Assembly (NCBI GenBank): GCA_019357535.2
Contig: CP079956.2
Span: 1-64,000, forward strand
Length of the DNA stretch: 64,000 nt
Origin: Macrococcus sp. 19Msa1099
Lineage (GTDB): Bacteria; Bacillota; Bacilli; Staphylococcales; Staphylococcaceae
Reading direction: 5' to 3'
Shown: positions 1-64,000 of the stretch, piece by piece
Layout: each line of letters begins with the position of its first letter
Numbering within the stretch: position 1 is the stretch's first letter
Translations under genes and position numbers: made by a program
Notes under the pieces: generated by a model
The model's database searches: none
Told to the model about the DNA's origin: nothing
What the model saw: the letters and a program-made list of their open reading frames with translations, nothing else

Positions 1-699
1 GAAATAGAGACTAAAGGGGCAAGTATGATACTTGAAGAGATGAGAGATGCTAAAGGAAGCCTTAATAAGAGCAAAGAAGTTAATATAAAGGCGCTAAAAA
101 AGATAAATGACGTAGTAAAGAAATATAACATCCCTGTACCGCTTCTAGAGCAGTTTATTGAAGAATACGAAACTGAGGATGTCATAGGTCAAGAAGCGGC
201 TGACACGCTCTTAAATGAGCTTAAACAGGGGGATAGTATGTATTTATCATCTTTTAGAGGATATAGGCAAGCATGTGAAGAAGACGACGAAGTATATGAG
301 TACTATAGCGATGTTGTAGATGACTTTTTAGATTTCGGTCTTACGAATTACGGGGAAGCCCTCCAGGAAGTACTACCAGAAAGCACAGAGAAGAGGGTTG
401 GTAGACCAGATGGAGAAGCATTGCTAGACGTATTAGTACCAATTAAATCTTCAGGTTTAGAGTACTTTCAATCAAAAAACCGCAACTCTCATGGTTATTA
501 TTACAACAGCCAGTACGCTAAAGAGTTAGCATACGTGCGTAGAGCTTTGCTAGAGGATCGAGAGTATATAGGTACTAGAAACGCATTCAATCGCTTAACG
601 TCAGCATTTGAACAACTCTCAGACTATATGTATGAACGATATCATCAACTAGGCGGAACGCCTGTAAATTATCACGGACATGATGACAGAAAGAAATAA
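1..699 (+). CDS. Mirror copy of telomere-proximal 324-aa protein (partial)
   Basis: The reading frame is open from base 1 and reproduces exactly the C-terminal 232 residues of the protein encoded on the opposite strand at 1487-2461. The first ATG inside the window is at 25, but it is internal to the gene. The N-terminal part lies outside the window. If the palindrome is hairpin read-through, this is not a second gene but the same gene read on its other strand. It is followed by its own terminator at 792-819. Confidence 0.8.
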   Translation, partial: EIETKGASMILEEMRDAKGSLNKSKEVNIKALKKINDVVKKYNIPVPLLEQFIEEYETEDVIGQEAADTLLNELKQGDSMYLSSFRGYRQACEEDDEVYEYYSDVVDDFLDFGLTNYGEALQEVLPESTEKRVGRPDGEALLDVLVPIKSSGLEYFQSKNRNSHGYYYNSQYAKELAYVRRALLEDREYIGTRNAFNRLTSAFEQLSDYMYERYHQLGGTPVNYHGHDDRKK

Positions 700-791
700 G
701 GTTTAAACTAACCCACAATAACACCATATAATAAAATAAGCAACAAAGCAAAAATATTTAAATAAAATTAACTTAATAAGAACAAACGTAC

Positions 792-819
792 AAGCAGTCT
801 GCTTTCAGGCTGCTTTTTT
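792..819 (+). terminator. Rho-independent terminator
   Basis: An 8-bp stem (AGCAGTCT with AGGCTGCT, one G-T pair) is followed by a T run. It lies about 90 bp after the stop of the partial gene at 1-699 and is mirrored at 1367-1394. Confidence 0.7.
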
Positions 820-1067
820 GATGTGTGGAAATATTTTAACGAACAGCTAATAAAATAACAAATAATAACAATTAGTTATTTTATAATAAATATATTTATA
901 GATCTTAAAGTAAAAATAAATATCAATTATTGAAAATTATATAAAAATTAAAACATAAATCTTCAATAATAAATATATGCAGAATGCATAGAAGTAAAAT
1001 AAAAAACACAGTCTCAAAAATGGAACCAATAAAAGAACCAACACAGGAGGTAGTCCCAAAAATGAGA

Positions 1068-1118
1068 CCATAGGCGCCAAGCCTATGGGCTATTAGCCCA
1101 TAGGCTTGGCGCCTATGG
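1068..1118. other. Core of the palindrome with fold-back stems
   Basis: Each arm carries its own 8-bp stem next to the axis: CCATAGGC (1068-1075) pairs with GCCTATGG (1081-1088) across a 5-base loop, mirrored at 1098-1118. The tip can therefore fold as one long hairpin or as a three-way, rabbit-ear structure. The core is clearly richer in G+C than the AT-rich arms around it. It is a candidate telomere-resolution or end-recognition site; no such site has been matched here to a known system. Confidence 0.5.
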
Positions 1119-1366
1119 TCTCATTTTTGGGACTACCTCCTGTGTTGGTTCTTTTATTGGTTCCATTTTTGAGACTGTGTTTTTTATTTTACTTCTATGC
1201 ATTCTGCATATATTTATTATTGAAGATTTATGTTTTAATTTTTATATAATTTTCAATAATTGATATTTATTTTTACTTTAAGATCTATAAATATATTTAT
1301 TATAAAATAACTAATTGTTATTATTTGTTATTTTATTAGCTGTTCGTTAAAATATTTCCACACATC

Positions 1367-1394
1367 AAAAAAGCAGCCTGAAAGCAGACTGCTT
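1367..1394 (-). terminator. Rho-independent terminator of the telomere-proximal operon
   Basis: This is the mirror of the 792-819 hairpin. It lies 93 bp downstream of the stop of the 324-aa protein and closes the leftward operon 3370 to 1487 before the non-coding telomere region. Confidence 0.7.
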
Positions 1395-1486
1395 GTACGT
1401 TTGTTCTTATTAAGTTAATTTTATTTAAATATTTTTGCTTTGTTGCTTATTTTATTATATGGTGTTATTGTGGGTTAGTTTAAACC

Positions 1487-2461
1487 TTATTTCTTTCTGT
1501 CATCATGTCCGTGATAATTTACAGGCGTTCCGCCTAGTTGATGATATCGTTCATACATATAGTCTGAGAGTTGTTCAAATGCTGACGTTAAGCGATTGAA
1601 TGCGTTTCTAGTACCTATATACTCTCGATCCTCTAGCAAAGCTCTACGCACGTATGCTAACTCTTTAGCGTACTGGCTGTTGTAATAATAACCATGAGAG
1701 TTGCGGTTTTTTGATTGAAAGTACTCTAAACCTGAAGATTTAATTGGTACTAATACGTCTAGCAATGCTTCTCCATCTGGTCTACCAACCCTCTTCTCTG
1801 TGCTTTCTGGTAGTACTTCCTGGAGGGCTTCCCCGTAATTCGTAAGACCGAAATCTAAAAAGTCATCTACAACATCGCTATAGTACTCATATACTTCGTC
1901 GTCTTCTTCACATGCTTGCCTATATCCTCTAAAAGATGATAAATACATACTATCCCCCTGTTTAAGCTCATTTAAGAGCGTGTCAGCCGCTTCTTGACCT
2001 ATGACATCCTCAGTTTCGTATTCTTCAATAAACTGCTCTAGAAGCGGTACAGGGATGTTATATTTCTTTACTACGTCATTTATCTTTTTTAGCGCCTTTA
2101 TATTAACTTCTTTGCTCTTATTAAGGCTTCCTTTAGCATCTCTCATCTCTTCAAGTATCATACTTGCCCCTTTAGTCTCTATTTCCGTTTCTGCTATTTC
2201 TTTAAGTCTCTCATATACAGCCTGAATATTATACTTAACATTCTCATAGCTCGTAGTCGTATCTTCTCTGCTTCTGAGATCCTTTTCTATATCTGAGGCT
2301 ATCTTTTTAGTTACATTCCTTAATTTACGATACTCAGATCTGTAAACAGACATATATTCATGTCGTTCTTCTAAACCCTTTAAATAGCTATCAAGTAATG
2401 GTTTCGCCTGTTCCATCATCTTCTCTATCTTCTGGAACTTCTCTAGATTTGTCGTTGCCAT
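1487..2461 (-). CDS. Unknown 324-aa protein next to the palindrome axis
   Basis: I do not recognise this protein. It is hydrophilic and rich in E, K, D and Y, with probable coiled-coil stretches in the first 150 residues (for example a K/E-rich segment around residues 1-70). It has no signal peptide or membrane segment and so should be cytoplasmic. Its start codon overlaps the stop of the RusA-like gene (TGATG), so translation is probably coupled. It is the last gene of a leftward operon (HTH-like, RusA-like, this) that ends at a terminator 0.3 kb from the palindrome axis. The position suggests a replication or telomere-associated role, but this is inference only. Confidence 0.75.
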   Translation of the reverse strand: MATTNLEKFQKIEKMMEQAKPLLDSYLKGLEERHEYMSVYRSEYRKLRNVTKKIASDIEKDLRSREDTTTSYENVKYNIQAVYERLKEIAETEIETKGASMILEEMRDAKGSLNKSKEVNIKALKKINDVVKKYNIPVPLLEQFIEEYETEDVIGQEAADTLLNELKQGDSMYLSSFRGYRQACEEDDEVYEYYSDVVDDFLDFGLTNYGEALQEVLPESTEKRVGRPDGEALLDVLVPIKSSGLEYFQSKNRNSHGYYYNSQYAKELAYVRRALLEDREYIGTRNAFNRLTSAFEQLSDYMYERYHQLGGTPVNYHGHDDRKK

Positions 2462-2889
2462 CAGTCTACCCCCTTTAGAATTATCTCTGTTCTTGGATTA
2501 TCTAGCACTTGGAACTTTGCAGATTGTATCATCGTTATTCTACTGTCTTTTATCTTTAAACCTTTGAATATGCTATCTAGGATGGATTTTATTAAGTTGT
2601 CTAAATCAGGTGCAGTAGTTCGCATAATATTATTAATACGCTTTTGCCCTTTAGGTACTTTCAAATAAAAATATAGTTCCGCTTTTACACCAAGTTTAGC
2701 TGACATCACATTATAAAAGTCTTCGTTGTATGCCCCTGCTTCTTCTAACATCTTTTTAACAGCATCCATGTAATCAATATAGCTCTGCTGATAATAAGTG
2801 ATGGTCTTCTTGTTCTTTGGATCATACCTAAATGAAGGTCGTGGGGTAGGTACTGGTTGTAAGTTTACTGTAAACTTCCATTCTGACAT
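2461..2889 (-). CDS. rusA-like: RusA-family Holliday junction resolvase
   Basis: The 142-aa protein has the length and layout of RusA crossover-junction endonucleases: an N-terminal PVPTPRP segment, a central helix, then the metal-binding motif PDLDN (D95, D97) with K101 and a second acidic site KDSRI (D115). In the RusA family these acidic residues bind Mg2+ and the dimer cuts four-way junctions symmetrically. It sits 11 bp after the HTH-like gene and overlaps the following gene by the stop/start. RusA genes are usual in phages, where they process recombination or replication intermediates. Here it is the second gene inward from a giant palindrome, a natural cruciform substrate. Confidence 0.85.
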   Translation of the reverse strand: MSEWKFTVNLQPVPTPRPSFRYDPKNKKTITYYQQSYIDYMDAVKKMLEEAGAYNEDFYNVMSAKLGVKAELYFYLKVPKGQKRINNIMRTTAPDLDNLIKSILDSIFKGLKIKDSRITMIQSAKFQVLDNPRTEIILKGVD

Positions 2890-2899
2890 TTAACCCACC

Positions 2900-3370
2900 T
2901 CATTTACCTAAATGGTTTAGTTTACTCTTTAAATTATCGATATCAGTCTTGTTGTTATCATCTGTCGCTTCCTGCTTTACCGCACCATCTGTAATTTCTT
3001 TCATCCCCATAGAATTTAGGTGTTTATTTACAGTTTCTCTTTGCTCCGCTATCGCAGCTTCATGTTTTTCTTCCTTAGTCATTTTCTCTTCAGGGGGCAA
3101 TGTCTGGTACTCATTAAACAGCTCTATTAACGTGTTAAGCTCTGATAAAGTAAAAACTTCTGCTAGTGCATCAAAGTAAGTCCTATCCTCAGCAACTTCT
3201 TTTAATTTATCAATATTTCTATAAATTGTTGATTTACCTTTATTTAATTTTTCTTGTATAACTTTTCTACTTTTAATATTAGCTGCACCAATATTGATAA
3301 ACCATTCAAAGATCATCTCACTTTTCATTTTAGAAATACTTAATTTTTTTTGTGTTTTTGTATTAGCCAT
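2900..3370 (-). CDS. Putative DNA-binding protein (HTH-like)
   Basis: A 156-aa protein if translation starts at the ATG preceded by AGGAGTG, three codons into the open frame. Residues 30-60 (KSRKVIQEKLNKGKSTIYRN) look like a helix-turn-helix of the kind found in small phage or plasmid regulators. The middle is E/K-rich and the C-terminus is polar and N/D-rich. It is the first gene of the leftward operon with the RusA-like resolvase. A cluster of TGTAYAC repeats lies immediately upstream (3419-3473) and could be its own operator. No closer family assignment. Confidence 0.65.
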   Translation of the reverse strand: MANTKTQKKLSISKMKSEMIFEWFINIGAANIKSRKVIQEKLNKGKSTIYRNIDKLKEVAEDRTYFDALAEVFTLSELNTLIELFNEYQTLPPEEKMTKEEKHEAAIAEQRETVNKHLNSMGMKEITDGAVKQEATDDNNKTDIDNLKSKLNHLGK

Positions 3371-3418
3371 ATAAATCACTCCTAATAATTATTATTTAAA
3401 ATATCTCAATAATAGAGC

Positions 3419-3473
3419 GTATACTCTTGTACATTCTTGTATACGTATACAGTTGTACACTAATGTATACTTG
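3419..3473. promoter_or_regulatory. Phased TGTAYAC repeat cluster 1
   Basis: About five TGTAYAC or GTATAC units spaced by roughly one helical turn lie directly upstream of the HTH-like/rusA operon. This is the first of seven such intergenic clusters between 3.4 and 11.9 kb. It could be an operator or a partition site. Confidence 0.6.
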
Positions 3474-3785
3474 TTGGTTTTAAGCAATATTAAACATTAT
3501 TTACTTATTATTTTAATAGATGATTAAAATATATTTATTTATATATAATCAATGACTATTATTTAATCTAAACCTTTAAAATTTCATTAAATGCATTTTT
3601 AATATAATAGGTTTTCCCACAAATAGAACTGTAATAATTTATGATTTAATTATAACGTATTAGTCCCATATTTGAAACTATAAAAATCGTATTATTTATT
3701 GGCTTTATTTGTAAATTATTATTGTGTTTTATATTTTAAATATATTTAATATTTAATTTTATTTAACTTCTTATATATATAAATT
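3474..3785. other. Gene-free AT-rich stretch
   Basis: Very AT-rich DNA with no open frame of note and no clear repeat other than the adjoining TGTAYAC cluster. I see nothing specific in it. Confidence 0.5.
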
Positions 3786-3818
3786 AAAAGGCACTGAATT
3801 ATATCAGTGCCTTTTAAT
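3786..3818. terminator. Terminator (usable both ways)
   Basis: AAAAGGCACTGA pairs with TCAGTGCCTTTT over a 6-base loop, directly after the stop codon of the leftward gene at 3819-4097. Confidence 0.8.
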
Positions 3819-4097
3819 TTATGCTACATTATATTCTTGATGTGTTTCGTTGACTTCTGCTGGATAATCTATAGAGATATGAAAATAAGTATTAGCGCCT
3901 AATAATGTCTCTACTATATATTCTTCTCTTCTGACTTCTTCAAACTGTGTTGCCAACTGTTTAACCTTTTCTGTATCAACTTCTCTATCTACGGTAGTTA
4001 CATGGATTGAACTTCCCATTGAATAACTTTCAGATCTTACTTTTACTTTGCGGTTGCGGTTGCTGTAACCTAAATCCTTTAATTGCTTTCTTAACAT
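3819..4097 (-). CDS. Small protein resembling LPD29-type phage/plasmid domain
   Basis: A 92-aa protein with the pattern LKDLGYSNRNRKVKVR, SYSMGSSIHVT, then a helical segment and ANTYFHISIDY. This resembles a small domain (LPD29-like) seen alone or within large polyvalent proteins of phages and conjugative elements; the assignment is from memory of the pattern and is tentative. It has no signal peptide. The start is supported by an AAGGAAAAA ribosome-binding site. Single-gene unit with a terminator at 3786-3818; an IS30-family element has inserted 180 bp upstream, so its promoter may be disturbed. Confidence 0.6.
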   Translation of the reverse strand: MLRKQLKDLGYSNRNRKVKVRSESYSMGSSIHVTTVDREVDTEKVKQLATQFEEVRREEYIVETLLGANTYFHISIDYPAEVNETHQEYNVA

Positions 4098-4274
4098 TTT
4101 TCCTTTTTCTGCTACTGTGTGTGTAATTCATTTTAATTCTCTACTTATCTTTAAGATACTTAAATTATATATAATACATTTATCGTTGCAAAGTATTTTA
4201 CTTAAATTTATTTAAGTATTTATATTTATTTGTTAATTTTTTGTTTTTTTATATATTCGAAAATTTCAATTGCA

Positions 4275-5497
4275 AGTTAGCCACTACATCCAAATTAATA
4301 GAGATAGTAGCTTAATGGTTCACTTAATAATCCTTCGGATTTTAGTGACTTCAGAAACAGGTATTTAGGTGTTTCATAATCTAGAATTTTTCTGGGATAA
4401 TTGTTCATCCAGTTTTGGATACGATAAATTATCTCATCAGATACTGATTCCATACTGATTCCTTTAGGGATTATCCGTCTAATGAATTTATGATGGTTTT
4501 CTTTAGTACCTCGTTCCCATGATGAATAAGGGTGCGTAAAGTATATTTCAGTGTCAGGTAGTGTCTCCGTAAGGTCACTGAACTCTGATCCGTTATCAGA
4601 AGTAATAGACTTGAATATTCGTGAAAATGAATTATCTAATTGATCTTTTAATTGACTTAATGCTAATGTGACAGCATCATTATTTTTACTTTTAATAGGA
4701 ACGATGATTTCATATCGTGTCTGTCTTTCAACAAGTGTAAGTAACGCTCTTTCGTTTTTAAGTTTAGAACCAATAACAGTATCTATTTCCCAATGACCAA
4801 AGACATCTCTAGAATTGATTTCGTGACTTCTATCTTCGATAGATTTTCCTAATACTTTTTTATTTTTTCGACTAGGTCTTCTATTTGTATTTGGTTTTCG
4901 TGATATCTTCTCTATAAGGTCGATATTAGAGGTCTTCATAATTCCTCTTTCAATCCAGTTATATAGTGTTGAAACACAAGGAATAATAGAATCACAAAAA
5001 ATATTATTCTTTTTAGCATAGGCTATTACAACATCGGGAGACCATTTTTTATTCAACATCATCTTATCAGCCCAATCAATAAAAGCATGAGATAACTGAT
5101 GTTTTGGTGTCCTGCAAGAATTCATACGATTTGTTTCATATTTAAGTTGAGCAACATCAGGGAAATAGCATTCATAATCATAAAAATATTCTTTACTATT
5201 AGAAACTATGCGCTTAATTTGTTTAACAGTTCCTCTATTGATCTCATTGTTAATCGTTTGAGGTGCTCTATTCAAAATTTTAGCAATAGCACGATTTGAA
5301 TAATTTTCACTCTTCAAAATCTGAATTTGATGTCTTTCAAATTCAGTTAAGTGTTTTCCTTTAATATGATTAGTGGTACCATTTAGATGAGTCATTTGCA
5401 TTCATTCCTTATTGTTTGTTGTGGTAACTACAATATTAACATGGATGCACATGGCTCATTTTTTATTTTTTTAAAGCACACCGTAGGTGGCTAACTT
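4275..5497 (-). mobile_element. IS30-family insertion sequence (type A1)
   Basis: About 1.22 kb bounded by inverted AAGTTAGCCAC (4275-4285) and GTGGCTAACTT (5487-5497), containing one leftward transposase gene. It shares its end motif with the elements at 29.2 and 32.8 kb but its transposase is clearly diverged from theirs. The exact outer ends may be some bases further out because the flanks of related copies also resemble one another. Confidence 0.8.
4295..5401 (-). CDS. IS30-family transposase
   Basis: A 368-aa DDE transposase. The N-terminal HTH (residues about 20-50, YSNRAIAKILNRAPQTINNE) binds the inverted repeats. The catalytic core shows HWEIDTVIG, SDNGSEFSD and RGTKENHHKFIRR, the D-D-E signature of the family. 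The protein appears full length, so the element may still be active. The start may be at the third codon (ATG-ACT), where the related copies begin. Confidence 0.9.
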   Translation of the reverse strand: MQMTHLNGTTNHIKGKHLTEFERHQIQILKSENYSNRAIAKILNRAPQTINNEINRGTVKQIKRIVSNSKEYFYDYECYFPDVAQLKYETNRMNSCRTPKHQLSHAFIDWADKMMLNKKWSPDVVIAYAKKNNIFCDSIIPCVSTLYNWIERGIMKTSNIDLIEKISRKPNTNRRPSRKNKKVLGKSIEDRSHEINSRDVFGHWEIDTVIGSKLKNERALLTLVERQTRYEIIVPIKSKNNDAVTLALSQLKDQLDNSFSRIFKSITSDNGSEFSDLTETLPDTEIYFTHPYSSWERGTKENHHKFIRRIIPKGISMESVSDEIIYRIQNWMNNYPRKILDYETPKYLFLKSLKSEGLLSEPLSYYLY

Positions 5498-5543
5498 GAT
5501 TATAGAATTTCCCTTTTTTATATATTTATATGTTTTTATTATT

Positions 5544-5560
5544 TGTACACTCTTGTATAC
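5544..5560. promoter_or_regulatory. TGTAYAC repeat cluster 2
   Basis: TGTACACTCTTGTATAC, two half-sites 10 bp apart, at the 3' end of the small leftward gene 5560-5832 and close to the right end of the IS30 copy. Confidence 0.5.
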
Positions 5561-5832
5561 TAAATAGTTCTATACATCATGTTTAAGACCGCTCTATATA
5601 CTTCTAGTGTACTATTATTTACTTCTTTATTTTTAACTATATTTTCTAAAAGACTAATTGTTTCTTCCCATGCCTTTGCTTTTCTATATAATTCTTTATT
5701 TTGTGTTACCACATTGATCATGCATTCAGCTTTTCTTAAAAGCTGCTCCTTCTTTTCTAGTTTCTCATACTCTTCTGCTCTTGCTTTAAAATGATTAGCA
5801 ATTTCTAATACTATATCATTACATTCATTCAT
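5560..5832 (-). CDS. Hypothetical 90-aa coiled-coil protein
   Basis: Unrecognised. Highly helical, rich in E, K and L, with a heptad-like stretch from about residue 15 to 35 and no signal peptide. It lies in a run of very small leftward genes (6150 to 5560) with gaps of 14 bp or overlaps, which looks like one transcript. Such tiny genes are usual in phage and plasmid early regions. Confidence 0.6.
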   Translation of the reverse strand: MNECNDIVLEIANHFKARAEEYEKLEKKEQLLRKAECMINVVTQNKELYRKAKAWEETISLLENIVKNKEVNNSTLEVYRAVLNMMYRTI

Positions 5833-5846
5833 AAAATCACCTTCTA

Positions 5847-6053
5847 TTATTTTATTTCAAAATATTTAAATAAATATTCTGTATGCCTGTTATCGAAATA
5901 CTTTTTCAAAAAGGTTTTACGTTCAGATATATCTTCTATATTTAAAGATTTATTAATTATCTCATCATATTCTGTAAATCCGCTTCTACAGTTTTTCATA
6001 ATTACTTCCAGCTTCTTATTGATAATAATCTGTTTATCAGGATAACTTCTCAT
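5847..6053 (-). CDS. Hypothetical 68-aa protein
   Basis: Unrecognised small charged protein (N-terminus MRSYPDKQIIINKKLEVI). Its start overlaps the end of the 37-aa gene at 6037-6150, implying translational coupling, and it is followed after 14 bp by the coiled-coil gene. Confidence 0.55.
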   Translation of the reverse strand: MRSYPDKQIIINKKLEVIMKNCRSGFTEYDEIINKSLNIEDISERKTFLKKYFDNRHTEYLFKYFEIK

Positions 6054-6150
6054 TTTCTAATAGATATAGTTCTTGACCTTGTCTTACAATATCATCTAGT
6101 AAATACCAAAAATCTTTTCCATTATTATATATTATCTTTCTCAGAGTCAC
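6037..6150 (-). CDS. Very small protein (37 aa), GTG start
   Basis: A GTG start preceded by AAAAGGA opens a 37-codon frame (VTLRKIIYNNGKDFWYLLDD...) that ends in TGA, overlapping the next gene. The composition is plausible for a real peptide and it fills an otherwise empty gap in a tightly packed leftward unit. No homologue recognised. Confidence 0.4.
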   Translation of the reverse strand: MTLRKIIYNNGKDFWYLLDDIVRQGQELYLLENEKLS

Positions 6151-6166
6151 CGCATCCTTTTCTATA

Positions 6167-6205
6167 TTGTATACTTCTATACACTCTTGTATACTCTTGT
6201 ACACT
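6167..6205. promoter_or_regulatory. TGTAYAC repeat cluster 3
   Basis: Four consecutive half-sites at 10-bp spacing (TGTATAC, TATACAC, TGTATAC, TGTACAC), upstream of the small-gene unit 6150-5560. Confidence 0.6.
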
Positions 6206-6215
6206 ATTATATTTT

Positions 6216-6249
6216 ATAAAAGACATCTAAAAAATAGATGCCTTTTATA
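6216..6249 (-). terminator. Terminator
   Basis: AAAAGACATCTA and TAGATGCCTTTT form a stem at the end of the leftward gene ending at 6245. Confidence 0.6.
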
Positions 6250-6931
6250 CATAGATTTCTATACCATCATTTTTTATCTTTACTACACTCACTTCATTTT
6301 CAGCTTCATCAATAAATACTGAGATATAACTTTTTATATTTTCATCAAATACTCCTATAGCGACCGCTTCATCTGGTGCATCAGATTTACAATGTGTTTC
6401 TGTAACAAATTCTAACGTACCATTTTCTAGTTCCACTTCTTCTTCAATTTCAAAATTCCAATGATCTGATAGCCTTGCTGAACCGTGCGGCTTTTTACCC
6501 CAACCGATACCATTAGAATTATATCAAGATGGGGAGTAGGGGCATTTACTAAAATCTTTACCTTCAAAGTATCTACTATATATATCTTTGAATTCGTCTA
6601 TGCGTTCTCTACTAATGTAAAGCAGCTCTCTTTTTGGCTTCTTTCTTCTATACTTATCTTCCTCATCTATATATTTAAGTAAATCATAATGAGTTGTTAT
6701 ACTTTTTGTATCAACGATCGTTGCTTCATCTATATTCATTCCAAGTCGTTCAATAGAATAGAAGCTCCCTTGTATATCTATTCTTTCGAGTACATCTTCT
6801 CTCTCATCTTCATCTATAATATCTAACTGCTCCATATAATCTTCCATATCCTCATATAAATCTACATAAAGGTTATCATTTTTAATATACTTCACTGCTT
6901 CCTGGCGAATAGCTTCGTACTTATTAATCAT
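6245..6931 (-). pseudogene. Hypothetical protein split by an in-frame TGA
   Basis: Two open stretches (6524-6931, 135 codons; and the stretch ending at 6245) are in the same frame, separated by one TGA at 6524-6526. Downstream of the TGA the frame continues without any ATG for about 30 codons that look fully coding (GIGWGKKPHGSARLSDHWNF) before a GTG at 6436. The simplest reading is one gene of about 228 residues in which a TGG (Trp) became TGA. Programmed readthrough or a downstream gene with an unusual start are alternatives. The N-terminal part is acidic and unrecognised. Confidence 0.6.
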
Positions 6932-7040
6932 ATTCAGTCACTCCCAATAATTAGATATTAATTTACCTCTAATCTCATTATACTATCATATATGATAGTA
7001 TTCATAGAATATATATTTTAAATTAATTATTTCTATTATT

Positions 7041-7069
7041 TGTACACTGTTGTATACATTTGTACACTT
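7041..7069. promoter_or_regulatory. TGTAYAC repeat cluster 4
   Basis: Three half-sites, TGTACAC, TGTATAC and TGTACAC, with 10- to 12-bp spacing, between the leftward gene 6931 and the rightward small genes from 7150. Confidence 0.55.
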
Positions 7070-7149
7070 TTTTTAGAAAGTTAAAGAAAAAAGGTTTATA
7101 CATGCCATTCGGCATTTTATGATTAATTATAGATAAGGAGGTGAACAAA

Positions 7150-7290
7150 GTGAATAGAGAGGAACGGAGAGAGTCAAAGTTAGACAAAAAAGTAGAGCGA
7201 TGGAAAGAGATTACAGAAATCATCAAAAACATTCTAATAATCCTCACATCGCTCGTAGCACTAATCAAAGTATTGTTCGGGTGGGACTAA
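7150..7290 (+). CDS. Small membrane protein (46 aa)
   Basis: A GTG start 8 bp after AAGGAGG opens 47 codons: a highly charged N-terminal half (RE/K-rich) followed by one hydrophobic helix (IIKNILIILTSLVALIKVLF). The design resembles small membrane toxins or holin-like peptides of staphylococcal plasmids and phages. The strong ribosome-binding site makes it likely to be translated. It is followed 36 bp later by another single-helix peptide. Confidence 0.6.
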   Translation: MNREERRESKLDKKVERWKEITEIIKNILIILTSLVALIKVLFGWD

Positions 7291-7326
7291 CCCTCCGAAA
7301 TCCATTATATAAAAGGAGTGATAATA

Positions 7327-7422
7327 ATGACAGAAAGAAATAAGAATATATTTCAAATAGTATCTAACTTATGCATATCTTTTATTCTAATATTAATTAT
7401 GTATTTACTACTGACTCATTAA
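7327..7422 (+). CDS. Small membrane peptide (31 aa)
   Basis: An ATG after AAAAGGAGTGATAATA opens 31 codons, with a polar start (MTERNKN) and one hydrophobic helix (CISFILILIMYLLLT). No homologue recognised. It belongs to the same rightward unit as the 46-aa membrane protein. Confidence 0.5.
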   Translation: MTERNKNIFQIVSNLCISFILILIMYLLLTH

Positions 7423-7464
7423 TTTTATAACTTACTACTTTATATCCTCTCTATTCACTAATAT

Positions 7465-7980
7465 ATGAAAGATACAATCAATACATTAATAAATAGCGAT
7501 ATATCCGCATATCAAATATCTAAAGGTACAGGTGTAGCTGCTTCAGGTATTCAACGCATTCGATCTGGAGAACGTAAAATCGAAAACCTAACTCTCGAAA
7601 ATGCTGAAAAGCTCTATCAGTATCAACAGCAGTTAGAAACAACAAGTGGTGCAATATTAACAGATGACCAATTGCAATCAATCGAACTGAAAGTAAAAGA
7701 TATGAAAAATGTCAGATTTAATAACAAACATGATGACAGTATCGAACTAATATTTAATAGTGATATATTTATAGTAACTATTCTATTTTCTAAATCATCT
7801 ACACAAGTAAAAGCATATGCGTTAATTCATAATAAAAAATTTGGTGAAGAAATTACATCCATCAATAGTATCAAAAAACTTTACGATACATTACATCAAT
7901 ACCTAGCATACTTTAATTCCGATAAAAATATATGTGATACTGTGTCATTTATAAATTCACTTTCAAAGACTACAGTATAA
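7465..7980 (+). CDS. XRE-like transcriptional regulator
   Basis: A 171-aa protein with an N-terminal HTH (residues about 12-45, SAYQISKGTGVAASGIQRIRSGERK) of the same type as the 73-aa regulator at 9556-9777, and an unrecognised C-terminal domain of about 110 residues rich in beta-strand patterns. It is likely a DNA-binding repressor; its targets may include the TGTAYAC clusters, which occur upstream and downstream of it, but this is inference. No good Shine-Dalgarno is visible before the ATG. Confidence 0.75.
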   Translation: MKDTINTLINSDISAYQISKGTGVAASGIQRIRSGERKIENLTLENAEKLYQYQQQLETTSGAILTDDQLQSIELKVKDMKNVRFNNKHDDSIELIFNSDIFIVTILFSKSSTQVKAYALIHNKKFGEEITSINSIKKLYDTLHQYLAYFNSDKNICDTVSFINSLSKTTV

Positions 7981-8017
7981 AAAGAAGCATACTTTTAATA
8001 TTAAATATGCTTCTTTT
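7979..8017 (+). terminator. Terminator
   Basis: AAAAGAAGCATA pairs with TATGCTTCTTTT, overlapping the stop of the XRE-like gene. Confidence 0.8.
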
Positions 8018-8048
8018 ATTAGTACCACTTCAGATTTACTCTATCATT

Positions 8049-8096
8049 TGTATACTGTTGTACACCTTTATACACTGTTGTATACTCTTGTACACT
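8049..8096. promoter_or_regulatory. TGTAYAC repeat cluster 5 (longest array)
   Basis: Five consecutive half-sites at 10-bp spacing: TGTATAC, TGTACAC, TATACAC, TGTATAC, TGTACAC. It is flanked by two terminators, so it does not sit in front of any gene, which argues for a structural or partition role rather than only an operator. Confidence 0.65.
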
Positions 8097-8169
8097 AATA
8101 TAATCATAAAAAATATATGAACTATTATTAGCTCTTTTCTTTTTATAATCTATTCTCTATTAAAAATAA

Positions 8170-8203
8170 AGGCATGCTCTCAGTATCCAAGAGCATGCCT
8201 TTA
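8170..8203 (-). terminator. Terminator
   Basis: AAAGGCATGCTCT pairs with AGAGCATGCCTTT, just after the leftward gene 8206-8385. Confidence 0.8.
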
Positions 8204-8205
8204 AA

Positions 8206-8385
8206 TTAATCTCTATATTTTTCTTTTCTCGTATTATAAATCATCACTGCTGAATTCACTAACGTAATTAGAATCAAAGCCTTAAGCAAAAAACTATCTA
8301 TATCAATTATATTAGAAGCGGCTAAAAATATTATAATTAATAGAATTATATTAATTATATCTTGTAAAAAATATTTTTTTTTCAT
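8206..8385 (-). CDS. Two-helix membrane protein, possible immunity protein
   Basis: A 59-aa protein with a lysine start (MKKKYF), two hydrophobic helices and a basic end (NTRKEKYRD). The start is preceded by AAGG at 8 bp. It lies 9 bp downstream of a secreted protein gene of about 200 residues. Size, topology and placement match immunity proteins of bacteriocins, and the same arrangement recurs at 13063-13951. No homologue was recognised by sequence. Confidence 0.6.
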   Translation of the reverse strand: MKKKYFLQDIINIILLIIIFLAASNIIDIDSFLLKALILITLVNSAVMIYNTRKEKYRD

Positions 8386-8394
8386 ATGTAAACC

Positions 8395-9042
8395 TTAGTC
8401 CTTCCAAATACCAAATGAGTATGTAAACCACTTATTTACATCCATATATATTTTACTCTTAGGATGTGCATCTGAATAACTACTCAAATCATGTGAAAGT
8501 AATTCTGCATATCCTGCTGCTGGTATTCCCACTACTGCCACTCCAGGTACAATTGATGCTAAGGCTGTTTTAAGTGCTGCGCTTTGCCATTGAGATGCTT
8601 GATATTTTGCTGCTGTTGCAGTTCTGAATATATGTTTTACACCCCACCAATATTTTCTGACTTCATGTGCTGGTCTTGCTGCACTATATGTAACAACTGA
8701 TTTTTGTTTTTCAACTCGTTCCTTTGTCGCACTATTAATATTTTCACTATGAATACTGACTTGTTCATTTGAAAATTTAATTTGTTCTCGAATTGCTGAA
8801 ATGGTTGTTTTATCAGCAACATCATAGATACCCTCATCTAAAACATACTGATTTCCAGAGACTTTAACATATTGATCATACTTCTGTAATTGAGCAGGAG
8901 TGACTTGTTTAATATCTTGTTCCGTAGAGACATTCTGAACAGAAGTCGAATTTGCAGAAACTTCTGCAACAAATGGTGTGAATGAACAGAATAACATGGT
9001 ACTCGCAACTAGAATTGTAGTAACTTTAGCATTCTTTTTCAT
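8395..9042 (-). CDS. Secreted bacteriocin-like protein
   Basis: A 215-aa precursor with a clear signal peptide (KK, then LVASTMLFCSFTPFVAEVSA, cleavage after residue about 31). The mature part has a polar N-terminal half and a C-terminal part with a hydrophobic, glycine-rich stretch (TALASIVPGVAVVGIPAAGYAELL) followed by SYSDAHPKSKIYMDVNKWF. This layout recalls large geobacillin-26-like bacteriocins, but that is a memory-based guess. AGGAGATATTT precedes the ATG. It is cotranscribed with the probable immunity gene 8206-8385. Confidence 0.65.
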   Translation of the reverse strand: MKKNAKVTTILVASTMLFCSFTPFVAEVSANSTSVQNVSTEQDIKQVTPAQLQKYDQYVKVSGNQYVLDEGIYDVADKTTISAIREQIKFSNEQVSIHSENINSATKERVEKQKSVVTYSAARPAHEVRKYWWGVKHIFRTATAAKYQASQWQSAALKTALASIVPGVAVVGIPAAGYAELLSHDLSSYSDAHPKSKIYMDVNKWFTYSFGIWKD

Positions 9043-9168
9043 AAATATCTCCTCTTTCTCTTGTTTATATAATGAAGATTATCTCAATATATAAATTAAT
9101 ATTAATTTTTTTGTAATTATATTGCAATTTTTTACTTATATAATATGGAAATTTGACTTGTTGTATTT

Positions 9169-9185
9169 TGTACACTCTTGTATAC
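9169..9185. promoter_or_regulatory. TGTAYAC repeat cluster 6
   Basis: TGTACACTCTTGTATAC, identical to cluster 2, in the space between the bacteriocin-like gene and the MarR-like regulator. Confidence 0.55.
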
Positions 9186-9222
9186 AATTTAATAAAAGAC
9201 CTCAGCATTTCACCGCTTCAGT

Positions 9223-9555
9223 CTATAGCTCTTCTATGTAGCTCTTAAGTATTCTATAGTTCTCTTTATTCTCTGTATTCATGAATATTACGATAGATCG
9301 TTCGTCTGTCGGTTTTCTTTTTCTACTCACATACCCCTTAATTTCTAAGCTCTTTAGTATCGGGGACAGTCTCTGATGACTCATATGCAACAAACCACAA
9401 AGCTCTAATGCAGTAAGTCCATCAGTCTCAATTTCTTCTAGCATATATAAGATACCTAATGCCTCTATAGCAACATCTAGCTCATCTCTTAATGGTTTTC
9501 TCATCTTTCTTACCAGGATTTCTGCTTCTGCCAGATCCTTAATGTTCATCATCAT
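9223..9555 (-). CDS. MarR-like winged-helix regulator
   Basis: A 110-aa protein. Residues 40-95 show the winged helix of MarR-type proteins: GLTALELCGLLHMSHQRLSP (recognition helix), then IKGYVSRKRKPTDERSIVIF for the wing. It is shorter than classical MarR proteins (about 140 aa), having lost most of the dimerisation helices. It lies immediately downstream of, and is coupled to, the XRE-like 73-aa gene. Any of the three consecutive ATG codons could be the start. Confidence 0.75.
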   Translation of the reverse strand: MMMNIKDLAEAEILVRKMRKPLRDELDVAIEALGILYMLEEIETDGLTALELCGLLHMSHQRLSPILKSLEIKGYVSRKRKPTDERSIVIFMNTENKENYRILKSYIEEL

Positions 9556-9777
9556 CTATCCTTTCTCTATATCCGCTTCATTATCCAGGTAAAGCTGATA
9601 AAGAAGCTCCATATTTTTTAAAGTCATATTATCCAGTGTTCTCTTCTCTTTTCTAAGATATGTAATCGTCGTCTGACTGATACCTGTATGCTTTGATATA
9701 TAGTACCCTGTAAGGTTTGATTTCAGTAATCTCTGTACTGCGTGTCTCATCTCTTTAGACTTATGTGTATTATCCAT
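9556..9777 (-). CDS. Small XRE-like HTH protein
   Basis: A 73-aa protein that is essentially one HTH (LTGYYISKHTGISQTTITYLRKEKR, residues about 22-47). It resembles the N-terminal domain of the 171-aa regulator at 7465-7980, including the following LDNMTLKNMELLYQL helix. It probably forms a two-regulator operon with the MarR-like gene. Confidence 0.75.
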   Translation of the reverse strand: MDNTHKSKEMRHAVQRLLKSNLTGYYISKHTGISQTTITYLRKEKRTLDNMTLKNMELLYQLYLDNEADIEKG

Positions 9778-9889
9778 ATCTACTGATAGCAGCTTGTATT
9801 ACTGGCTATCCTTTGCCCCTCTCTTATTCCTATCATAAAATATACTATAATTTATTATACTATATTTTATGACACTATAACCACAAAAA

Positions 9890-9920
9890 ATAGGGGCTCC
9901 AGTTTTCTAGAGTCCCTATA
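9890..9920 (-). terminator. Terminator
   Basis: ATAGGGGCTCCAG and CTAGAGTCCCTAT form a stem downstream of the leftward gene 9988-10170, with adjoining A/T runs. Confidence 0.6.
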
Positions 9921-9987
9921 CGTTCCGATAGCATATCTTTCCACACATTTACACACATCATATATCACACATATTCAATAGGCTTTA

Positions 9988-10170
9988 CTACTCTTCTTTC
10001 TGAGCATATCCTTCTGTCATTGACTGTTTCATTTCAGGCATGATTAACTTCTCTTCAGTTACCTTATATTCACCTGTCTGCTCTAAATGTTTCTGCTCTG
10101 TCTTTTTATCCGCTTCCTTTCTACCTGTAATCAACATCTCTTCTCTCTCCTTATATCTGATATTCATCAT
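9988..10170 (-). CDS. Hypothetical 60-aa charged protein
   Basis: Unrecognised, very rich in K, E and Q. Its start overlaps the end of the excisionase-like gene (10167), suggesting a coupled unit with the genes from 11661 downward. Confidence 0.5.
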   Translation of the reverse strand: MMNIRYKEREEMLITGRKEADKKTEQKHLEQTGEYKVTEEKLIMPEMKQSMTEGYAQKEE

Positions 10171-10427
10171 GCTTCATCCTCTCTTTTAACTGTCTGCATA
10201 TCCTTACCTTTTAATCTATGCTTAGCTCTCTCTTCCTTGCTGACTGCGTACTGTTCTATCTCTTCTCTTAAGAACAGCTTTGTACTTCCAGTGTCATAGA
10301 ATACAGGGATATAGCCTTTCAGTACTGCATTTGAGAACGTCCCTTTACTCTGCTTTGTAATCTTCACTGCTTCATCTCTATTGATGAGATTTTCTTTCAG
10401 ATACTGCTTTAATTCTGACTTATCCAT
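10167..10427 (-). CDS. Excisionase/MerR-like DNA-binding protein
   Basis: An 86-aa protein. Residues 15-60 (NRDEAVKITKQSKGTFSNAVLKGYIPVF...LFLREEIEQY) follow the pattern of small winged-helix proteins of the excisionase/MerR type, and a basic tail follows. It is third of four coupled leftward genes (11661 to 9988). Confidence 0.6.
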   Translation of the reverse strand: MDKSELKQYLKENLINRDEAVKITKQSKGTFSNAVLKGYIPVFYDTGSTKLFLREEIEQYAVSKEERAKHRLKGKDMQTVKREDEA

Positions 10428-10429
10428 CT

Positions 10430-10576
10430 CTATTCCCCCTCTCTCTTCTCTGTGTCCTTCTGAGCGAATGATAAACGCTTCATACCTACAGAATGTCCTA
10501 AACGTCTTACCTGCTCTGTATCAGCTTTATTTGTCCGTATAATCTGTATCGCTCTTTCTATATCTATTAGACTCAT
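10430..10576 (-). CDS. Small protein (48 aa)
   Basis: An ATG-started frame of 48 codons (MSLIDIERAIQIIRTNKADT...) that ends in TAG just before the excisionase-like gene, to which its G-rich 3' end supplies a ribosome-binding site. Unrecognised; included because of the tight operon fit and normal composition. Confidence 0.5.
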   Translation of the reverse strand: MSLIDIERAIQIIRTNKADTEQVRRLGHSVGMKRLSFAQKDTEKREGE

Positions 10577-10605
10577 ATATGGATCGCCGATAAATTTCTT
10601 TCGTA

Positions 10606-11661
10606 CTATTTACCCTGTTTCAACTGGTTATATCTTTCTTTAAGCTGTTTCATCTTCTCTGTGTATTTGTCATTATCCTTATGCTTCAGTAAATATAATT
10701 CATACTCAAAATAATCTGTCAGCTTCCCTACTGCTTCATCCTTCTTTCTACCATTAAAGCTCACGTGGTCGCTGTATGAACCATATAGCTTATGTCTTAC
10801 CTTAAGATTTATAAGCCGCTTCACGCTGCTTCTTCTTTCAATCAGCGCCTTTATAACGTTGCGCTCTACATAAGCCATATTATCAACGAATAACCCTGCT
10901 TCTTCTATTTCTCCACTAGCCGCTTCTGGTTTATATTTTACCAGTTTATATAGCCTGTCAAAGTCTGTTGCTTTTGCACGGATATATGTTTCTTTATCCG
11001 ACGATATAACGAAATTTTTTACAAGCACTGGTTTTACAGGACATTCCGATTTTTCAAAAAGTACAGATGTACTTAAAAATGTATCTCGCTTATTCTCTAT
11101 ATCCTGTACCTTTCTGAATAACCTCAACTTTTCTCTATTCACCTTAAATACAGTTGAGCGCTTTTGAAATACATGCTCTACACCTATAACCTTGCCTACA
11201 ACAAGTCGATGGCTTCCATCTGTTTCCTGGTAGTAATACGTCCTCCCATGTTCATCAATATACTTTATAAAGTAGAAGCTATTAAAGCTTGACGGTTGTT
11301 CTTCATACAGTCTTCTAATCTCAGATATATTCATATCATGCCACTTCTCGAATAACCTTGAAAATCTTTCTTTTTGAAAGGTAGGCGTGTAATCACTGTC
11401 AAAAAACCTTCCGTTCAAATGATAGTGCCAACTTATACCGTTACACTTATTTTCAAGCCTTGCATAATCATGTATATCTTTCATAGGTACTATTCGTATC
11501 TCTGTATCTTCTCCAACTTCCTCATAACAGTACCTAAACTCTTTTTTGGGATACTTTACCGCTTCAAGCTTTTTACTATCTATCTCTTCCTGTGTCATCC
11601 CTTTTTCTATAAGGTATCCATCTATCGAACTGAAACGTTTCAACTGTTCTGTAAGATACAT
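10606..11661 (-). CDS. Hypothetical 351-aa protein with a DGSHR motif
   Basis: Not recognised as a whole. The stretch YYYQETDGSHRLVVGKVIGV (about residues 144-163) resembles the DGxHR loop of ParB/sulfiredoxin-fold domains, which in that superfamily binds a nucleotide. The rest is charged and helical, with many K/R near the C-terminus (KEKMKQLKERYNQL). GAGAGGAG precedes the ATG. It is the first gene of a leftward unit with two small proteins and an excisionase-like protein. A plasmid maintenance role is possible but unproven. Confidence 0.55.
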   Translation of the reverse strand: MYLTEQLKRFSSIDGYLIEKGMTQEEIDSKKLEAVKYPKKEFRYCYEEVGEDTEIRIVPMKDIHDYARLENKCNGISWHYHLNGRFFDSDYTPTFQKERFSRLFEKWHDMNISEIRRLYEEQPSSFNSFYFIKYIDEHGRTYYYQETDGSHRLVVGKVIGVEHVFQKRSTVFKVNREKLRLFRKVQDIENKRDTFLSTSVLFEKSECPVKPVLVKNFVISSDKETYIRAKATDFDRLYKLVKYKPEAASGEIEEAGLFVDNMAYVERNVIKALIERRSSVKRLINLKVRHKLYGSYSDHVSFNGRKKDEAVGKLTDYFEYELYLLKHKDNDKYTEKMKQLKERYNQLKQGK

Positions 11662-11831
11662 ATCAATGCTCCTCTCTGCTTCAGTATGCTAGCCGCTTCT
11701 ATCCTTTAACGTTCTGTTTCATACCTAGAACGCTTCATTGTTCGTTCTAAGGGTTGCTACAGTCCTTTATACGATATTCCTCAAATCTGAAAGGGTTATC
11801 TGTCTTCTATGTTCCTGTATCCTCTTTCATT

Positions 11832-11848
11832 TGTACACCCTTGTATAC
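11832..11848. promoter_or_regulatory. TGTAYAC repeat cluster 7
   Basis: TGTACACCCTTGTATAC upstream of the 351-aa gene, the rightmost cluster I found. Confidence 0.55.
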
Positions 11849-11880
11849 TATTATTGGGGGTACTTTTTACAGTATCATCT

Positions 11881-11975
11881 GGCGGAGGTTGGCGTGTGTT
11901 GTCGTCTGTGTAAGTCTTTGAGTGGTTTTCTCAAAGGCTGTAACTAGACGACAACACACGTCAGACGGAGCCGCC
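11881..11975. other. Strongly folded GC-rich element
   Basis: Three nested stems: GGCGG/CCGCC (11881-11885 with 11971-11975), a perfect 15-bp stem (11893-11907 with 11946-11960, containing GTGTTGTCGTCT) and an inner 7-bp hairpin CTTTGAG/CTCAAAG (11916-11922 with 11930-11936). It lies between the RadC-like gene and the 351-aa gene and stands out from the surrounding DNA by GC content. It could be a structured RNA or a replication/packaging-type DNA hairpin. Confidence 0.55.
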
Positions 11976-11985
11976 GAAAATTTTT

Positions 11986-12005
11986 AGGGGGGCAAATTCC
12001 CCCCC
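11986..12005 (-). terminator. Possible terminator of the RadC-like gene
   Basis: A G6/C6 stem-loop on the minus strand followed by TAAAAATTTT, just after the RadC-like stop codon. Confidence 0.5.
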
Positions 12006-12010
12006 TGTCA

Positions 12011-12463
12011 TTAAACTAACCCTTTACTCTTAAGGCTTGTCGCATCATCATCAGTTACGATTAAGGCATCCAACATCCCGATACCAAGCATATCCCCGAT
12101 TTTGTCTACTCTTCTTGCCATTTCAACATCCTGTATGCTTTCATCTGCATAGCCACTCGGGTGGTTATGAATGACTATGAAAGCTGTGCAACTGTTCTCT
12201 ATCAGTGGCTTGAATATCTCTCTTGGGTGTACAAGTGAGGCATCTACCGTACCGACATGCGCCACATAGGCAATCATGACCTCATTCTTAGTGTTGACAC
12301 CTAGCACTAGCAACTTTTCTCTGTCGCAGTACCCGATTTCTTCTCTTGCGAAGTCGATAACGTTGTCCTTACAGTTAAGCTTTATACGTTCCTGTTTTGT
12401 CTTTCTGTAATACGTCTTGTTCTCTGTGATTTTGTAGATGTACTTTTCGTCAAATTTTTTCAT
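12011..12463 (-). CDS. RadC-like JAB/MPN+ domain protein
   Basis: A 150-aa protein covering only the C-terminal MPN+/JAB metalloprotease-fold domain of RadC (full RadC proteins are about 220 aa). The zinc-site motif is present as FIVIHNHPSG with the downstream acidic segment, and an upstream E follows FAREEIGYCDREKL. Stand-alone RadC/JAB proteins are common on plasmids, phages and ICEs; their molecular role is not settled. AAGGAGCG precedes the ATG. Monocistronic, with a possible G/C-rich terminator. Confidence 0.8.
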   Translation of the reverse strand: MKKFDEKYIYKITENKTYYRKTKQERIKLNCKDNVIDFAREEIGYCDREKLLVLGVNTKNEVMIAYVAHVGTVDASLVHPREIFKPLIENSCTAFIVIHNHPSGYADESIQDVEMARRVDKIGDMLGIGMLDALIVTDDDATSLKSKGLV

Positions 12464-12610
12464 GTTCCTTACGCTCCTTTGAATTGTGTGTGTTGTGTGT
12501 GTTGAGCCTGGAAGATTAGGCTCTGTATAGTGTTGATATGCTATCCCCCTTTCAACTTACCTTTATTATATGACATTATGTTAATCATGTCAACAGAATG
12601 CACTCACTTT

Positions 12611-12765
12611 TTAGCCGATTTCTACTATTTTTTAGGAGACTTGTCCCGAAGCAAAAAATGCCTGTAATCGTTCATAGGACTGCGAAGCTAAGTCCGCAAT
12701 GACGATTACGTGCATTTTTTGTTGATGGGTGCAGTCGATTAAAAAATCGTTGAAATCGGCTAAAC
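12611..12765. other. Nested fold-back non-coding block
   Basis: An outer 12-bp stem TTAGCCGATTTC (12611-12622) with GAAATCGGCTAA (12754-12765) encloses a long imperfect hairpin (12653-12721) made of AAAAAATGC, TAATCGT and GGACT segments and their complements. The 600-bp gap 12464-13062 holds no convincing gene. Further right, TTCTACTGAAGC occurs twice (about 12803 and 12842). It may be an origin, a regulatory RNA or a relic. Confidence 0.45.
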
Positions 12766-12896
12766 TTATATCTATTTTCTTTTGAAGCGGTTTTCAGACG
12801 TATTCTACTGAAGCAAGACATTTTAAGGGTGCGTATCACTTTTCTACTGAAGCGGGGGAGTGGGACGATGTGATATAAGGACGAAGATTGTTTACT

Positions 12897-13003
12897 ATAG
12901 GTTGAATCATAAAATAACACCCGTATCCTATATCTCTACAGCTACGGGTGTTACTCGTTTTACATCGGGATATTCTTATAGAATTTTGACACTTTCATTA
13001 TAG
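12897..13003. repeat. Direct repeat left copy, with hairpin
   Basis: About 107 bp, closely matching 14472-14579. It includes a hairpin AACACCCGTA...TACGGGTGTT and ends TTTTGACACTTTCATTATAG. The two copies bracket the 13.0-14.5 kb segment that carries the secreted protein and small membrane protein. Confidence 0.8.
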
Positions 13004-13062
13004 TATATTTATTATTGCAGTGGATCGCTTTCTTATATCGGTACAGCTTACTAATCTGCTTC

Positions 13063-13686
13063 TTAGAAACAAGCTGATAGCCCGCCCAAAGAAAAGAATT
13101 CAATTAATGCTTGTTGTACATCTTCTGGAAATGTTCTTGCGGATATTGAAACTGCTTTCTTTAGAGCGTTCGTTCTTGATAATCCTAGATTTCTTTGGTG
13201 TTGATAAGCCGTAGTAATCATCTTTGTCATCTTTGTCATCCCGCCAACTGCTTTAGCAGCTTTCTTAACTTTCAATATTTTAGTCCATGGAATCGCATTG
13301 CTTACCACAGCAACCCCTACAGCACTAATACAAGCTCCCCAGTCTAAGGTTCTCACGGTACTTTTATTAGATGGAGCAGTTGATTTTAATACAAGAGAGC
13401 CATTTTGATTCACAAAAACATGATTAGCAAATTCACTAGTTTTATTTTCATTCAACCATTTAACACCTGCATCTATACCTTGATCAGCGATAGATTGAGG
13501 CATTTTTTCAATCAAACTTAAAAACGGTGTCACTTCCTTTTCAAAATTACGAGCTTCTTGTTGTACTTGTTCTGTACTTACTGTATTAGCTAACGCAGTT
13601 GATTGATCAAAATATTGAGAAATTGGAGTTACTAACAATGCTAATGCTGTTACTTTAATCGTCAATTTACTAATCTTTTTATCCAT
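13063..13686 (-). CDS. Secreted bacteriocin-like protein
   Basis: A precursor of about 207 aa if started at the ATG behind AGGAGATGCCATT. It has a signal peptide (MDKKISKLTIKVTALALLVTPISQ...TALA). The C-terminal third is amphipathic and glycine/alanine-rich with two cysteines (DWGACISAVGVAVVSNAIPW and SLGGLSACF at the very end), which could form a disulfide. Unrecognised, but its size, secretion and divergent 60-aa two-helix neighbour parallel the pair at 8206-9042. Confidence 0.6.
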   Translation of the reverse strand: MDKKISKLTIKVTALALLVTPISQYFDQSTALANTVSTEQVQQEARNFEKEVTPFLSLIEKMPQSIADQGIDAGVKWLNENKTSEFANHVFVNQNGSLVLKSTAPSNKSTVRTLDWGACISAVGVAVVSNAIPWTKILKVKKAAKAVGGMTKMTKMITTAYQHQRNLGLSRTNALKKAVSISARTFPEDVQQALIEFFSLGGLSACF

Positions 13687-13768
13687 AATGGCATCTCCTA
13701 TTATTTGTATTTTATACAAAAAAATGATAACATGCTATGGAAAATGATACAAGATAAGAAGGTGTCTT

Positions 13769-13951
13769 ATGTATAAAAAAGGAAACATTGTTTTTTTTAT
13801 AATTATTTTAATACTTATAATCGTAACTCTTAATGGATTGTTTAATGATGGTGCTCAATCTCAGATGATAATAAATATTATTAGTCTCATATCCATATTA
13901 TTACTAGCCATTTTTACTTATTTTTTTAACAACAAAAAAACCAAAAAATAA
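13769..13951 (+). CDS. Two-helix membrane protein, possible immunity protein
   Basis: A 60-aa protein with two hydrophobic helices (IVFFIIILILIIVTLNG and IINIISLISILLLAIFTYFF) and lysine-rich ends. AGAAGGTGTCTT precedes the ATG. It is divergent from the secreted protein gene, with 82 bp between the starts that must hold both promoters. Confidence 0.6.
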   Translation: MYKKGNIVFFIIILILIIVTLNGLFNDGAQSQMIINIISLISILLLAIFTYFFNNKKTKK

Positions 13952-14471
13952 TATCACCAAAATTATTTCTAGGTGCAAAAAGGTAGCTGATATCGGCTTT
14001 TACTTGGTATAGGGAACCTGTAGGGATAACTTTTATGATACCGCTTCTAGCAGGTCATATATACCTATATTCTCTCTGTAAGGTATTTGGGATGCTGCTT
14101 TACATTTCTATTACGCATGTGTTCCTGGTGCTTTGCATTGACAGAGCTTATTTTGAGCGGTAATGTTCCATACTGCGCCATAACTACTAACAGGAAGTAC
14201 AGCTTAGCTTCAAATCTATGTATATGACAGATCGCTCATCTTCATGAAGCAATTCAGAAATATAATGAGCTTAAGGAGATTGTAACGTTCTAGTACGCCG
14301 CTTCATATATCTTCTTATAATGGATCATCCTTGTTCCTGGAAGCATCTTCTTATGACATGCTGTAATATCATAGAATAGATGCGCTCATTCACCTGTGAG
14401 TCTGATGTTACATATCATATGTTAAGTGTTAGATGTTAGGTGTTAAATGCCGCATATTAGATTGTAAATTT
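13952..14471. other. Gene-free stretch inside the repeat-bounded cassette
   Basis: About 520 bp with a less AT-biased composition and no acceptable open frame on either strand. It contains several CGCTTC hexamers (about 14042 and 14300) and short inverted segments but no single dominant fold. It may be a decayed gene or a structural region. Confidence 0.4.
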
Positions 14472-14579
14472 ATAGGTTGGATCATAAAATAACACCCGTA
14501 TCCTGTATCTCTACAGCTACGGGTGTTAATCGTTTTATACCGGGGGTGTTTCTGTGCAATTTTGACACTTTCATTATAG
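14472..14579. repeat. Direct repeat right copy, with hairpin
   Basis: Second copy of the element at 12897-13003, in the same orientation. It has the same CACCCGTA/TACGGGTG hairpin and the same TTTTGACACTTTCATTATAG end, and differs at scattered bases. Confidence 0.8.
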
Positions 14580-14624
14580 CAGATCGCTTCAGGTGATATT
14601 GAATTTAGAGAGAATCTCTACCAA

Positions 14625-14948
14625 TCATACTCCTTCGAATAACAATTCAGATGATGAATCCATAGAAAGCTCTTTCCATATTATTTCCTTAAATTCACTA
14701 ATAATTTTATATTTTCCTCCATCGATGTTATTCATAAAAATATATTTTATAATATTAATCAAATCTAAACTAGAAAAATTACAGGTTCCTGCTACAAAAA
14801 AATTTTTATTAAAAATTACGAGTATATCATGGATCTCTAGCACATACTCGTCGAAAAGATAATATCTATTCTGATGATTTTCACTTTTGAAAATAAATGT
14901 AGCTACAGGTCCGGGTCCCGCCCATTCTTCAGTAACGAAATATTTCAT
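14625..14948 (-). CDS. Hypothetical 107-aa protein, possibly immunity-like
   Basis: Unrecognised cytoplasmic protein (MKYFVTEEWAGPGPVATFIF...), with mixed alpha/beta character and acidic residues. AAAAAGGAGATAGA precedes the ATG. It lies with two further orphan genes (15063-15527 and 15535-16005) of similar flavour. Strings of small acidic orphans like this are often immunity genes of polymorphic toxins, but nothing here proves it. Confidence 0.55.
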   Translation of the reverse strand: MKYFVTEEWAGPGPVATFIFKSENHQNRYYLFDEYVLEIHDILVIFNKNFFVAGTCNFSSLDLINIIKYIFMNNIDGGKYKIISEFKEIIWKELSMDSSSELLFEGV

Positions 14949-15021
14949 TCTATCTCCTTTTTCTTCTATTTGCTTTCTTCTTTCTGTACTTGTTTTTAGG
15001 ATGAAAAACTATTATATTTTT

Positions 15022-15055
15022 AAAATTCCAGACATAATAAAGTGTCTGGAATTTT
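15022..15055. terminator. Terminator
   Basis: AAAATTCCAGACA pairs with TGTCTGGAATTTT, downstream of the leftward pair 16005-15063. Confidence 0.8.
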
Positions 15056-15062
15056 CTATCTT

Positions 15063-15527
15063 TTAAATATTTTTTATATATTTACTCCCGTTAAGTAGAT
15101 AAACACTTTCATCTTCATAATATGGTATTATAGCAAACTCATTATCTATATATACTTTCAAGTTTTTAAAATATGGCTTACTATTTTCATGGTTCAAAAT
15201 AAAAATGCCTGAAAAAATATAGTTATAGCTTCTATTCACTAATACAGAAAGTAGCTGCCTGTACAAATCAGTGCTTTCGTTTTCCATAATAATAAATTTC
15301 GATTCAACTCTAAAATTTATACTATTTTTATTTAGATATTCTTTCAACTCTTTGGTAGCGTTAAAGATTGCTAAGTTAAAATTAAATAAATTCATAAGAT
15401 CTTCATTAAATTTAATATCTGTTGACAATATATCATTACCTTTGTATATCACACTTCTAGATAAATCTAATATCTCATTCTCAACACTAAACTGTATATC
15501 CTGTTTTTCTATTAATACCATCTCCAT
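15063..15527 (-). CDS. Hypothetical 154-aa protein
   Basis: Unrecognised acidic protein without signal peptide, with beta-rich segments (FRVESKFIIMEN, AIIPYYEDESVYLL). It is 7 bp from the preceding 156-aa gene and so probably cotranscribed with it. The start may be the second ATG of MEM. Confidence 0.55.
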   Translation of the reverse strand: MEMVLIEKQDIQFSVENEILDLSRSVIYKGNDILSTDIKFNEDLMNLFNFNLAIFNATKELKEYLNKNSINFRVESKFIIMENESTDLYRQLLSVLVNRSYNYIFSGIFILNHENSKPYFKNLKVYIDNEFAIIPYYEDESVYLLNGSKYIKNI

Positions 15528-15534
15528 TTCTTTA

Positions 15535-16005
15535 TCACTGCTTTTCTAAAAATTTATCATCACTCATTTCTGTGAATATTTCTTTCATCCTCTCTCCAAA
15601 TACATAAATATATATATCCTCTGGTGGCACAAATATATAGTCTCCACGGTTAAAATCAAACAGTACATAATCTCCGTGAGGATATGGAGGATATTCAAAG
15701 CTTTCGTTTCCTTTTTTTAGATCGATATAAAAACTATCTATATCTCTCTCTAATAGATATAACTCCTCAAAGTTATTTACTAATTTATTAGTAATACAAT
15801 CTAAGTAATCATCTAATTCACGCTCAGCTTCTATTAAATCTTCAGTTTTTAAAGGTAATATTTTATATTTATCATACTCAATAAATAACTCATCCCAATC
15901 TTCACAATCTTTTCTCCACATAAACATCGTGAGTCTAACGTATTTTCTTTTAAATTTCTTCCACCGTAATTTTGAAAATTTATATGTTATATCATAATGC
16001 TTCAT
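15535..16005 (-). CDS. Hypothetical 156-aa protein
   Basis: Unrecognised, with a basic N-terminus (KLRWKKFKRKYVRL) and then a strongly acidic body rich in D, E and aromatic residues (YPPYPHGDYVLFDFNRGDYIF). First gene of the leftward pair. Confidence 0.55.
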   Translation of the reverse strand: MKHYDITYKFSKLRWKKFKRKYVRLTMFMWRKDCEDWDELFIEYDKYKILPLKTEDLIEAERELDDYLDCITNKLVNNFEELYLLERDIDSFYIDLKKGNESFEYPPYPHGDYVLFDFNRGDYIFVPPEDIYIYVFGERMKEIFTEMSDDKFLEKQ

Positions 16006-16077
16006 TTATATCCCTCGTCGTTATCTTATTCTGTAGAATGTCTTATAATGATCTGACGTGTAGTATACTTTTCTTTT

Positions 16078-16291
16078 CCCTCTTTTTCCATGGTGTACTA
16101 CAAATCTTTCTCTTCCTCTATTTCTGGAATGTCAACAGTTTCTTAGACAATTTTCATGTGCAAATTTTTAAACCCAAAGATGTTAAGTAATATAATGAAG
16201 AGTGTGGTCTAAAATTGTTGTACCAATTCAAATAATCAAATAATTCTGTTTTCTAGCTGATTCAAGTCTTCAAATAACTATACCATTTGAA
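16078..16291. repeat. Dispersed repeat, IS-end-like relic (copy 1)
   Basis: About 214 bp nearly identical to 52349-52561 (starting CCCTCTTTTTCCA and ending near ATAACTATACCAT). It carries no intact gene. The other copy truncates a lipoprotein gene, so this looks like a remnant of an insertion element or a recombination scar. Confidence 0.7.
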
Positions 16292-16324
16292 GTTTAGATC
16301 CTGGTGTAGGTGTTCTTCTAGTCC

Positions 16325-16375
16325 TAGCTATAAATAAATGGTAAGTTCGTAAAGCGTTTATAGTTCCCGCAGGGG
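16325..16375 (+). other. oriT: Possible oriT nick region
   Basis: ATGGTAAGTTCGTAAAGCG, 50 bp before the relaxase start, resembles the GTAAGTGCG nick-region core used by MOBQ-type relaxases (RSF1010, pIP501 and pSK41 types). The location directly upstream of a MobA/MobL gene fits. No flanking inverted repeat was verified. Confidence 0.4.
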
Positions 16376-16397
16376 CTTTAAGAAAGGGGGTAAGAAT

Positions 16398-18308
16398 ATG
16401 GCTAACGGTTATTATATGTTAAGAGTAAGTCACATCAATAGAGCAACAAGAAATATCGTCGCATGTGCTTCATATCGTTCAGATGATGCGTTATTTAGTG
16501 AGAGAACAAACGAAAAAATTAAATTCAGAAATCACTCTGTTCAGCCAGAAAGCTTTATTCTTACTCCTGAAAATACTCCTGATTGGGCAACAGATCGTGA
16601 AAGACTTTGGAATGAAGTTGATAAGATTGAAAAGAAGAATACGAAGACAAAATCACCTAGACTTGCGACAGAAGTCTTATTAAGTCTGCCTAACGATCTA
16701 GAAAGAAATGTACAAAGAGAGCTGGTAAATAATTTTGTAAATGATGAATTTATTTCAAGAGGAATGATTGCAGATGTTAGTATTCATAGGGATGATATTA
16801 ACAATCCTCACGCTCATATTTTGCTTACAATTAGACCATTAAATGCTGACGGTACTTGGGGTAATAAGACCGTTACTAGAACAAAATATGATGAAAATGG
16901 TACTCCAGTATTAAATAAAAATGGTAATAAAGTGAGAGTACAAGAACGCTTTGCTGAATTAGATTTAAAAAATTTACGTAAAAATTGGGAAGATAAATTA
17001 AATCAATTTGCTGAAAGAGAGAATAGTGAAAGACGATATGATTCAAGAAGTTTTATAGCTCAGGGTCGTGAACAAATAGCACACATACATCTTACTAGAG
17101 CTGAATATCACCTAGAAGAGAAAGAAAAAAGAAGATGTAAAAAATTAAATATTGAATATAAACCTATTACCTATTATGGCAAACTAAACAAAGATATTGC
17201 CGATTATAATAAAGGTTTATTAAATGATGTTTCTATCAATGAAGAACAAAACAAAAAACAGAATGAATTTAATCATATTGTTGAAGAAGCAAATAATGTT
17301 GTCAATTTCCATAAAGAAGCTAAGAAAGTTCTAGATAAAAGAATTAAAGGTAATGCTGGATATATTGAAGCTAAAGATACCTTAAATCAATTGAATATTG
17401 AAGCTTCACCTTACGGAAGGAAAGTACAAAATCAATTATTAAAGAATGAATTATCTATCAAATATATAAGAAAACTAAACGAAATTTTTGAAAAAGATAA
17501 TAATAAAATTAAAGACTATGGTTTTAATCCTGAAACATTTAAAGATGAAATTATAGTAAAGGGTGAAGAATTAGAGGAAGAAAGATATAAATTATTAAAA
17601 GAAGAAGATATTAGAAACACGAATTACTATGCTGGTAAACATATATATGAATCATACAATGCGTTAAATGATTTTATAGTAAAAAATATGTATCCTAACA
17701 ATGAAATTGATCTAACAAATGATGAAAAAGCATTTGTAGTATATGAAGCACATAAAGGTAACTTTATGGATTATAGTCAGATAGAATATGAATTTAAACA
17801 GTCAGATTATATACCTAGAACTTTAACGAATAAAGATGTATATATGTTAGCTAGTAAGGATATGTTCTTTGCGAAAAGAGAACAAAAATCTGATATAAAT
17901 AATAAAAATGATTCCATGATGTTTAATGTAAATGAGTTATTCATTGAACAAAAAATGTTGGAACTTAATAAACATCAATACTTTATTGATGATGAACTAT
18001 CTCAATTATTACCTAAAAATCATAAACATTTAGTAGATGATCTGACTAATTACAGTAAAACGCAATTAATTGGAAAATTAGAAAGATATAATAATGTTCC
18101 AGTAGATGAAATCATAGAAAAACATATAGCTGATGAAAAAAATGAAAATAAAGGTAAAAAAGAATTTATTCAAAGTAATAAATTATTAGCATTATCAAAT
18201 CATTTATTATATACGATGACACAGCTATTCCAGTCACAAGAACAAGAACAACAAAATCAAACTAATAAGAAGAAAAAGAAAGAAGAAAAGAGAATGTGGA
18301 GTAGATAA
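16398..18308 (+). CDS. mobL-like: MobA/MobL-family relaxase (MOBQ-like)
   Basis: A 636-aa protein. The N-terminal relaxase domain (residues 1-240) has the metal-binding His motif SIHRDDINNPHAHILLTIRP and a candidate nicking tyrosine in the first 30 residues (YYMLRVSHINRATR, ACASYRSDD). The remaining two thirds are long charged helices ending in a K/E-rich tail. MobA/MobL proteins nick oriT and carry the strand to a recipient through a conjugative channel encoded elsewhere; no type IV secretion genes occur in this window. AAGAAAGGGGG precedes the ATG. The gene appears intact. Confidence 0.85.
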   Translation: MANGYYMLRVSHINRATRNIVACASYRSDDALFSERTNEKIKFRNHSVQPESFILTPENTPDWATDRERLWNEVDKIEKKNTKTKSPRLATEVLLSLPNDLERNVQRELVNNFVNDEFISRGMIADVSIHRDDINNPHAHILLTIRPLNADGTWGNKTVTRTKYDENGTPVLNKNGNKVRVQERFAELDLKNLRKNWEDKLNQFAERENSERRYDSRSFIAQGREQIAHIHLTRAEYHLEEKEKRRCKKLNIEYKPITYYGKLNKDIADYNKGLLNDVSINEEQNKKQNEFNHIVEEANNVVNFHKEAKKVLDKRIKGNAGYIEAKDTLNQLNIEASPYGRKVQNQLLKNELSIKYIRKLNEIFEKDNNKIKDYGFNPETFKDEIIVKGEELEEERYKLLKEEDIRNTNYYAGKHIYESYNALNDFIVKNMYPNNEIDLTNDEKAFVVYEAHKGNFMDYSQIEYEFKQSDYIPRTLTNKDVYMLASKDMFFAKREQKSDINNKNDSMMFNVNELFIEQKMLELNKHQYFIDDELSQLLPKNHKHLVDDLTNYSKTQLIGKLERYNNVPVDEIIEKHIADEKNENKGKKEFIQSNKLLALSNHLLYTMTQLFQSQEQEQQNQTNKKKKKEEKRMWSR

Positions 18309-18362
18309 AATTCATAATAAATTTACAAAGACAATATATAACTATTTTAAAGGAGTAGGTTT

Positions 18363-18881
18363 ATGCGTAAACTTGAAATAGCACCATACAACCCCGCTTG
18401 GACAAACATGTTTAAAAATGAAGCTCAAGCACTCACGGAAGTACTTTCAGCTGAAATCATTGGTATAAATCATATAGGCAGTACTTCGGTTCCTAATTTA
18501 TATGCTAAACCTATTATAGACATACTAATAACCGTTAAAGATATTAGTAAATTAGATAATTATAATAATATGTTAGCGGAAATGGGATATGAGGCGATGG
18601 GCGAAAACGGAATTTCTGGGCGTCGATATTTTCAAAAAGGCAGGGATGATAGAACTCATCATTTACATGTATATGAAATAGGAAATCAACATGTTCATCG
18701 CCATTTAGCTTTTAAAGATTACTTAATCAATCATCCAAATGAAGTTGAGGATTATGGACAATTAAAACTAAAGCTGACTAATGATAACAATACAACTATT
18801 GATGAATATATTAGAGGAAAAAATGACTTTGTCCAAGCACTAGAAGAACGAGCACTGAATTGGCATAAGAATAATAATTGA
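18363..18881 (+). CDS. GrpB family protein (UPF0157, nucleotidyltransferase fold)
   Basis: A 172-aa protein with the family hallmarks: an N-terminal KLEIAPYNPAWTNMF, INHIGSTSVPNLYAKPIIDILI (the GS...D core of the nucleotidyltransferase fold) and THHLHVYE followed by HLAFKDYL. Full length for the family, which is of unknown cellular function. AGGAGTAGGTTT precedes the ATG. A second, truncated GrpB gene lies at 25879-26031. Confidence 0.9.
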   Translation: MRKLEIAPYNPAWTNMFKNEAQALTEVLSAEIIGINHIGSTSVPNLYAKPIIDILITVKDISKLDNYNNMLAEMGYEAMGENGISGRRYFQKGRDDRTHHLHVYEIGNQHVHRHLAFKDYLINHPNEVEDYGQLKLKLTNDNNTTIDEYIRGKNDFVQALEERALNWHKNNN

Positions 18882-18922
18882 ATAAAATTAAAGTAAGAAA
18901 ATGTCTAGGCTTTAATTTATTT

Positions 18923-19985
18923 CGTTTGTCAAAATAAGCTAGACAATTCCTCATCTTCGATGAAACTCATAAATACTTCCAATGGTGTTTTATAGCCCAG
19001 CGATTTTCTGGGACGATGATTAATATTTTGAGCAACACTAATGATATGATCATCAGTGACTGAATTAAAGTCTAATTCTTTATCTAATCCACTGCGTCTA
19101 AGTATCCCGTTAGAATGTTCATTCAATCCACGTTGCGACGGAGTGCCGGGGTCAGCAAAGAATATCAAGATATCGTGTCGGTTACAGATTGTTTTCCAGT
19201 TGGAGAACTCCTTACCACAATCGAAAGTAACCGATTTAAATATATGAGCAGGTAAAGCTGAAAACATAGAGTGAAGCGCATCTTCAATATCATCTGCCTT
19301 GCGACCTTGAGGTCGTATAGTGATAATCATCTTAGAGATTCTTTCTACTAAGGTTATGACAGCACTCCCATGATTACGGCCAATGATAGTGTCACCTTCA
19401 AGATGACCAAATTCTTGAAAGAAGAAAGGAAACTCTTCTATTCTTTCAGAAATGTGTCTTTTGAAAGCCTGTCTACCTCTTTTTTCACAATGACCATTTG
19501 GCTTCCTTCTACCTTTCATAGGTAAAGATTGTACCGAAAAGACGTTTTCCTTAAACATTCTATAAAGAGTTTTTACAGAACAATCAATCGGGTGTTCACC
19601 TCTGCCAATAATGGTGTCAGGTGTCCAGCCATCGGCTACTTTTTCTCGAATATAAGCTGACTGATTTTCTGGAAGTACTATTCTATGTCTGCCACAATTT
19701 GATTTTCTTTGCTTAAACTCCTGGTAATATTCCAGTGCAGTTATACCTGTCTTAAGTGCATTTATTACGTTATAAATTGTCTGTCTTGATCGTTTCAATC
19801 TCTTTGCGATTTCTTTTACCGAAAGATTTTGATGATAATATGATTCTATGAACGTGAGTTCATCCGTGTTAAGATGTTTATAGGCCATTCTGTACTAACT
19901 CCTTATGTTTTCTTTGGTCGGAAATACATATTGAGTTTAGCACAGAAGACTTTTTTAGTTGTCTAGCTTAATTTTACAATCGACG
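18923..19985 (-). mobile_element. IS30-family insertion sequence (type B, copy 1)
   Basis: 1,063 bp with ends CGTTTGTCAAAATAAGCTAG and an imperfect inverse ending in ACAATCGACG. Further copies of the same length lie at 23770-24832 and 27723-28785 in the same orientation. Confidence 0.85.
18929..19888 (-). CDS. IS30-family transposase (type B, intact)
   Basis: A 319-aa protein with an N-terminal HTH (SVKEIAKRLKRSRQTIYNVI) and the DDE core (GHLEGDTIIG, FDCGKEFSNW, RGLNEHSNGILRR). It is nearly identical to the copy at 23776-24735. The intact frame suggests recent transposition. Confidence 0.92.
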   Translation of the reverse strand: MAYKHLNTDELTFIESYYHQNLSVKEIAKRLKRSRQTIYNVINALKTGITALEYYQEFKQRKSNCGRHRIVLPENQSAYIREKVADGWTPDTIIGRGEHPIDCSVKTLYRMFKENVFSVQSLPMKGRRKPNGHCEKRGRQAFKRHISERIEEFPFFFQEFGHLEGDTIIGRNHGSAVITLVERISKMIITIRPQGRKADDIEDALHSMFSALPAHIFKSVTFDCGKEFSNWKTICNRHDILIFFADPGTPSQRGLNEHSNGILRRSGLDKELDFNSVTDDHIISVAQNINHRPRKSLGYKTPLEVFMSFIEDEELSSLF

Positions 19986-20044
19986 GAAATAAAAAATACA
20001 ACAGGCGACCTGCACCTCAAAAAATAGACAAATTAGAAACAGGG

Positions 20045-20340
20045 TTAAAAAATTGAGTATGTTAGTAAAAAAACAATATAATTAATATAAAGATTCAACC
20101 TTTTACATTCCTTTTTTTCTTTATTTTTAAGAGCTGTCCACAAACTCATAGAATTAATATCAAATAGAATTCCAGCTAATAAGAACCCAAGAGGCACTGT
20201 ACTTTGTATGCTACTATTTACAATACCAAAAAAGGATCCTTTAATATTTTCAAGAATATTTTTTTGCATATAAATAATTGAGGGAATATTGGTATATCGA
20301 ACACCAATTCCTAATAATAAAAGAGCTAATATAAATGAAA
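20045..20340 (-). pseudogene. MFS transporter fragment
   Basis: The open frame reads like the late transmembrane region of a major-facilitator exporter: LALLLLGIGVRYTNIPSIIY, then RGSFFG-like KGSFFGIVNSSIQSTVPLGF and LLAGILFD. Nothing corresponding to the first helices is present and the frame is cut off near the IS30 copy. It is probably the remnant of a resistance-type exporter. Confidence 0.6.
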
Positions 20341-20436
20341 GAATTATTTATTTTATTATATTAAAATTTGTAAATACATTAAATGTATATTATTATGAAA
20401 ATATTCTTATACAAAAATTAAAAGGAGGTAGGCTTA

Positions 20437-20583
20437 TTGGGCGATACTATTATGATACTTATACTACTTTTTATATTTTTCTTGATTTTTTTTGATGTAT
20501 ATAAAATCAGAAGAAATAGTGAGATACTAATCGAACAAAATAAAGAATTAATAAAACATTTAAAAAGAGAAAGAGAAAATTAA
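20437..20583 (+). CDS. Small membrane protein (48 aa), TTG start
   Basis: AAAAGGAGG lies 7 bp before a TTG start. One hydrophobic helix (TIMILILLFIFFLIFF) is followed by a basic/polar coiled tail rich in K, E and R. Unrecognised; it may belong with the secreted proteins at 20.7-21.8 kb, which are convergent to it. Confidence 0.5.
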   Translation: MGDTIMILILLFIFFLIFFDVYKIRRNSEILIEQNKELIKHLKREREN

Positions 20584-20616
20584 TCTAATAATTACTTTTC
20601 AAATAAACCAAAATTA

Positions 20617-20648
20617 GTTGCATGAAAAACGACTATTTTTCATGCAAC
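20617..20648. terminator. Terminator
   Basis: GTTGCATGAAAA pairs with TTTTCATGCAAC, 33 bp after the stop of the small membrane protein gene. Confidence 0.75.
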
Positions 20649-20665
20649 TAGATCAACAAAAAAAA

Positions 20666-20703
20666 CCTATAAAGTTTTAAATAAATGATAAGAACTTTAT
20701 AGG
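20666..20703 (-). terminator. Terminator
   Basis: CCTATAAAGTT and AACTTTATAGG form a stem just downstream of the leftward gene 20728-21381. Confidence 0.65.
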
Positions 20704-20727
20704 TAATATATTATTAATTTTGTCACT

Positions 20728-21381
20728 TTATTTAACTACTCTTGCCTCTGTGACATTAAATGTGCCATTATAAATACACGCTACTTTGATTTTTGTAGTA
20801 TATTGAGCGAAAACTTTTAATGCTGTAAAATGACCCGTACTATTTACAAGGTGTGTTCCTGCATTGTGCTTTTCTACATATGTTTTTTCTGACTTGCTGT
20901 AAAATGTTCCTGATAATTGGGGATCAAATGTTACATTTCGAACAACTTTTTTTGTTTTATTATATTGAAATGTTCCTGATACTCTATGTTTAAAATCAAA
21001 TCCTGGGCCTTTATAGCCCACATATGCTTGGTAATCTTTGGTTCTATATGAACCTGAATTTATGGCTTTAAATGAAATTATTTGATTAGATTGATTTAAA
21101 GAAGAATCTTTTTGCTTTTCTTCAACTCCTACATACACTTCACTACCATCTTCAAATTTATATGATTCTAGACTACTAGAAGCACCATTACTTAAATCTT
21201 TATTTACGTTTCTAACTAACTCATTCAAAATATTAGGATTTTCATTTAATGTTTCTAAGTTTTTTTTACTTTGAATAGTTAAATATTCACTTTCTTGAGC
21301 ATTTGCATATGAAACGTTTAGAAAAGAAATAGCTACACCTATTAATATAAGAGTAAAAAAAACAACATTATTTTTTTTCAT
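20728..21381 (-). CDS. Secreted protein of unknown function
   Basis: A precursor of 217 aa, started at the ATG 8 bp after AGGAG, with a signal peptide (KKNNVVFFTLILIGVAISFLNVSYANA). The mature part has a helical N-terminal segment and a C-terminal beta-rich domain with aromatic/glycine repeats (YQAYVGYKGPGFDFKHRVSGTF and SGTFYSKSEKTY). Not recognised. It follows a second secreted-protein gene by 11 bp, so both are one transcript. Confidence 0.65.
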   Translation of the reverse strand: MKKNNVVFFTLILIGVAISFLNVSYANAQESEYLTIQSKKNLETLNENPNILNELVRNVNKDLSNGASSSLESYKFEDGSEVYVGVEEKQKDSSLNQSNQIISFKAINSGSYRTKDYQAYVGYKGPGFDFKHRVSGTFQYNKTKKVVRNVTFDPQLSGTFYSKSEKTYVEKHNAGTHLVNSTGHFTALKVFAQYTTKIKVACIYNGTFNVTEARVVK

Positions 21382-21392
21382 TTTACACACTC

Positions 21393-21806
21393 CTAGTTAT
21401 CGATTAATTTTCCGCTTATAGTAGTTTTAGCAGGGTTAAATGTGCCTTTATTATCAACAGGTTCCAACGCATATGTGATATAAAAATACGAGTTAGGAGA
21501 ACCTTTAACTTTTATTGTATGATCACCTGCATTATAATAAGCCCAAACAACATTTCGCTTTAATATCCATCCATCTTCAAAAACAGTAACTAAGATTCTC
21601 TTTTTATATTTGTTGTTACTAATTTTCCCTACTCTTATCTTCAAAGTAAAATTCCCATCCTTTGAATAATAATTATCAGTAGCTGGATGTCCATAACTTA
21701 CATTCCCTCCTGTAAGCCTGCTGTAAGCGCTTACTTCACCTTCAAAATTAAATGAGAGCGTCATAATCGTCAATAGCATCACCATAATTACTTTTATTTT
21801 CTTAAT
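21393..21806 (-). CDS. Secreted beta-rich protein, probable ATT start
   Basis: The frame from the first ATG (21785) lacks the basic start of a signal peptide. AAAGGAG is placed 8 bp before an in-frame ATT at 21806, giving IKKIKVIMVMLLTIMTLSFN and a normal signal peptide (137 aa). The mature part (YSRLTGGNVSYGHPATDNYY...) is beta-rich with no cysteines. Unrecognised; first gene of a two-gene secreted unit. Confidence 0.6.
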   Translation of the reverse strand: MKKIKVIMVMLLTIMTLSFNFEGEVSAYSRLTGGNVSYGHPATDNYYSKDGNFTLKIRVGKISNNKYKKRILVTVFEDGWILKRNVVWAYYNAGDHTIKVKGSPNSYFYITYALEPVDNKGTFNPAKTTISGKLIDN

Positions 21807-22269
21807 AGTAACAACTCCTTTAATATTTATTTTATTTAATAATAACCCATTATAAACAAATTTTGTATATTTATTTTTTAAAAACTTTAAATAGCGTTGA
21901 TCTATATTATTTTCACAAGTTTAGCAGTAATCTACATTTATGAGTTAGATATAAGGGTAAACCCCCTAAATCTGCGAACGTGTTTTTTATGTCATGATGA
22001 CATTTGTTATATGATGTTACAATCCTTCATCAATATATGGTACTTATCATTAAGTCTATTTTGACAGGCTTTAACCACTCTTATTAATAGTTCTATATAT
22101 TAATAATAGAATGTAATGCCATCTGTTCAACAATTATTATTTTCTGAACACGGAAATATGAAAGAACATTGGTCTAAGAAGACGTATCTCATTTTGTGTC
22201 TAAATATTTGACATTGGTCCAAAGCGATAGATAGTTAAATATTTAATTTAATCTTAAAATAATTTGGAA
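21807..22269. other. Gene-free AT-rich stretch
   Basis: About 460 bp upstream of the secreted pair. It should hold their promoter, but I see no open frame, repeat or strong fold in it. Confidence 0.4.
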
Positions 22270-22313
22270 TAAAAAAGAAGAATACTCAATTTAACGTAGA
22301 TATTCTTCTTTTT
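22270..22313. terminator. Terminator
   Basis: A long hairpin, AAAAAAGAAGAATA with TATTCTTCTTTTTT, overlapping the 3' end of the leftward beta-helix gene. Confidence 0.8.
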
Positions 22314-23547
22314 TATTCCAAATTATTTTATTACTACCTTTTAAGTTGTAGTTATTATGTTTTATATTGATATTTTTTCCACTCTTATTATCTTTTATTA
22401 GTAAGTAACCATTTTTGTTAGGGGATATAGCATTTTTAGTTATAATTAGATCATTTATATTGTATTGCAATAAAATTTCTCCACCAAACTGTTGTTGTTG
22501 GTCATTATGGATTAATCTGTTATTTAATAATCTAATTTTTTTTACCCCACCCATTGTTTGGTTGTAACCACCAATTGCTATACCAGTGTAGCCATTGTTT
22601 TTAATAATGTTTTTCTTTACTAAAATATTTACAGCATTTTTATTCTTATGTTCGCTAGCTATTTCAATTCCTATATCATTATTAGCAGATATGTTATCAG
22701 ATATTACTATATTTTCTCCACCGTCAATATATATTCCAGCAGCAGATTGATCACCATTATAAGAAGGATTATGTTTACTTGTATTGTTTTGAACTCTATT
22801 ATTCGAGATTGTACCATTCCTTGCTTTGTCTAATTTATCATTGGATTCAATACCTTCATAACCAATGATATCTATGCCAATATTGTTGTTATCAAAAATC
22901 TGATTGTTTGATACTTTGAAGTTATTAATATTTCCATTTAAAACTAAAGCTTCACTATTACCCAATTTTAAATTATATAGTTTATTTTTTACTATTTGAA
23001 TGTTAGATATTCCTTTACCATAAGCAGAAATACCATGACTATTGCCTTCTTTATAGTCTGTTTCAATGTCATGAATTATATTATTTTTAATTATTATAGA
23101 CTTAGAGTGTCCATCTATATTTATAGCAGTTGGTGTTTGTTCTGAATTAGTGGCTTTTAAATTAGATAAATTTAAACCTGATATATTTATATAGTTAGAA
23201 TTACGAATATTTATTATTTTTTCAGATCTATCAATATTACCAATTAATTTTGTTTTTCCGTACATACCTGTTACTTTTATAGGTAAAAAGGGAAATCCAT
23301 TTTTATTTATATGTACGGCTTCTTTATATATTCCAGGCTTGATTTTTATTGTTGTTCCAGGTAAAGCCATATTAATAGCTTTATTAATGCTTCTTATAGG
23401 TTTATTATTTGTTCCTGGATAATGATTTTTACCTGTATTTGAAACATAAATAACTTTAGAATTTAAATAAGTAAATATAGTGAAAAGAAATACTATGATT
23501 ATAAGCAGCGTAGTTAATTTTGATTGTTTGCCTTTAAAATGATTCAT
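22291..23547 (-). CDS. Secreted/anchored right-handed beta-helix protein
   Basis: A 418-aa protein. A single N-terminal membrane segment (KLTTLLIIIVFLFTIFTYL) is followed by YVSNTGKNHYPGTNNKPIRSINKAI, the usual opening of pectate-lyase-like parallel beta-helix proteins (DUF1565-type). Then come about ten coils with recurring asparagine ladders (NIIIKNNIIHDI, KVSNNQIFDNNNIGI, IVISDNISANNDIGIEIAS). Such proteins act on or bind polysaccharides outside the cell. Substrate and catalytic residues cannot be inferred. Confidence 0.8.
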   Translation of the reverse strand: MNHFKGKQSKLTTLLIIIVFLFTIFTYLNSKVIYVSNTGKNHYPGTNNKPIRSINKAINMALPGTTIKIKPGIYKEAVHINKNGFPFLPIKVTGMYGKTKLIGNIDRSEKIINIRNSNYINISGLNLSNLKATNSEQTPTAINIDGHSKSIIIKNNIIHDIETDYKEGNSHGISAYGKGISNIQIVKNKLYNLKLGNSEALVLNGNINNFKVSNNQIFDNNNIGIDIIGYEGIESNDKLDKARNGTISNNRVQNNTSKHNPSYNGDQSAAGIYIDGGENIVISDNISANNDIGIEIASEHKNKNAVNILVKKNIIKNNGYTGIAIGGYNQTMGGVKKIRLLNNRLIHNDQQQQFGGEILLQYNINDLIITKNAISPNKNGYLLIKDNKSGKNINIKHNNYNLKGSNKIIWNKKEEYLR

Positions 23548-23672
23548 TACTCTGTCCTCTCTGTCTTTTTTCTCAATTTTAAACTAAAATAGATTTTTTG
23601 GAAAACTTTGCAACAGAACCGTATGGCATAACGTCCTCCTTTTAGGGTTATTATATTATTAAAATAAATAAA

Positions 23673-23707
23673 TAGCCCCTATAATCTAGAATTTGGATTA
23701 TAGGGGC
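23673..23707. terminator. Strong hairpin/terminator
   Basis: GCCCCTATAATC pairs with GATTATAGGGGC over an AT-rich loop, between the beta-helix gene and an IS30 copy. Confidence 0.65.
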
Positions 23708-23769
23708 CGTTTTTATTTGATTTCTTAGGGGTTATTATATTATTATAACCCCTTATTTTTATTGTCTTT

Positions 23770-24832
23770 CGTTTGTCAAAATAAGCTAGACAATTTCTCA
23801 TCTTCGATGAAACTCATAAATACTTCCAATGGTGTTTTATAGCCCAGCGATTTTCTGGGACGATGATTAATATTTTGAGCAACACTAATGATATGATCAT
23901 CAGTGACTGAATTAAAGTCTAATTCTTTATCTAATCCACTGCGTCTAAGTATCCCGTTAGAATGTTCATTCAATCCACGTTGCGACGGAGTGCCGGGGTC
24001 GGCAAAGAATATCGAGATATCGTGTCGGTTACAGATTGTTTTCCAGTTGGAGAACTCCTTACCACAATCGAAAGTAATCGATTTAAATATATGAGCAGGT
24101 AAAGCTGAAAACATAGAGTGAAGCGCATCTTCAATATCATCTGCCTTGCGACCTTGAGGTCGTATAGTGATAATCATCTTAGAGATCCTTTCTACTAAGG
24201 TTATGACAGCACTCCCATGATTACGGCCAATGATAGTGTCACCTTCAAGATGACCAAATTCTTGAAAGAAGAAAGGAAACTCTTCTATTCTTTCAGAAAT
24301 GTGTCTTTTGAAAGCCTGTCTACCTCTTTTTTCACAATGACCATTTGGCTTCCTTCTACCTTTCATAGGTAAAGATTGTACCGAAAAGACGTTTTCCTTA
24401 AACATTCTATAAAGAGTTTTTACAGAACAATCAATCGGGTGTTCACCTCTGCCAATAATGGTGTCAGGTGTCCAGCCATCGGCTACTTTTTCTCGAATAT
24501 AAGCTGACTGATTTTCTGGAAGTACTATTCTATGTCTGCCACAATTTGATTTTCTTTGCTTAAACTCCTGGTAATATTCCAGTGCAGTTATACCTGTCTT
24601 AAGTGCATTTATTACGTTATAAATTGTCTGTCTTGATCGTTTCAATCTCTTTGCGATTTCTTTTACCGAAAGATTTTGATGATAATATGATTCTATGAAC
24701 GTGAGTTCATCCGTGTTAAGATGTTTATAGGCCATTCTGTACTAACTCCTTATGTTTTCTTTGGTCGGAAATACATATTGAGTTTAGCACAGAAGGCTTT
24801 TTTAGTTGTCTAGCTTAATTTTACAATCGACG
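23770..24832 (-). mobile_element. IS30-family insertion sequence (type B, copy 2)
   Basis: 1,063 bp, same ends and orientation as copy 1 at 18923-19985. The two copies bracket the MFS fragment and the secreted-protein block as a potential composite element. Confidence 0.85.
23776..24735 (-). CDS. IS30-family transposase (type B, intact)
   Basis: 319 aa, differing from copy 1 by only a few residues (for example FKSITFDCG for FKSVTFDCG, ISIFFADPG for ILIFFADPG). DDE motifs are intact. Confidence 0.92.
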   Translation of the reverse strand: MAYKHLNTDELTFIESYYHQNLSVKEIAKRLKRSRQTIYNVINALKTGITALEYYQEFKQRKSNCGRHRIVLPENQSAYIREKVADGWTPDTIIGRGEHPIDCSVKTLYRMFKENVFSVQSLPMKGRRKPNGHCEKRGRQAFKRHISERIEEFPFFFQEFGHLEGDTIIGRNHGSAVITLVERISKMIITIRPQGRKADDIEDALHSMFSALPAHIFKSITFDCGKEFSNWKTICNRHDISIFFADPGTPSQRGLNEHSNGILRRSGLDKELDFNSVTDDHIISVAQNINHRPRKSLGYKTPLEVFMSFIEDEKLSSLF

Positions 24833-24887
24833 ATATATTAAACCTATACAAAAATTGATAAACTTCAGTTTAAGTTTTCTGTTCATA

Positions 24888-25778
24888 TTATCTCTCCTCA
24901 AAATCCAGGTTTGTTGGTAATGAAGGCAAATCTTGTGGCTTTGCTAAAGTGTCTGTATTAGGAATAGATAAATCTACTTCTTCTACCTTAAACTGATCGA
25001 TCCATACTTTGCCTTTACCTAATAACAATACACCAAAATGCATTGATGCCGCACTTTCACTAACATCCAGTACGACAGAATAATAGTTCCATTCATTTGT
25101 ACCAATAATTGCTCTATCCATCATATTATCAAACTGCAATATATCGTATTTTACATCATCAATCCTAGCCCAGACACCACATTTATCAACCTCTTCTGTC
25201 TTAATAAATGCCGAGAATTTCACACGTTTATTAATATAAGACTTTGCAGAGATACTTTGCATCAATGTACCAAAAGTATTCTCATTATAAGTTGCATCAT
25301 CATTTTTGGATGATAATAGAGCTGACTTTTGTCCACTATGATATACTTTTGCATCCAATCTTGTTTCGTAAAGATTAGGTGCAGTACCGGTTACAGTCCA
25401 TCCCTTAATATTTTCTGAAGTCATCAATTCTTCCCCCTTATTGTCATTTGCTAATCCACTCATCAATTTTCGATATTTACCAGGTGGTAAGCCGTACACT
25501 GATTTAAACCTTCTCGAGAATGCTTCCTGAGATTGAAAGTTCAGTACAAATGCCAGATCGATAATACTAATATCGGTATACAATAAATATTGTGACGCAT
25601 AAGCAATACGTCTACTTAAAATATAATCATAAAATGTATAACCAGTTGCTCTCTTGAACATTCTCATCAAATGAAACTTTGAATAACCTGTGCGCTTTAC
25701 ATAATCCTCTAACGTATAATTTTCTAGTAAGTTTTCTTCAACAAATTCAATAATCTGATTGATATTATCCTGGCCCAA
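24888..25778 (-). CDS. AraC-family regulator with C-terminal binding domain
   Basis: A 296-aa protein. Residues 5-105 are a typical AraC double HTH (NYTLEDYVKRTGYSKFHLMRMFKRATG, then IIDLAFVLNFQSQEAFSRRFKSVYGLPPGKYR). The C-terminal 170 residues form a beta-rich domain (GWTVTGTAPNLYETRLDAKVYHSGQKSALL ... GKVWIDQFKVEEVD) like those attached to AraC proteins in Bacilli, probably ligand binding. It is divergent from the truncated GrpB gene. The IS30 copy sits just downstream. Confidence 0.85.
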   Translation of the reverse strand: MGQDNINQIIEFVEENLLENYTLEDYVKRTGYSKFHLMRMFKRATGYTFYDYILSRRIAYASQYLLYTDISIIDLAFVLNFQSQEAFSRRFKSVYGLPPGKYRKLMSGLANDNKGEELMTSENIKGWTVTGTAPNLYETRLDAKVYHSGQKSALLSSKNDDATYNENTFGTLMQSISAKSYINKRVKFSAFIKTEEVDKCGVWARIDDVKYDILQFDNMMDRAIIGTNEWNYYSVVLDVSESAASMHFGVLLLGKGKVWIDQFKVEEVDLSIPNTDTLAKPQDLPSLPTNLDFEER

Positions 25779-25878
25779 TATGCATCACCTCGTAAATATT
25801 GTAACTGTTATGTGCGATTTGTTTTTGATAAATATTGCTGTAATAATATTAAAATCAATTTTAAGTTGGAGGTTTCCT

Positions 25879-26031
25879 ATGCGCAAACTAGAAGTTCTCC
25901 CGTATAATTCTGAATGGCCAAATATGTTCCAAAATGAAAAGATATCATTAGCTCAAATTATGAACGATGAACTTATTAGTATCCATCACATCGGAAGTAC
26001 AGCAATAACTATTCTGAAAAACGTAATTTAA
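25879..26031 (+). pseudogene. Truncated GrpB-family gene
   Basis: Starts normally behind GGAGGTTTCCT with MRKLEVLPYNSEWPNMF and reaches the HHIGSTA motif, then departs from the family and stops after 50 codons. The full-length relative is at 18363-18881. The catalytic aspartates and the C-terminal half are missing, so it is non-functional. Confidence 0.8.
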
Positions 26032-26059
26032 CTGAACTTCATATCATATTATTTCTTTT

Positions 26060-26111
26060 TTAACACACATGTATTAAAATGAGATTATATTATTTAATAC
26101 ACTTGTGTTAA
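26060..26111. promoter_or_regulatory. TetR operator
   Basis: A long inverted repeat, TTAACACACATGTATTAAA and TTTAATACACTTGTGTTAA, directly in front of the TetR gene's ribosome-binding site. This is the usual place for an autorepression operator. Confidence 0.7.
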
Positions 26112-26125
26112 AAAGGAGATTGACG

Positions 26126-26707
26126 ATGCCGAAAATAGTAAATCACGAAGAGAAAAAGCACCTAATATTAGAAATTGCTTATCATAATATTCAGGAGTTA
26201 GGTAAACAAGGTACATCTGTTAGAAGTATAGCCAATGCAGCGAAAATGACACCAGGACAAATCAGGTATTACTTTCCAAACCAGTCAGCATTACTTTCAG
26301 AAATACTAAATATGCTTACTGAATCAATTGAATCAAATATCAAATCAATATTTTTGGACCGAAACTTACCTCTTGAAAAAAGAATTGTCGATGCAATATT
26401 ACTAACAATGCCGCTCGATAAGAAAAGGACTGCGGATATGATTGTGTGGTTAGCGGTGCAGAAGGAAAATAGCGCAATTGATGAAAACACAATGAGTGAT
26501 GAAATCTATATATTAGTACAAACATCATTTGAACTGTTGCAACAAGCCAATAAAATTAATCAGTCAATCGACAAAGAAAAAGCCATCACAAAACTGCATG
26601 CTTTAATTGATGGATTAGCGTTACATAAACTTTATCAGCCGAAACAATTATCAAACACTTTAGTAGAACAAATCATAACGGAAGAAATTCAATCATGGAT
26701 GGAGTGA
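26126..26707 (+). CDS. TetR-family regulator
   Basis: 193 aa from the ATG preceded by AAAAGGAGATTGACG; an earlier in-frame start lacks a ribosome-binding site. The HTH is at residues about 30-50 (TSVRSIANAAKMTPGQIRYYFPNQSALLSEI). The C-terminal helical domain would bind an inducer. It overlaps the start of the membrane protein gene 26695-27255, which is its likely target, and an operator-like palindrome lies upstream. Confidence 0.9.
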   Translation: MPKIVNHEEKKHLILEIAYHNIQELGKQGTSVRSIANAAKMTPGQIRYYFPNQSALLSEILNMLTESIESNIKSIFLDRNLPLEKRIVDAILLTMPLDKKRTADMIVWLAVQKENSAIDENTMSDEIYILVQTSFELLQQANKINQSIDKEKAITKLHALIDGLALHKLYQPKQLSNTLVEQIITEEIQSWME

Positions 26708-27255
26708 GTAAAGTGAGTATCATCATAACATTGATCATTGCAGCTGAAATTCTATTTTGGATGTTCATAGTTCTCGGATTAGTAACAAGATATATATTTC
26801 ATAAAGAAAAACTTAGTATGTCATTATTATCATGTACAATACTAGTTGACCTGTTTTTAATTATCGCTACAACATTCAATCTATACCAAGGTGGAACAGC
26901 AGAAATTGCACATGGTATCGCTGCTGTATACATTTCTATTTCAATTGTATTCGGTAAAGACTTTATCAATTGGGCAGATGAAAAATTTAAAGTATTATAC
27001 TTAAAACAAACACCTCCTCAAAAAATATACGGAAACCAATATGCAAAGCAATACTTAAAGAGCTTTTTTAAACACATCATTGCATTTCTTATCGCATATG
27101 GGCTTATCTACCTGATGCAGGTTGTTGCAAACAATCCGTCATCTCTGAATAATTTAATGGGCGTAATAAATATATGGAAGATTGTCCTCATCATTGATTT
27201 TATCATCACAATCAGTTATTTTATTTGGCCGAAGAAAGCGAAATTAGATACTTGA
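26695..27255 (+). CDS. Multi-pass membrane protein controlled by TetR
   Basis: An integral membrane protein of about 186 aa with roughly five hydrophobic helices: two near the N-terminus, one around residues 75-90, and two in the C-terminal half (FFKHIIAFLIAYGLIYLMQV, IVLIIDFIITISYFIW). It resembles small membrane proteins that pair with TetR regulators in staphylococci; function unknown. The start is uncertain: the ATG inside the tetR end or a GTG 18 bp later (26713). Confidence 0.7.
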   Translation: MDGVSKVSIIITLIIAAEILFWMFIVLGLVTRYIFHKEKLSMSLLSCTILVDLFLIIATTFNLYQGGTAEIAHGIAAVYISISIVFGKDFINWADEKFKVLYLKQTPPQKIYGNQYAKQYLKSFFKHIIAFLIAYGLIYLMQVVANNPSSLNNLMGVINIWKIVLIIDFIITISYFIWPKKAKLDT

Positions 27256-27274
27256 TAATTATTGAAACGAAATA

Positions 27275-27316
27275 AATAACCGGATCAAATTTTTAAAGTA
27301 TTTGATCCGGTTATTA
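27275..27316. terminator. Terminator
   Basis: AATAACCGGATCAAA and TTTGATCCGGTTATT form a 15-bp stem, closing the tetR/membrane-protein operon. Confidence 0.85.
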
Positions 27317-27393
27317 AATTTACATTTTCCGCTACATTATCGCCAATTATATTAAATGACACGTTGAGTACAACTCTAAAATTGTTTATCAGC

Positions 27394-27492
27394 ATGATTT
27401 ATTTCATCATCATCTTACTTTTCGTATTTATGATTCTGAAATTATTCAATCAAATTAAAAAGCTGAAACAAGAGAGAAATATCCAGGAATGA
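27394..27492 (+). CDS. Possible small membrane peptide (32 aa)
   Basis: One hydrophobic helix (MIYFIIILLFVFMILKLF) plus a basic coil (NQIKKLKQERNIQE). No ribosome-binding site is convincing, so this is only a candidate. Confidence 0.3.
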   Translation: MIYFIIILLFVFMILKLFNQIKKLKQERNIQE

Positions 27493-27506
27493 GACACCAA
27501 ACCAGT

Positions 27507-27653
27507 TCATTTATCTTTGCCACTTGAATAAAATGCTTGGGCAAAGACATATCCAAACAATATACCAAATATAACTGAATCAAAAACGAGCGCGAAAGGG
27601 ATTGAAAACATTATAAAACTACTTAAAAACTGTTTGTCTTTAAATTGATTCAT
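27507..27653 (-). CDS. Small membrane protein (48 aa)
   Basis: Starts MNQFKDKQFLSSFIMF behind GGAG at 8 bp and contains two short hydrophobic segments. Unrecognised. Confidence 0.45.
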   Translation of the reverse strand: MNQFKDKQFLSSFIMFSIPFALVFDSVIFGILFGYVFAQAFYSSGKDK

Positions 27654-27722
27654 CTTTCGTACTCCTTCTTATTAAACTTTAAAGTTGTTAGTCTATAAAT
27701 TATATCCAAATTATGTATTTTT

Positions 27723-28785
27723 CGTTTGTCAAAATAAGCTAGACAATTCCTCATCTTCGATGAAACTCATAAATACTTCCAATGGTGTTTTATAGCCCAG
27801 CGATTTTCTAGGACGATGATTAATATTTTGAGCAACACTAATGATATGATCATCAGTGACTGAATTAAAGTCTAATTCTTTATCTAATCCACTGCGTCTA
27901 AGTATCCCGTTAGAATGTTCATTCAATCCACGTTGCGATGGAGTGCCGGGGTCAGCAAAGAATATCGAGATATCGTGTCGGTTACAGATGGTTTTCCAGT
28001 TGGAGAACTCCTTACCACAATCGAAAGTAATCGATTTAAATATATGAGCAGGTAAAGCTGAAAACATAGAGTGAAGCGCATCTTCAATATCATCTGCCTT
28101 GCGACCTTGAGGTCGTATAGTGATAATCATCTTAGAGATCCTTTCTACTAAGGTTATGACAGCACTCCCATGATTACGGCCAATGATAGTGTCACCTTCA
28201 AGATGACCAAATTCTTGAAAGAAGAAAGGAAATTCTTATATTCTTTCAGAAATGTGTCTTTTGAAAGCCTGTCTACCTCTTTTTTCACAATGACCATTTG
28301 GCTTCCTTTTACCTTTCATAGGTAAAGATTGTACCGAAAAGACGTTTTCCTTAAACATTCTATAAAGAGTTTTTACAGAACAATCAATCGGGTGTTCACC
28401 TCTGCCAATAATAGTGTCAGGTGTCCAGCCATCGGCTACTTTTTCTCGAATATAAGCTGACTGATTTTCTGGAAGTACTATTCTATGTCTGCCACAATTT
28501 GATTTTCTTTGCTTATACTCCTGGTAATATTCCAGTGCAGTTATACCTGTCTTAAGTGCATTTATTACGTTATAAATTGTCTGTCTTGATCGTTTCAATC
28601 TCTTTGCGATTTCTTTTACCGAAAGATCTTGATGATAATATGATTCTATGAACGTGAGTTCATCCGTGTTAAGATGTTTATAGGCCATTCTGTACTAACT
28701 CCTTATGTTTTCTTTGGTCGGAAATACATATTGAGTTTAGCACAGAAGGCTTTTTTAGTTGTCTAGCTTAATTTTACAATCGACG
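27723..28785 (-). mobile_element. IS30-family insertion sequence (type B, copy 3, defective)
   Basis: 1,063 bp with the same ends as copies 1 and 2. Its right end interrupts a gene whose start lies at 28819. Confidence 0.85.
27729..28688 (-). pseudogene. IS30-family transposase with nonsense mutation
   Basis: Same 319-codon frame as the other copies, but a GAA codon after SERI has become TAA (28236-28238), splitting it into 150 N-terminal and 133 C-terminal codons still in frame. The DDE core is divided, so this copy cannot make full transposase. Confidence 0.85.
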
Positions 28786-28819
28786 TTTTCAAAACTTCAT
28801 ATAAACTTGGACTTGCCAT
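28786..28819 (-). pseudogene. Start of a gene cut by the IS30 copy
   Basis: AAATGGAGGGAATTAT precedes an ATG that reads MASPSLYEVLK and then enters the IS end at 28785. Only 11 codons remain; the identity of the gene is unknown. Confidence 0.5.
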
Positions 28820-29068
28820 ATAATTCCCTCCATTTTTTCTACAACAATCTTTTGTGTGTTGTAAGATTGCGTATTTAATTTTTACAAATAGAAGTGAGTA
28901 TCAAAGTTAAAGTAATACAAGGACGACTTGTCGGCGTAGCTTTACCCTTGTATTGATTTATTAGTTGAACACAAGCTCGATCTTTAGCTGGTAGTGAAAC
29001 TTTTGATACTACGATATGCAGTTAAAAATTATGCAATCTTATGACACATGGATTGTTTTTCACAATAA
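28820..29068 (-). other. Structured leader of the interrupted gene
   Basis: On the minus strand, AATACAAGG and CCTTGTATT bracket a GC-richer hairpin, and CAATCTTAC/GTAAGATTG-like segments recur. This is the type of leader used for copy-number or attenuation control in plasmid rep genes, but the downstream gene is lost, so the assignment is open. Confidence 0.35.
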
Positions 29069-29106
29069 AAAAACCCCTGGTGAAGTGGATTTCTTCACCA
29101 GAGGTT
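29069..29106 (-). terminator. Terminator
   Basis: On the minus strand, ACCTCTGGTGAAG pairs with CTTCACCAGGGGT and is followed by seven T. It ends a transcript just upstream of the structured leader. Confidence 0.8.
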
Positions 29107-29194
29107 CCTTGCATTTAAAGCGTTCGTAAATTCCAAAGTTTATCATAAAAATATAATAAATATGAAGATTTTGTAATTTCTAAATTGCAATTAC

Positions 29195-30431
29195 AAGTTA
29201 GCCACCCTGACAAATCTAGTTCATATAGAATCCTAGGGATTCAATCAGTATGTTCTCCTTGATTAGCTCCTTCAAAAACACTTTCATCGCTGACTGTCCC
29301 TTTAGTATCTTACGTGGATATCTGTTCATCCATTCCTGGATTTTATGGACGGTATAAGCTGTTACAGTTGAAATGGGGATACCTTTAGGAATATGCCGGC
29401 GAATAAATCTGTGCTGATTTTCTTTCGTCCCTCTTTCCCAAGAGGCATAGGGGTGAGTGAAGTAGACTTCAGATAATCCCTTGAGGCATTCAGAAAGATC
29501 GCTGAATTCAGGTCCGTTATCTGATGTGACGGACTTGAATATTTTAGGGAAAGCATCTCCTGTTTCCTTTATCAGATGACGTAGTGCATTGACTACATGG
29601 CAACTTTGTTTACCGTCAATCTTTAAGATAAGTTCATAGCGACTTTTTCTCTCAACCATGGTGAGGAGAACCTGGTCTTCGGCAGACTTCTGTCCGACAA
29701 CGGTATCTATCTCCCAATGTCCGAAGGTCGTGCGTGTATCCACTGCATGAGGACGTAGTTCGATAGACTGACCCAGCACTTTTTTATTAATACGAGTAAA
29801 GCCTGTCGGCTTCTTATTCTTAAGCTTTAACTTCATCAGAAGATTGATATTACGTGTCTTTATCAGTTTTCTGTCAATCCAGTTATAGAGTGTCTTTATA
29901 CAGGGTATGAATCTTTCTGGAAAAAGCTTAGCTTTCTTAGCAAGCATAATAACGGAAGCCGGAAACATTTCCTGATGTATCATCAGATGATCGGCCCATT
30001 CAACAAAGGGATTATCTGTAATGGGAAGAGGACGACGTCCTGACTTGATACGATTTTCAAAGTATCTATCCTGAGCAAGATCAGGTGAATAGACGCACTT
30101 GTAGTAAGTGTAGATTTTATTATTCTGTACCTGCTGGCTCTTTTGTGTGTACATGCCGCGCTTTATCTCATTATTGATGGTCTGTGGCGCTCTACCGAGC
30201 TTTCCAGCTATTTGTCTGTTTGAATATCCTTCATTGATCAACGTCTGTATGATGATTCGTTCATCTCTAGAAAGGTGTTTGCCCTTAACGGTTTTCGTGT
30301 TACCATTGATATGCGTCATACGAATTCATTCCTTTATTGTCGGTGTGAGAACTACAATATTAACATGAATTCGTCATGGCGTATTTTTTTATAAACAATT
30401 AATGTATCTTCCATCTTAGGTGGCTAACTTG
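29195..30431 (-). mobile_element. IS30-family insertion sequence (type A2, copy 1)
   Basis: About 1.24 kb with ends AAGTTAGCCACC and GGTGGCTAACTT. An almost identical copy lies inverted at 32786-34021, and the immediate flanks on each side also match between the two copies. Confidence 0.85.
29216..30319 (-). CDS. IS30-family transposase (type A2)
   Basis: A 367-aa protein with HTH (YSNRQIAGKLGRAPQTINNE) and DDE motifs (HWEIDTVVG, SDNGPEFSD, RGTKENQHRFIRR). It differs from the inverted copy by two residues near position 212 (AEDQVLLTM versus GEDQVFLTM). Confidence 0.92.
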   Translation of the reverse strand: MTHINGNTKTVKGKHLSRDERIIIQTLINEGYSNRQIAGKLGRAPQTINNEIKRGMYTQKSQQVQNNKIYTYYKCVYSPDLAQDRYFENRIKSGRRPLPITDNPFVEWADHLMIHQEMFPASVIMLAKKAKLFPERFIPCIKTLYNWIDRKLIKTRNINLLMKLKLKNKKPTGFTRINKKVLGQSIELRPHAVDTRTTFGHWEIDTVVGQKSAEDQVLLTMVERKSRYELILKIDGKQSCHVVNALRHLIKETGDAFPKIFKSVTSDNGPEFSDLSECLKGLSEVYFTHPYASWERGTKENQHRFIRRHIPKGIPISTVTAYTVHKIQEWMNRYPRKILKGQSAMKVFLKELIKENILIESLGFYMN

Positions 30432-30550
30432 ATTCTATAACTTACCATATAAAAATATAATTTATGGTTAGTTGTATTGATTTTTCCGTTTTACCTCCTC
30501 CAGATATATTTTTTATTTGGTGTAGTTAATATGGCACCTTCATTTCTTTG

Positions 30551-30609
30551 ATAAAACAGCTTCCAAGAACTAAGAAAATAATCGCTTGGTTCCTGGAAGC
30601 TGTTTTATT
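30551..30609 (-). terminator. Terminator
   Basis: AATAAAACAGCTTCCAGGAA pairs with TTCTTGGAAGCTGTTTTATC. It ends the leftward ParA/RHH/Rgg-like unit. Confidence 0.85.
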
Positions 30610-31447
30610 AAAGAGTAGCTAGATATTCTTCAATCATTTCTTTTACTATTCTTTTATTTTGCTTGTCTGCTAAATATGAAGCGAATTCTAAGTCTTTAAT
30701 GTTATTTCGAATAGAATTACTAATCTTATTGAGAGAATAGTTTTTACTATATATTAATTCAGGTAAAACGACCATATTATTTGAGTTATATGAAATTTGT
30801 ATTGACTCCACGCATGTTTCATATAATTCATCCCATTGTTCTTCTTCGAATAATATGTTTGAAAGATTTAAATACATTTTTAAAATGTATTCAAAATCTT
30901 CTGTGTTTATGGGATTTAGCTCTTTAACTTTTTTGAAGTAGTATTTCGCTTGTGTATAATCATACCTTTGTTTATAGATAATACCTATTGTGTTGTAAAT
31001 AATTGACTTCAATTTAACTGAAATCTTCATTTCACTACTCTGTAAAATAATTTTTAAATCTTTAAGAATATCTTTATTATATAAATTGTAATCAGTTATT
31101 AATTTTGCCCATTCTATATAAATACTATCTTCTAAACTTAGATTCTTTACATCTGTACTTTTAATAATATATTCTAATTGTTTATAGTTCCTACTATTAA
31201 TCAATCCTTTAATATGGAACATACTATCTTTACGTATATTTATTTTTTCTAATGGAGTTAAATTGAATAAATCATCTAAAGATAAGTCTAACTTTTTTGC
31301 TATTTTAACGAGTATCTCAGATGATGGATCAATCTCCCCCTTTTCAATTTTACTAATTTGTCCCTGTGTACAAATACCATTAGAAAGTTGAGTTTGTGTT
31401 ATATTCATTTCTAAACGTCTACGCTTTATAAATTCGCCGATATTCAA
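30608..31447 (-). CDS. Rgg/PlcR-like HTH-TPR regulator
   Basis: A 279-aa protein. Residues 1-65 are an XRE HTH (MNITQTQLSNGICTQGQISK). The rest is a helical repeat region with TPR-like motifs (YTQAKYYFKKVKEL, EEQWDELYETCVESI). This architecture is that of RRNPP-type quorum-sensing regulators, which bind short secreted peptides in the TPR groove. No cognate peptide gene is obvious next to it. It is third in the unit downstream of parA and the RHH gene. Confidence 0.8.
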   Translation of the reverse strand: MNIGEFIKRRRLEMNITQTQLSNGICTQGQISKIEKGEIDPSSEILVKIAKKLDLSLDDLFNLTPLEKINIRKDSMFHIKGLINSRNYKQLEYIIKSTDVKNLSLEDSIYIEWAKLITDYNLYNKDILKDLKIILQSSEMKISVKLKSIIYNTIGIIYKQRYDYTQAKYYFKKVKELNPINTEDFEYILKMYLNLSNILFEEEQWDELYETCVESIQISYNSNNMVVLPELIYSKNYSLNKISNSIRNNIKDLEFASYLADKQNKRIVKEMIEEYLATL

Positions 31448-31469
31448 CTCTTTCCCCCTCCATCAACTA

Positions 31470-31670
31470 CTAATACCCCTTTTCTCTTAAATACTTTTCA
31501 AGTACTTCTGAGGCAATATCAATAATTTTAATATCTTCATCTACTTTCATTCGTTCTAATCTTTTTTTTATATCTTTTCTAACTCGAATAGTTGCTGACT
31601 CTTTTGATACACTATAATTCGGAGTATATTTAACTTCAGAAGTATCTATATTATCTAAAAATCCTGACAT
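31470..31670 (-). CDS. Partition partner of ParA (ribbon-helix-helix-like)
   Basis: 66 aa from the ATG behind GAGGTGATTGTA. The C-terminal half (ATIRVRKDIKKRLERMKVDE then IIDIASEVLEKYL) follows the ribbon-helix-helix pattern of small ParB/CopG-type proteins. It overlaps or abuts the end of parA by a few bases, the normal layout of type Ib partition operons. It would bind the palindromes upstream of parA. Confidence 0.75.
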   Translation of the reverse strand: MSGFLDNIDTSEVKYTPNYSVSKESATIRVRKDIKKRLERMKVDEDIKIIDIASEVLEKYLREKGY

Positions 31671-31675
31671 TACAA

Positions 31676-32467
31676 TCACCTCGTAGTATTTATTGTGCTT
31701 AATCTTTCAAACAATTCTAAATAAATATCATTAAACATTTTCATCACCATTTTGTCATGAATGTCTTCATTTTTGATACCTTTAGCACCAAACTTCTTAA
31801 TTCTTTCTCTTTGGTATACTTGGCTTTGAAATAGTGCAGCGCCAAATGTTTTCTTTGATTTTTCGATTATTTGAGTATCAATTAATCCATTCTTTTTAAT
31901 TAAAACTGGTATGGCACCAATTAAATCGAACGATAAATTAGATTCTTTTTTTCTGTCTCTTAAAAAATTGACGAAAGCTAAACTACTTTCATAAGCTGAC
32001 TGTTGAGTTTGAAACACCATAACAATGAAATCACTGGCATATACAGCATTATTAGTAAAATCTGAATTGATAGTGGGAGGTACATCAATCAAGACTAGAT
32101 TATATTGATCTTTAATGGTATCTAATACTCGTTTTAAAATATAACGTTTTGTCTGTATATTATTTTTAGCGATTTCATCTGATAGATTGGCCAAACTAGG
32201 CTCAGCAGGCAATAAGTCCAAGTTCTCACTTAAATGAATTTTACAATTATTTATATCATTAGTTTTTAGCGCATCAATTAAAGACATTTTGTTTTCTGAA
32301 TGATTAGGAAAAGTTCTTTTCATAATTGCGGATGCATTTCCTTGTGGATCAAAGTCTACAAGAAGTACTTTTTTATCGTAGTGTTCAGAAGCAATATAAG
32401 AAAGCATAGTAGAAACAGTAGTTTTTCCAACGCCACCTTTAAAATTTCCTATTGTGATTACTGTCAT
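31676..32467 (-). CDS. parA: ParA-family partition ATPase
   Basis: A 263-aa protein with a deviant Walker A NFKGGVGKTT (residues 8-17), Walker A' region VDFDPQGN, and LVLIDVPPT for Walker B. Small ParA proteins without an N-terminal HTH rely on the partner protein for DNA binding. Full length and apparently intact. It heads the leftward operon parA, RHH partner, Rgg-like regulator. Confidence 0.92.
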   Translation of the reverse strand: MTVITIGNFKGGVGKTTVSTMLSYIASEHYDKKVLLVDFDPQGNASAIMKRTFPNHSENKMSLIDALKTNDINNCKIHLSENLDLLPAEPSLANLSDEIAKNNIQTKRYILKRVLDTIKDQYNLVLIDVPPTINSDFTNNAVYASDFIVMVFQTQQSAYESSLAFVNFLRDRKKESNLSFDLIGAIPVLIKKNGLIDTQIIEKSKKTFGAALFQSQVYQRERIKKFGAKGIKNEDIHDKMVMKMFNDIYLELFERLSTINTTR

Positions 32468-32499
32468 TTATAACAGCTCCTATTCCAAAATCTATAACG

Positions 32500-32535
32500 T
32501 ATAGTGTATATTCTATATATAGAATATACACTATA
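32500..32535. promoter_or_regulatory. 36-bp perfect palindrome upstream of parA
   Basis: TATAGTGTATATTCTATA and its exact inverse, overlapping the expected parA promoter. Probable operator/centromere for the RHH partner. Confidence 0.7.
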
Positions 32536-32573
32536 AAGAAATTAATCACAAGTGATTTGTGATTAATTTCTTT
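32535..32573. promoter_or_regulatory. Second inverted repeat upstream of parA
   Basis: AAAGAAATTAATCACAA and TTGTGATTAATTTCTTT with a 5-base spacer, adjacent to the 36-bp palindrome. It could be part of the partition site or a terminator of a vanished upstream gene. Confidence 0.55.
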
Positions 32574-32683
32574 TTAAAATCACATACATTTATTGCGTAA
32601 TATTCATTTTTTTGTTACGATTTATTCAAGAAATATTATCTTTGTTTTTGCTATATACATAGCAAAAACCGAGTGATTGTGAA

Positions 32684-32772
32684 GTGCACCCCTAAAGTTG
32701 AACCTTAAAATTCAACTTTAGGGGTGTTTATTTTGAATAAAAAGCATGATCTTGATTTTAAATTAAAACGGT
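32684..32772 (+). mobile_element. IS3-family remnant
   Basis: An end-like hairpin (CACCCCTAAAGTTGAA with TTCAACTTTAGGGGTG) is followed by a TTG-started frame reading NKKHDLDFKLKR, the usual opening of an IS3/IS150-type OrfA. It stops at the junction with the IS30 copy, so only the first 14 codons remain. Confidence 0.55.
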
Positions 32773-32785
32773 AAGTTATAGAATC

Positions 32786-34021
32786 AAGTTAGCCACCTAA
32801 GGTGGAAGATACATTAATTGTTTATAAAAAAATACGCCATGACGAATTCATGTTAATATTGTAGTTCTCACACCGACAATAAAGGAATAAATTCGTATGA
32901 CGCATATCAATGGTAACACGAAAACCGTTAAGGGCAAACACCTTTCTAGAGATGAACGAATCATCATACAGACGTTGATCAATGAAGGATATTCAAACAG
33001 ACAAATAGCTGGAAAGCTCGGTAGAGCGCCACAGACCATCAATAATGAGATAAAGCGCGGCATGTACACACAAAAGAGCCAGCAGGTACAGAATAATAAA
33101 ATCTACACTTACTACAAGTGCGTCTATTCACCTGATCTTGCTCAGGATAGATACTTTGAAAATCGTATCAAGTCAGGACGTCGTCCTCTTCCCATTACAG
33201 ATAATCCCTTTGTTGAATGGGCCGATCATCTGATGATACATCAGGAAATGTTTCCGGCTTCCGTTATTATGCTTGCTAAGAAAGCTAAGCTTTTTCCAGA
33301 AAGATTCATACCCTGTATAAAGACACTCTATAACTGGATTGACAGAAAACTGATAAAGACACGTAATATCAATCTTCTGATGAAGTTAAAGCTTAAGAAT
33401 AAGAAGCCGACAGGCTTTACTCGTATTAATAAAAAAGTGCTGGGTCAGTCTATCGAACTACGTCCTCATGCAGTGGATACACGCACGACCTTCGGACATT
33501 GGGAGATAGATACCGTTGTCGGCCAGAAGTCTGGGGAAGATCAGGTTTTCCTCACGATGGTTGAGAGAAAAAGCCGGTATGAACTTATCTTAAAGATTGA
33601 CGGTAAACAAAGTTGCCATGTAGTCAATGCACTACGTCATCTGATAAAGGAAACAGGAGATGCTTTCCCTAAAATATTCAAGTCCGTCACATCAGATAAC
33701 GGACCTGAATTCAGCGATCTTTCTGAATGCCTCAAGGGATTATCTGAAGTCTACTTCACTCACCCCTATGCCTCTTGGGAAAGAGGGACGAAAGAAAATC
33801 AGCACAGATTTATTCGCCGGCATATTCCTAAAGGTATCCCCATTTCAACTGTAACAGCTTATACCGTCCATAAAATCCAGGAATGGATGAACAGATATCC
33901 ACGTAAGATACTAAAGGGACAGTCAGCGATGAAAGTGTTTTTGAAGGAGCTAATCAAGGAGAACATACTGATTGAATCCCTAGGATTCTATATGAACTAG
34001 ATTTGTCAGGGTGGCTAACTT
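32786..34021 (+). mobile_element. IS30-family insertion sequence (type A2, copy 2, inverted)
   Basis: Inverted copy of the element at 29195-30431, with the same ends. Flanking 16-bp stretches are shared with the other copy on both the inner side (GATTCTATAACTTACC) and the outer side (TCTAAATTGCAATTAC), in mirrored order. Confidence 0.85.
32897..34000 (+). CDS. IS30-family transposase (type A2)
   Basis: 367 aa, intact HTH and DDE motifs, two residues different from the copy at 29216-30319. Together the pair frames the parA/RHH/Rgg-like unit. Confidence 0.92.
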   Translation: MTHINGNTKTVKGKHLSRDERIIIQTLINEGYSNRQIAGKLGRAPQTINNEIKRGMYTQKSQQVQNNKIYTYYKCVYSPDLAQDRYFENRIKSGRRPLPITDNPFVEWADHLMIHQEMFPASVIMLAKKAKLFPERFIPCIKTLYNWIDRKLIKTRNINLLMKLKLKNKKPTGFTRINKKVLGQSIELRPHAVDTRTTFGHWEIDTVVGQKSGEDQVFLTMVERKSRYELILKIDGKQSCHVVNALRHLIKETGDAFPKIFKSVTSDNGPEFSDLSECLKGLSEVYFTHPYASWERGTKENQHRFIRRHIPKGIPISTVTAYTVHKIQEWMNRYPRKILKGQSAMKVFLKELIKENILIESLGFYMN

Positions 34022-34052
34022 GTAATTGCAATTTAGATATTTTTCTTTTTTC

Positions 34053-34085
34053 TAGATTTAAATAGATTTAAATAGATTTAAATAA
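34053..34085. repeat. Short tandem repeat
   Basis: TAGATTTAAA three times in a row, at the 3' end of the decayed acetyltransferase-like gene next to the IS30 end. Confidence 0.7.
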
Positions 34086-34647
34086 TCTTCATATGATACT
34101 TGCGGTAAGTAATAATTATTGTTTATAAAGTATCTTATGTAATGCTTTTTCTTTAAGACTTGATTTACAATACTATCGCTATCAGGAACATACATAAAAA
34201 TTATAGGTAAGCGTAATCTTTATAAAAAAATAATACTTTCTTCAAATATTATTTTTTTCTCATCATTATTTATATCTTCAATAAATCTAAAATCAAATAA
34301 AGTTGATGATCTATTTGTACAAAGAATCATTTTATTAATTTTTTTCTAAGCACATCAAAATTTGTCGGTAGTTCTATAGAAGGATTATAGTCACTTAATA
34401 AATAGTTAGGATTGTAATCTTTTGAAACTTGATTTGTACCTAAAATATCAATAATCATTCCTCCAAGTAATTTTTCATCTTTAAACACTGTTAATAACTT
34501 CGGACTAATCGCGCTACTTTTACTTATTGTATCTAGCCATATGGAATATGAATAAAAACAATTTAATTCATATTCAGAAATCATAGAATCCCAAGAAATC
34601 TTAAAATTGTCATTAATTTCATTGTAATCAAGTATTTTAACTTCCAT
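34070..34647 (-). pseudogene. Decayed GNAT/FemAB-like acyltransferase gene
   Basis: The N-terminal 106 codons (34327-34647) contain the acyltransferase-like segment SPKLLTVFKDEKLLGGMIIDIL. The coding signal then continues in two other frames (MILCTNRSSTLFDFRFIEDI, then IFMYVPDSDSIVNQVLKKKH...YEDYLNLF), with the frame changes falling at A- or T-runs, and ends near the IS30 copy. It is best explained as one gene broken by two frameshifts. The fold assignment (GNAT, FemAB-like or CelD-like) is tentative. Confidence 0.55.
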
Positions 34648-35248
34648 AAATCTCCTCTCTTTATTATTCTTTTAATTATAATCATTGAAATATTATTCTT
34701 TTAATTATAAAATAATGATAGCATTAATTTAATTAAAAATAAATATATCTTGGAGGAAAATATTTTGTTTGAAGATGTAAGTATCGATACTATCAATAAA
34801 ATGACGTATGTAGATTTTTGTGCTCACCTAAGGCAACCAAATATACCACCAGGAGGACAAGATTCTGTAAAAAAAGTTATAAAAGAAGTACCTTTATTTT
34901 CAAATTCAATTGTCTTAGACTCAGGATGCAATACTGGTTATGTAGCTAGAGAGATTGCAAGAAGTACAGGTTCCACTGTTATAGGTATAGATATTAATGA
35001 GGAAATGGTGCGTGTGGCTAACTCTAAAAATGGCATAGGCACTTTTCCGGGCACTACAAAATTTATTCAAGGAGATTCAATGAATTTACCATTTCCAGAT
35101 AATTATTTTGATTTAATTATATGTGGTGTAAATGGCGGTTATAAAATGTAGGAAAATGGCGGAATGAAAATGCTGTTTTTCCTACATTTTTTCTTTTCAA
35201 AATTATATAATCATGTCTTAACTCAATCTTCGATTGGAGGTTATTTGA

Positions 35249-36484
35249 TTGAGACATGACATTTATGAAGGAGTGCTATTTTATATTATGAAAGGTATTA
35301 AACCAAATTATGCCGAGCTGGGTCGACAGTATAATTGTGATCCAAGAACAGTTAAAAAATATTATGAAGCCGGTAAAGAAAATGAATTAGAAGGACTGAA
35401 GAAAAGAAAACAAACTAAGAAAACATCAAAACTAGATCCGTTTAAAGAAATAATTGATGAAAAAATTGAATTAGGATGTACTGCCATGGCAATATTCAAA
35501 TACATTGAGAAGAAAGGATATAAAGGTCGCTATACAATTTTGCGAGAATACTGTAAAAACAAAAAACTAAACGAGACTAAAAAAGCAACTATACGCGTAG
35601 AAACAAATCCCGGTATAGCTGCTCAAGTAGACTGGAAAGAAGATATGATAATGCATGATAAGTTTGGCAGAACTTATCAATTCAATATCTTTCTTTACGT
35701 TCTACACTATTCAAAAATGAAGTATATCACATTAACTTGGGATAAAAAACAAGATACGTTATTTGAATGTCTGAAAGATGCTTTTGAATACACCGAAGGT
35801 GTTCCAAGAGAAATATGGTTCGATAATATGAGAACCGTAGTTGATAGACCGAGAACACAATATAAAAAAGTCGTCTTCAATAATTTGTTTTATCAATTTA
35901 GTAAGGATGCCAACTTTGAACCTATTGCTTGTAGGCCTTATCGTCCTCAAACCAAAGGATCCGTCGAATCATTGGCTAAATTTGTTGAACAACGTTTAAG
36001 ACCTTATGATTATGAATTTTATGATGCTGTCGAACTTATTGGGCTGGTTAATAATCTATGCCAGGAATTAAATTATGAAGAAATTTCGCAGGCAACAGAT
36101 CAACGACCTATAGATGTTTTCAATTACGAAGAAAAAGAGCATTTAAATTCTTTTAATGACAGTTTATTAAATACTTACATCGAAGATGAATGTATTAGAA
36201 TCGTTTCTAAAGAATCGATGGTTAACTTTAGAAAAGGTAAATACTCTGTTCCTACTAAATACATTGGTGAAGAAGTACAGGTGATATTCAATGACTCAAC
36301 AGATGAATTGCTTATTTATTTTGATGGTGAGTTAATAAGACGACATAATCTATCTGAAAGAAAATTTAATTATTTCGTTGAAGATATGAGTGAGATATTA
36401 AAATCAGATGTATTTAAACACAAGGATGATGAAGAGATACTTACATATATAGAAAATTCATTATTACTGTATGACGAAATATAG
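35249..36484 (+). CDS. istA: IstA transposase (IS21 family)
   Basis: 411 aa from a TTG start. N-terminal HTH (PNYAELGRQYNCDPRTVKKYYE), DDE integrase core with AQVDWKE, IWFDNM and a glutamate in RPQTKGSVESLAKFV, then a C-terminal beta-barrel region. It acts with IstB to move the element. Confidence 0.9.
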   Translation: MRHDIYEGVLFYIMKGIKPNYAELGRQYNCDPRTVKKYYEAGKENELEGLKKRKQTKKTSKLDPFKEIIDEKIELGCTAMAIFKYIEKKGYKGRYTILREYCKNKKLNETKKATIRVETNPGIAAQVDWKEDMIMHDKFGRTYQFNIFLYVLHYSKMKYITLTWDKKQDTLFECLKDAFEYTEGVPREIWFDNMRTVVDRPRTQYKKVVFNNLFYQFSKDANFEPIACRPYRPQTKGSVESLAKFVEQRLRPYDYEFYDAVELIGLVNNLCQELNYEEISQATDQRPIDVFNYEEKEHLNSFNDSLLNTYIEDECIRIVSKESMVNFRKGKYSVPTKYIGEEVQVIFNDSTDELLIYFDGELIRRHNLSERKFNYFVEDMSEILKSDVFKHKDDEEILTYIENSLLLYDEI

Positions 36485-36499
36485 CGAGGAGGACTTAAG

Positions 36500-37267
36500 A
36501 TGAATACGAATCATCAAAAATTGCTCAATAATTTTGAAATATTAAAACTTAAAAAATTCAAAGCTTACTATCCAAATTACATTGAATTACTTTCTAAAAA
36601 TGAGAAATCTTTAACTGAAATATTAATTGATTTAACCGAAAAAGAGATAGAATATCAATCAGAATTAAAATTTAAACGTGCTGTGAATTCAGCACGTTTC
36701 CCTAAAATAAAATATTTACATGATTTTGATTTTATGTTTCAACCAAGTATAAATCAACAAGAAATACTTACTTTAAAATCTATGCATTTCTTAGAAGATA
36801 GTATTAATATTTGTTTCCTGGGTAACAGTGGTGTTGGTAAAACACACTTGGCAATCTCATTAGGAATAGAAGCTTGTAAACAAAATATAAAGACCAAATT
36901 CTACACCTTCAAAGATTTAATAGACTTACTAACTGACTCAGATTCCAAAGGAATCATCAATAAAACATTAAGACAATTAAGCAGAATAGAATTACTTATC
37001 ATTGATGAAATTGGTTATACTCCCATCACTAAAGAACAAGCCGATTTATTCTATCAGTTAATGTCACTAAGATATGAAATGAAATCAACAATAATTACAA
37101 CTAACATTCCATTTTCTAATTGGGGAGAGTCATTTAGTAATACAATTGCATCAGCAGCTATAATAGATAGGTTAATTCACCATTCTAAAGTATTTAAAAT
37201 TACTGGAGAATCATATCGATTAAAAGATTATAAAAATGAAAAATCCTTAAGCATGCGACAAACTTAA
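36500..37267 (+). CDS. istB: IstB ATPase helper (IS21 family)
   Basis: A 255-aa DnaC-like AAA+ ATPase: Walker A FLGNSGVGKTHLA at about residue 112, Walker B LLIIDEIGYTP, and the final SAAIIDRLIHHSKVF typical of IstB. It lies 15 bp after istA, with GAGGAGG in the gap. Confidence 0.92.
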   Translation: MNTNHQKLLNNFEILKLKKFKAYYPNYIELLSKNEKSLTEILIDLTEKEIEYQSELKFKRAVNSARFPKIKYLHDFDFMFQPSINQQEILTLKSMHFLEDSINICFLGNSGVGKTHLAISLGIEACKQNIKTKFYTFKDLIDLLTDSDSKGIINKTLRQLSRIELLIIDEIGYTPITKEQADLFYQLMSLRYEMKSTIITTNIPFSNWGESFSNTIASAAIIDRLIHHSKVFKITGESYRLKDYKNEKSLSMRQT

Positions 37268-37471
37268 ACCGCTAAAAAACGACATTTTCAAACCGCCATA
37301 AAACAACATTTTTAAACCGCTATTGACATGTGGTGGTTCTACAGCATTCATGGATAATCTTAGAAAAGCGATAGAGCAATATATTGAGAAAACTAAATTA
37401 TTTGGCTATATTGCAGAAATTGAATTTACATATCATACTAATCCAACTGATGAGTTGATGAATAAAGTAAA

Positions 37472-38066
37472 GTTGTAGGAATCGATATAAGACAGGATAT
37501 GATTTCTTTAAGTAATATAATATCTGAAAAGTTAAACTATAATTCTACATTTGAGTTAATGGACGCAAGGGATTTAAGCTATATATAAAGATGAAGAGTT
37601 TTCTATGGTTGTAACGAGTGGCAGTATTGCTTTCATTGAAAATAATATAGAAAATGCTATTTCGGAAATGAGTAGAGTACTTTCGAAAGATGGTTATTTA
37701 ATAGATACATGTATCAGCTATATAGAATCTCCACCAGAAGAGATAATAAATGAAGCTTCTTCTTCGTTAGAATCAAATATACCTATATTAACTAAAAATG
37801 AATATATTAAAATGTATGAAAATAAAGGATTATATTTATTTAATAGTATAAATATAGATAATAAAAGTGACGATGCACAAGATATAGATAAGATAATAAA
37901 ATATGTTATTGATAGAGAACAACGCTTAAGAGATAGTCAGTCTTTAAAAAGAAATAATATAGAGAATGTAATAAAGAATAAACTTGAAAAACTTCTAAGA
38001 TCTTTTAAAGAAAATGACAAATATACTTCTTCTGATATCTTAATTTTTAAAAAGGAGAATGAATAA
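37472..38066 (+). pseudogene. Truncated, frameshifted methyltransferase
   Basis: The coding signal starts inside the tail of the preceding pseudogene, in another frame, at VVGIDIRQDMISLSN (motif II region), so the N-terminal SAM loop is missing. It runs to DARDLSYI, shifts frame at a TATATATAAA slip, and continues as DEEFSMVVTSGSIAFIENN...RVLSKDGYLIDTC to 38066. It appears to be the remains of a second, related methyltransferase fused by deletion to the first. Confidence 0.65.
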
Positions 38067-38068
38067 AC

Positions 38069-38797
38069 TTGAAAAATGATTTTTCTAGTGATGAAGTAAT
38101 TGAATATTACTATGAATCTATAGAAGCTGTAGGATTATGGAAATCTGAAGAGTGTATATTTAATAAATATGTCTGCAAAAATGATAAAATACTTGATATT
38201 GGTTGTGGAGCAGGACGCACTACTTTCGGTTTATATGATAAGGGATTCAAAAACATATTTGGAATTGATTTAGAAAATAAAATGATAAAAGCAGCTCTGA
38301 AATATAAAAATAACAATAACTATACGGACTTAAAATTTGAGTGTATGGACGCTCTATTATTAGAATTAGAAGAGAAAAATTTTGATGTAGCTTTTTTTTC
38401 GTTTAACGGATACATGCAAATACCTTACTTAGATAATAGAATTAAACTATTAAATAATATAAGTAAACATTTAAAAGAAAACGGTATTTTTATATTTACA
38501 ACATTAGATAGAAACAATCCTGATTTTACAGAGTTTTGGAAAGAAGAAGAAGTAAAATGGCATAATAGAACTGACAATAAGTTAGAGCAATTAGGAGATT
38601 TAATCATTGAGGATAGTAATAGGAAATATTATATGCATATACCAGATCAAACTATATTGAATCAAATTATGATTGATAATGGTTTTGAAGTTATTGAAAT
38701 GACTAAAAGATCCAATATAGCTAAAGAAAAGGAATCAGTATTAGATTTTGGAGATGATTGTTTGTTTTGGATTACAAGGAAAATCAGTAATGAATAA
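38069..38797 (+). CDS. Class I SAM-dependent methyltransferase
   Basis: A 242-aa intact protein: motif I ILDIGCGAGRTTFGLYDKG, motif II IFGIDLENKMI, DVAFFSFNGYMQIP, then HLKENGIFIFTTLDR and a C-terminal beta region. Substrate unknown. AAAAAGGAG precedes it. It begins a rightward operon with the exporter, which overlaps it by 8 bp, the M3-type peptidase and the AspRS. Three methyltransferase genes (two broken) in a row suggest a tailoring pathway. Confidence 0.85.
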   Translation: MKNDFSSDEVIEYYYESIEAVGLWKSEECIFNKYVCKNDKILDIGCGAGRTTFGLYDKGFKNIFGIDLENKMIKAALKYKNNNNYTDLKFECMDALLLELEEKNFDVAFFSFNGYMQIPYLDNRIKLLNNISKHLKENGIFIFTTLDRNNPDFTEFWKEEEVKWHNRTDNKLEQLGDLIIEDSNRKYYMHIPDQTILNQIMIDNGFEVIEMTKRSNIAKEKESVLDFGDDCLFWITRKISNE

Positions 38798-39962
38798 GAG
38801 ATATTTTATATTTTTATCATCCTTCTTATTTTCTATACTATCTGATTCTTTATATGTAGTTGCTACAATGTCTATTATATATAAGAAGACAAATTCAGTG
38901 TTACTATCTTCATTATCTATTGTGGTTGCCATGGTAGGATATAGTTTAGGATGTCTTTTAATTAACAAAGTAATTTCATCATTATTACCTAAAAGTATTT
39001 TTACTTATAATAGGTGTATAAGAATATTTTTACTTCTTATTCTTCTATTATCTTCAAGTTATAATATATCAATAATACTATTATTAACAATAGTTTTTCT
39101 AATTCCTATTTTTACAGGTATGGATTCAGTGTTAGAATATGCCATTTTACCAAAGTTTGGAGAAGATTATACTAAATTGAATAGTCTTATGTCTTTAACG
39201 AGAAATATTGGTGAGATGTCCTCATGGGCTATTGGAGGAATACTCGTAGCACTTTTAGGTGAAAATATAACGTTTATAATTTCAATGTTATTGCTTATAT
39301 TATCAGTTATTCTAATTCAATATATCTATCTACCAAATATTAAATCTACAAAATCAGCTCAAGATAAAAAAAAGTTAGACAAAAAATCTTTTTCTATCAT
39401 TTTACACAATAAGATAAATAAAAGAGTATTTGCCATGGATTTTTTTGACTTATTGACTACTGGATTGTGGTCTTCAGCAGTATTACTTGAAATAATAATT
39501 ATAAAATACAATAGTGATAGAATCACATGGGGAATTTCATATGCTTTGTATTTGCTTGGTGGTATTATTGCAGGAATTATTATTTATAAATGGAGTTATT
39601 ATTTTGAGAAGATTTCATCCAGTGTATTAATAATTTCATCAATAATCTATATTATTATCATAAGTATACTGATGTCTACAGATTCTATTATAATGTTATT
39701 TATATTGCTATTCATTTTGGGTTTCCCAGAACAAGGAAAAGAAGTTACACAAGTCAGTTTATTACAAAATAATAATAATGAAGACGAAATGATAAGGGTA
39801 TTCTCAACATACAATATATTCCAAACCGTACTTTTCAGTGTATCAACTGTTCTTATTGGTTATTTAGTGGATGAGTTTAGTATTAATTTTGCTTTTATAT
39901 TTTGTTTGCTATTGAGTAGTATAACCTTATTAGTAGCATTTTCATTTAAATTAGTTAGATAG
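38790..39962 (+). CDS. MFS-type exporter
   Basis: About 390 aa from the ATG overlapping the methyltransferase end. About 12 hydrophobic helices in two halves with a charged central loop (KSTKSAQDKKKLDKKS, about residue 200). The layout and the GGIIAGIII/LFILGFPEQGKE segments fit major-facilitator drug or peptide exporters of the MefA/macrolide-efflux-like group. In this operon it would export the product or provide self-protection. Confidence 0.8.
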   Translation: MNKRYFIFLSSFLFSILSDSLYVVATMSIIYKKTNSVLLSSLSIVVAMVGYSLGCLLINKVISSLLPKSIFTYNRCIRIFLLLILLLSSSYNISIILLLTIVFLIPIFTGMDSVLEYAILPKFGEDYTKLNSLMSLTRNIGEMSSWAIGGILVALLGENITFIISMLLLILSVILIQYIYLPNIKSTKSAQDKKKLDKKSFSIILHNKINKRVFAMDFFDLLTTGLWSSAVLLEIIIIKYNSDRITWGISYALYLLGGIIAGIIIYKWSYYFEKISSSVLIISSIIYIIIISILMSTDSIIMLFILLFILGFPEQGKEVTQVSLLQNNNNEDEMIRVFSTYNIFQTVLFSVSTVLIGYLVDEFSINFAFIFCLLLSSITLLVAFSFKLVR

Positions 39963-39972
39963 GACTATTGAT

Positions 39973-41340
39973 ATGAGCAATTTTAACAATGAAATTATAG
40001 AAATTGTTTCGAAAATAAACCACTTAAGATATGTAGATAAAAACATTGATTCTATTCAATATTATTACAATGAACTATATGAACTAACAAAAAAAAATAA
40101 GCATTATATTCTTCAAGATTCAACAAATGAATTGTACAAATATATTAAACATCAAAAATACTCTTCTCTCTCTTTGGATAATTATTTTAAGATATTTAAA
40201 GGGATAGATTTCAATATATTTCAAAAAAATATATATGACTTAGATGATGATATCAGAATCAGTAGTTTTGAGGAATATTATAACAACTTAGAGAAATACT
40301 CTCGCTACATAGATAATCTCTACTTAAAAATAATTAAAGATAATGTTAGTCATAATCATCATAACAAAAACTTGTCATATATTGACTACAACTTTAAAGA
40401 TAAAAAAAAGATCCATAATTATATCGAACATTATATAATTCCTTTAATATTTAAATTTTTTATAAAGCAATCCAATAGAATCAACAATTGTGAAATTAAA
40501 AAATATAATAGAACTAAATACTTCAATGAAAGATATCCTATTCCTAAATATAAAGGGCTAAATTTAGTCGAAAAAATAAAAGATATTTACAAAGAAAATC
40601 TCCAATTTAATTTGCTTGATTTTAAATATTCAATAAATAATTCAATAAACTCAAGCTTTTGTACAATTATAGACAAGAATAAAAATCCTTATATCTCAAT
40701 TACATTGAATAATAGTTGGTACGATATAAAAACTATTACTCATGAGCTTGGACATGCTTTAAATTTATGTTATCAGAATAAAAATTTGCCCTATCAAAAA
40801 ATTTTCTTACCCACTAGCATATTAGAAACATTATCAATAAGCTCTGAATTTATAATTTGGAAACATTTAGATGAAATTATTGATGATTCATTTAAATATA
40901 AAATTATTCATCTTGGGGAAAATTTAAATCAATTATTAGAGTATATTATATCTGATAAATTTGAAACATTTATCTATATGAATAATGACTCTATCTCCAA
41001 TCCATCAACTATAAACAGAATATGGAAAAAAAGTTGTTCGTTCTCAATAGATAATAAACGCATCGATTTTTCATCTATTTATGGTGATCAATTAATGTGG
41101 AAAGATAATTATTTATTATTTGACAAACCTTTTAGTTCTTTTGATTATGCTATTGCTATTGTAAGATCACTATTTCAAATATCATTAAGTACGTCTGAAG
41201 AGAAAGAAAACCTAATTTCGTATAAAAATTCATTAAATAAAGAGCCTGAAAAAAATGGAAAAACATTGCCATCTATACTATCAGAAAAAATGTATCAAGA
41301 ATTATATATAAAATTATCTGAATTTATTGAATATTACTAG
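39973..41340 (+). CDS. M3-family-like zinc metallopeptidase
   Basis: A 455-aa protein. The zinc site is ITHELGHALNL (H257, E258, H261) with the third ligand probably E285 in TSILETLSISSEF, the HExxH...E pattern of oligoendopeptidase F (M3). It is shorter than PepF (about 600 aa) and its N-terminal half is diverged. No signal peptide, so cytoplasmic. It lies 10 bp after the exporter and 12 bp before the AspRS gene. In a peptide pathway it could trim a leader or degrade the active product. Confidence 0.8.
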   Translation: MSNFNNEIIEIVSKINHLRYVDKNIDSIQYYYNELYELTKKNKHYILQDSTNELYKYIKHQKYSSLSLDNYFKIFKGIDFNIFQKNIYDLDDDIRISSFEEYYNNLEKYSRYIDNLYLKIIKDNVSHNHHNKNLSYIDYNFKDKKKIHNYIEHYIIPLIFKFFIKQSNRINNCEIKKYNRTKYFNERYPIPKYKGLNLVEKIKDIYKENLQFNLLDFKYSINNSINSSFCTIIDKNKNPYISITLNNSWYDIKTITHELGHALNLCYQNKNLPYQKIFLPTSILETLSISSEFIIWKHLDEIIDDSFKYKIIHLGENLNQLLEYIISDKFETFIYMNNDSISNPSTINRIWKKSCSFSIDNKRIDFSSIYGDQLMWKDNYLLFDKPFSSFDYAIAIVRSLFQISLSTSEEKENLISYKNSLNKEPEKNGKTLPSILSEKMYQELYIKLSEFIEYY

Positions 41341-41352
41341 GAGGTTATTGAA

Positions 41353-42636
41353 TTGCATATACAAAAAATACATATAAATAAAATAAATCACACCATGGAT
41401 AATATTTTAATTGAAGGCTCTATTAAAAAAATAAGAAATTTAAAAAATATATATTTTATAATAGTGTCAGATATATCAGGTGAAATTCAATGTGTTGTAG
41501 ACAAAAATAAATTTAAGAATTTGAATATAACAGAATCATCCTCGGTACGTATTATAGGAGATGTAATAAATACAAACAACCAAGAGATAGGTCTGGAAAT
41601 ACATGTTAACGAAATAGATATTTTAAGCTTATCTGAATCTACTCCAATAGAGATAGATAAAATAGATATTTTAAATACAGATATCTTTTTTGACAATAGA
41701 TATCTTACTCACAGAAACCCAAAGACTCAGAAAATTTTTATACTAAAGAGTGCTATAGTATCTTCTTTTCAAGAAAAATTAAAGGAAAAAGGATTTATAC
41801 AGATTTTTACCCCAAAAATTGTTGGAGAAGGAGCAGAGGGTGGATCTAACATCTTTTCTTTAGATTATTTTGGACAAAATGCTTATTTAGCACAATCACC
41901 TCAATTTTATAAACAAATGATGGTATGTAGCGGATATGAGAAGGTTTACGAAGTAGCACCAGTTTTTAGAGCGGAAAAACATAATACAAATAGACATTTA
42001 AATGAATATACTTCTTTAGATTTAGAAATGTCCTTTATTTCGAATTTCAGAGATCTTATTGATTTAGAAAAAGAAATAATTGAATATATATTTAGTTATT
42101 TAATGAATTATCATAATAAAGACTTGGAATACTTAGGAATACAATTGAAGAAACCAAAATTTTCACAAATCACATTTATAGAGGCTAAGAAAATATTGGT
42201 AAATCAATTTAATGTACAAGATAATAATTCTGATATTAGTACTGAAGAAGAAAGACTGATAGGACAATACTTTCAAGAAAAAGAAGATGCTGATTTTGTT
42301 TTTATTATCAATTATCCCGCAAGTAAAAGGCCTATGTATACTAAAAAAAGTAAAAATACAAATTATACAGAATCATATGACTTAATCTATAAAGGAGTAG
42401 AAATCACATCCGGAGGTCAGAGAATAAATGAATATAAAGAACTAGAAAAATCATTTTCTGAAAAAGGTATATCTATTAATAAATTTCAGAGTTATTCTGA
42501 AATTTTTAAATATGGTGCTCCACCGCATGGTGGTTTTGCTATAGGTCTCGAAAGATTTTTAAGTTTAATACTTAATTTAAAAAATATCAAAGAAGCTTCG
42601 GCATATCCTAGAGATATGGGGCGTATTAGACCCTAA
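41353..42636 (+). CDS. aspS2-like: Archaeal-type aspartyl-tRNA synthetase (AspRS2-like)
   Basis: A 427-aa class IIb synthetase. An N-terminal OB fold (residues about 15-95, anticodon binding) is followed by the catalytic domain with EGGSNIFSLDYFGQNAYLAQSPQ, motif 2 VFRAEKHNTNRHLNE (FRAE at 205-208) and motif 3 GGFAIGLERF with AYPRDMGRIRP at the end. The KHNTNRHLNE signature and the lack of the bacterial GAD insertion point to the archaeal/eukaryal type rather than the normal bacterial AspRS of about 590 aa. The start is TTG after AGGAGG. It ends the methyltransferase-exporter-peptidase operon. Confidence 0.88.
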   Translation: MHIQKIHINKINHTMDNILIEGSIKKIRNLKNIYFIIVSDISGEIQCVVDKNKFKNLNITESSSVRIIGDVINTNNQEIGLEIHVNEIDILSLSESTPIEIDKIDILNTDIFFDNRYLTHRNPKTQKIFILKSAIVSSFQEKLKEKGFIQIFTPKIVGEGAEGGSNIFSLDYFGQNAYLAQSPQFYKQMMVCSGYEKVYEVAPVFRAEKHNTNRHLNEYTSLDLEMSFISNFRDLIDLEKEIIEYIFSYLMNYHNKDLEYLGIQLKKPKFSQITFIEAKKILVNQFNVQDNNSDISTEEERLIGQYFQEKEDADFVFIINYPASKRPMYTKKSKNTNYTESYDLIYKGVEITSGGQRINEYKELEKSFSEKGISINKFQSYSEIFKYGAPPHGGFAIGLERFLSLILNLKNIKEASAYPRDMGRIRP

Positions 42637-42857
42637 ATTCACACTGAATAATTTTATTATAACGACTTTTTCTTCTAAATGAGTTACTTTTTTACACCGC
42701 ATCCGTTGATCCTTAGCTGTTCCAACGGTTAGAGAGGAAGATTTTCATGGTATAGGTAGATAAGAGATATTCAATAGGATGAGTGTTTCTACATAAAAGT
42801 ATTATCTCATCAAATATATCAAACTTTTTTCAAGGAGATTATATTTTTAATAAATTT

Positions 42858-43049
42858 ATGATTATACTGGGAATAACTTCATTTACTTTATGTTGTTTTA
42901 CGACCGACTCTTTGGCTCAAACATTTGAATCTAATACTATTATCAACAAGGCTGTTGCAGCTCCGCCAGATGGAGGAGGTACTATTACTAAACGTTTTAA
43001 ATGCTTTCCTATAGCAACACCTCCATATAGGAGGTGTGCATATTCTTAA
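42858..43049 (+). CDS. Small secreted peptide, candidate precursor
   Basis: 63 aa from ATG 42858; an ATT start closer to the AAGGAG at about 42833 is an alternative. A hydrophobic N-terminus (MIILGITSFTLCCFTTDSLA) looks like a signal or leader. The C-terminal part is AAPPDGGGTITKRFKCFPIATPPYRRCAYS when read in two pieces, with a dibasic KR site and two cysteines 11 residues apart (C49, C60) that could form a loop. It lies 0.2 kb after the AspRS gene on the same strand. It could be the substrate of the operon's enzymes or an unrelated peptide. Confidence 0.45.
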   Translation: MIILGITSFTLCCFTTDSLAQTFESNTIINKAVAAPPDGGGTITKRFKCFPIATPPYRRCAYS

Positions 43050-43357
43050 AAATATTTTCTATGTAAACTAATAATTTAACGGTTGAAAGATTTAAATGAC
43101 TTTTATTTAAATCTTTCAATTTTTTCAGGTATCGATAAATCGTTGTACGAGAAACATTCCATTTTTCACCAATTGTTATTATAGGGGCACCACTATCAAC
43201 TAATGTTTTAAATAATTTTAAATCACTGTCAGTCAATTTTTCGGAACGACCACCCAAGCTTCCTCTTGTTTTTGCAGCTACTCTGCCTGCAGCAGATCGT
43301 TCCAAGATTAAATTACGTTCAAATTCAGCAAATGCTGCAAAAAGATGAAATAAAAGT
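43009..43357 (-). pseudogene. Serine resolvase C-terminal remnant
   Basis: Reads LLFHLFAAFAEFERNLI, ERSAAGRVAAKTRGSLGGR and the HTH WNVSRTTIYRYLKKL, the C-terminal half of a BinR/Tn552-type resolvase. The catalytic N-terminal domain is absent. Its 3' end overlaps the end of the small secreted peptide gene on the other strand. Confidence 0.8.
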
Positions 43358-43391
43358 TTATGAAAAATTTAAAGTTAGGAGAATCTACATC

Positions 43392-43830
43392 ATGCTAAAA
43401 TAAATTAATCATATTTGCTTTTCGGTGAGTAACTTCAATGATTCAATGCATTTTTATAAAACATACTACGCGGAGAATTATTAGTAATTGGAAAACAATT
43501 GCTTATTTAATTGTTGGTGGCTTATGGATTTAAATGAAGAAATAGATATTCTTAGAAATGAAATTCACTTTTCATACACACATATTGCATTTAGTATTGA
43601 TGAAAACGAGTTTAGCTATTGATATCAAAGATTAAAAGAAAGTAGTGTGAACATTTTAGAAGGACATAATAGGGATATAAGGGATAAAATATCTATTTAC
43701 TTTACTGATTCTGATGGTCATAAATTAGAATTGCATACTGGAACTCTTGAAGATAGATTAAATTATTATAAAGAAGCAAAATCACAACCCCTTTGGTTGT
43801 GGGGTTTATCATGTAATATAATTAGCAATG
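43392..43830 (+). pseudogene. fosB-like: Decayed fosB-like fosfomycin resistance gene
   Basis: TTAGGAGA precedes an ATG reading MLK, a TAA stop, then INHICFSVSNFNDSMHFYK, the usual FosB opening. After a frameshift it continues as [20 protein letters not shown], a TGA, then [20 protein letters not shown] and [21 protein letters not shown]. These match the order of FosB, a Mn2+-dependent thiol transferase of the glyoxalase fold. At least two stops and one frameshift make it inactive. Confidence 0.85.
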
Positions 43831-43977
43831 CGTTACATATTCCAAAAATAAAAAGCTAACCAATTTAATGATTAACCGAGTATTATCTACTTCTTTTATT
43901 CAATTTAAATTCTTTGAAAAATCGGACAGTCCTTCATATCTTATTGGTATAATATAAAATAAATGAGGTGATTACAT

Positions 43978-44577
43978 TTGATTTTCTTTATTTGTGGTGG
44001 TGGTAGCTCTGAACGTTTAAAAGAAATAAACAAAGAATTTGCAAGTATTTTAAATAGAAATCCTAAAATATTATACCTTCCTCATGCTATAGACGAGAAT
44101 CATAGAACAATAGAAAATAGTTTTAACTATTTCAAAGATATGATGAGAACTGTAAATATTGTTGATATTGATATTTGTTATGACATAGGAAACACAAAAC
44201 ATAATAATTACGATGCCCTATATATTGCTGGAGGTGACTTAAAAAAGTTATCAAAAGCAATAGATAAAAATTCAATAGAACATTTTATTAAAAAAAATTC
44301 TTTTAAATGTATATATGGACATAGCGCTGGGGCAATAATTTTAGGCTCTGATATTTTAGATGAAAGAAATAAAGAAAAAATTAATACATGGAACTTAATC
44401 TATGACCATGAGATTACCTGTCATTATTATGCCAATAAAGAATATATAGCTTTATCAAATAAAAATGGTCGGTTAAAGTTACCAGACAATACTGCTGTAA
44501 TAATTCAAAATAATACTCCAATAAAATATATTGGTGAAGGTATAATATATAAAGAATCTAGAAATATAAGAAACTAA
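43978..44577 (+). CDS. pepE-like: Peptidase family S51 (peptidase E-like)
   Basis: 199 aa from a TTG start behind GAGGTGATTACA. The nucleophile elbow is IYGHSAGAIILG (S116) and the preceding YIAGGDLKKL matches the family. Known S51 enzymes cleave Asp-X dipeptides (alpha-aspartyl dipeptidase) or cyanophycin. At 199 residues it is a little shorter than Salmonella PepE (229). Its aspartyl specificity is notable given the AspRS operon 1.3 kb upstream; between them lie only the small peptide and two pseudogenes. Confidence 0.8.
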   Translation: MIFFICGGGSSERLKEINKEFASILNRNPKILYLPHAIDENHRTIENSFNYFKDMMRTVNIVDIDICYDIGNTKHNNYDALYIAGGDLKKLSKAIDKNSIEHFIKKNSFKCIYGHSAGAIILGSDILDERNKEKINTWNLIYDHEITCHYYANKEYIALSNKNGRLKLPDNTAVIIQNNTPIKYIGEGIIYKESRNIRN

Positions 44578-44719
44578 GAAGTTATTAATTTAGCTTCTTT
44601 TTAATTTCTATTAGTTACTATATTCACTTTGCGATGTCTTATATATTGAAGGATAAATACATACTAAATATAGTTTTAATTTAATTAATTAAGACTATTA
44701 CCTTTAAATTCATTTGGAT

Positions 44720-45341
44720 TTGAAACAGGTGGAGCCACACCAGTATAATACTTTAACATATAATTTTGAACAATGGCTTAAACATCAAAATAATCGTATT
44801 TTATACATAGACTTAGATCACCAATGTAGTTTAACTCAAACTTTCGAATGATGAAGTGTGCATGATTAAAATTGATGAGTATTCATCTATTCTTCCAGGA
44901 TATATGCGTTTAGATGAAGTAGAAAAGAGCATCACGACAAAAAGTAATAAAGATATGCTTTTATATATGTGGCTAGAAGATAACTATCATAAATTGAATC
45001 TAGAGGAATTTGATTTTATTATTATAGATATACGCCCTGATTGTTCTACTATAACTAAAAATGCTGTTGTTGTGAGCCATTCAATTTTTAGCCCCATCAC
45101 TCCTAGTGAACACGGTTTTTCTTCTAGAGATAACTTATTAGAAAGGTTTAATGAGTTTAAAAATGAAATGATTGACTTTAGCTACCTAACTGCTAATCTT
45201 TATTTTATTGCTAATATGGTAAAGCATAACACGAAGTCTTCTATAGAATTCAAAAAAGTATTACATAAAATTGATGATATAATAGCTATATTTCCTCATA
45301 AAGAATTATTTAATAATAGTACTTTAGAAAAAAGTCTATAA
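44720..45341 (+). pseudogene. Decayed plasmid ParA gene
   Basis: The signal starts with FEQWLKHQNNRILYIDLDHQCSLTQTF (Walker A' region), hits a stop, then continues from 44856 as CMIKIDEYSSILPGYMRLDEV...EFDFIIIDIRPDCSTITKNA (Walker B) to a stop at 45341. The P-loop KGGVGKTT is missing. The sequence belongs to the ParA group of staphylococcal theta plasmids and lies beside the Rep_3 gene, as expected for such plasmids. Confidence 0.75.
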
Positions 45342-45451
45342 CTGATATGGCTCTTGATAAAAAATTTTACAAAAAACATGAAAAGTTCTTTGGTGATTAT
45401 CATCATACCAATTTATTAATACTTAATTATATTAATGGTGAGGAGGAATAA

Positions 45452-45711
45452 AATGGCTTTCGAATTCAACAGTGAAAAAACTGAAAAAATAAAAGAATCT
45501 TTAAAGAAAAATGATACAAACTCTAGAATAGATGCTACAGACGATGTAAGTTCCTTCTTAAAAAAATATCTGAGCAACCAGTACATGAAATAAAGCAAAG
45601 ATATAATATTATGTTGGATCCTAGTGTCAAAGAAAAAAAGATAAGATTGCAAAGGAAAAAAACTTTAAATCTACTTCTTCGTTTATAAATGAACTTATAA
45701 AAAACCTTTAA
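45452..45711 (+). pseudogene. Decayed partition partner gene
   Basis: GAGGAGG precedes MAFEFNSEKTEKIKESLKKN; the frame is lost at an A7 tract (about 45559) and continues in another frame as ISEQPVHEIKQRYNIMLDPSVKEKK and, after a further shift, FKSTSSFINELIKNL. A small ParB/RHH-like protein is the probable ancestor. Confidence 0.6.
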
Positions 45712-45747
45712 AATACACATACACACTACCATGTGTATGTGTATTTA
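45711..45747. terminator. Bidirectional terminator
   Basis: AAATACACATACACA pairs with TGTGTATGTGTATTT between the convergent partition remnant and the rep gene. Confidence 0.85.
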
Positions 45748-46506
45748 TTTTCTTAATAATTCTCCCATTATCTTTTCACTTTGTTCTCTTAAGTTCTCAT
45801 CAAATACTATTTCTTTTTTCTTTTGAGAAGAACTTTCTTTTTTAAATCTAAACTCTAAATATTTTATACTTTTTCCTTTTTTTATCTTATCTATATTTAA
45901 ACCCTCAAAAATGGTAGATAAATCTCTCATGATAGGATTTAAAACACGTTTGTTTATATCAGTCATCCTATAAGATTCTGGTATATCTAAACGATCTCTA
46001 AAATCATTAATTTCAATTTTTAAATATCCTGTTTTTCTAAATTGTTTAAGCAATCTAAACATATGCTTAGAGTAACTCGATTTTATGCCTGTCAATTCTT
46101 GCAGTTCAAACCTTGTAAAATTCCCAGTAAGATTATTAAGAATATGTTCCAGTTCTGGATTTAAAGAAATTTCAATATATTTTTCTTTTGTATCAATTTC
46201 ATAATATGTAAAAAGGACAAACTTTTTTATCTTATCTTGTGATCTTTCTGTATATGTTAAACCTTGCATTTTATCATATACATGTTCTAAATCATTTATA
46301 AATCTCTCTGTTGTGTTTTTAGGATGATAATTACTTAAAGATTTTAAATCTTCAAATTCATATTTTACTTTTTTAGTACCTCTTTCTTTAAGTTTGGTAC
46401 ATATAGCAAAAAATAAATCTATCTCTACAGCCGTAAAATTTCTAAGAGGGACCAGGTTCATTTCATTTTGATATTTTGTAATCCTACTGAATTCTACTTC
46501 ACTCAT
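45745..46506 (-). CDS. rep: Rep_3-family replication initiator
   Basis: A 253-aa initiator with two winged-helix domains: the N-terminal part opens NEMNLVPLRNFTAVEIDLFFA, the usual Rep_3 start, and the C-terminal part contains FTRFELQELTGIKSSYSKHM followed by RLLKQFRKTGYLKI. Initiators of this family bind iterons next to the gene to start theta replication. The iteron array at 46563-46815 lies directly upstream. It appears intact, so this region should be able to replicate on its own. Confidence 0.92.
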   Translation of the reverse strand: MSEVEFSRITKYQNEMNLVPLRNFTAVEIDLFFAICTKLKERGTKKVKYEFEDLKSLSNYHPKNTTERFINDLEHVYDKMQGLTYTERSQDKIKKFVLFTYYEIDTKEKYIEISLNPELEHILNNLTGNFTRFELQELTGIKSSYSKHMFRLLKQFRKTGYLKIEINDFRDRLDIPESYRMTDINKRVLNPIMRDLSTIFEGLNIDKIKKGKSIKYLEFRFKKESSSQKKKEIVFDENLREQSEKIMGELLRK

Positions 46507-46562
46507 GATTATCCTCCTTTATTTATATAATAATATAAATAAAAAGGAGACGCAATATTTTT

Positions 46563-46815
46563 TTGTCTCCTTATATCCGCAAAAAGTCTCCCTCAAATCC
46601 GCAAAAAGTCTCCTTATATCCGCAAAAAGCCTCCCTCAAATCCGAAAAAAGTCTCCCTCAAATCCGAAAAAAGTCTCCCTCAAATCCGCAAAAAGCCTCC
46701 CTCAAATCCGCAAAAAGCCTCCCTCAAATCCGCAAAAAGTCTCCCTCAAACCCGAAAAAAGTCTCCTTATATCCGCAAAAAGTCTCCTTATATCCGCAAA
46801 AAGCCTCCTTATTAA
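46563..46815. repeat. ori: Iteron array, probable replication origin
   Basis: About eleven complete 21- or 22-bp units plus one partial. The consensus is GTCTCCCTCAAATCCGCAAAAA, with variants having TTATAT in place of CTCAAAT. Units are in direct tandem and adjoin the rep promoter. Translations of this array in two frames are repetitive and not genes. Confidence 0.92.
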
Positions 46816-47033
46816 CCTCAAACTTCTTGTCCCTCTAAGGATATAATCATTCTAAAAGGTATTAAAAGTATTTAAAAAAGTATTTAAAAGATTATATAAG
46901 TATTTAAAAGACTATATATTATTAATTAATTTTAAAAAATTTGATAATCATAGTTACTCTAAAAAAGCTATGATATACTTTCATAGTCGTCTACCTCTCA
47001 GACGATAGTTTGTCATGAGGGGAGGTGTTTAAC

Positions 47034-47129
47034 ATGCTAACTATTTTCGTTCAAGTGCTATGCTCCATTGTTAGTGGGTGCATAGTTGCATTATTCTCGC
47101 ATTGGCTTAGCTTGAATAAGAAGAAATAG
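47034..47129 (+). CDS. fst-like: Fst/Ldr-type toxin peptide (type I toxin-antitoxin)
   Basis: 31 aa: MLTIFVQVLCSIVSGCIVAL then FSHWLSLNKKK, the one-helix membrane peptide with polar tail typical of Fst toxins. AGGGGAGGTG precedes the ATG. In Fst systems an overlapping antisense RNA from the other side of a shared terminator blocks translation, and the strong bidirectional hairpin at 47150-47184 fits. The toxin would kill cells that lose the plasmid. Confidence 0.85.
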   Translation: MLTIFVQVLCSIVSGCIVALFSHWLSLNKKK

Positions 47130-47149
47130 ACGACACTAGCCCATATAAA

Positions 47150-47184
47150 AACCCCCGATACTATTTGCGGTAGTATCGGGGGTT
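47150..47184. terminator. Shared terminator of the Fst-type module
   Basis: ACCCCCGATAC and GTATCGGGGGT around a short loop, flanked by A and T runs on both sides, suitable for ending both the toxin mRNA and its antisense RNA. Confidence 0.8.
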
Positions 47185-47507
47185 TGTGTTTAACACACTC
47201 ACTATTTTCGTTAATTGAATTTTATCATATTTTATAAGTATTTTAAAGTTTTAGATATGATATTGCTGAAGGTAAAGTCATTGCTAATATGAATATATTT
47301 TCAATAATTTATGTACAAAATTTATTTCGATTATCAGAGTGAATAGTAGCAAAGCGTTGCTCGTTTTCTTCAAAAGTCAACCCTAAAAATAAAAAAATTA
47401 CAAGGTTTAAACGTTGAAAACCCCTTTATAAATGCTATGATTGTTTTAGAAGAAAAACACTTTGAACGCACGTCCTATCAGTAATAAAACTGTGGGAGGC
47501 TCAGACG

Positions 47508-47636
47508 ATGATAATAATAAAAAATGTGAATTTATTTTTTGATATAAAAGAAGTTGCATTATTGAGTGTGACAATTGGATCGCTTTCAATTTATTCATTT
47601 ACAACTGAATTTATCAATAGACACAAAAAAAAGTAA
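47508..47636 (+). CDS. Second small toxin-like membrane peptide
   Basis: 42 aa (MIIIKNVNLFFDIKEVALLS, then VTIGSLSIYSFTTEFINRHKKK) behind GTGGGAGGC. One hydrophobic helix and a lysine-rich end, similar in build to TxpA/SprG-type toxins. A hairpin at 47708-47743 ends the unit. No antitoxin RNA can be proven from sequence alone. Confidence 0.55.
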   Translation: MIIIKNVNLFFDIKEVALLSVTIGSLSIYSFTTEFINRHKKK

Positions 47637-47707
47637 ACAACGTCCTAAACTTTGGAGAGGGAAGAACGTTATTTACCAACTGATACTGATTTTTCATAGT
47701 GTTTTTT

Positions 47708-47743
47708 CTTAGAAGTGTTGCAAATCTGCAACGCTTCTTTTTC
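47708..47743. terminator. Terminator
   Basis: AGAAGTGTTGCA and TGCAACGCTTCT around AATC, followed by T5. Confidence 0.8.
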
Positions 47744-47874
47744 ATGTCTTAACTATAACATAATTTTAAAAAATAGAAATACTATATGCATGTTTTTTCT
47801 TAAATGTTTAATTGCAATATTTTCCCATATATATGTATAATTAATTATCAACTTGAAAAGGAATGAAATTAAAC

Positions 47875-48084
47875 ATGAAACTTAATATTGATTTTATCAA
47901 ATATAGTATATATATCATTATAGGTGCTTTTATAGGTCAATTTTTTCTGAGTTATGTTTCAACAGGTTCAATTTGGGAATGGTCTGAAATATCTAATCGT
48001 GTTATTCCTTTTTCAATATTTATCATATTTATTTCATACGTGAGTAAAGAATATAGCATCAGAAAACATAATAAGCACAATTAG
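47875..48084 (+). CDS. Small membrane protein (69 aa)
   Basis: Two hydrophobic helices (YSIYIIIGAFIGQFFLSYV and VIPFSIFIIFISYV) and a basic tail. The upstream ATG at 47863 directly abuts AAAGGA and is less likely. Unrecognised. Confidence 0.5.
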   Translation: MKLNIDFIKYSIYIIIGAFIGQFFLSYVSTGSIWEWSEISNRVIPFSIFIIFISYVSKEYSIRKHNKHN

Positions 48085-48119
48085 TTAAAGTAGTCATATT
48101 TTTGTGACTACTTTTTTAT
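48084..48119. terminator. Terminator
   Basis: AAAGTAGTCA pairs with TGACTACTTT, followed by T-rich DNA, after the small membrane protein. Confidence 0.75.
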
Positions 48120-48245
48120 TTGTCTAAAAGTGTACACTTTTGTCCTGCTTCAAAAACTGCTGAAAAATAAGGGAAAACAGGGGTTATTATTGTCTTGAAC
48201 ATAGTCTATAATTAAATGTGTAAAATATACCAGACTTTTAGACAA
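48119..48245. promoter_or_regulatory. Probable resolvase (res) site
   Basis: TGTCTAAAAGT at the left and ACTTTTAGACA at the right, with an internal AAAAGTGTACACTTTT palindrome, directly upstream of the resolvase gene. This is the usual arrangement of sub-sites for serine resolvases. Confidence 0.6.
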
Positions 48246-48258
48246 AGGGATGATAAAT

Positions 48259-48861
48259 ATGAAGATCGGTTATGCTCGTGTATCAACTACTAATAAACAG
48301 AATGACAGTTTAGAGAAACAAATTGAAATCTTAATTAAAAATGGTGCTGATCCTGATAATATCTATCAAGAGAAAGTGACTGCTACAAGTACAGCACAAA
48401 GAACACAACTTAAAGATATGATTAAACACGCAAGAAAAGGTGATACAATTCTAGTAACTAAAATTGATAGACTAGCTAGAAGTATTTCAGATTTAAACAA
48501 GATCGTGTCTGATTTAAACGACAGAGGTGTATCTGTTCAATTTCTCAAAGAACAAATGCTATTCAGTGCTGATGATAACAATTCAATCAATAGATTGTTA
48601 TTCAATATCTTAGGGTCATTCGCACAATTTGAACGTGATTTAATCGTTGAACGAACTTCAGAAGGTCGTGAACGTGCAAAAAAAGAAGGTAAACACATGG
48701 GGCGTAAAGGATCTTCAAGTCCTAGAGATATAAAGAAAGCTATTGATATGTACAACAATAGAGATACAAACAAAATGAGCGTTGCTGATATTCTTAGAGC
48801 AACAAGTGTTAAGAAATCTACTTTCTATCATGAATTAAAGAAAGTACAACAAACTAATTGA
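48259..48861 (+). CDS. bin-like: Serine resolvase (BinL/Sin-type)
   Basis: 200 aa from the ATG reading MKIGYARVSTTNKQNDSL (catalytic serine at position 9). The conserved ILVTKIDRLARSISDL and GSFAQFERDLIVERTSEGR follow, then a C-terminal HTH (SVADILRATSVKKSTFYHEL). Such enzymes resolve plasmid multimers at adjacent res sites, helping stable inheritance. Full length. Confidence 0.9.
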   Translation: MKIGYARVSTTNKQNDSLEKQIEILIKNGADPDNIYQEKVTATSTAQRTQLKDMIKHARKGDTILVTKIDRLARSISDLNKIVSDLNDRGVSVQFLKEQMLFSADDNNSINRLLFNILGSFAQFERDLIVERTSEGRERAKKEGKHMGRKGSSSPRDIKKAIDMYNNRDTNKMSVADILRATSVKKSTFYHELKKVQQTN

Positions 48862-49035
48862 AATAATGTCTGCTGAAACGCTCTCAGACGAATCGAAAAT
48901 AAAAAAGTAAGGTAATCATACGCTAACTGTTCTTAAAATCGCTCTTAGAGAACAAATTTTAGAGTTAGTTATAAATAATCAAGAGTTACTGACACTTGAA
49001 ATATAGAGCGAATAAATGAAATCAGATACATTAAA

Positions 49036-49074
49036 AAATCTCCCTTACTATTAAAGTAGGGGAGATTTTTTTAT
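49036..49074. terminator. Terminator
   Basis: AAAATCTCCCTTACT with AGTAGGGGAGATTTTTTT, about 175 bp after the resolvase. Confidence 0.75.
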
Positions 49075-49270
49075 TCACATTCCCAATCATAAAATACTTT
49101 ATTCTATAATCAATACATTAATTTACACTTATTCCCTTTAGACATATTTTGTACCTATTTCTAACACAATTTTGTAAAAACTTCGCCAATTTATTTTCAC
49201 AATGTTATGCTTCACAAACGCTATGAGAATGGTAACATAAACACATCTTGTGAAAATTAGGAGGAAAGTT

Positions 49271-50572
49271 ATGAAAAAGTACTTTAATAACGTGTTCTGG
49301 AGGTGGCATTTTTATGCTGGAATATTCATTCTTCCATTACTTTTAACATTAACGGTATCTGGTATTTTATATTTATTTTATCCGGAAGTTGAAACTCAGC
49401 TGAATAAAGATCTGCTGCTTGAACAAACGACTAAAGATAATCAATCTTTAGATAAAGGAATTGAAGATGTGCTACAGGAAAATCCAGGATGGCACGTTAT
49501 GAAAATCAGTTTATTAAAAGATGACTACAACACACGTCTGACATTAATGGGACCAAATGATGCTTCAAAGATTGTATACTTAGACCACCACAATCAAATT
49601 AAAGGAAGCATTGATCCGAATCATTTATTTTCCAATTTTACACGTGACTTTCATTCGAGTCTGCTAACAAAAAATACATTTGTTAATTATCTCGTTGAAC
49701 TCGCAAGTTGCTGGGCAATATTCATCGTAATTACAGGATTGTTCATGACTATCTACCGAAAATATCTAAAGTCTGGCTCAACAACAATCGCACGTAAAAA
49801 ATCTGCAAAAGTGCATGCCCTACTCGGTACTGTATTAAGCATACCGCTCATCCTGTTAATATTAACGGGATTACCATGGTCTGGTTTTATGGGCGATAAA
49901 GTTTACAATTTCGCTGTGCATAACGATGTATTCGGATATCCAAAAGCCGTTGCAGCTCCTCCTGTTTCTAATAACGAAATCCCTTGGGCGACACGCAACG
50001 AACATAATGAATCAAAGCAATCATCAAGCTCAAGATTACCGATTACAAAAATTTACGAAATTGCTCGGGAAGACGGATTCAAAAAGCCATTCAGCATTTC
50101 AGTTCCGATGGATGATAAAGGCACATATGTATTATCAAAAGCAGCTGGTACTGGGGTTACAGGGTTAGACGACAGTCCATTTAAAGAAAAAACAGTTCAT
50201 CTTGATCAATATTCAGGAATGAAACTCGCAGTGTATGATTTTAAAGACTATGGACCACTAGCTAAATTTATCGCAGTCGGCATTCCACTTCATGAAGGAA
50301 ATTTATTTGGAATGCTAAACAAAATCATTAACTTAATCTTTATGGGAATCCTTCTTGCAGTATGTTATTACGGTATTAAAATTTACTTCATGCGCAAACA
50401 AAAAAGACAGTTATCAGCACCAAAAGCACAACCATTCGGACCATATACAGGGTTCTTTGCAGCAATGCTATTATTGCTCGGACTACTCATGCCACTATTT
50501 GGATTATCTGTTGTTGTAATATTGATTATAGAATTAATATTATTCATAACTAAGAAGAAATACGCAATATGA
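49271..50572 (+). CDS. PepSY-associated membrane protein
   Basis: 433 aa from the ATG behind AGGAGGAAAGTT. Four or more transmembrane helices in the PepSY_TM arrangement: WRWHFYAGIFILPLLLTLTVSG at the N-terminus, ASCWAIFIVITGLFMTIYR, a long extracellular PepSY-like domain, KVHALLGTVLSIPLILLILTGL, and C-terminal helices. Conserved histidines (WHFYAG, DFHSS, KVHAL, PLHEG) may bind haem or metal, as in ferric-reductase-like relatives. Upstream TATGAGAATGGTAACATA is a weak Fur-box-like candidate. Intact; an ISL3 remnant begins exactly at its end. Confidence 0.85.
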   Translation: MKKYFNNVFWRWHFYAGIFILPLLLTLTVSGILYLFYPEVETQLNKDLLLEQTTKDNQSLDKGIEDVLQENPGWHVMKISLLKDDYNTRLTLMGPNDASKIVYLDHHNQIKGSIDPNHLFSNFTRDFHSSLLTKNTFVNYLVELASCWAIFIVITGLFMTIYRKYLKSGSTTIARKKSAKVHALLGTVLSIPLILLILTGLPWSGFMGDKVYNFAVHNDVFGYPKAVAAPPVSNNEIPWATRNEHNESKQSSSSRLPITKIYEIAREDGFKKPFSISVPMDDKGTYVLSKAAGTGVTGLDDSPFKEKTVHLDQYSGMKLAVYDFKDYGPLAKFIAVGIPLHEGNLFGMLNKIINLIFMGILLAVCYYGIKIYFMRKQKRQLSAPKAQPFGPYTGFFAAMLLLLGLLMPLFGLSVVVILIIELILFITKKKYAI

Positions 50573-50844
50573 AGTACATAGAACCGATCAAGAATGCCTT
50601 TCTCTGTACCTTGTCCAACGGACCCGTGGAAGGAATCAACAATAAGATTAAAAACATCAAACGGTCGGGTTACGGTTATCGCAGTTTTATCAATCTGAAA
50701 AACCGAATCTTGATCAGCTTTAACTTACTGAACCCGGGCCGGAAACCTAAACCGCTCTTTTACACAAAACGGATGGCCAAGAAACCGTCCAGATTGCTGA
50801 CCCTTAAATTAGGGAAGCTAACAACTCCGCCTCTGACAGTGTAG
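50569..50844 (+). pseudogene. ISL3-family transposase C-terminal fragment
   Basis: 91 codons reading NGPVEGINNKIKNIKRSGYG and NLKNRILISFNLLNP, the conserved end of ISL3/IS1181-type transposases. The catalytic core is missing. An ISL3-like inverted end follows near 50950-50985. Confidence 0.85.
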
Positions 50845-51050
50845 AGGTTGTGCAGTTTATGCATCTAAAACGCCAACGGAGTCAATCAATCCATCGGTCA
50901 CTTAATTATAAAAAAAAGAACCACAGTGATTAACTGTAGTTCTGAATTTGACTCATCAACACTATTTGATAGAGAGCCAAGAATATGGCAGCTGCCATAT
51001 TCTTGAGCTCGTCCAACTGTTTTTAATTAAGAAAAGAGCGACTAGAGAAT

Positions 51051-51992
51051 TTAATTAGCTTTTACTCTGGCGTGCTCCGTTATAAAGTCGATAATGCCTG
51101 CGACGACTTCATCGCGAATCTCGCGGTGGTTGTGAATTTCATGGCGGTAGCCTGAATACAGTTTTGTTTTCACTTGATGGCCCGTTTCCAGCAGCCAATT
51201 AGAAACCGCATAGACGCCTTCGCCATATCTTCCGACCGGATCTTCATCACCGGCGATATTGTAGATAGGTATATCAGTAGGGACTTTCTCGGACCACTCC
51301 GTCCCCAGGATTTGTTGAATCATTTGAGCAAACTGATAAAGTGATTGAATATTAGGGACGGAGGTGAAGTTGTTGAACGGATCATTGGCGTGGTCCGCCA
51401 CAATGTCCGGATCTTTACTGATCCAGTCGTTTGGCGTGTTTGGATTTTCAATTCGCTCCGTCATCCATTCAAACATTCGATTTTGATAGTCTGGGTCCAC
51501 TTGTTCGCCGTTTCCTGCATCGATTTCAGCTTTTAATTCAGAGGCAATATTTTCCATCTCAGGTAAAATTTCTGAAGTCCCGCACAAGATTAAACCGTCC
51601 AGCTCTTCGCCATATTTCGTCGCATATAGTCGGGCAATCATAGAGCCCATGCTGTGGCCAAACATGAAATAGGGCAGGTCACCGTAGTCTTCCTTGATTA
51701 GTTCGCGCAGTTTTTGTTCATCTTCGGCCATTGTCATATAGCCTTTGTCTCCCCAATTCGACCAGTTGTCGGAATCATAAGCAGTCTTTCCATGTCCGAC
51801 ATGGTCATCGGCGGCCACGACAAAACCGGCCTCATTCAACGTCAAAATCATATGGAGATATCGGCGTGAATGTTCACCATATCCATGAACGATTTGAACG
51901 ACCCCTATAGGTTCGCGAATGGGAGTATAAATCCATCCCTTTACCGTCTCGATCTCATTAAACGACTTAAATTCAACTTCATGAATTGCCAT
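51051..51992 (-). CDS. Alpha/beta hydrolase (monoacylglycerol lipase/esterase-like)
   Basis: A 313-aa Hydrolase_4-type enzyme: oxyanion region VQIVHGYGEHSRRY, nucleophile elbow MFGHSMGSMIA (serine about 114), acid NIAGDEDPVG and histidine SGYRHEIHNH. The fold acts on lipid or ester bonds; plasmid-borne relatives include drug-modifying esterases, so macrolide esterase activity is a possibility but not shown. The gene is markedly richer in G+C than its surroundings and lies between an ISL3 relic and an IS-like scar, both pointing to recent transfer. GGAGG precedes the ATG. Confidence 0.85.
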   Translation of the reverse strand: MAIHEVEFKSFNEIETVKGWIYTPIREPIGVVQIVHGYGEHSRRYLHMILTLNEAGFVVAADDHVGHGKTAYDSDNWSNWGDKGYMTMAEDEQKLRELIKEDYGDLPYFMFGHSMGSMIARLYATKYGEELDGLILCGTSEILPEMENIASELKAEIDAGNGEQVDPDYQNRMFEWMTERIENPNTPNDWISKDPDIVADHANDPFNNFTSVPNIQSLYQFAQMIQQILGTEWSEKVPTDIPIYNIAGDEDPVGRYGEGVYAVSNWLLETGHQVKTKLYSGYRHEIHNHREIRDEVVAGIIDFITEHARVKAN

Positions 51993-52200
51993 TTTTACAG
52001 CCTCCTTATAAACTGTAGAATGTTGTATAAATCCCCTTTATTATGTATTGCCAAAATACATTATAATCTATAATGTAAGCGCTGTCAAAAGTATTTTGTT
52101 GACTTACTCGATTGAAATATTTCTGCTAAAATTACGTCCAAACGTTGATATGATACTGAAAAGAGTGGTCATGTTGAACGAAGAAAGGAATCAATATAAA

Positions 52201-52348
52201 ATGAAAATGATATTTATCTCTCTTTTAACTGTCGCTGTCTTAGCCGGATGTTCTGAAACTGCTGAAGAAACGCCCCGAACAAATTCACCTGATGAGACGA
52301 CAGCAGTTACCCAATCCACATCGGACACTTCTGACTCACTTTTCGTCA
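52201..52348 (+). pseudogene. Truncated lipoprotein gene
   Basis: GAAAGGA precedes MKMIFISLLTVAVLAGCSET, a textbook lipoprotein signal with lipobox LAGC, followed by a Thr/Ser-rich linker. The coding sequence then runs into the dispersed repeat at 52349, so the functional domain is lost. Confidence 0.75.
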
Positions 52349-52561
52349 CCCTCTTTTTCCATAGTGTACTACAAATCTTTCTCTTCCTCTATTTCTGGAA
52401 TGTCAACAGTGTCTTAGAAAATTTTCATATGTAAATTTTTAAACTCAAAGATGTTAAGTAATGTAATGAAGAGTGTGGTCTAAAATTGTTGTACCAATTC
52501 AAATAATCAAATAATTCTGTTTCTAGCTGATTCAATTCTTCAAATAACTATACCATCTGAA
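52349..52561. repeat. Dispersed repeat, IS-end-like relic (copy 2)
   Basis: About 213 bp nearly identical to 16078-16291. It interrupts the lipoprotein gene. Just after it, a short coding scrap (IYYIWNQKEYLASELHELTE) with its own AAGTACTG/CAGTACTT hairpin at about 52645-52675 remains unidentified. Confidence 0.7.
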
Positions 52562-52683
52562 TATTTGTATCAAATTTATTATATTTGGAACCAAAAAGAG
52601 TACCTAGCAAGTGAACTTCACGAACTGACCGAAGAAGAAAAATAAGTACTGAAAATAATCAGTACTTATTTTTATTTTTCTCA

Positions 52684-52960
52684 GACTGAAGACAAAGTCT
52701 CCTTCGGAGATGAAGTCTTCAGTCTTTTTTATACAATAGTATTAACAATGATTTGGGGTGATTATTTTGTTGAGTAAATCAGAAGATAGAAGAAATCAAT
52801 TAGAGGTTGTTGCGATTTCAGATTTAGTTCCACAAGATCATTTATTACGAAAAGTAGATAAAGTATTGGATTTAAATTTTATTTATCCTCTTGTTGTTGA
52901 AGATACATATTGTCTTGATTTATTTGGCTCATATTTGCGTTTTAAGAGCCGTTTTTAAAT
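52684..52960 (+). mobile_element. IS1182-family remnant
   Basis: Begins with a hairpin (AGACTGAAGAC with GTCTTCAGTCTTTTTT) and the start of a transposase, LSKSEDRRNQLEVVAISDLV then PQDHLLRKVDKVLDLNFIYP, characteristic of IS1182-type proteins. The frame reaches only 66 codons before jumping to what resembles the other end of the element (52921-52960). Internally deleted, non-autonomous. Confidence 0.75.
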
Positions 52961-53030
52961 TCTAAGTACTTTTTTACTAGAAAAATAATAAAATCGGCTT
53001 AAACAGGCTTAAAATTAAAAATAGGCACAA

Positions 53031-53062
53031 AAAAGCGACTGATCTTTTGAAAAGTTCAGTCG
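53031..53062. terminator. Terminator
   Basis: AGCGACTGA with TCAGTCGCT around a TTTTGAAAA-type loop, ending at the stop of the leftward gene 53063-53599. Confidence 0.75.
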
Positions 53063-53599
53063 CTAATATTTAATAGCATTAAATGTCAGTTCATATAAAT
53101 CTTTATCATCCAAATTAGGGAATTCCTCAATATTTACTCGGTACGTAATATTATTTTGCTTTTTAGAGATTTGACTGTAGTAGCTTATATTAATATACAT
53201 ACTGGTTTTATAATCGTTATTTTTAACTGTATCTTGAAATTCTTCAAGTGCTTTTTTACCAATTGGCATTAAATAATATTTATCACTAGGTAAAATATTA
53301 ATGTGTTTTTCTTGTATAACTTCGTTTTCATTTAAATGGACTTTTATATCTATATTTTTAGCAGTTCCACCACCTAAATTTTGTAGTTTAAAGGCAGTAT
53401 TTACATAGTCAGAATCAGTTTCAGTTAGATTTCTTAATTTTAAACTTTCGCCTTCTTGTTCCATAAGAATTTGATCGAAAGCCAGGAATGGGATAAAAGA
53501 AATTTTAATTTGTCTGATCTGTATCATTACCGAAATTAGATATAAAATTGCCATGATAAATGTTCCAATTGAACCAACTGCTTGTAAAATATTTATCAT
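53063..53599 (-). CDS. Membrane-anchored protein of unknown function
   Basis: 178 aa from the ATG behind AAAGGAGAATTGG. One N-terminal membrane helix (VGSIGTFIMAILYLISVMIQI) is followed by a cytoplasmic or exported domain with beta character (FKLQNLGGGTAKNIDIKVHL). This layout is common in proteins of unknown function on staphylococcal mobile elements. Monocistronic. Confidence 0.65.
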   Translation of the reverse strand: MINILQAVGSIGTFIMAILYLISVMIQIRQIKISFIPFLAFDQILMEQEGESLKLRNLTETDSDYVNTAFKLQNLGGGTAKNIDIKVHLNENEVIQEKHINILPSDKYYLMPIGKKALEEFQDTVKNNDYKTSMYINISYYSQISKKQNNITYRVNIEEFPNLDDKDLYELTFNAIKY

Positions 53600-53769
53600 C
53601 CAATTCTCCTTTGAAATAAGTAATCCTTTAATTCTAACATAATACATTAACAGTATTTGAGAACTAATAATAAATAGATCTAGAAAAATAATGATTTTTT
53701 AGATCAAAAAACATCAGACGATCTTTTATGCCGAGAAAACTTTTTGAGAAAGAAAAGACCTTTCAAGTA

Positions 53770-53870
53770 CACTTAACGAAGTGGGCCCACCAGGGCGTTT
53801 TTTGCCTGGTGGCTCATCTTTAGGGAGTGTATATGAGGGGTCTGCTCCTCTCCAAAAGGAAATTGGAATA
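53770..53870. other. GC-richer non-coding patch with hairpin
   Basis: CCACCAGGGC and GCCTGGTGG form a hairpin around a T-run (about 53788-53814), followed by GGGGTCTGCTCCTCTCC. It differs in composition from the AT-rich flanks and carries no gene. Possibly a plasmid mobilisation or origin scrap. Confidence 0.35.
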
Positions 53871-53931
53871 AAAAATATCGTGTTTATAGGTATTTTTTAG
53901 TATATAATTACAAAAAAAGTGGGTAATTAGT

Positions 53932-54361
53932 GTGAAAGTTAAAAAAAATTATTTTTATTGTGATGTTATTAGCATTAGTTAATATGGTTTATTCGTTAGG
54001 AGCTGTTGATGTTGAAGCAAGTACTGAAAGATATGTAGGAAGCACTTGGAAATATAGAATTGATAATGCTTCTCCGGCCAAAGCTAAACACGTTCATTTT
54101 TATAAAAAGAAGAATGGAAGTTGGGATCATCAATTATGTGTGTATAGCAATGGTAGTATTTGTGATGCTAAGAAAAATAAATTGCCAGGGTTTAGTTCAT
54201 TACCATCAAAAGTAAAAAAAGCAGCTAAAGCAGATAAGTCTACAGGAATGAAAAACTTATGTGCTTGTGGAGGTAGATTTGATGGTGGAGGAGTGGGTAG
54301 AAATTTCTTCGCTTATAACTTAGATTCTAAGGACGACGATGAATTATGGAAAATAGCTTAA
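53932..54361 (+). pseudogene. Secreted toxin-like protein, frameshifted in signal peptide
   Basis: A GTG start at 53932 reads KVKK and reaches an A8 tract (53941-53948). Removing one A gives KVKKIIFIVMLLALVNMVYS, a complete signal peptide, joined to the open frame from 53960. The mature part (about 110 aa) is cysteine-containing and basic: GSTWKYRIDNASPAKAKHVH, FYKKKNGSWDHQLCVYSNG. The KHVHFY...NG pattern recalls small nuclease-type toxins, but this is tentative. The next gene overlaps its end and may be the immunity protein. As written the protein would lack its signal. Confidence 0.5.
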
Positions 54362-54782
54362 GTATTTTAACGCGATTATTAAGAAAAGAGAATTTTGAAT
54401 TTTGGATTGTAGAAAATTCAGATATGCTTAATTATGTTACAAAAATATTTATTTGGAGAGAAAAAAAATATTGAATGTATTAACAGTTACTAGTGCTTCA
54501 AAAGAAACATTTTTAACGTTTGAAGATTTAATTGTTCAGATAGAAAGCTTAGTTTCTGATTTAAATACAAAACTAGAAGTAAGAAATTTATATGAATTTT
54601 TAGCTTTTAATGAAACTGATTATAATGAATATTGGGATTATGATGAAGACGGAGAGGTTTTTGTTTCGAAAAGAGAACAGATAGAATCAGATCTTATTGA
54701 GTTTATAAAAAAAAATCTTACTGATAAGTATTCTTTTGATTATCCTAATCTAGTTGATGAAACTAAAGATTATAGCTGGTAG
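54346..54782 (+). pseudogene. Probable immunity-like gene, frameshifted at A8
   Basis: An ATG at 54346, overlapping the toxin-like gene's end, opens MENSLSILTRLLRKENFEFW and stops shortly after an A8 tract (54461-54468). One extra A would join it to the next frame (ILNVLTVTSASKETFLTFED...NYNEYWDYDEDGEVF-like acidic region) up to 54782. The joined product, about 145 acidic residues, has the look of an immunity protein. Alternatively the downstream frame starts at TTG 54453. Confidence 0.5.
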
Positions 54783-54836
54783 AAAGTTGTTTTTTCTCTT
54801 GATATTATGAAAATAACTAGAATGCTCTTATTTGCC

Positions 54837-55097
54837 TCATATTTCGATTTTAAATAGGTCTAGCTCTTGGCTGTTTCCGTATTTTGCTGATATTTTATTT
54901 ACATCCATATCAATAATATTGCCGTATTGATCTTTTGTTGATGCTTCTTCATAAATAAATTTTAACATTGATGCTGCTTTATCAATTTCTTGTTGACTTG
55001 GGCTATTTACAACTTGTGCATTGACTGGTAAAGCTACAAAACTGATGATTAAAGCAAAGCAAGTTAGAATTAAGCTAAATTTTTTCATATTTTGCAT
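54837..55097 (-). CDS. Small secreted protein
   Basis: About 83-86 aa with a signal peptide (MKKFSLILTCFALIISFVAL then PVNAQ) and a short polar, acidic mature part (DKAASMLKFIYEEAST...). Unrecognised; may be a truncated larger secreted protein. The start is either of two nearby ATGs. Confidence 0.5.
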   Translation of the reverse strand: MQNMKKFSLILTCFALIISFVALPVNAQVVNSPSQQEIDKAASMLKFIYEEASTKDQYGNIIDMDVNKISAKYGNSQELDLFKIEI

Positions 55098-55223
55098 TCT
55101 CTCTAATTTTAATTTTTACATTTTTAGGATACTAAAAAATGGTTATAAAATTAAAATTTTAATAATCAATCGCATATTTGAAACTATGATTTAAGCACCT
55201 AAATTTTATAAAAAATTTAGGTG

Positions 55224-55450
55224 CTTCAGACTGAAGACAAAGTCTCCTTCGGAGATGAAGTCTTCAGTCTTTTTTTATACAATAGTATTAACAATGATTT
55301 GGGGTGATTATTTTTTGGATTCTTTGGTCGTTAGGGATATTACATAGTTCAGCAATTTCTTTTGATGTTTTATCAAATACAGAAAAAGTGATTACAAAGT
55401 TTATCGTCATAAAAACACCTCTTATTTGGCTCATATTTACGTTTTAAGAA
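55224..55450 (+). mobile_element. IS1182-family end relic (second)
   Basis: Repeats the hairpin and leader of the remnant at 52684 (AGACTGAAGAC...GTCTTCAGTC, then ATACAATAGTATTAACAATG) and its distal end (TTTGGCTCATATTTACGTTTT), with unrelated sequence between them. A short leftward frame (MTINFVITFSVFDKTSKEIA...) lies inside and is unidentified. Confidence 0.6.
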
Positions 55451-55655
55451 ACAAATATAATTATACAGGCATAAACTATATATTTTTAAATTTCGCTCTA
55501 AATACCCCATTAAATGCAAAATAAGTATATTGTATTGTTTCAGTTAATTTTTTGAGTTTAGCACTATATTTTTTCGAAAGATAAGCATAAATAAAATAAT
55601 TAGAGTAATATTTTAAATAATAATTAAATTCAAAATAATGTATTGGAGTGTTTAG

Positions 55656-56345
55656 ATGTATAACGAAGTATTTGTAGTTAGTGATATACATGGAGAATAT
55701 AAAAAATTTAAAGAAATACTTAAATACTGGGATTCGAATAGACAACAGCTAATATTATTAGGGGATTTGTGTGATAGAGGTTTACAATCTTATGAATGTT
55801 TTTATTTAGCAAAGTATTTATGTGATAACTATGGAGCTATATTAATTAAAGGAAATCATGAAGATTTATTTTTAAATTTTTTAAATAAAACTGAAGATTT
55901 TAAAGAAAATTATATTATAAATGGGGGATTGAAAACATTAGAAAGTTTTGGTTATTCCGAGAATGATACATTTAAGGATATAGTATTAGATATAAAAAAA
56001 AATAATGATAAATTAATAGAGTTTTTAACTTATTTACCAAATTTCTATGAATGGAATGACTATATTTTTGTTCATGCAGGTGTAAATCTCAAAATTAATA
56101 ATTGGAAAGATACAAGTATTAGAGATTTTATGTGGATTAGAGAAGACTTTCATTTTACGCCAAATAGGTTAAATAAAACTATAGTTTTTGGTCATACTGA
56201 AACGAAAATCCTTAATAAAAATAATAAATATGATATATGGATAAATGATAATAAAATAGGTATTGATGGAGGTGCTGTTTATGGAGGTTATTTATATGGT
56301 GTGATTTTAGATGTCCATGGTATTCAAGATTATGTATATGTTTGA
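55656..56345 (+). CDS. PP2A/Lambda-type metallophosphatase
   Basis: A 229-aa protein with all metallophosphoesterase motifs in order: VVSDIHGEYKKF, LLGDLCDRG, IKGNHEDLF, FVHAGV and VFGHTETK, plus GIDGGAVYGG near the end. These residues bind two metals; lambda-type relatives dephosphorylate Ser/Thr/Tyr proteins or diadenosine tetraphosphate. Cytoplasmic. An ATG follows GGAGTGTTTAG. Monocistronic cargo gene. Confidence 0.88.
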   Translation: MYNEVFVVSDIHGEYKKFKEILKYWDSNRQQLILLGDLCDRGLQSYECFYLAKYLCDNYGAILIKGNHEDLFLNFLNKTEDFKENYIINGGLKTLESFGYSENDTFKDIVLDIKKNNDKLIEFLTYLPNFYEWNDYIFVHAGVNLKINNWKDTSIRDFMWIREDFHFTPNRLNKTIVFGHTETKILNKNNKYDIWINDNKIGIDGGAVYGGYLYGVILDVHGIQDYVYV

Positions 56346-56382
56346 TATTTGTAAATTTTGAGCTTAAACCCCTTGTGAACTA

Positions 56383-56531
56383 CTCGCCACTTAGCTAAAC
56401 CTAACGGTTCTTAACGCTTGAAGTGGGAGCTTCTTGGGAATAGAGCATACTTGATAGATTATTTCTTTGCTAACAGCGGTGTCTCTTATTTACCAAGCTA
56501 TCCCCGTAGTTCCTACGGTTCTTATTTGTAT
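56383..56531 (-). ncRNA. Probable omega RNA (reRNA) of TnpB
   Basis: The 150 bases after the tnpB stop, on its strand, form short stems (CCGTAGGAACTACGG; CACTT with AAGTG around the GTTAGGTTTAGCTAAGTGGC region) up to the element end. In IS605 elements this right end is the TnpB guide-RNA scaffold, and the first bases of flanking DNA act as the guide. Inferred from position and fold only. Confidence 0.65.
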
Positions 56532-57674
56532 CTAAGCTAATTCCTTTATTCGTAGACCTTCGGTCAGAATATTTATACTCGCGTTGATATCCCGGTCATG
56601 ATGAGTATGACAAATAGGACAAGTCCATTCTCTAATTCCGAGAGATTTCTTGGCATCTTGATGTCCGCACTCCGAACAAACTTGACTAGATGGAAACCAT
56701 TTATCTATCTTGATAATTTCGCGTCCATACCAGTCAGCCTTATATTGTAGTTTAGTTACAAAACTAGACCAAGATACATCTGAAATACTTTTCGCTAGTT
56801 TATGATTGCGCAACATACCCTTTGTATTTAAGTCTTCAATACAGATAATATCGTGATTATTGATAAGCTCTGTACTTAACTTATTCAGAAAATCAGTACG
56901 TTGATTCATTACTTTTTCGTGTAATCTTGCAACTTTAAGTTTTTGTTTTTGATAATTTCTAGCTTCAAACAAATTGATACCTTTTTGCTTAGCTAATAGT
57001 GCTCGCCTCGACAATTTGCGTTGTTCACGCTTTAGTTTCTGTGCCATTTTTAAAGTGAATTTATTATTATCAATCTTCTGGCCATCTGAAAGAATAGCAA
57101 AATCAGTTATACCGAGATCAATCCCAATAGCAGAGTTGATTTTAGGGAGCTCCATTATTTCTTCTTCACACAACAAGGAAATATAGTGTTTCCCACTCGA
57201 ATGACGTGATATTGTTGCAGATTTGATAATCCCTTTAGGTTGTCTATGAAGCTTAATTCTTATTAATGATTTTAACTTAGGCACTTTGATAAATTTACTA
57301 TCTATCAAAGCGATTGTTCCATTTTGATTATTCGTAGTGTAGCTTTGGACAGGATGCTTCTTGCTTTTGAATTTTGGAAATCCGACGGATTTATCACGAA
57401 AGAAATTTTTATATGCTTTGTCTAAATTTAGTTGTGCATTAGCTAATGCAAGACTGTCCACTTCTTTCAAGAATGGAAATTCTTTTTTATATTTTGCAGG
57501 TGTTGGAAAACTTCTTTTTTTAGATGAATCATTTTTAATTTTCTCATAACCATTTATTCTGTCTTCAAGCATTAGGTTATAAACTTTACGAACACAACCA
57601 AAAGACTTGGTAAAGAAAAGTTCTTGTTCTTCTGTTGGATATAATCTGAATTTATATGCTTTTAATCGTTCCAT
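56532..57674 (-). CDS. tnpB: TnpB RNA-guided endonuclease
   Basis: A 380-aa protein, normal length. RuvC catalytic residues are all present: D186 ([11 protein letters not shown]), E280 ([12 protein letters not shown]) and D362 ([12 protein letters not shown]). The zinc-finger cysteines C333, C336, C352 and C355 are intact. TnpB uses the element-derived RNA to cut the excised donor site, which favours retention of the element. It lies 17 bp after tnpA. No inactivating change seen. Confidence 0.93.
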
Positions 57675-57691
57675 AAAGTTCCACCTGCTTT

Positions 57692-58096
57692 CTATTTATG
57701 ATTGTTTCCTTGGTTTTGAATATATTTTTTTATGACATCAATTGGTGCGCCACCAGTAGTTAGAAGACAAAAACTTTTAGACCAAAACATTTCCCTCCAA
57801 AGAAATTGTTTCACTTTTGGAAAGTCACGTTTTATCAAACGAGAACTAGCACTTTTATAGGCATTGATAAATTTGGTCATTTCCGTTTTCGGTTGTGCCT
57901 TGAACATGATGTGAATGTGGTCTTTATCATGATTCCACTCAACTAAAGTAATATGATACGATTTTGAAATTCTTTCAAAAGTATCTTTAGCATATTCAGA
58001 TATTTCATCATCAATCACCTGTCTACGATACTTTGTAACTAAAACAAGGTGGTAATAAAGAAGGAACACTGAATGATTATTTGTGTCTAATTCCAT
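57692..58096 (-). CDS. tnpA: TnpA Y1 transposase (IS200/IS605)
   Basis: A 134-aa HUH enzyme: HIHIMF (H60, H62) and the catalytic tyrosine in IKKYIQNQ (Y125). It excises and inserts single-stranded element DNA at a TTAC-type target. Intact and in the same direction as tnpB. Confidence 0.93.
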
Positions 58097-58291
58097 TGTT
58101 ATATCAACTCATTTCTTTTATAGACTGATTATAACATGAAGCAAAATAAAAAGGCAACATGCCCTAGTTGTCGGTTTTCGAGTTACCCACGGTAATCCTC
58201 ATACCGAACGGCATTCATCACCCACCTATAGAGGATGGGCGACTTCTGCCTAAATTAGTAAAAATAAATACTTTTTGGGAGAAAATTTATC

Positions 58292-59353
58292 ATGAGTAAC
58301 TATATATTTCAACAATACCATAGCAAAGAGAACGTCATTACAGCTAACTTCATATTTTTTATAAGTAATATAAGAAGGATTTCTGAAAGAGCATATATGA
58401 ATTTTATATGGAACATACAAGGAGAGGGCATACCGGAAGATAATAATTTTGTGACTCCGTTATTTAAAAATCAAATCAAGTTAAGTGTTTATAAAAGTGT
58501 TCCTGACGGTATGATTCATCAATCTTCTAACAAAATAATTGTTGAAACTAAGGGTAATGGTGCAATATTTAGAGAGGAACAGATTAATGGTCATTTAAAT
58601 TATTTTGATAACGAAGATTTAATGATTTTTTTGACTTTAGATAAATATAATCTTAGTGTGTCAGATAAGTTGATGATAGAAAAAGTTGTTGAGTTGAAGA
58701 ATAACACATTAGATGATCAAAAAAAGAATAGAATTAAACATGTCCATTTAAGATTTAAGGATATTATTGATAAGATTTATGAAGTAATAGACGAAACAAG
58801 AGAATTTGAATTGATAGACTTAATAGAAGCATACTCTGAATACCTTCAATCGGAAAACTTATTAGATGATATTGAGGGAAGGATGAGAATGTGTCTTTCA
58901 GGTAGCTCATTTGATGATAACCTTAAACATAATATTTACTTTCATCCTGCTGAAAAAAGAGGATACAGTTTCAAGCCGATAGAATACATCGGGCTATATA
59001 AAGACAAAGCAATACAAGCTATCGGAAAAGTAGACAAAGTAATAGTGACGGAAATAAATGAGAGCTCATTATCCTTGAAGACAGTTTATCCTGTAGGTAC
59101 TGAGTTATCGACTGATGAGTATGAAATAGTTAAAAATAAAATAATGGTGCTTGGGAAAGAAAAGTGGACTAATCTATTGAACGAACCACATTATTATTAC
59201 TTAATTGAAGATTTTATAGAGACCGACTACAAGAAAATATCTAAAGGTGGATCAATGGGGGTTAGGTATTTTAATGTGAATGAACTTTTGAATAAGGATA
59301 ACTTAACCACTGAACAAATTGCTAACGAATTATGTAATATAGATTGGGAATAA
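58292..59353 (+). CDS. Putative PD-(D/E)XK nuclease-like protein
   Basis: 353 aa. Residues 65-90 read SVYKSVPDGMIHQSSNKIIV followed by ETKG, the D-x(n)-E-x-K pattern (D72, E85, K87) of PD-(D/E)XK nucleases with the expected beta-hairpin between. The C-terminal 150 residues are unrecognised and could sense a ligand or target. Single nuclease-domain genes in accessory DNA are often defence proteins. It lies immediately beside the left end of the IS605 element, 30 bp from the TTAC target. Confidence 0.6.
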   Translation: MSNYIFQQYHSKENVITANFIFFISNIRRISERAYMNFIWNIQGEGIPEDNNFVTPLFKNQIKLSVYKSVPDGMIHQSSNKIIVETKGNGAIFREEQINGHLNYFDNEDLMIFLTLDKYNLSVSDKLMIEKVVELKNNTLDDQKKNRIKHVHLRFKDIIDKIYEVIDETREFELIDLIEAYSEYLQSENLLDDIEGRMRMCLSGSSFDDNLKHNIYFHPAEKRGYSFKPIEYIGLYKDKAIQAIGKVDKVIVTEINESSLSLKTVYPVGTELSTDEYEIVKNKIMVLGKEKWTNLLNEPHYYYLIEDFIETDYKKISKGGSMGVRYFNVNELLNKDNLTTEQIANELCNIDWE

Positions 59354-59400
59354 TGGCTAATGAATGAAAAGATTGAAAAACTATTATTGGGAGATAATTA

Positions 59401-59994
59401 ATGAAAAATGTAGAAGATTATATGCAGTGGAGAACTTCAGAAGGCAAAAGTTTTGAAGATATTTTTAATAGAGAAATGAATATTTTAGGTTGGACTTATA
59501 GAGATGTATTGTATTCATTTTTAGGAATTTATGTTTTGGGGATATACGTATATTATGAAGAAGATATAAACAAAAAAAAGACTAGGCTAGAATTTAAAGA
59601 TGGAAGCCAACTATGGAATTTCGAAAAAATATACAAGTTATATGATAAATATGAAGAACTAAATAATCTTCAAGAAATAAAAAGTTTTCTTTCTGTTTAC
59701 GGCTCTATTGGTAATATAATTCCAATGTGGCCTGGGGGTAACGTACATAAAGGAAGTTGCAATTATTATGACTTAACGGAAATATATTTTAATAATTTTA
59801 AAAATTGGAGAGATTATTTAGTATTAGAATATCCTAATGCTTGTTTAGAAGAAATTGTTGATAGAAGTGAAAAATATAATATGAAGGAGTTCATGGATAA
59901 ACTTGACAAAGAGTTTTATAAAAAATATCTGAAAGACATTACGCAAGTAATAAAAAATAGAGAAGAGGAGATAAAAAAGCAACTTCATAATTAA
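59401..59994 (+). CDS. Hypothetical 197-aa protein
   Basis: Unrecognised with confidence; the central SIGNIIPMWPGGNVHKGSCN followed by YYDLTEIYFNNF may correspond to a domain of unknown function seen in Firmicutes. Cytoplasmic, acidic and rich in Y and W. GGGAGATAATT precedes the ATG. It follows the nuclease-like gene by 47 bp and might be its partner. Confidence 0.55.
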   Translation: MKNVEDYMQWRTSEGKSFEDIFNREMNILGWTYRDVLYSFLGIYVLGIYVYYEEDINKKKTRLEFKDGSQLWNFEKIYKLYDKYEELNNLQEIKSFLSVYGSIGNIIPMWPGGNVHKGSCNYYDLTEIYFNNFKNWRDYLVLEYPNACLEEIVDRSEKYNMKEFMDKLDKEFYKKYLKDITQVIKNREEEIKKQLHN

Positions 59995-60115
59995 ATAACC
60001 TCACTCTTAACCGATACGCTGAAAGTTATCATAAATGATGAGGTTTTTAACAATCTTCAATAACGTTTTTTGAGTACACTTTACATAAATTATTGAAATA
60101 GAGAGTGTGATTTTT

Positions 60116-60634
60116 ATGACGATACTAGAAACAGACCGTTTAATTTTAAGGGAACTTCGAAAAGAAGATAAATTTAATCTTTCTAAAGTATTATCTGATT
60201 CTGAGTCTATGCAACACTATGGTCATCCGTTTAATGAGCATGAGGTTGAAGAATGGATTAAGTGGAATATCGAAAATTATGCTACATATAATTGTGGTCT
60301 ATGGGCGATTATTCTGAAAGAAGATGGAACTTTTTTAGGTGACTGTGGTATAACGATGCAAAATATTGATGGAGAGGTACTACCTGAGATTGGATTTCAT
60401 ATTATCAAAGAATACTGTAACAAAGGTTATGCCTCAGAAGCGGCAAATGCATGTATGGAATATGCTTTTAATGTTTTGGGGTTTGAAAAGATATATTCAT
60501 ATTCAACTATAGATAACTTGCCATCTCAAAAAGTAGCATCAAAAATTGGGATGAAGAAACATAAAGTATTTGAAAAGAACGGGTTACAACATATTGTTCA
60601 AATAGCTATCAAAGAAAAGGAGAGTATAATATGA
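60116..60634 (+). CDS. GNAT N-acetyltransferase (RimJ/RimL type)
   Basis: 172 aa starting MTILETDRLILRELRKEDKF, the classical RimL opening. The acetyl-CoA loop appears as KEYCNKGYASEAANACMEYA and the NLPSQKVASKIGM end is typical. It would acetylate an amino group of a protein N-terminus or small molecule. Its stop overlaps the start of the deaminase-like gene (ATGA), so the two are coupled. Confidence 0.88.
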   Translation: MTILETDRLILRELRKEDKFNLSKVLSDSESMQHYGHPFNEHEVEEWIKWNIENYATYNCGLWAIILKEDGTFLGDCGITMQNIDGEVLPEIGFHIIKEYCNKGYASEAANACMEYAFNVLGFEKIYSYSTIDNLPSQKVASKIGMKKHKVFEKNGLQHIVQIAIKEKESII

Positions 60635-61053
60635 GTATCGAACAAAAATTATTTGATGAAGCCAAATCTTTTATTGTTAAACGTTTCCCTAAAGGATGGG
60701 GAGGTGCTGCAGCGATGTATTCCAAGAAAGGTGAAATTTATATTTCAGTTGCTCCCGAGGTAATTAATGCTTCATCAGAATTATGTATTGAAACAGGAGC
60801 GATTTTAGAAGCTCATAAATTTGATGATATTATTACACATAGTATCTGTGTTGTAAGAGATGATGAAAATAGTGAATTTAAAGTTTTAACACCATGCGGT
60901 ACATGCCAAGAAAGATTACTTTATTGGGGTAACAATGTGAAGGTGGCTGTCACTAATGATAGTAGCAATTTAGAATATAAGTCATTAAGAGAGTTACAAC
61001 CGTTTCACTGGACAAATGCATATCATGATATTGAATTCAAAGAGATCTTATAA
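60631..61053 (+). CDS. Cytidine/blasticidin-deaminase-like enzyme
   Basis: A 140-aa protein of the cytidine deaminase superfamily: the first zinc ligand and catalytic Glu in SELCIETGAI (C-x-E), then TPCGTCQERLLYW with the two further cysteines. C-x-E in place of H-x-E is the pattern of free-nucleoside deaminases such as CDA and blasticidin S deaminase. With the GNAT and MepB neighbours it looks like a small-molecule detoxification unit; the substrate is unknown. Confidence 0.82.
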   Translation: MSIEQKLFDEAKSFIVKRFPKGWGGAAAMYSKKGEIYISVAPEVINASSELCIETGAILEAHKFDDIITHSICVVRDDENSEFKVLTPCGTCQERLLYWGNNVKVAVTNDSSNLEYKSLRELQPFHWTNAYHDIEFKEIL

Positions 61054-61096
61054 TAAATGAAAAACTTACGGAAAGACTGTTAGAGGTGTACTCACA

Positions 61097-61546
61097 ATGC
61101 ATTCTTTTAAAATATGGAACAAAATATTCGAAGATAGAGAAATAATTGTAGAAAAAGAAGATTGGAATAAGGAGTATGAAGGTTTAAATATTTCAAGTGG
61201 AAATTTTAATTTTAAAAGTAGATTAGCAAAGAAAACTCCTAAGAAACCGGGATATTTCGTTGCTATATGGAAGAAAGATTCCCTTAATAAAAATATACCT
61301 TTTAATGAAGATGATATTGGGGATTACCTTGTAATTAATATTCTTGATGACTATAATGAAGGTCAGTTTGTTTTCCCTGTTTCGATCCTAATCGAAAAAG
61401 GTATTGTCAAAGCAGATAATTCAAAAGGCAAAATGGCTTTTAGATTGTATCCACCATGGTTCAAAGATTTGAATAAAGCTGCAATGGTTAGTCAGAAATG
61501 GCAGTCTGAACATTTTTATAAGATGGGTGAATATAAGTTTGACTAA
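61097..61546 (+). CDS. mepB-like: MepB family protein
   Basis: A 149-aa protein matching MepB in its pattern: a KPGYFVAIWKKD segment, DYLVINI, GQFVFPVSILIEKGIV and FRLYPPW followed by KAAMVSQKWQSEHFY. MepB is encoded with the MepRA multidrug efflux locus in S. aureus; its function is unknown. Here it stands without mepA or mepR, just after the deaminase gene and followed by a terminator. Confidence 0.85.
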   Translation: MHSFKIWNKIFEDREIIVEKEDWNKEYEGLNISSGNFNFKSRLAKKTPKKPGYFVAIWKKDSLNKNIPFNEDDIGDYLVINILDDYNEGQFVFPVSILIEKGIVKADNSKGKMAFRLYPPWFKDLNKAAMVSQKWQSEHFYKMGEYKFD

Positions 61547-61556
61547 TAAGCGTAAA

Positions 61557-61592
61557 TTAAGTCCAAAGCTAATAAAGCTTTGGACTTAATTT
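61557..61592. terminator. Bidirectional terminator
   Basis: TTAAGTCCAAAGCT and AGCTTTGGACTTAA around AATAA, serving the convergent mepB-like and thrS-like genes. Confidence 0.85.
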
Positions 61593-63508
61593 TATACTAA
61601 TAATTCTTTGCTATTAATTTCCTTTTTCAATTCCTTAATAAATGTTGTGATATCTTTTGATACATTCTCTGACTGACCGTATTTTCTAACAGATAATGAA
61701 TTATTATTTTGTTCCTCATCACCCACTACAATAGTGTAAGAGATTTTATTCATTTGACTTTCTCTAATTTTCTTACCTAGCTTTTCGTCTCTGTTATCAA
61801 TATTTACTCTGATGTTTTCCTGAGCAAATACTTTTTGAATTTGTTTTACATATTCAATATTATTTTCAGATACTCCAATAAGATTCACTTGAGTTGGTGC
61901 CATCCATAATGGAAATGCCCCTTTAAAGTGTTCGATCAATATTCCAAAGAAACGATCAAGTGATCCAAATATTGCTCGATGAATAACTACTGGTCGTTCT
62001 TTTTCATTGTTTTCATTTACGTATGTTAAATCGAATTTTTCAGGCATTTGGAAATCAAGTTGCACAGTAGCACATTGATGACTTCTATTTAATGCATCTT
62101 TAATATGAATATCAATCTTAGGACCGTAGAAAGCACCGTCACCTTCATTAATACTATAAGGTAGGTTTAAGTTATCTAAAACATTTGATAATGATTTTTC
62201 AGCTTCTTCCCATAGACTTAATTCTCCTAGATATTTTTCTGGACGAGTCGATAGTTCTATTGAATATCCAAATCCAAAAATGTTATACAGGTAATCAATA
62301 AGCTCTAATACATTTTTAACTTCCTCTTGAATTTGAGATTTCATTATAAAAATATGTGCATCATCTTGACAGAACGTTCTTACACGAAGTAATCCATTTA
62401 AAGCTCCGCTAAACTCATGACGATGTACTTGTCCAAATTCAGCTATTCTAAGTGGTAAATCTTTATAAGATTTTAATTCATTTTTAAATATCAACATATG
62501 ACCAGGACAATTCATAGGTTTTAATGCAAAATCATTATCATCAACCTTTGTAAAATACATATTTTCATGATAATGATCCCAATGTCCAGAAGCTTCCCAA
62601 AGTCTTTGATTCATCATTAAAGGTGTTTTAACTTCTTGGTATCCTCTTTCTAATTGAATCTGTCTTAAAAACTCTTCCATTTTATTTTTAATGAACTGCC
62701 CATTTGGTAGATAGAAGGGCATCCCTGGAGCTTCTTCGGAAAACATGAATAGTTTCAGTTGCTTACCTAGTTTTCTGTGATTTCTTTCATCCGCTTCTTT
62801 TAAGAAGTCAAAATAATTATCTAATTCTTCTTTTGATGCAAATGCTACACCATATATACGCTGAAGCATCTTATTATTACTATCACCTTTCCAGTAAGCA
62901 CCTGCAACTTTTGTTAATTTAAAGTGATTTACATATTTAGTACTTGGTACGTGTGGACCTGTACATAAGTCTGTAAATTCACCTTGTTGATATATTGAAA
63001 GTTGTTCTTCTTTATGGCTTTCTATGATATTCACTTTATAAGAATTATCTTTAAATACATTCTTAGCTTCTTCATAAGATACCTCAGAACGAATGAATGT
63101 AAGATTTTCTTTTTGAATTTTTTTCATTTCTTTTTCGATTTTACTTAAGTCACTCTCACTGATAGATTGATCTAAGTCTATATCATAATAAAAGCCATTT
63201 TCAATAACTGGTCCAATTGATAGTAGTGCATTTGGATAAATTCGTTTAATCGCTTGAGCTAAAATATGTGCTGTGGAGTGTCTTATCACTTCAATCCCTT
63301 CGGCAGTATTAATATTATAGAAACTAAGTTCTGAATCTTGATGGATGGGATAGGTCAAATCAACTAAGGTTCCATTGACGCGGCAAACAATGGCTTCCTT
63401 GAATAAAGAATTACTAATCGATTTTGCAACTTCACTTGCTAGAATTCCTTTCGGATATTCTTTTTTACTTCCATCTGGAAATTTGATACTAATTTGTTGA
63501 TTTGACAT
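61592..63508 (-). CDS. thrS-like: Threonyl-tRNA synthetase (accessory copy)
   Basis: A complete 638-aa bacterial ThrRS: TGS domain (1-60), editing domain with HSTAHILAQAIKRI, catalytic domain with MNCPGHMLIF, RIAEFGQVHRHE and RVRTFCQDDAHIF (the zinc Cys/His residues present), motif 3 VVIHRAIFGSLDRFFGILIE, and the C-terminal anticodon-binding domain. It lies in accessory DNA behind its own T-box leader, so it is probably a second ThrRS in addition to a chromosomal one, perhaps resistant to a ThrRS inhibitor. No catalytic residue seems lost. Confidence 0.92.
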   Translation of the reverse strand: MSNQQISIKFPDGSKKEYPKGILASEVAKSISNSLFKEAIVCRVNGTLVDLTYPIHQDSELSFYNINTAEGIEVIRHSTAHILAQAIKRIYPNALLSIGPVIENGFYYDIDLDQSISESDLSKIEKEMKKIQKENLTFIRSEVSYEEAKNVFKDNSYKVNIIESHKEEQLSIYQQGEFTDLCTGPHVPSTKYVNHFKLTKVAGAYWKGDSNNKMLQRIYGVAFASKEELDNYFDFLKEADERNHRKLGKQLKLFMFSEEAPGMPFYLPNGQFIKNKMEEFLRQIQLERGYQEVKTPLMMNQRLWEASGHWDHYHENMYFTKVDDNDFALKPMNCPGHMLIFKNELKSYKDLPLRIAEFGQVHRHEFSGALNGLLRVRTFCQDDAHIFIMKSQIQEEVKNVLELIDYLYNIFGFGYSIELSTRPEKYLGELSLWEEAEKSLSNVLDNLNLPYSINEGDGAFYGPKIDIHIKDALNRSHQCATVQLDFQMPEKFDLTYVNENNEKERPVVIHRAIFGSLDRFFGILIEHFKGAFPLWMAPTQVNLIGVSENNIEYVKQIQKVFAQENIRVNIDNRDEKLGKKIRESQMNKISYTIVVGDEEQNNNSLSVRKYGQSENVSKDITTFIKELKKEINSKELLV

Positions 63509-63537
63509 TTAAATCTCTCCCTAAATTTTATTTTTAT

Positions 63538-63775
63538 AATAAAAAGACCCGTCCCTCAAAAAAGGGACGAGTCTTCTATTACCCGCGGTTCCACCCAAAA
63601 TTCCATCATTGATGATGACACTCTAGCATGTTTAACGTACATGAACGTGATATGTTTCCATATCATTTATAGTTAAGGTAGTAATTTTATTGTCTGATTT
63701 AGGAATCTCTCAGCAATTATTCCCTCTCTGTTAATCGATCAAATAAAATCATGTCCTTGTGTGTAATATTAAATT
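63538..63775 (-). promoter_or_regulatory. T-box riboswitch of the ThrRS gene
   Basis: On the minus strand the T-box GGGTGGAACCGCGG is followed by a terminator (AGACTCGTCCC with GGGACGGGTCT and T5). Upstream, GGAATAATTGCTGAGAGATT and AATTACTACCTTAAC form the Stem I region, with ACT/ACC threonine codons as candidate specifiers. Uncharged tRNA-Thr would bind the leader, prevent termination and raise synthetase expression. Confidence 0.9.
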
Positions 63776-63850
63776 AAACATATGATATATTTTATTGAAT
63801 ATTTTGTCAACATTTTCATTTTTAAAATTGAATATAAAAGGGGTCATAAA

Positions 63851-64000
63851 GTGCCTAAATTTAAAGGGATTATTATTGAGGGTTATTCATACACAGGAAA
63901 ATCATCTATATTTAATGAAATAAAGAAATTACAAACATTATCAAATAAAGAACGTTCAGCAGTCTATATTACAGAACACTACACTCAAATTCTCAATGTT
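63851..64000 (+). CDS. P-loop kinase, start only (nucleoside/thymidylate kinase-like)
   Basis: GTG start after AAAAGGGGTCATAAA. The 50 visible codons read PKFKGIIIEGYSYTGKSSIF with a clear Walker A (GYSYTGKS) at about residues 11-18, and continue to the window end. dNK/TMK-type kinases begin this way, but the family cannot be fixed from the N-terminus. Divergent from the T-box leader. Confidence 0.7.
   Translation, partial: MPKFKGIIIEGYSYTGKSSIFNEIKKLQTLSNKERSAVYITEHYTQILNV

What the first reader, a model, noticed from the sequence alone, without database searches (positions are those of the whole stretch)
1..2185. Perfect 2.2-kb palindrome with a one-base axis: candidate closed hairpin end of a linear plasmid
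Position p matches the complement of 2186-p from the window edge through the axis at 1093, including coding and non-coding DNA. Ordinary inverted duplications diverge or have a spacer; this one has neither. Reading around a covalently closed hairpin gives exactly this. Linear plasmids with hairpin ends are known in enterococci (pELF1 type has one hairpin end) and in N15-like phages. I know of no well-described one in Staphylococcaceae, though I could not search. A fold-back read artefact is the main competitor.
Basis: partly seen in the sequence, partly recalled or inferred. Interest (0 to 1): 0.92.

Follow-up and report, generated by a model that had tools for sequence, protein, structure and literature searches.

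The report
Hairpin telomere of a linear plasmid
The palindrome is a real hairpin-closed end of a 150-kb linear plasmid, already published for this species in 2025; new here is that Staphylococcus, Lactobacillus and Enterococcus linear plasmids share related end sequences and a three-gene module with a RusA-type DNA-junction-cutting enzyme, the best candidate for making the ends.

Summary
Observation confirmed: 1,092 of 1,092 positions mirror around a T at 1093. The contig (C2, 152,239 bp) folds back at its other end too, at the same sequence (axis 151,163), and has 14.1-kb terminal inverted repeats. This is the 150-kb hairpin-ended linear plasmid published in 2025 for Macrococcus psychrotolerans (PMC12016501), so the hairpin end itself is not new.

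New, as far as the library held here shows: (1) the axis core CTATGGGCTR-N-YAGCCCATAG recurs at the ends of Staphylococcaceae plasmids, nine of them deposited as circular; variants (CTATGAGCTA|TAGCTCATAG; CTATTCCCTA|TAGGGAATAG) sit at the ends of a Lactobacillus johnsonii plasmid and at the hairpin end of enterococcal pELF-type plasmids. (2) Beside the core lie two covarying stem-loops. (3) A three-gene module (HTH protein, RusA-family Holliday-junction nuclease, ~305-325-aa helical protein) accompanies these plasmids; those three genes were the only ones in all 11 Staphylococcaceae records compared. (4) No known protelomerase is in the genome, and no tyrosine recombinase is on the plasmid.

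Inferred mechanism: replication through the hairpin makes a palindromic junction that extrudes as a cruciform and is cut by RusA, as proposed for rudiviruses and poxviruses. RusA's role is untested.

The parts
1..1092 (.). Fold-back copy of 1094-2185: read-through of the hairpin kept by the assembler, not extra DNA; the ORF at 25-699 is the mirror of the 324-aa gene
1083..1103 (.). Terminal hairpin core CTATGGGCTA-T-TAGCCCATAG, axis at 1093
1098..1118 (.). Nested inverted repeat CCATAGGC-ttggc-GCCTATGG next to the core (shared with the M. carouselicus contig, where the spacer is tgggc; not in the Staphylococcus telomeres)
1118..1133 (.). Telomere stem-loop 1 (alignment columns 25-40), covarying across plasmids
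1160..1175 (.). Telomere stem-loop 2 (alignment columns 67-82), covarying across plasmids
1487..2461 (-). 324-aa all-helical protein of unknown function, ending in NYHGH; telomere-proximal gene of the module
2461..2889 (-). RusA-family Holliday-junction endonuclease, catalytic Asp residues kept; the genome's only RusA genes are this one and its copy in the right repeat
2900..3379 (-). Small helical protein (159 aa from the GTG start, 156 aa from the inner ATG), third gene of the module; DNA binding is an inference
1094..15226 (.). Left terminal inverted repeat, 14,133 bp, 99.92% identical to the right end of the contig
16398..18308 (+). MobQ-type relaxase (accessory; not found in all relatives)
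31676..32467 (-). ParA-type partition ATPase
45745..46506 (-). RepB-type replication initiator

Best explanation
The palindrome is the left telomere of a 150-kb linear plasmid whose two strands are joined at each end by a small hairpin loop; reading around the loop gives the mirror image. The physical molecule runs from about 1094 to 151,162 of contig C2, with the same end on both sides inside 14.1-kb inverted repeats (shown from sequence; published for this plasmid from long reads). Proposed upkeep (inferred): internal replication runs through the closed ends and makes a double-stranded palindromic junction; the core extrudes as a cruciform, which is a Holliday junction; the plasmid's own RusA-family nuclease cuts it symmetrically and ligase seals each half into a new hairpin. 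The 324-aa and 159-aa partners probably bind the stem-loop repeats next to the core and position RusA or guard the end. This works like the resolvase model proposed for poxviruses and for rudiviruses, without the protelomerase of Borrelia or N15. My confidence is about 0.97 for the hairpin end and about 0.65 for RusA as the resolving enzyme.
For: Hairpin ends: perfect fold-back at both contig ends at the same axis; the matching plasmid is published with symmetric nanopore reads, 14.1-kb ITRs and unpaired terminal T bases (PMC12016501). Telomere identity: the same core at the axis in plasmids of S. pasteuri, S. warneri, S. caprae, S. simulans, S. aureus and others; an S. warneri record begins and ends exactly at the half-core; short-read contigs of three species stop 50-64 bp past the axis. 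L. johnsonii G2A is the sharpest case: both ends fold back on themselves while the two ends share only about 70 bp (core plus stem-loops), so end-to-end fusion through a shared repeat cannot explain it. Stem-loops covary: score 0.562 against shuffled 0.248, sd 0.039, 0/500; slid controls at most 0.168. Module: the three genes are the only ones found in 11 of 11 Staphylococcaceae records compared; RusA and its ~310-aa partner are each found in the same numbers of Enterococcus (101) and Melissococcus (4) records and in the L. johnsonii record, and lie side by side in the E. faecium and L. johnsonii records opened, including pELF_USZ, whose linearity was shown on gels. Partner families are homologous by profile (prob 99.1, E 6e-19; HTH protein 94.2, 1e-7). 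RusA catalytic residues align with E. coli RusA D70, D72, K76, D91. No ResT/TelK protelomerase in the genome, no tyrosine recombinase on C2. Holliday-junction resolvases are known or proposed to make hairpin ends in vaccinia and SIRV2.
Against: RusA acting at the telomere is guilt by association; no activity was tested. RusA is common in phages as a general junction resolvase and could serve recombination only. In enterococcal plasmids the module lies about 13-22 kb from the non-hairpin end, not at the hairpin. Host resolvases or a novel activity of the 324-aa protein could do the job. In plasmids with long ITRs the read-through alone cannot tell a hairpin from end-to-end fusion; the L. johnsonii record and published gels of pELF carry that point. 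alone is a weak match (E 0.75) although Pfam RusA is clear (5.6e-18).
Confidence: 0.72

Rival explanations
1. Hairpin telomere resolved by another enzyme: the 324-aa protein is itself a novel telomere resolvase or capping protein, or a host resolvase or recombinase does the job, and RusA serves general recombination.
For: The 324-aa protein is the gene nearest the telomere, is conserved in all 11 records compared and has no recognisable family, so an unknown activity cannot be excluded. Chromosomal tyrosine recombinases exist in the host.
Against: The model of the 324-aa protein is all-helical, with a long N-terminal helix and no match to solved structures, unlike the mixed catalytic fold of protelomerases. 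RusA is the only recognisable nuclease in the module and is conserved with its catalytic residues; the genome has no other RusA.
Confidence: 0.28
2. Fold-back sequencing or assembly artefact.
For: Fold-back reads are a known long-read artefact, and the fold-back stops about 1.1 kb from each axis.
Against: Same exact axis at both ends; same core at the axis in independently assembled plasmids of many species, in short-read and long-read assemblies; one depositor ended the record exactly at the half-core.
Confidence: 0.01
3. A circular plasmid carrying a giant natural palindrome (ends fused through the inverted repeat).
For: Nine Staphylococcus records holding the palindrome are deposited as circular, and in ITR plasmids junction reads look alike for both structures.
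Against: Long perfect palindromes (here 4 to over 30 kb) are not stably kept in bacterial duplex DNA (established knowledge). In L. johnsonii both different ends fold on themselves. pELF relatives are linear on gels (PMC9040824, PMC6863802). An S. agnetis circle with the module has no palindrome and has lost the last ~200 bp of the telomere.
Confidence: 0.02

Closest known systems
Macrococcus psychrotolerans p19Msa1099_9, p19Msa0499_10, p19Msa1047_11 (PMC12016501)
   Same: About 150 kb, 14.1-kb ITRs, hairpin ends with unpaired T, RusA and RadC in the ITRs, two RepB, MobA/MobL, FtsK-type protein: this contig is one of these or near-identical
   Different: The paper found no sequence similarity to other linear plasmids, only low protein similarity to one Mammaliicoccus sciuri linear plasmid, and the passages read name no telomere core, stem-loops or telomere enzyme
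Enterococcal pELF linear plasmids (pELF1, pELF_USZ)
   Same: Hairpin end with a palindromic core of the same pattern (CTATTCCCTA|TAGGGAATAG) and the same three-gene order HTH, RusA, ~305 aa
   Different: Only one hairpin end, the other carries a terminal protein; RusA is a tandem two-domain fusion; the module is not at the hairpin end
Lactobacillus johnsonii G2A plasmid unnamed1 (NZ_CP040855.1)
   Same: Two hairpin ends, core CTATGAGCTA|TAGCTCATAG, two stem-loops, same module beside the left axis
   Different: Two-domain RusA, ends differ apart from about 70 bp, no long ITR; no paper found in the library
N15, PY54 and Borrelia protelomerase telomeres (TelN, ResT)
   Same: Covalently closed hairpin ends with a palindromic core
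   Different: No protelomerase here; core sequence unrelated (from memory)
Rudivirus (SIRV2) and poxvirus hairpin telomeres
   Same: Hairpin ends, inverted terminal repeats, own Holliday-junction resolvase, conserved element beside the hairpin
   Different: Archaeal and eukaryotic viruses with unrelated resolvase families; no replication intermediates known here

Membership tests
Hairpin-ended linear plasmid | Sequence folds back perfectly at the end | tested here: met
   Both ends of C2
Hairpin-ended linear plasmid | Linear mobility, exonuclease resistance, snap-back | not testable with these tools
   Only literature: symmetric nanopore reads for this plasmid, gels for pELF
Protelomerase (ResT/TelN) telomere system | Protelomerase gene on the replicon or in the genome | tested here: not met
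   PF16684 absent from the whole genome; no PF00589 match on C2
pELF family | One hairpin end and one protein-capped end | tested here: not met
   Both C2 ends fold back
pELF family | Shared module HTH, RusA, ~305 aa and related palindromic core | tested here: met
Resolvase-type (poxvirus/rudivirus-like) telomere | Replicon encodes a Holliday-junction resolvase with intact catalytic residues | tested here: met
Resolvase-type (poxvirus/rudivirus-like) telomere | Conserved resolution element beside the hairpin | tested here: met
   Core and two covarying stem-loops; that they act in resolution is not tested
Resolvase-type (poxvirus/rudivirus-like) telomere | Palindromic dimer or concatemer intermediates cut by the resolvase | not testable with these tools
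   Needs biochemistry or genetics
Published M. psychrotolerans linear plasmid | 150 kb, 14.1-kb ITR, terminal T | tested here: met
   150,069 bp between axes, ITR 14,133 bp, T at both axes

The most novel reading that the evidence does not exclude
Staphylococcaceae, Lactobacillus and enterococcal pELF linear plasmids share one ancestral telomere system that uses no protelomerase: a RusA-family Holliday-junction nuclease with two partner proteins resolves palindromic replication junctions at a conserved CTATNNNCTR-YAGNNNATAG core, a bacterial counterpart of the poxvirus and rudivirus way of keeping genome ends, and many of its plasmids are hidden in databases as circles.
Probability: 0.55. Interest if true: 0.88.

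Novelty: new variant of a known kind. Interest (0 to 1): 0.72.

Why it matters
How the pELF-type and Lactobacillus linear plasmids keep their ends is an open question: for L. salivarius pLMP1046 the authors state that the mechanism is unknown (PMC4165912), and pELF papers searched here do not mention RusA. A shared three-gene module with one recognisable nuclease makes it directly testable. It also predicts that a class of staphylococcal plasmids listed as circular, including one in S. aureus, are linear. pELF plasmids spread vancomycin and linezolid resistance, so knowing how their ends are made has practical weight.

Tried and rejected
Fold-back artefact and chance palindrome: rejected. Protelomerase: searched and absent. 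A 'two different ends share only the 21-bp core' reading of M. sciuri pNW26-2 was dropped: the record simply starts at the axis and its right end is cut short, so the joined right-end sequence I built means nothing. A full circular-dimer reading of S. pasteuri pSNJS701 was dropped: it holds one axis with long ITR arms and unique DNA elsewhere. The axis base cannot be assigned to a strand from an assembly, because a palindrome reads the same both ways. The 'two RusA places' per Enterococcus record were tandem domains of one gene, not fold-backs. The Staphylococcus-type core was not found in the enterococcal records; a looser pattern found the variant core in one of three. The module protein was not found outside Staphylococcaceae within the order, and a sample of 399 genomes of the class gave only marginal matches. 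Viral contigs and phage records: no match. Structure searches of the 324-aa and 159-aa proteins gave nothing significant.

Full report
OBSERVATION. The palindrome is perfect: 0 mismatches in 1,092 pairs, axis base T at 1093. The window is the first 64 kb of contig C2 (152,239 bp) of a 2.36-Mb genome. C2 also ends in a fold-back (arm 1,076 bp, no mismatch, axis T at 151,163), and the sequence inward from both axes is the same for 14,133 bp at 99.92% identity. The physical molecule is therefore about 150,069 bp with identical ends.

ALREADY PUBLISHED. PMC12016501 (2025) reports, for three Macrococcus psychrotolerans strains, near-identical 150-kb covalently closed linear plasmids with 14.1-kb ITRs, symmetric nanopore reads at both ends and terminal T bases without a partner. 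Size, ITR length, terminal T and gene content match C2. The authors found no nucleotide similarity to other linear plasmids and only low protein similarity to one M. sciuri plasmid; the passages read name no telomere-resolving enzyme.

THE CORE RECURS. Homologues of the telomere-proximal gene are on 20 plasmid records. Where the sequence reaches the axis, the same core is there: CTATGGGCTA or CTATGGGCTG, then 0 to 2 axis bases, then the reverse complement. One record (S. simulans MR1, NZ_CP015644) has a one-base gap in the right half-core. Nine of these records are deposited as circular: S. pasteuri CP017464, CP068217, CP031281, CP068220; S. warneri CP031270; S. caprae CP051644; S. simulans CP015644, CP017429; S. 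aureus CP134804. Others are linear with internal palindromes (CP031267, CP023496); S. warneri CP134465 starts exactly at TAGCCCATAG and ends exactly at CTATGGGCTA. In 108 Staphylococcaceae genomes the 21-bp pattern is in four, with no control hits, and the gene is in those four plus one more whose contig breaks inside the gene. The three loci found in the public genome collection all end 50-64 bp past the axis, as expected where a short-read assembly meets a hairpin.

TELOMERE ANATOMY. Inward of the core lie two stem-loops (1118-1133 and 1160-1175). Across 14 telomeres 89.3% of cells pair, 8 of 12 pairs show changes on both sides, and the covariation score is 0.562 against 0.248 (sd 0.039) for shuffles, 0/500 reaching it; sliding the partner by 1-3 columns drops it to at most 0.168. 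A dyad bound by a dimeric protein could covary for the same reason, so a folded structure in vivo is not proven. Single-strand folding of the core gives a fully paired stem with a 3- or 4-nt loop; the 'one-base axis' is the middle of a 3-nt loop.

BEYOND STAPHYLOCOCCACEAE. The RusA query also hit one Lactobacillus, four Melissococcus and 101 Enterococcus records. L. johnsonii G2A (linear, 127,062 bp) has the order HTH, RusA, 317 aa, then an axis at 12,011.5 inside a 24-kb palindrome at 99.99%, with core CTATGAGCTA|TAGCTCATAG: one base changed in each half, still paired. The same core is at 112,093.5. The two ends fold on themselves (right arm perfect for at least 5,907 bp) yet resemble each other over only about 70 bp, the core and stem-loops, and the module is not within 12 kb of the right end. 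This excludes fusion through a shared repeat and defines the telomere. By eye its stem-loops keep 20 of 24 pairs of the structure drawn from the Staphylococcaceae set. In E. faecium CP131513 a palindrome (99.4% over about 26 kb) has the core CTATTCCCTA|TAGGGAATAG; record NZ_CP076473, deposited as circular, ends exactly at the half-core. The TATA at this axis agrees with the TATA loop reported for pELF1 and pELF_USZ. pELF_USZ itself carries the module, and its record starts inside the same terminal sequence, about 50 bp from the axis as placed in CP131513.

THE MODULE. Among all C2 proteins only three are found in all 11 Staphylococcaceae records compared: 324 aa, RusA and the 159-aa protein, side by side, with the 324-aa gene nearest the axis. 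The 324-aa family of Staphylococcaceae and of Enterococcus/Lactobacillus are homologous by profile (99.1%, E 6e-19), the HTH proteins probably so (94.2%, E 1e-7). RusA keeps D95, D97, K101 and D115, which align with D70, D72, K76 and D91 of E. coli RusA (the role of those residues is from memory). In Enterococcus and Lactobacillus RusA is a fusion of two RusA domains, both with the catalytic motif. RusA and the ~310-aa partner are found in the same numbers of Enterococcus, Melissococcus and Lactobacillus records. RusA occurs in the window's genome only on C2. No protelomerase was found and no tyrosine recombinase on C2. The 324-aa protein is predicted all-helical (pLDDT 80.8, pTM 0.60) without a known relative.

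MECHANISM. Shown: closed-end sequence signature, conserved core and stem-loops, conserved module with a junction nuclease, no protelomerase. Inferred: replication through the hairpins makes palindromic junctions; the core extrudes; RusA cuts symmetrically; ligase seals; the partners bind the repeats. Support by analogy: the vaccinia A22 resolvase model and SIRV2 Hjr, which in vitro turns a hairpin four-way junction into linear DNA with ligatable hairpin ends. E. coli RusA prefers to cut 5' of CC (from memory), and the Staphylococcaceae core contains CCC in each half; this is consistent but was not tested. A circular S. agnetis plasmid that keeps the module has lost the last ~200 bp of the telomere, a natural circular derivative.

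LIMITS. RusA's role is association only. The literature library lacks preprints and most subscription papers, so priority claims are bounded by it. The enterococcal module is not at the hairpin end, which the model must explain (it can act in trans).

Noticed in passing
NZ_CP017464, NZ_CP068217, NZ_CP031281, NZ_CP068220, CP031270, NZ_CP051644, NZ_CP015644, NZ_CP017429, NZ_CP134804: Plasmid records deposited as circular contain the telomere palindrome and are probably linear; one (NZ_CP134804) is from S. aureus and shares T4SS-like genes with C2.
   Followed up: partly
L055/L063 (NZ_CP040855.1), axes at 12,011.5 and 112,093.5: A Lactobacillus johnsonii plasmid deposited as 127 kb is probably a 100,082-bp linear molecule with two different hairpin telomeres.
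   Followed up: yes
C2:127472-130136 (L008:3472-6136): CBASS-like pair on the plasmid: oligonucleotide cyclase and E1-E2 protein.
   Followed up: partly
window 34750-42636 and 61592-63508; C2:96065-103555: Gene clusters with methyltransferases, an MFS transporter, extra Asp/Asn- and Thr-tRNA synthetases, and further on DHODH, PyrE, cysteine synthase and an HpaB-like hydroxylase: possibly a biosynthetic cluster with self-resistance copies.
   Followed up: no
L022 (NZ_CP094810, S. agnetis, 21 kb): Circular plasmid with the intact module but without the last ~200 bp of the telomere: a natural circularised derivative.
   Followed up: partly
NZ_CP006684, NZ_AP021886, AP012283, NZ_AP018525 (Melissococcus plutonius): Four large plasmids carry the RusA and ~310-aa pair; their topology may deserve a look.
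   Followed up: no
L031 (M. carouselicus contig), last 50 bp: Past the axis the sequence leaves the mirror image after 36 bp, so the contig joins two different ends; an assembly effect or a real junction, not decided.
   Followed up: partly
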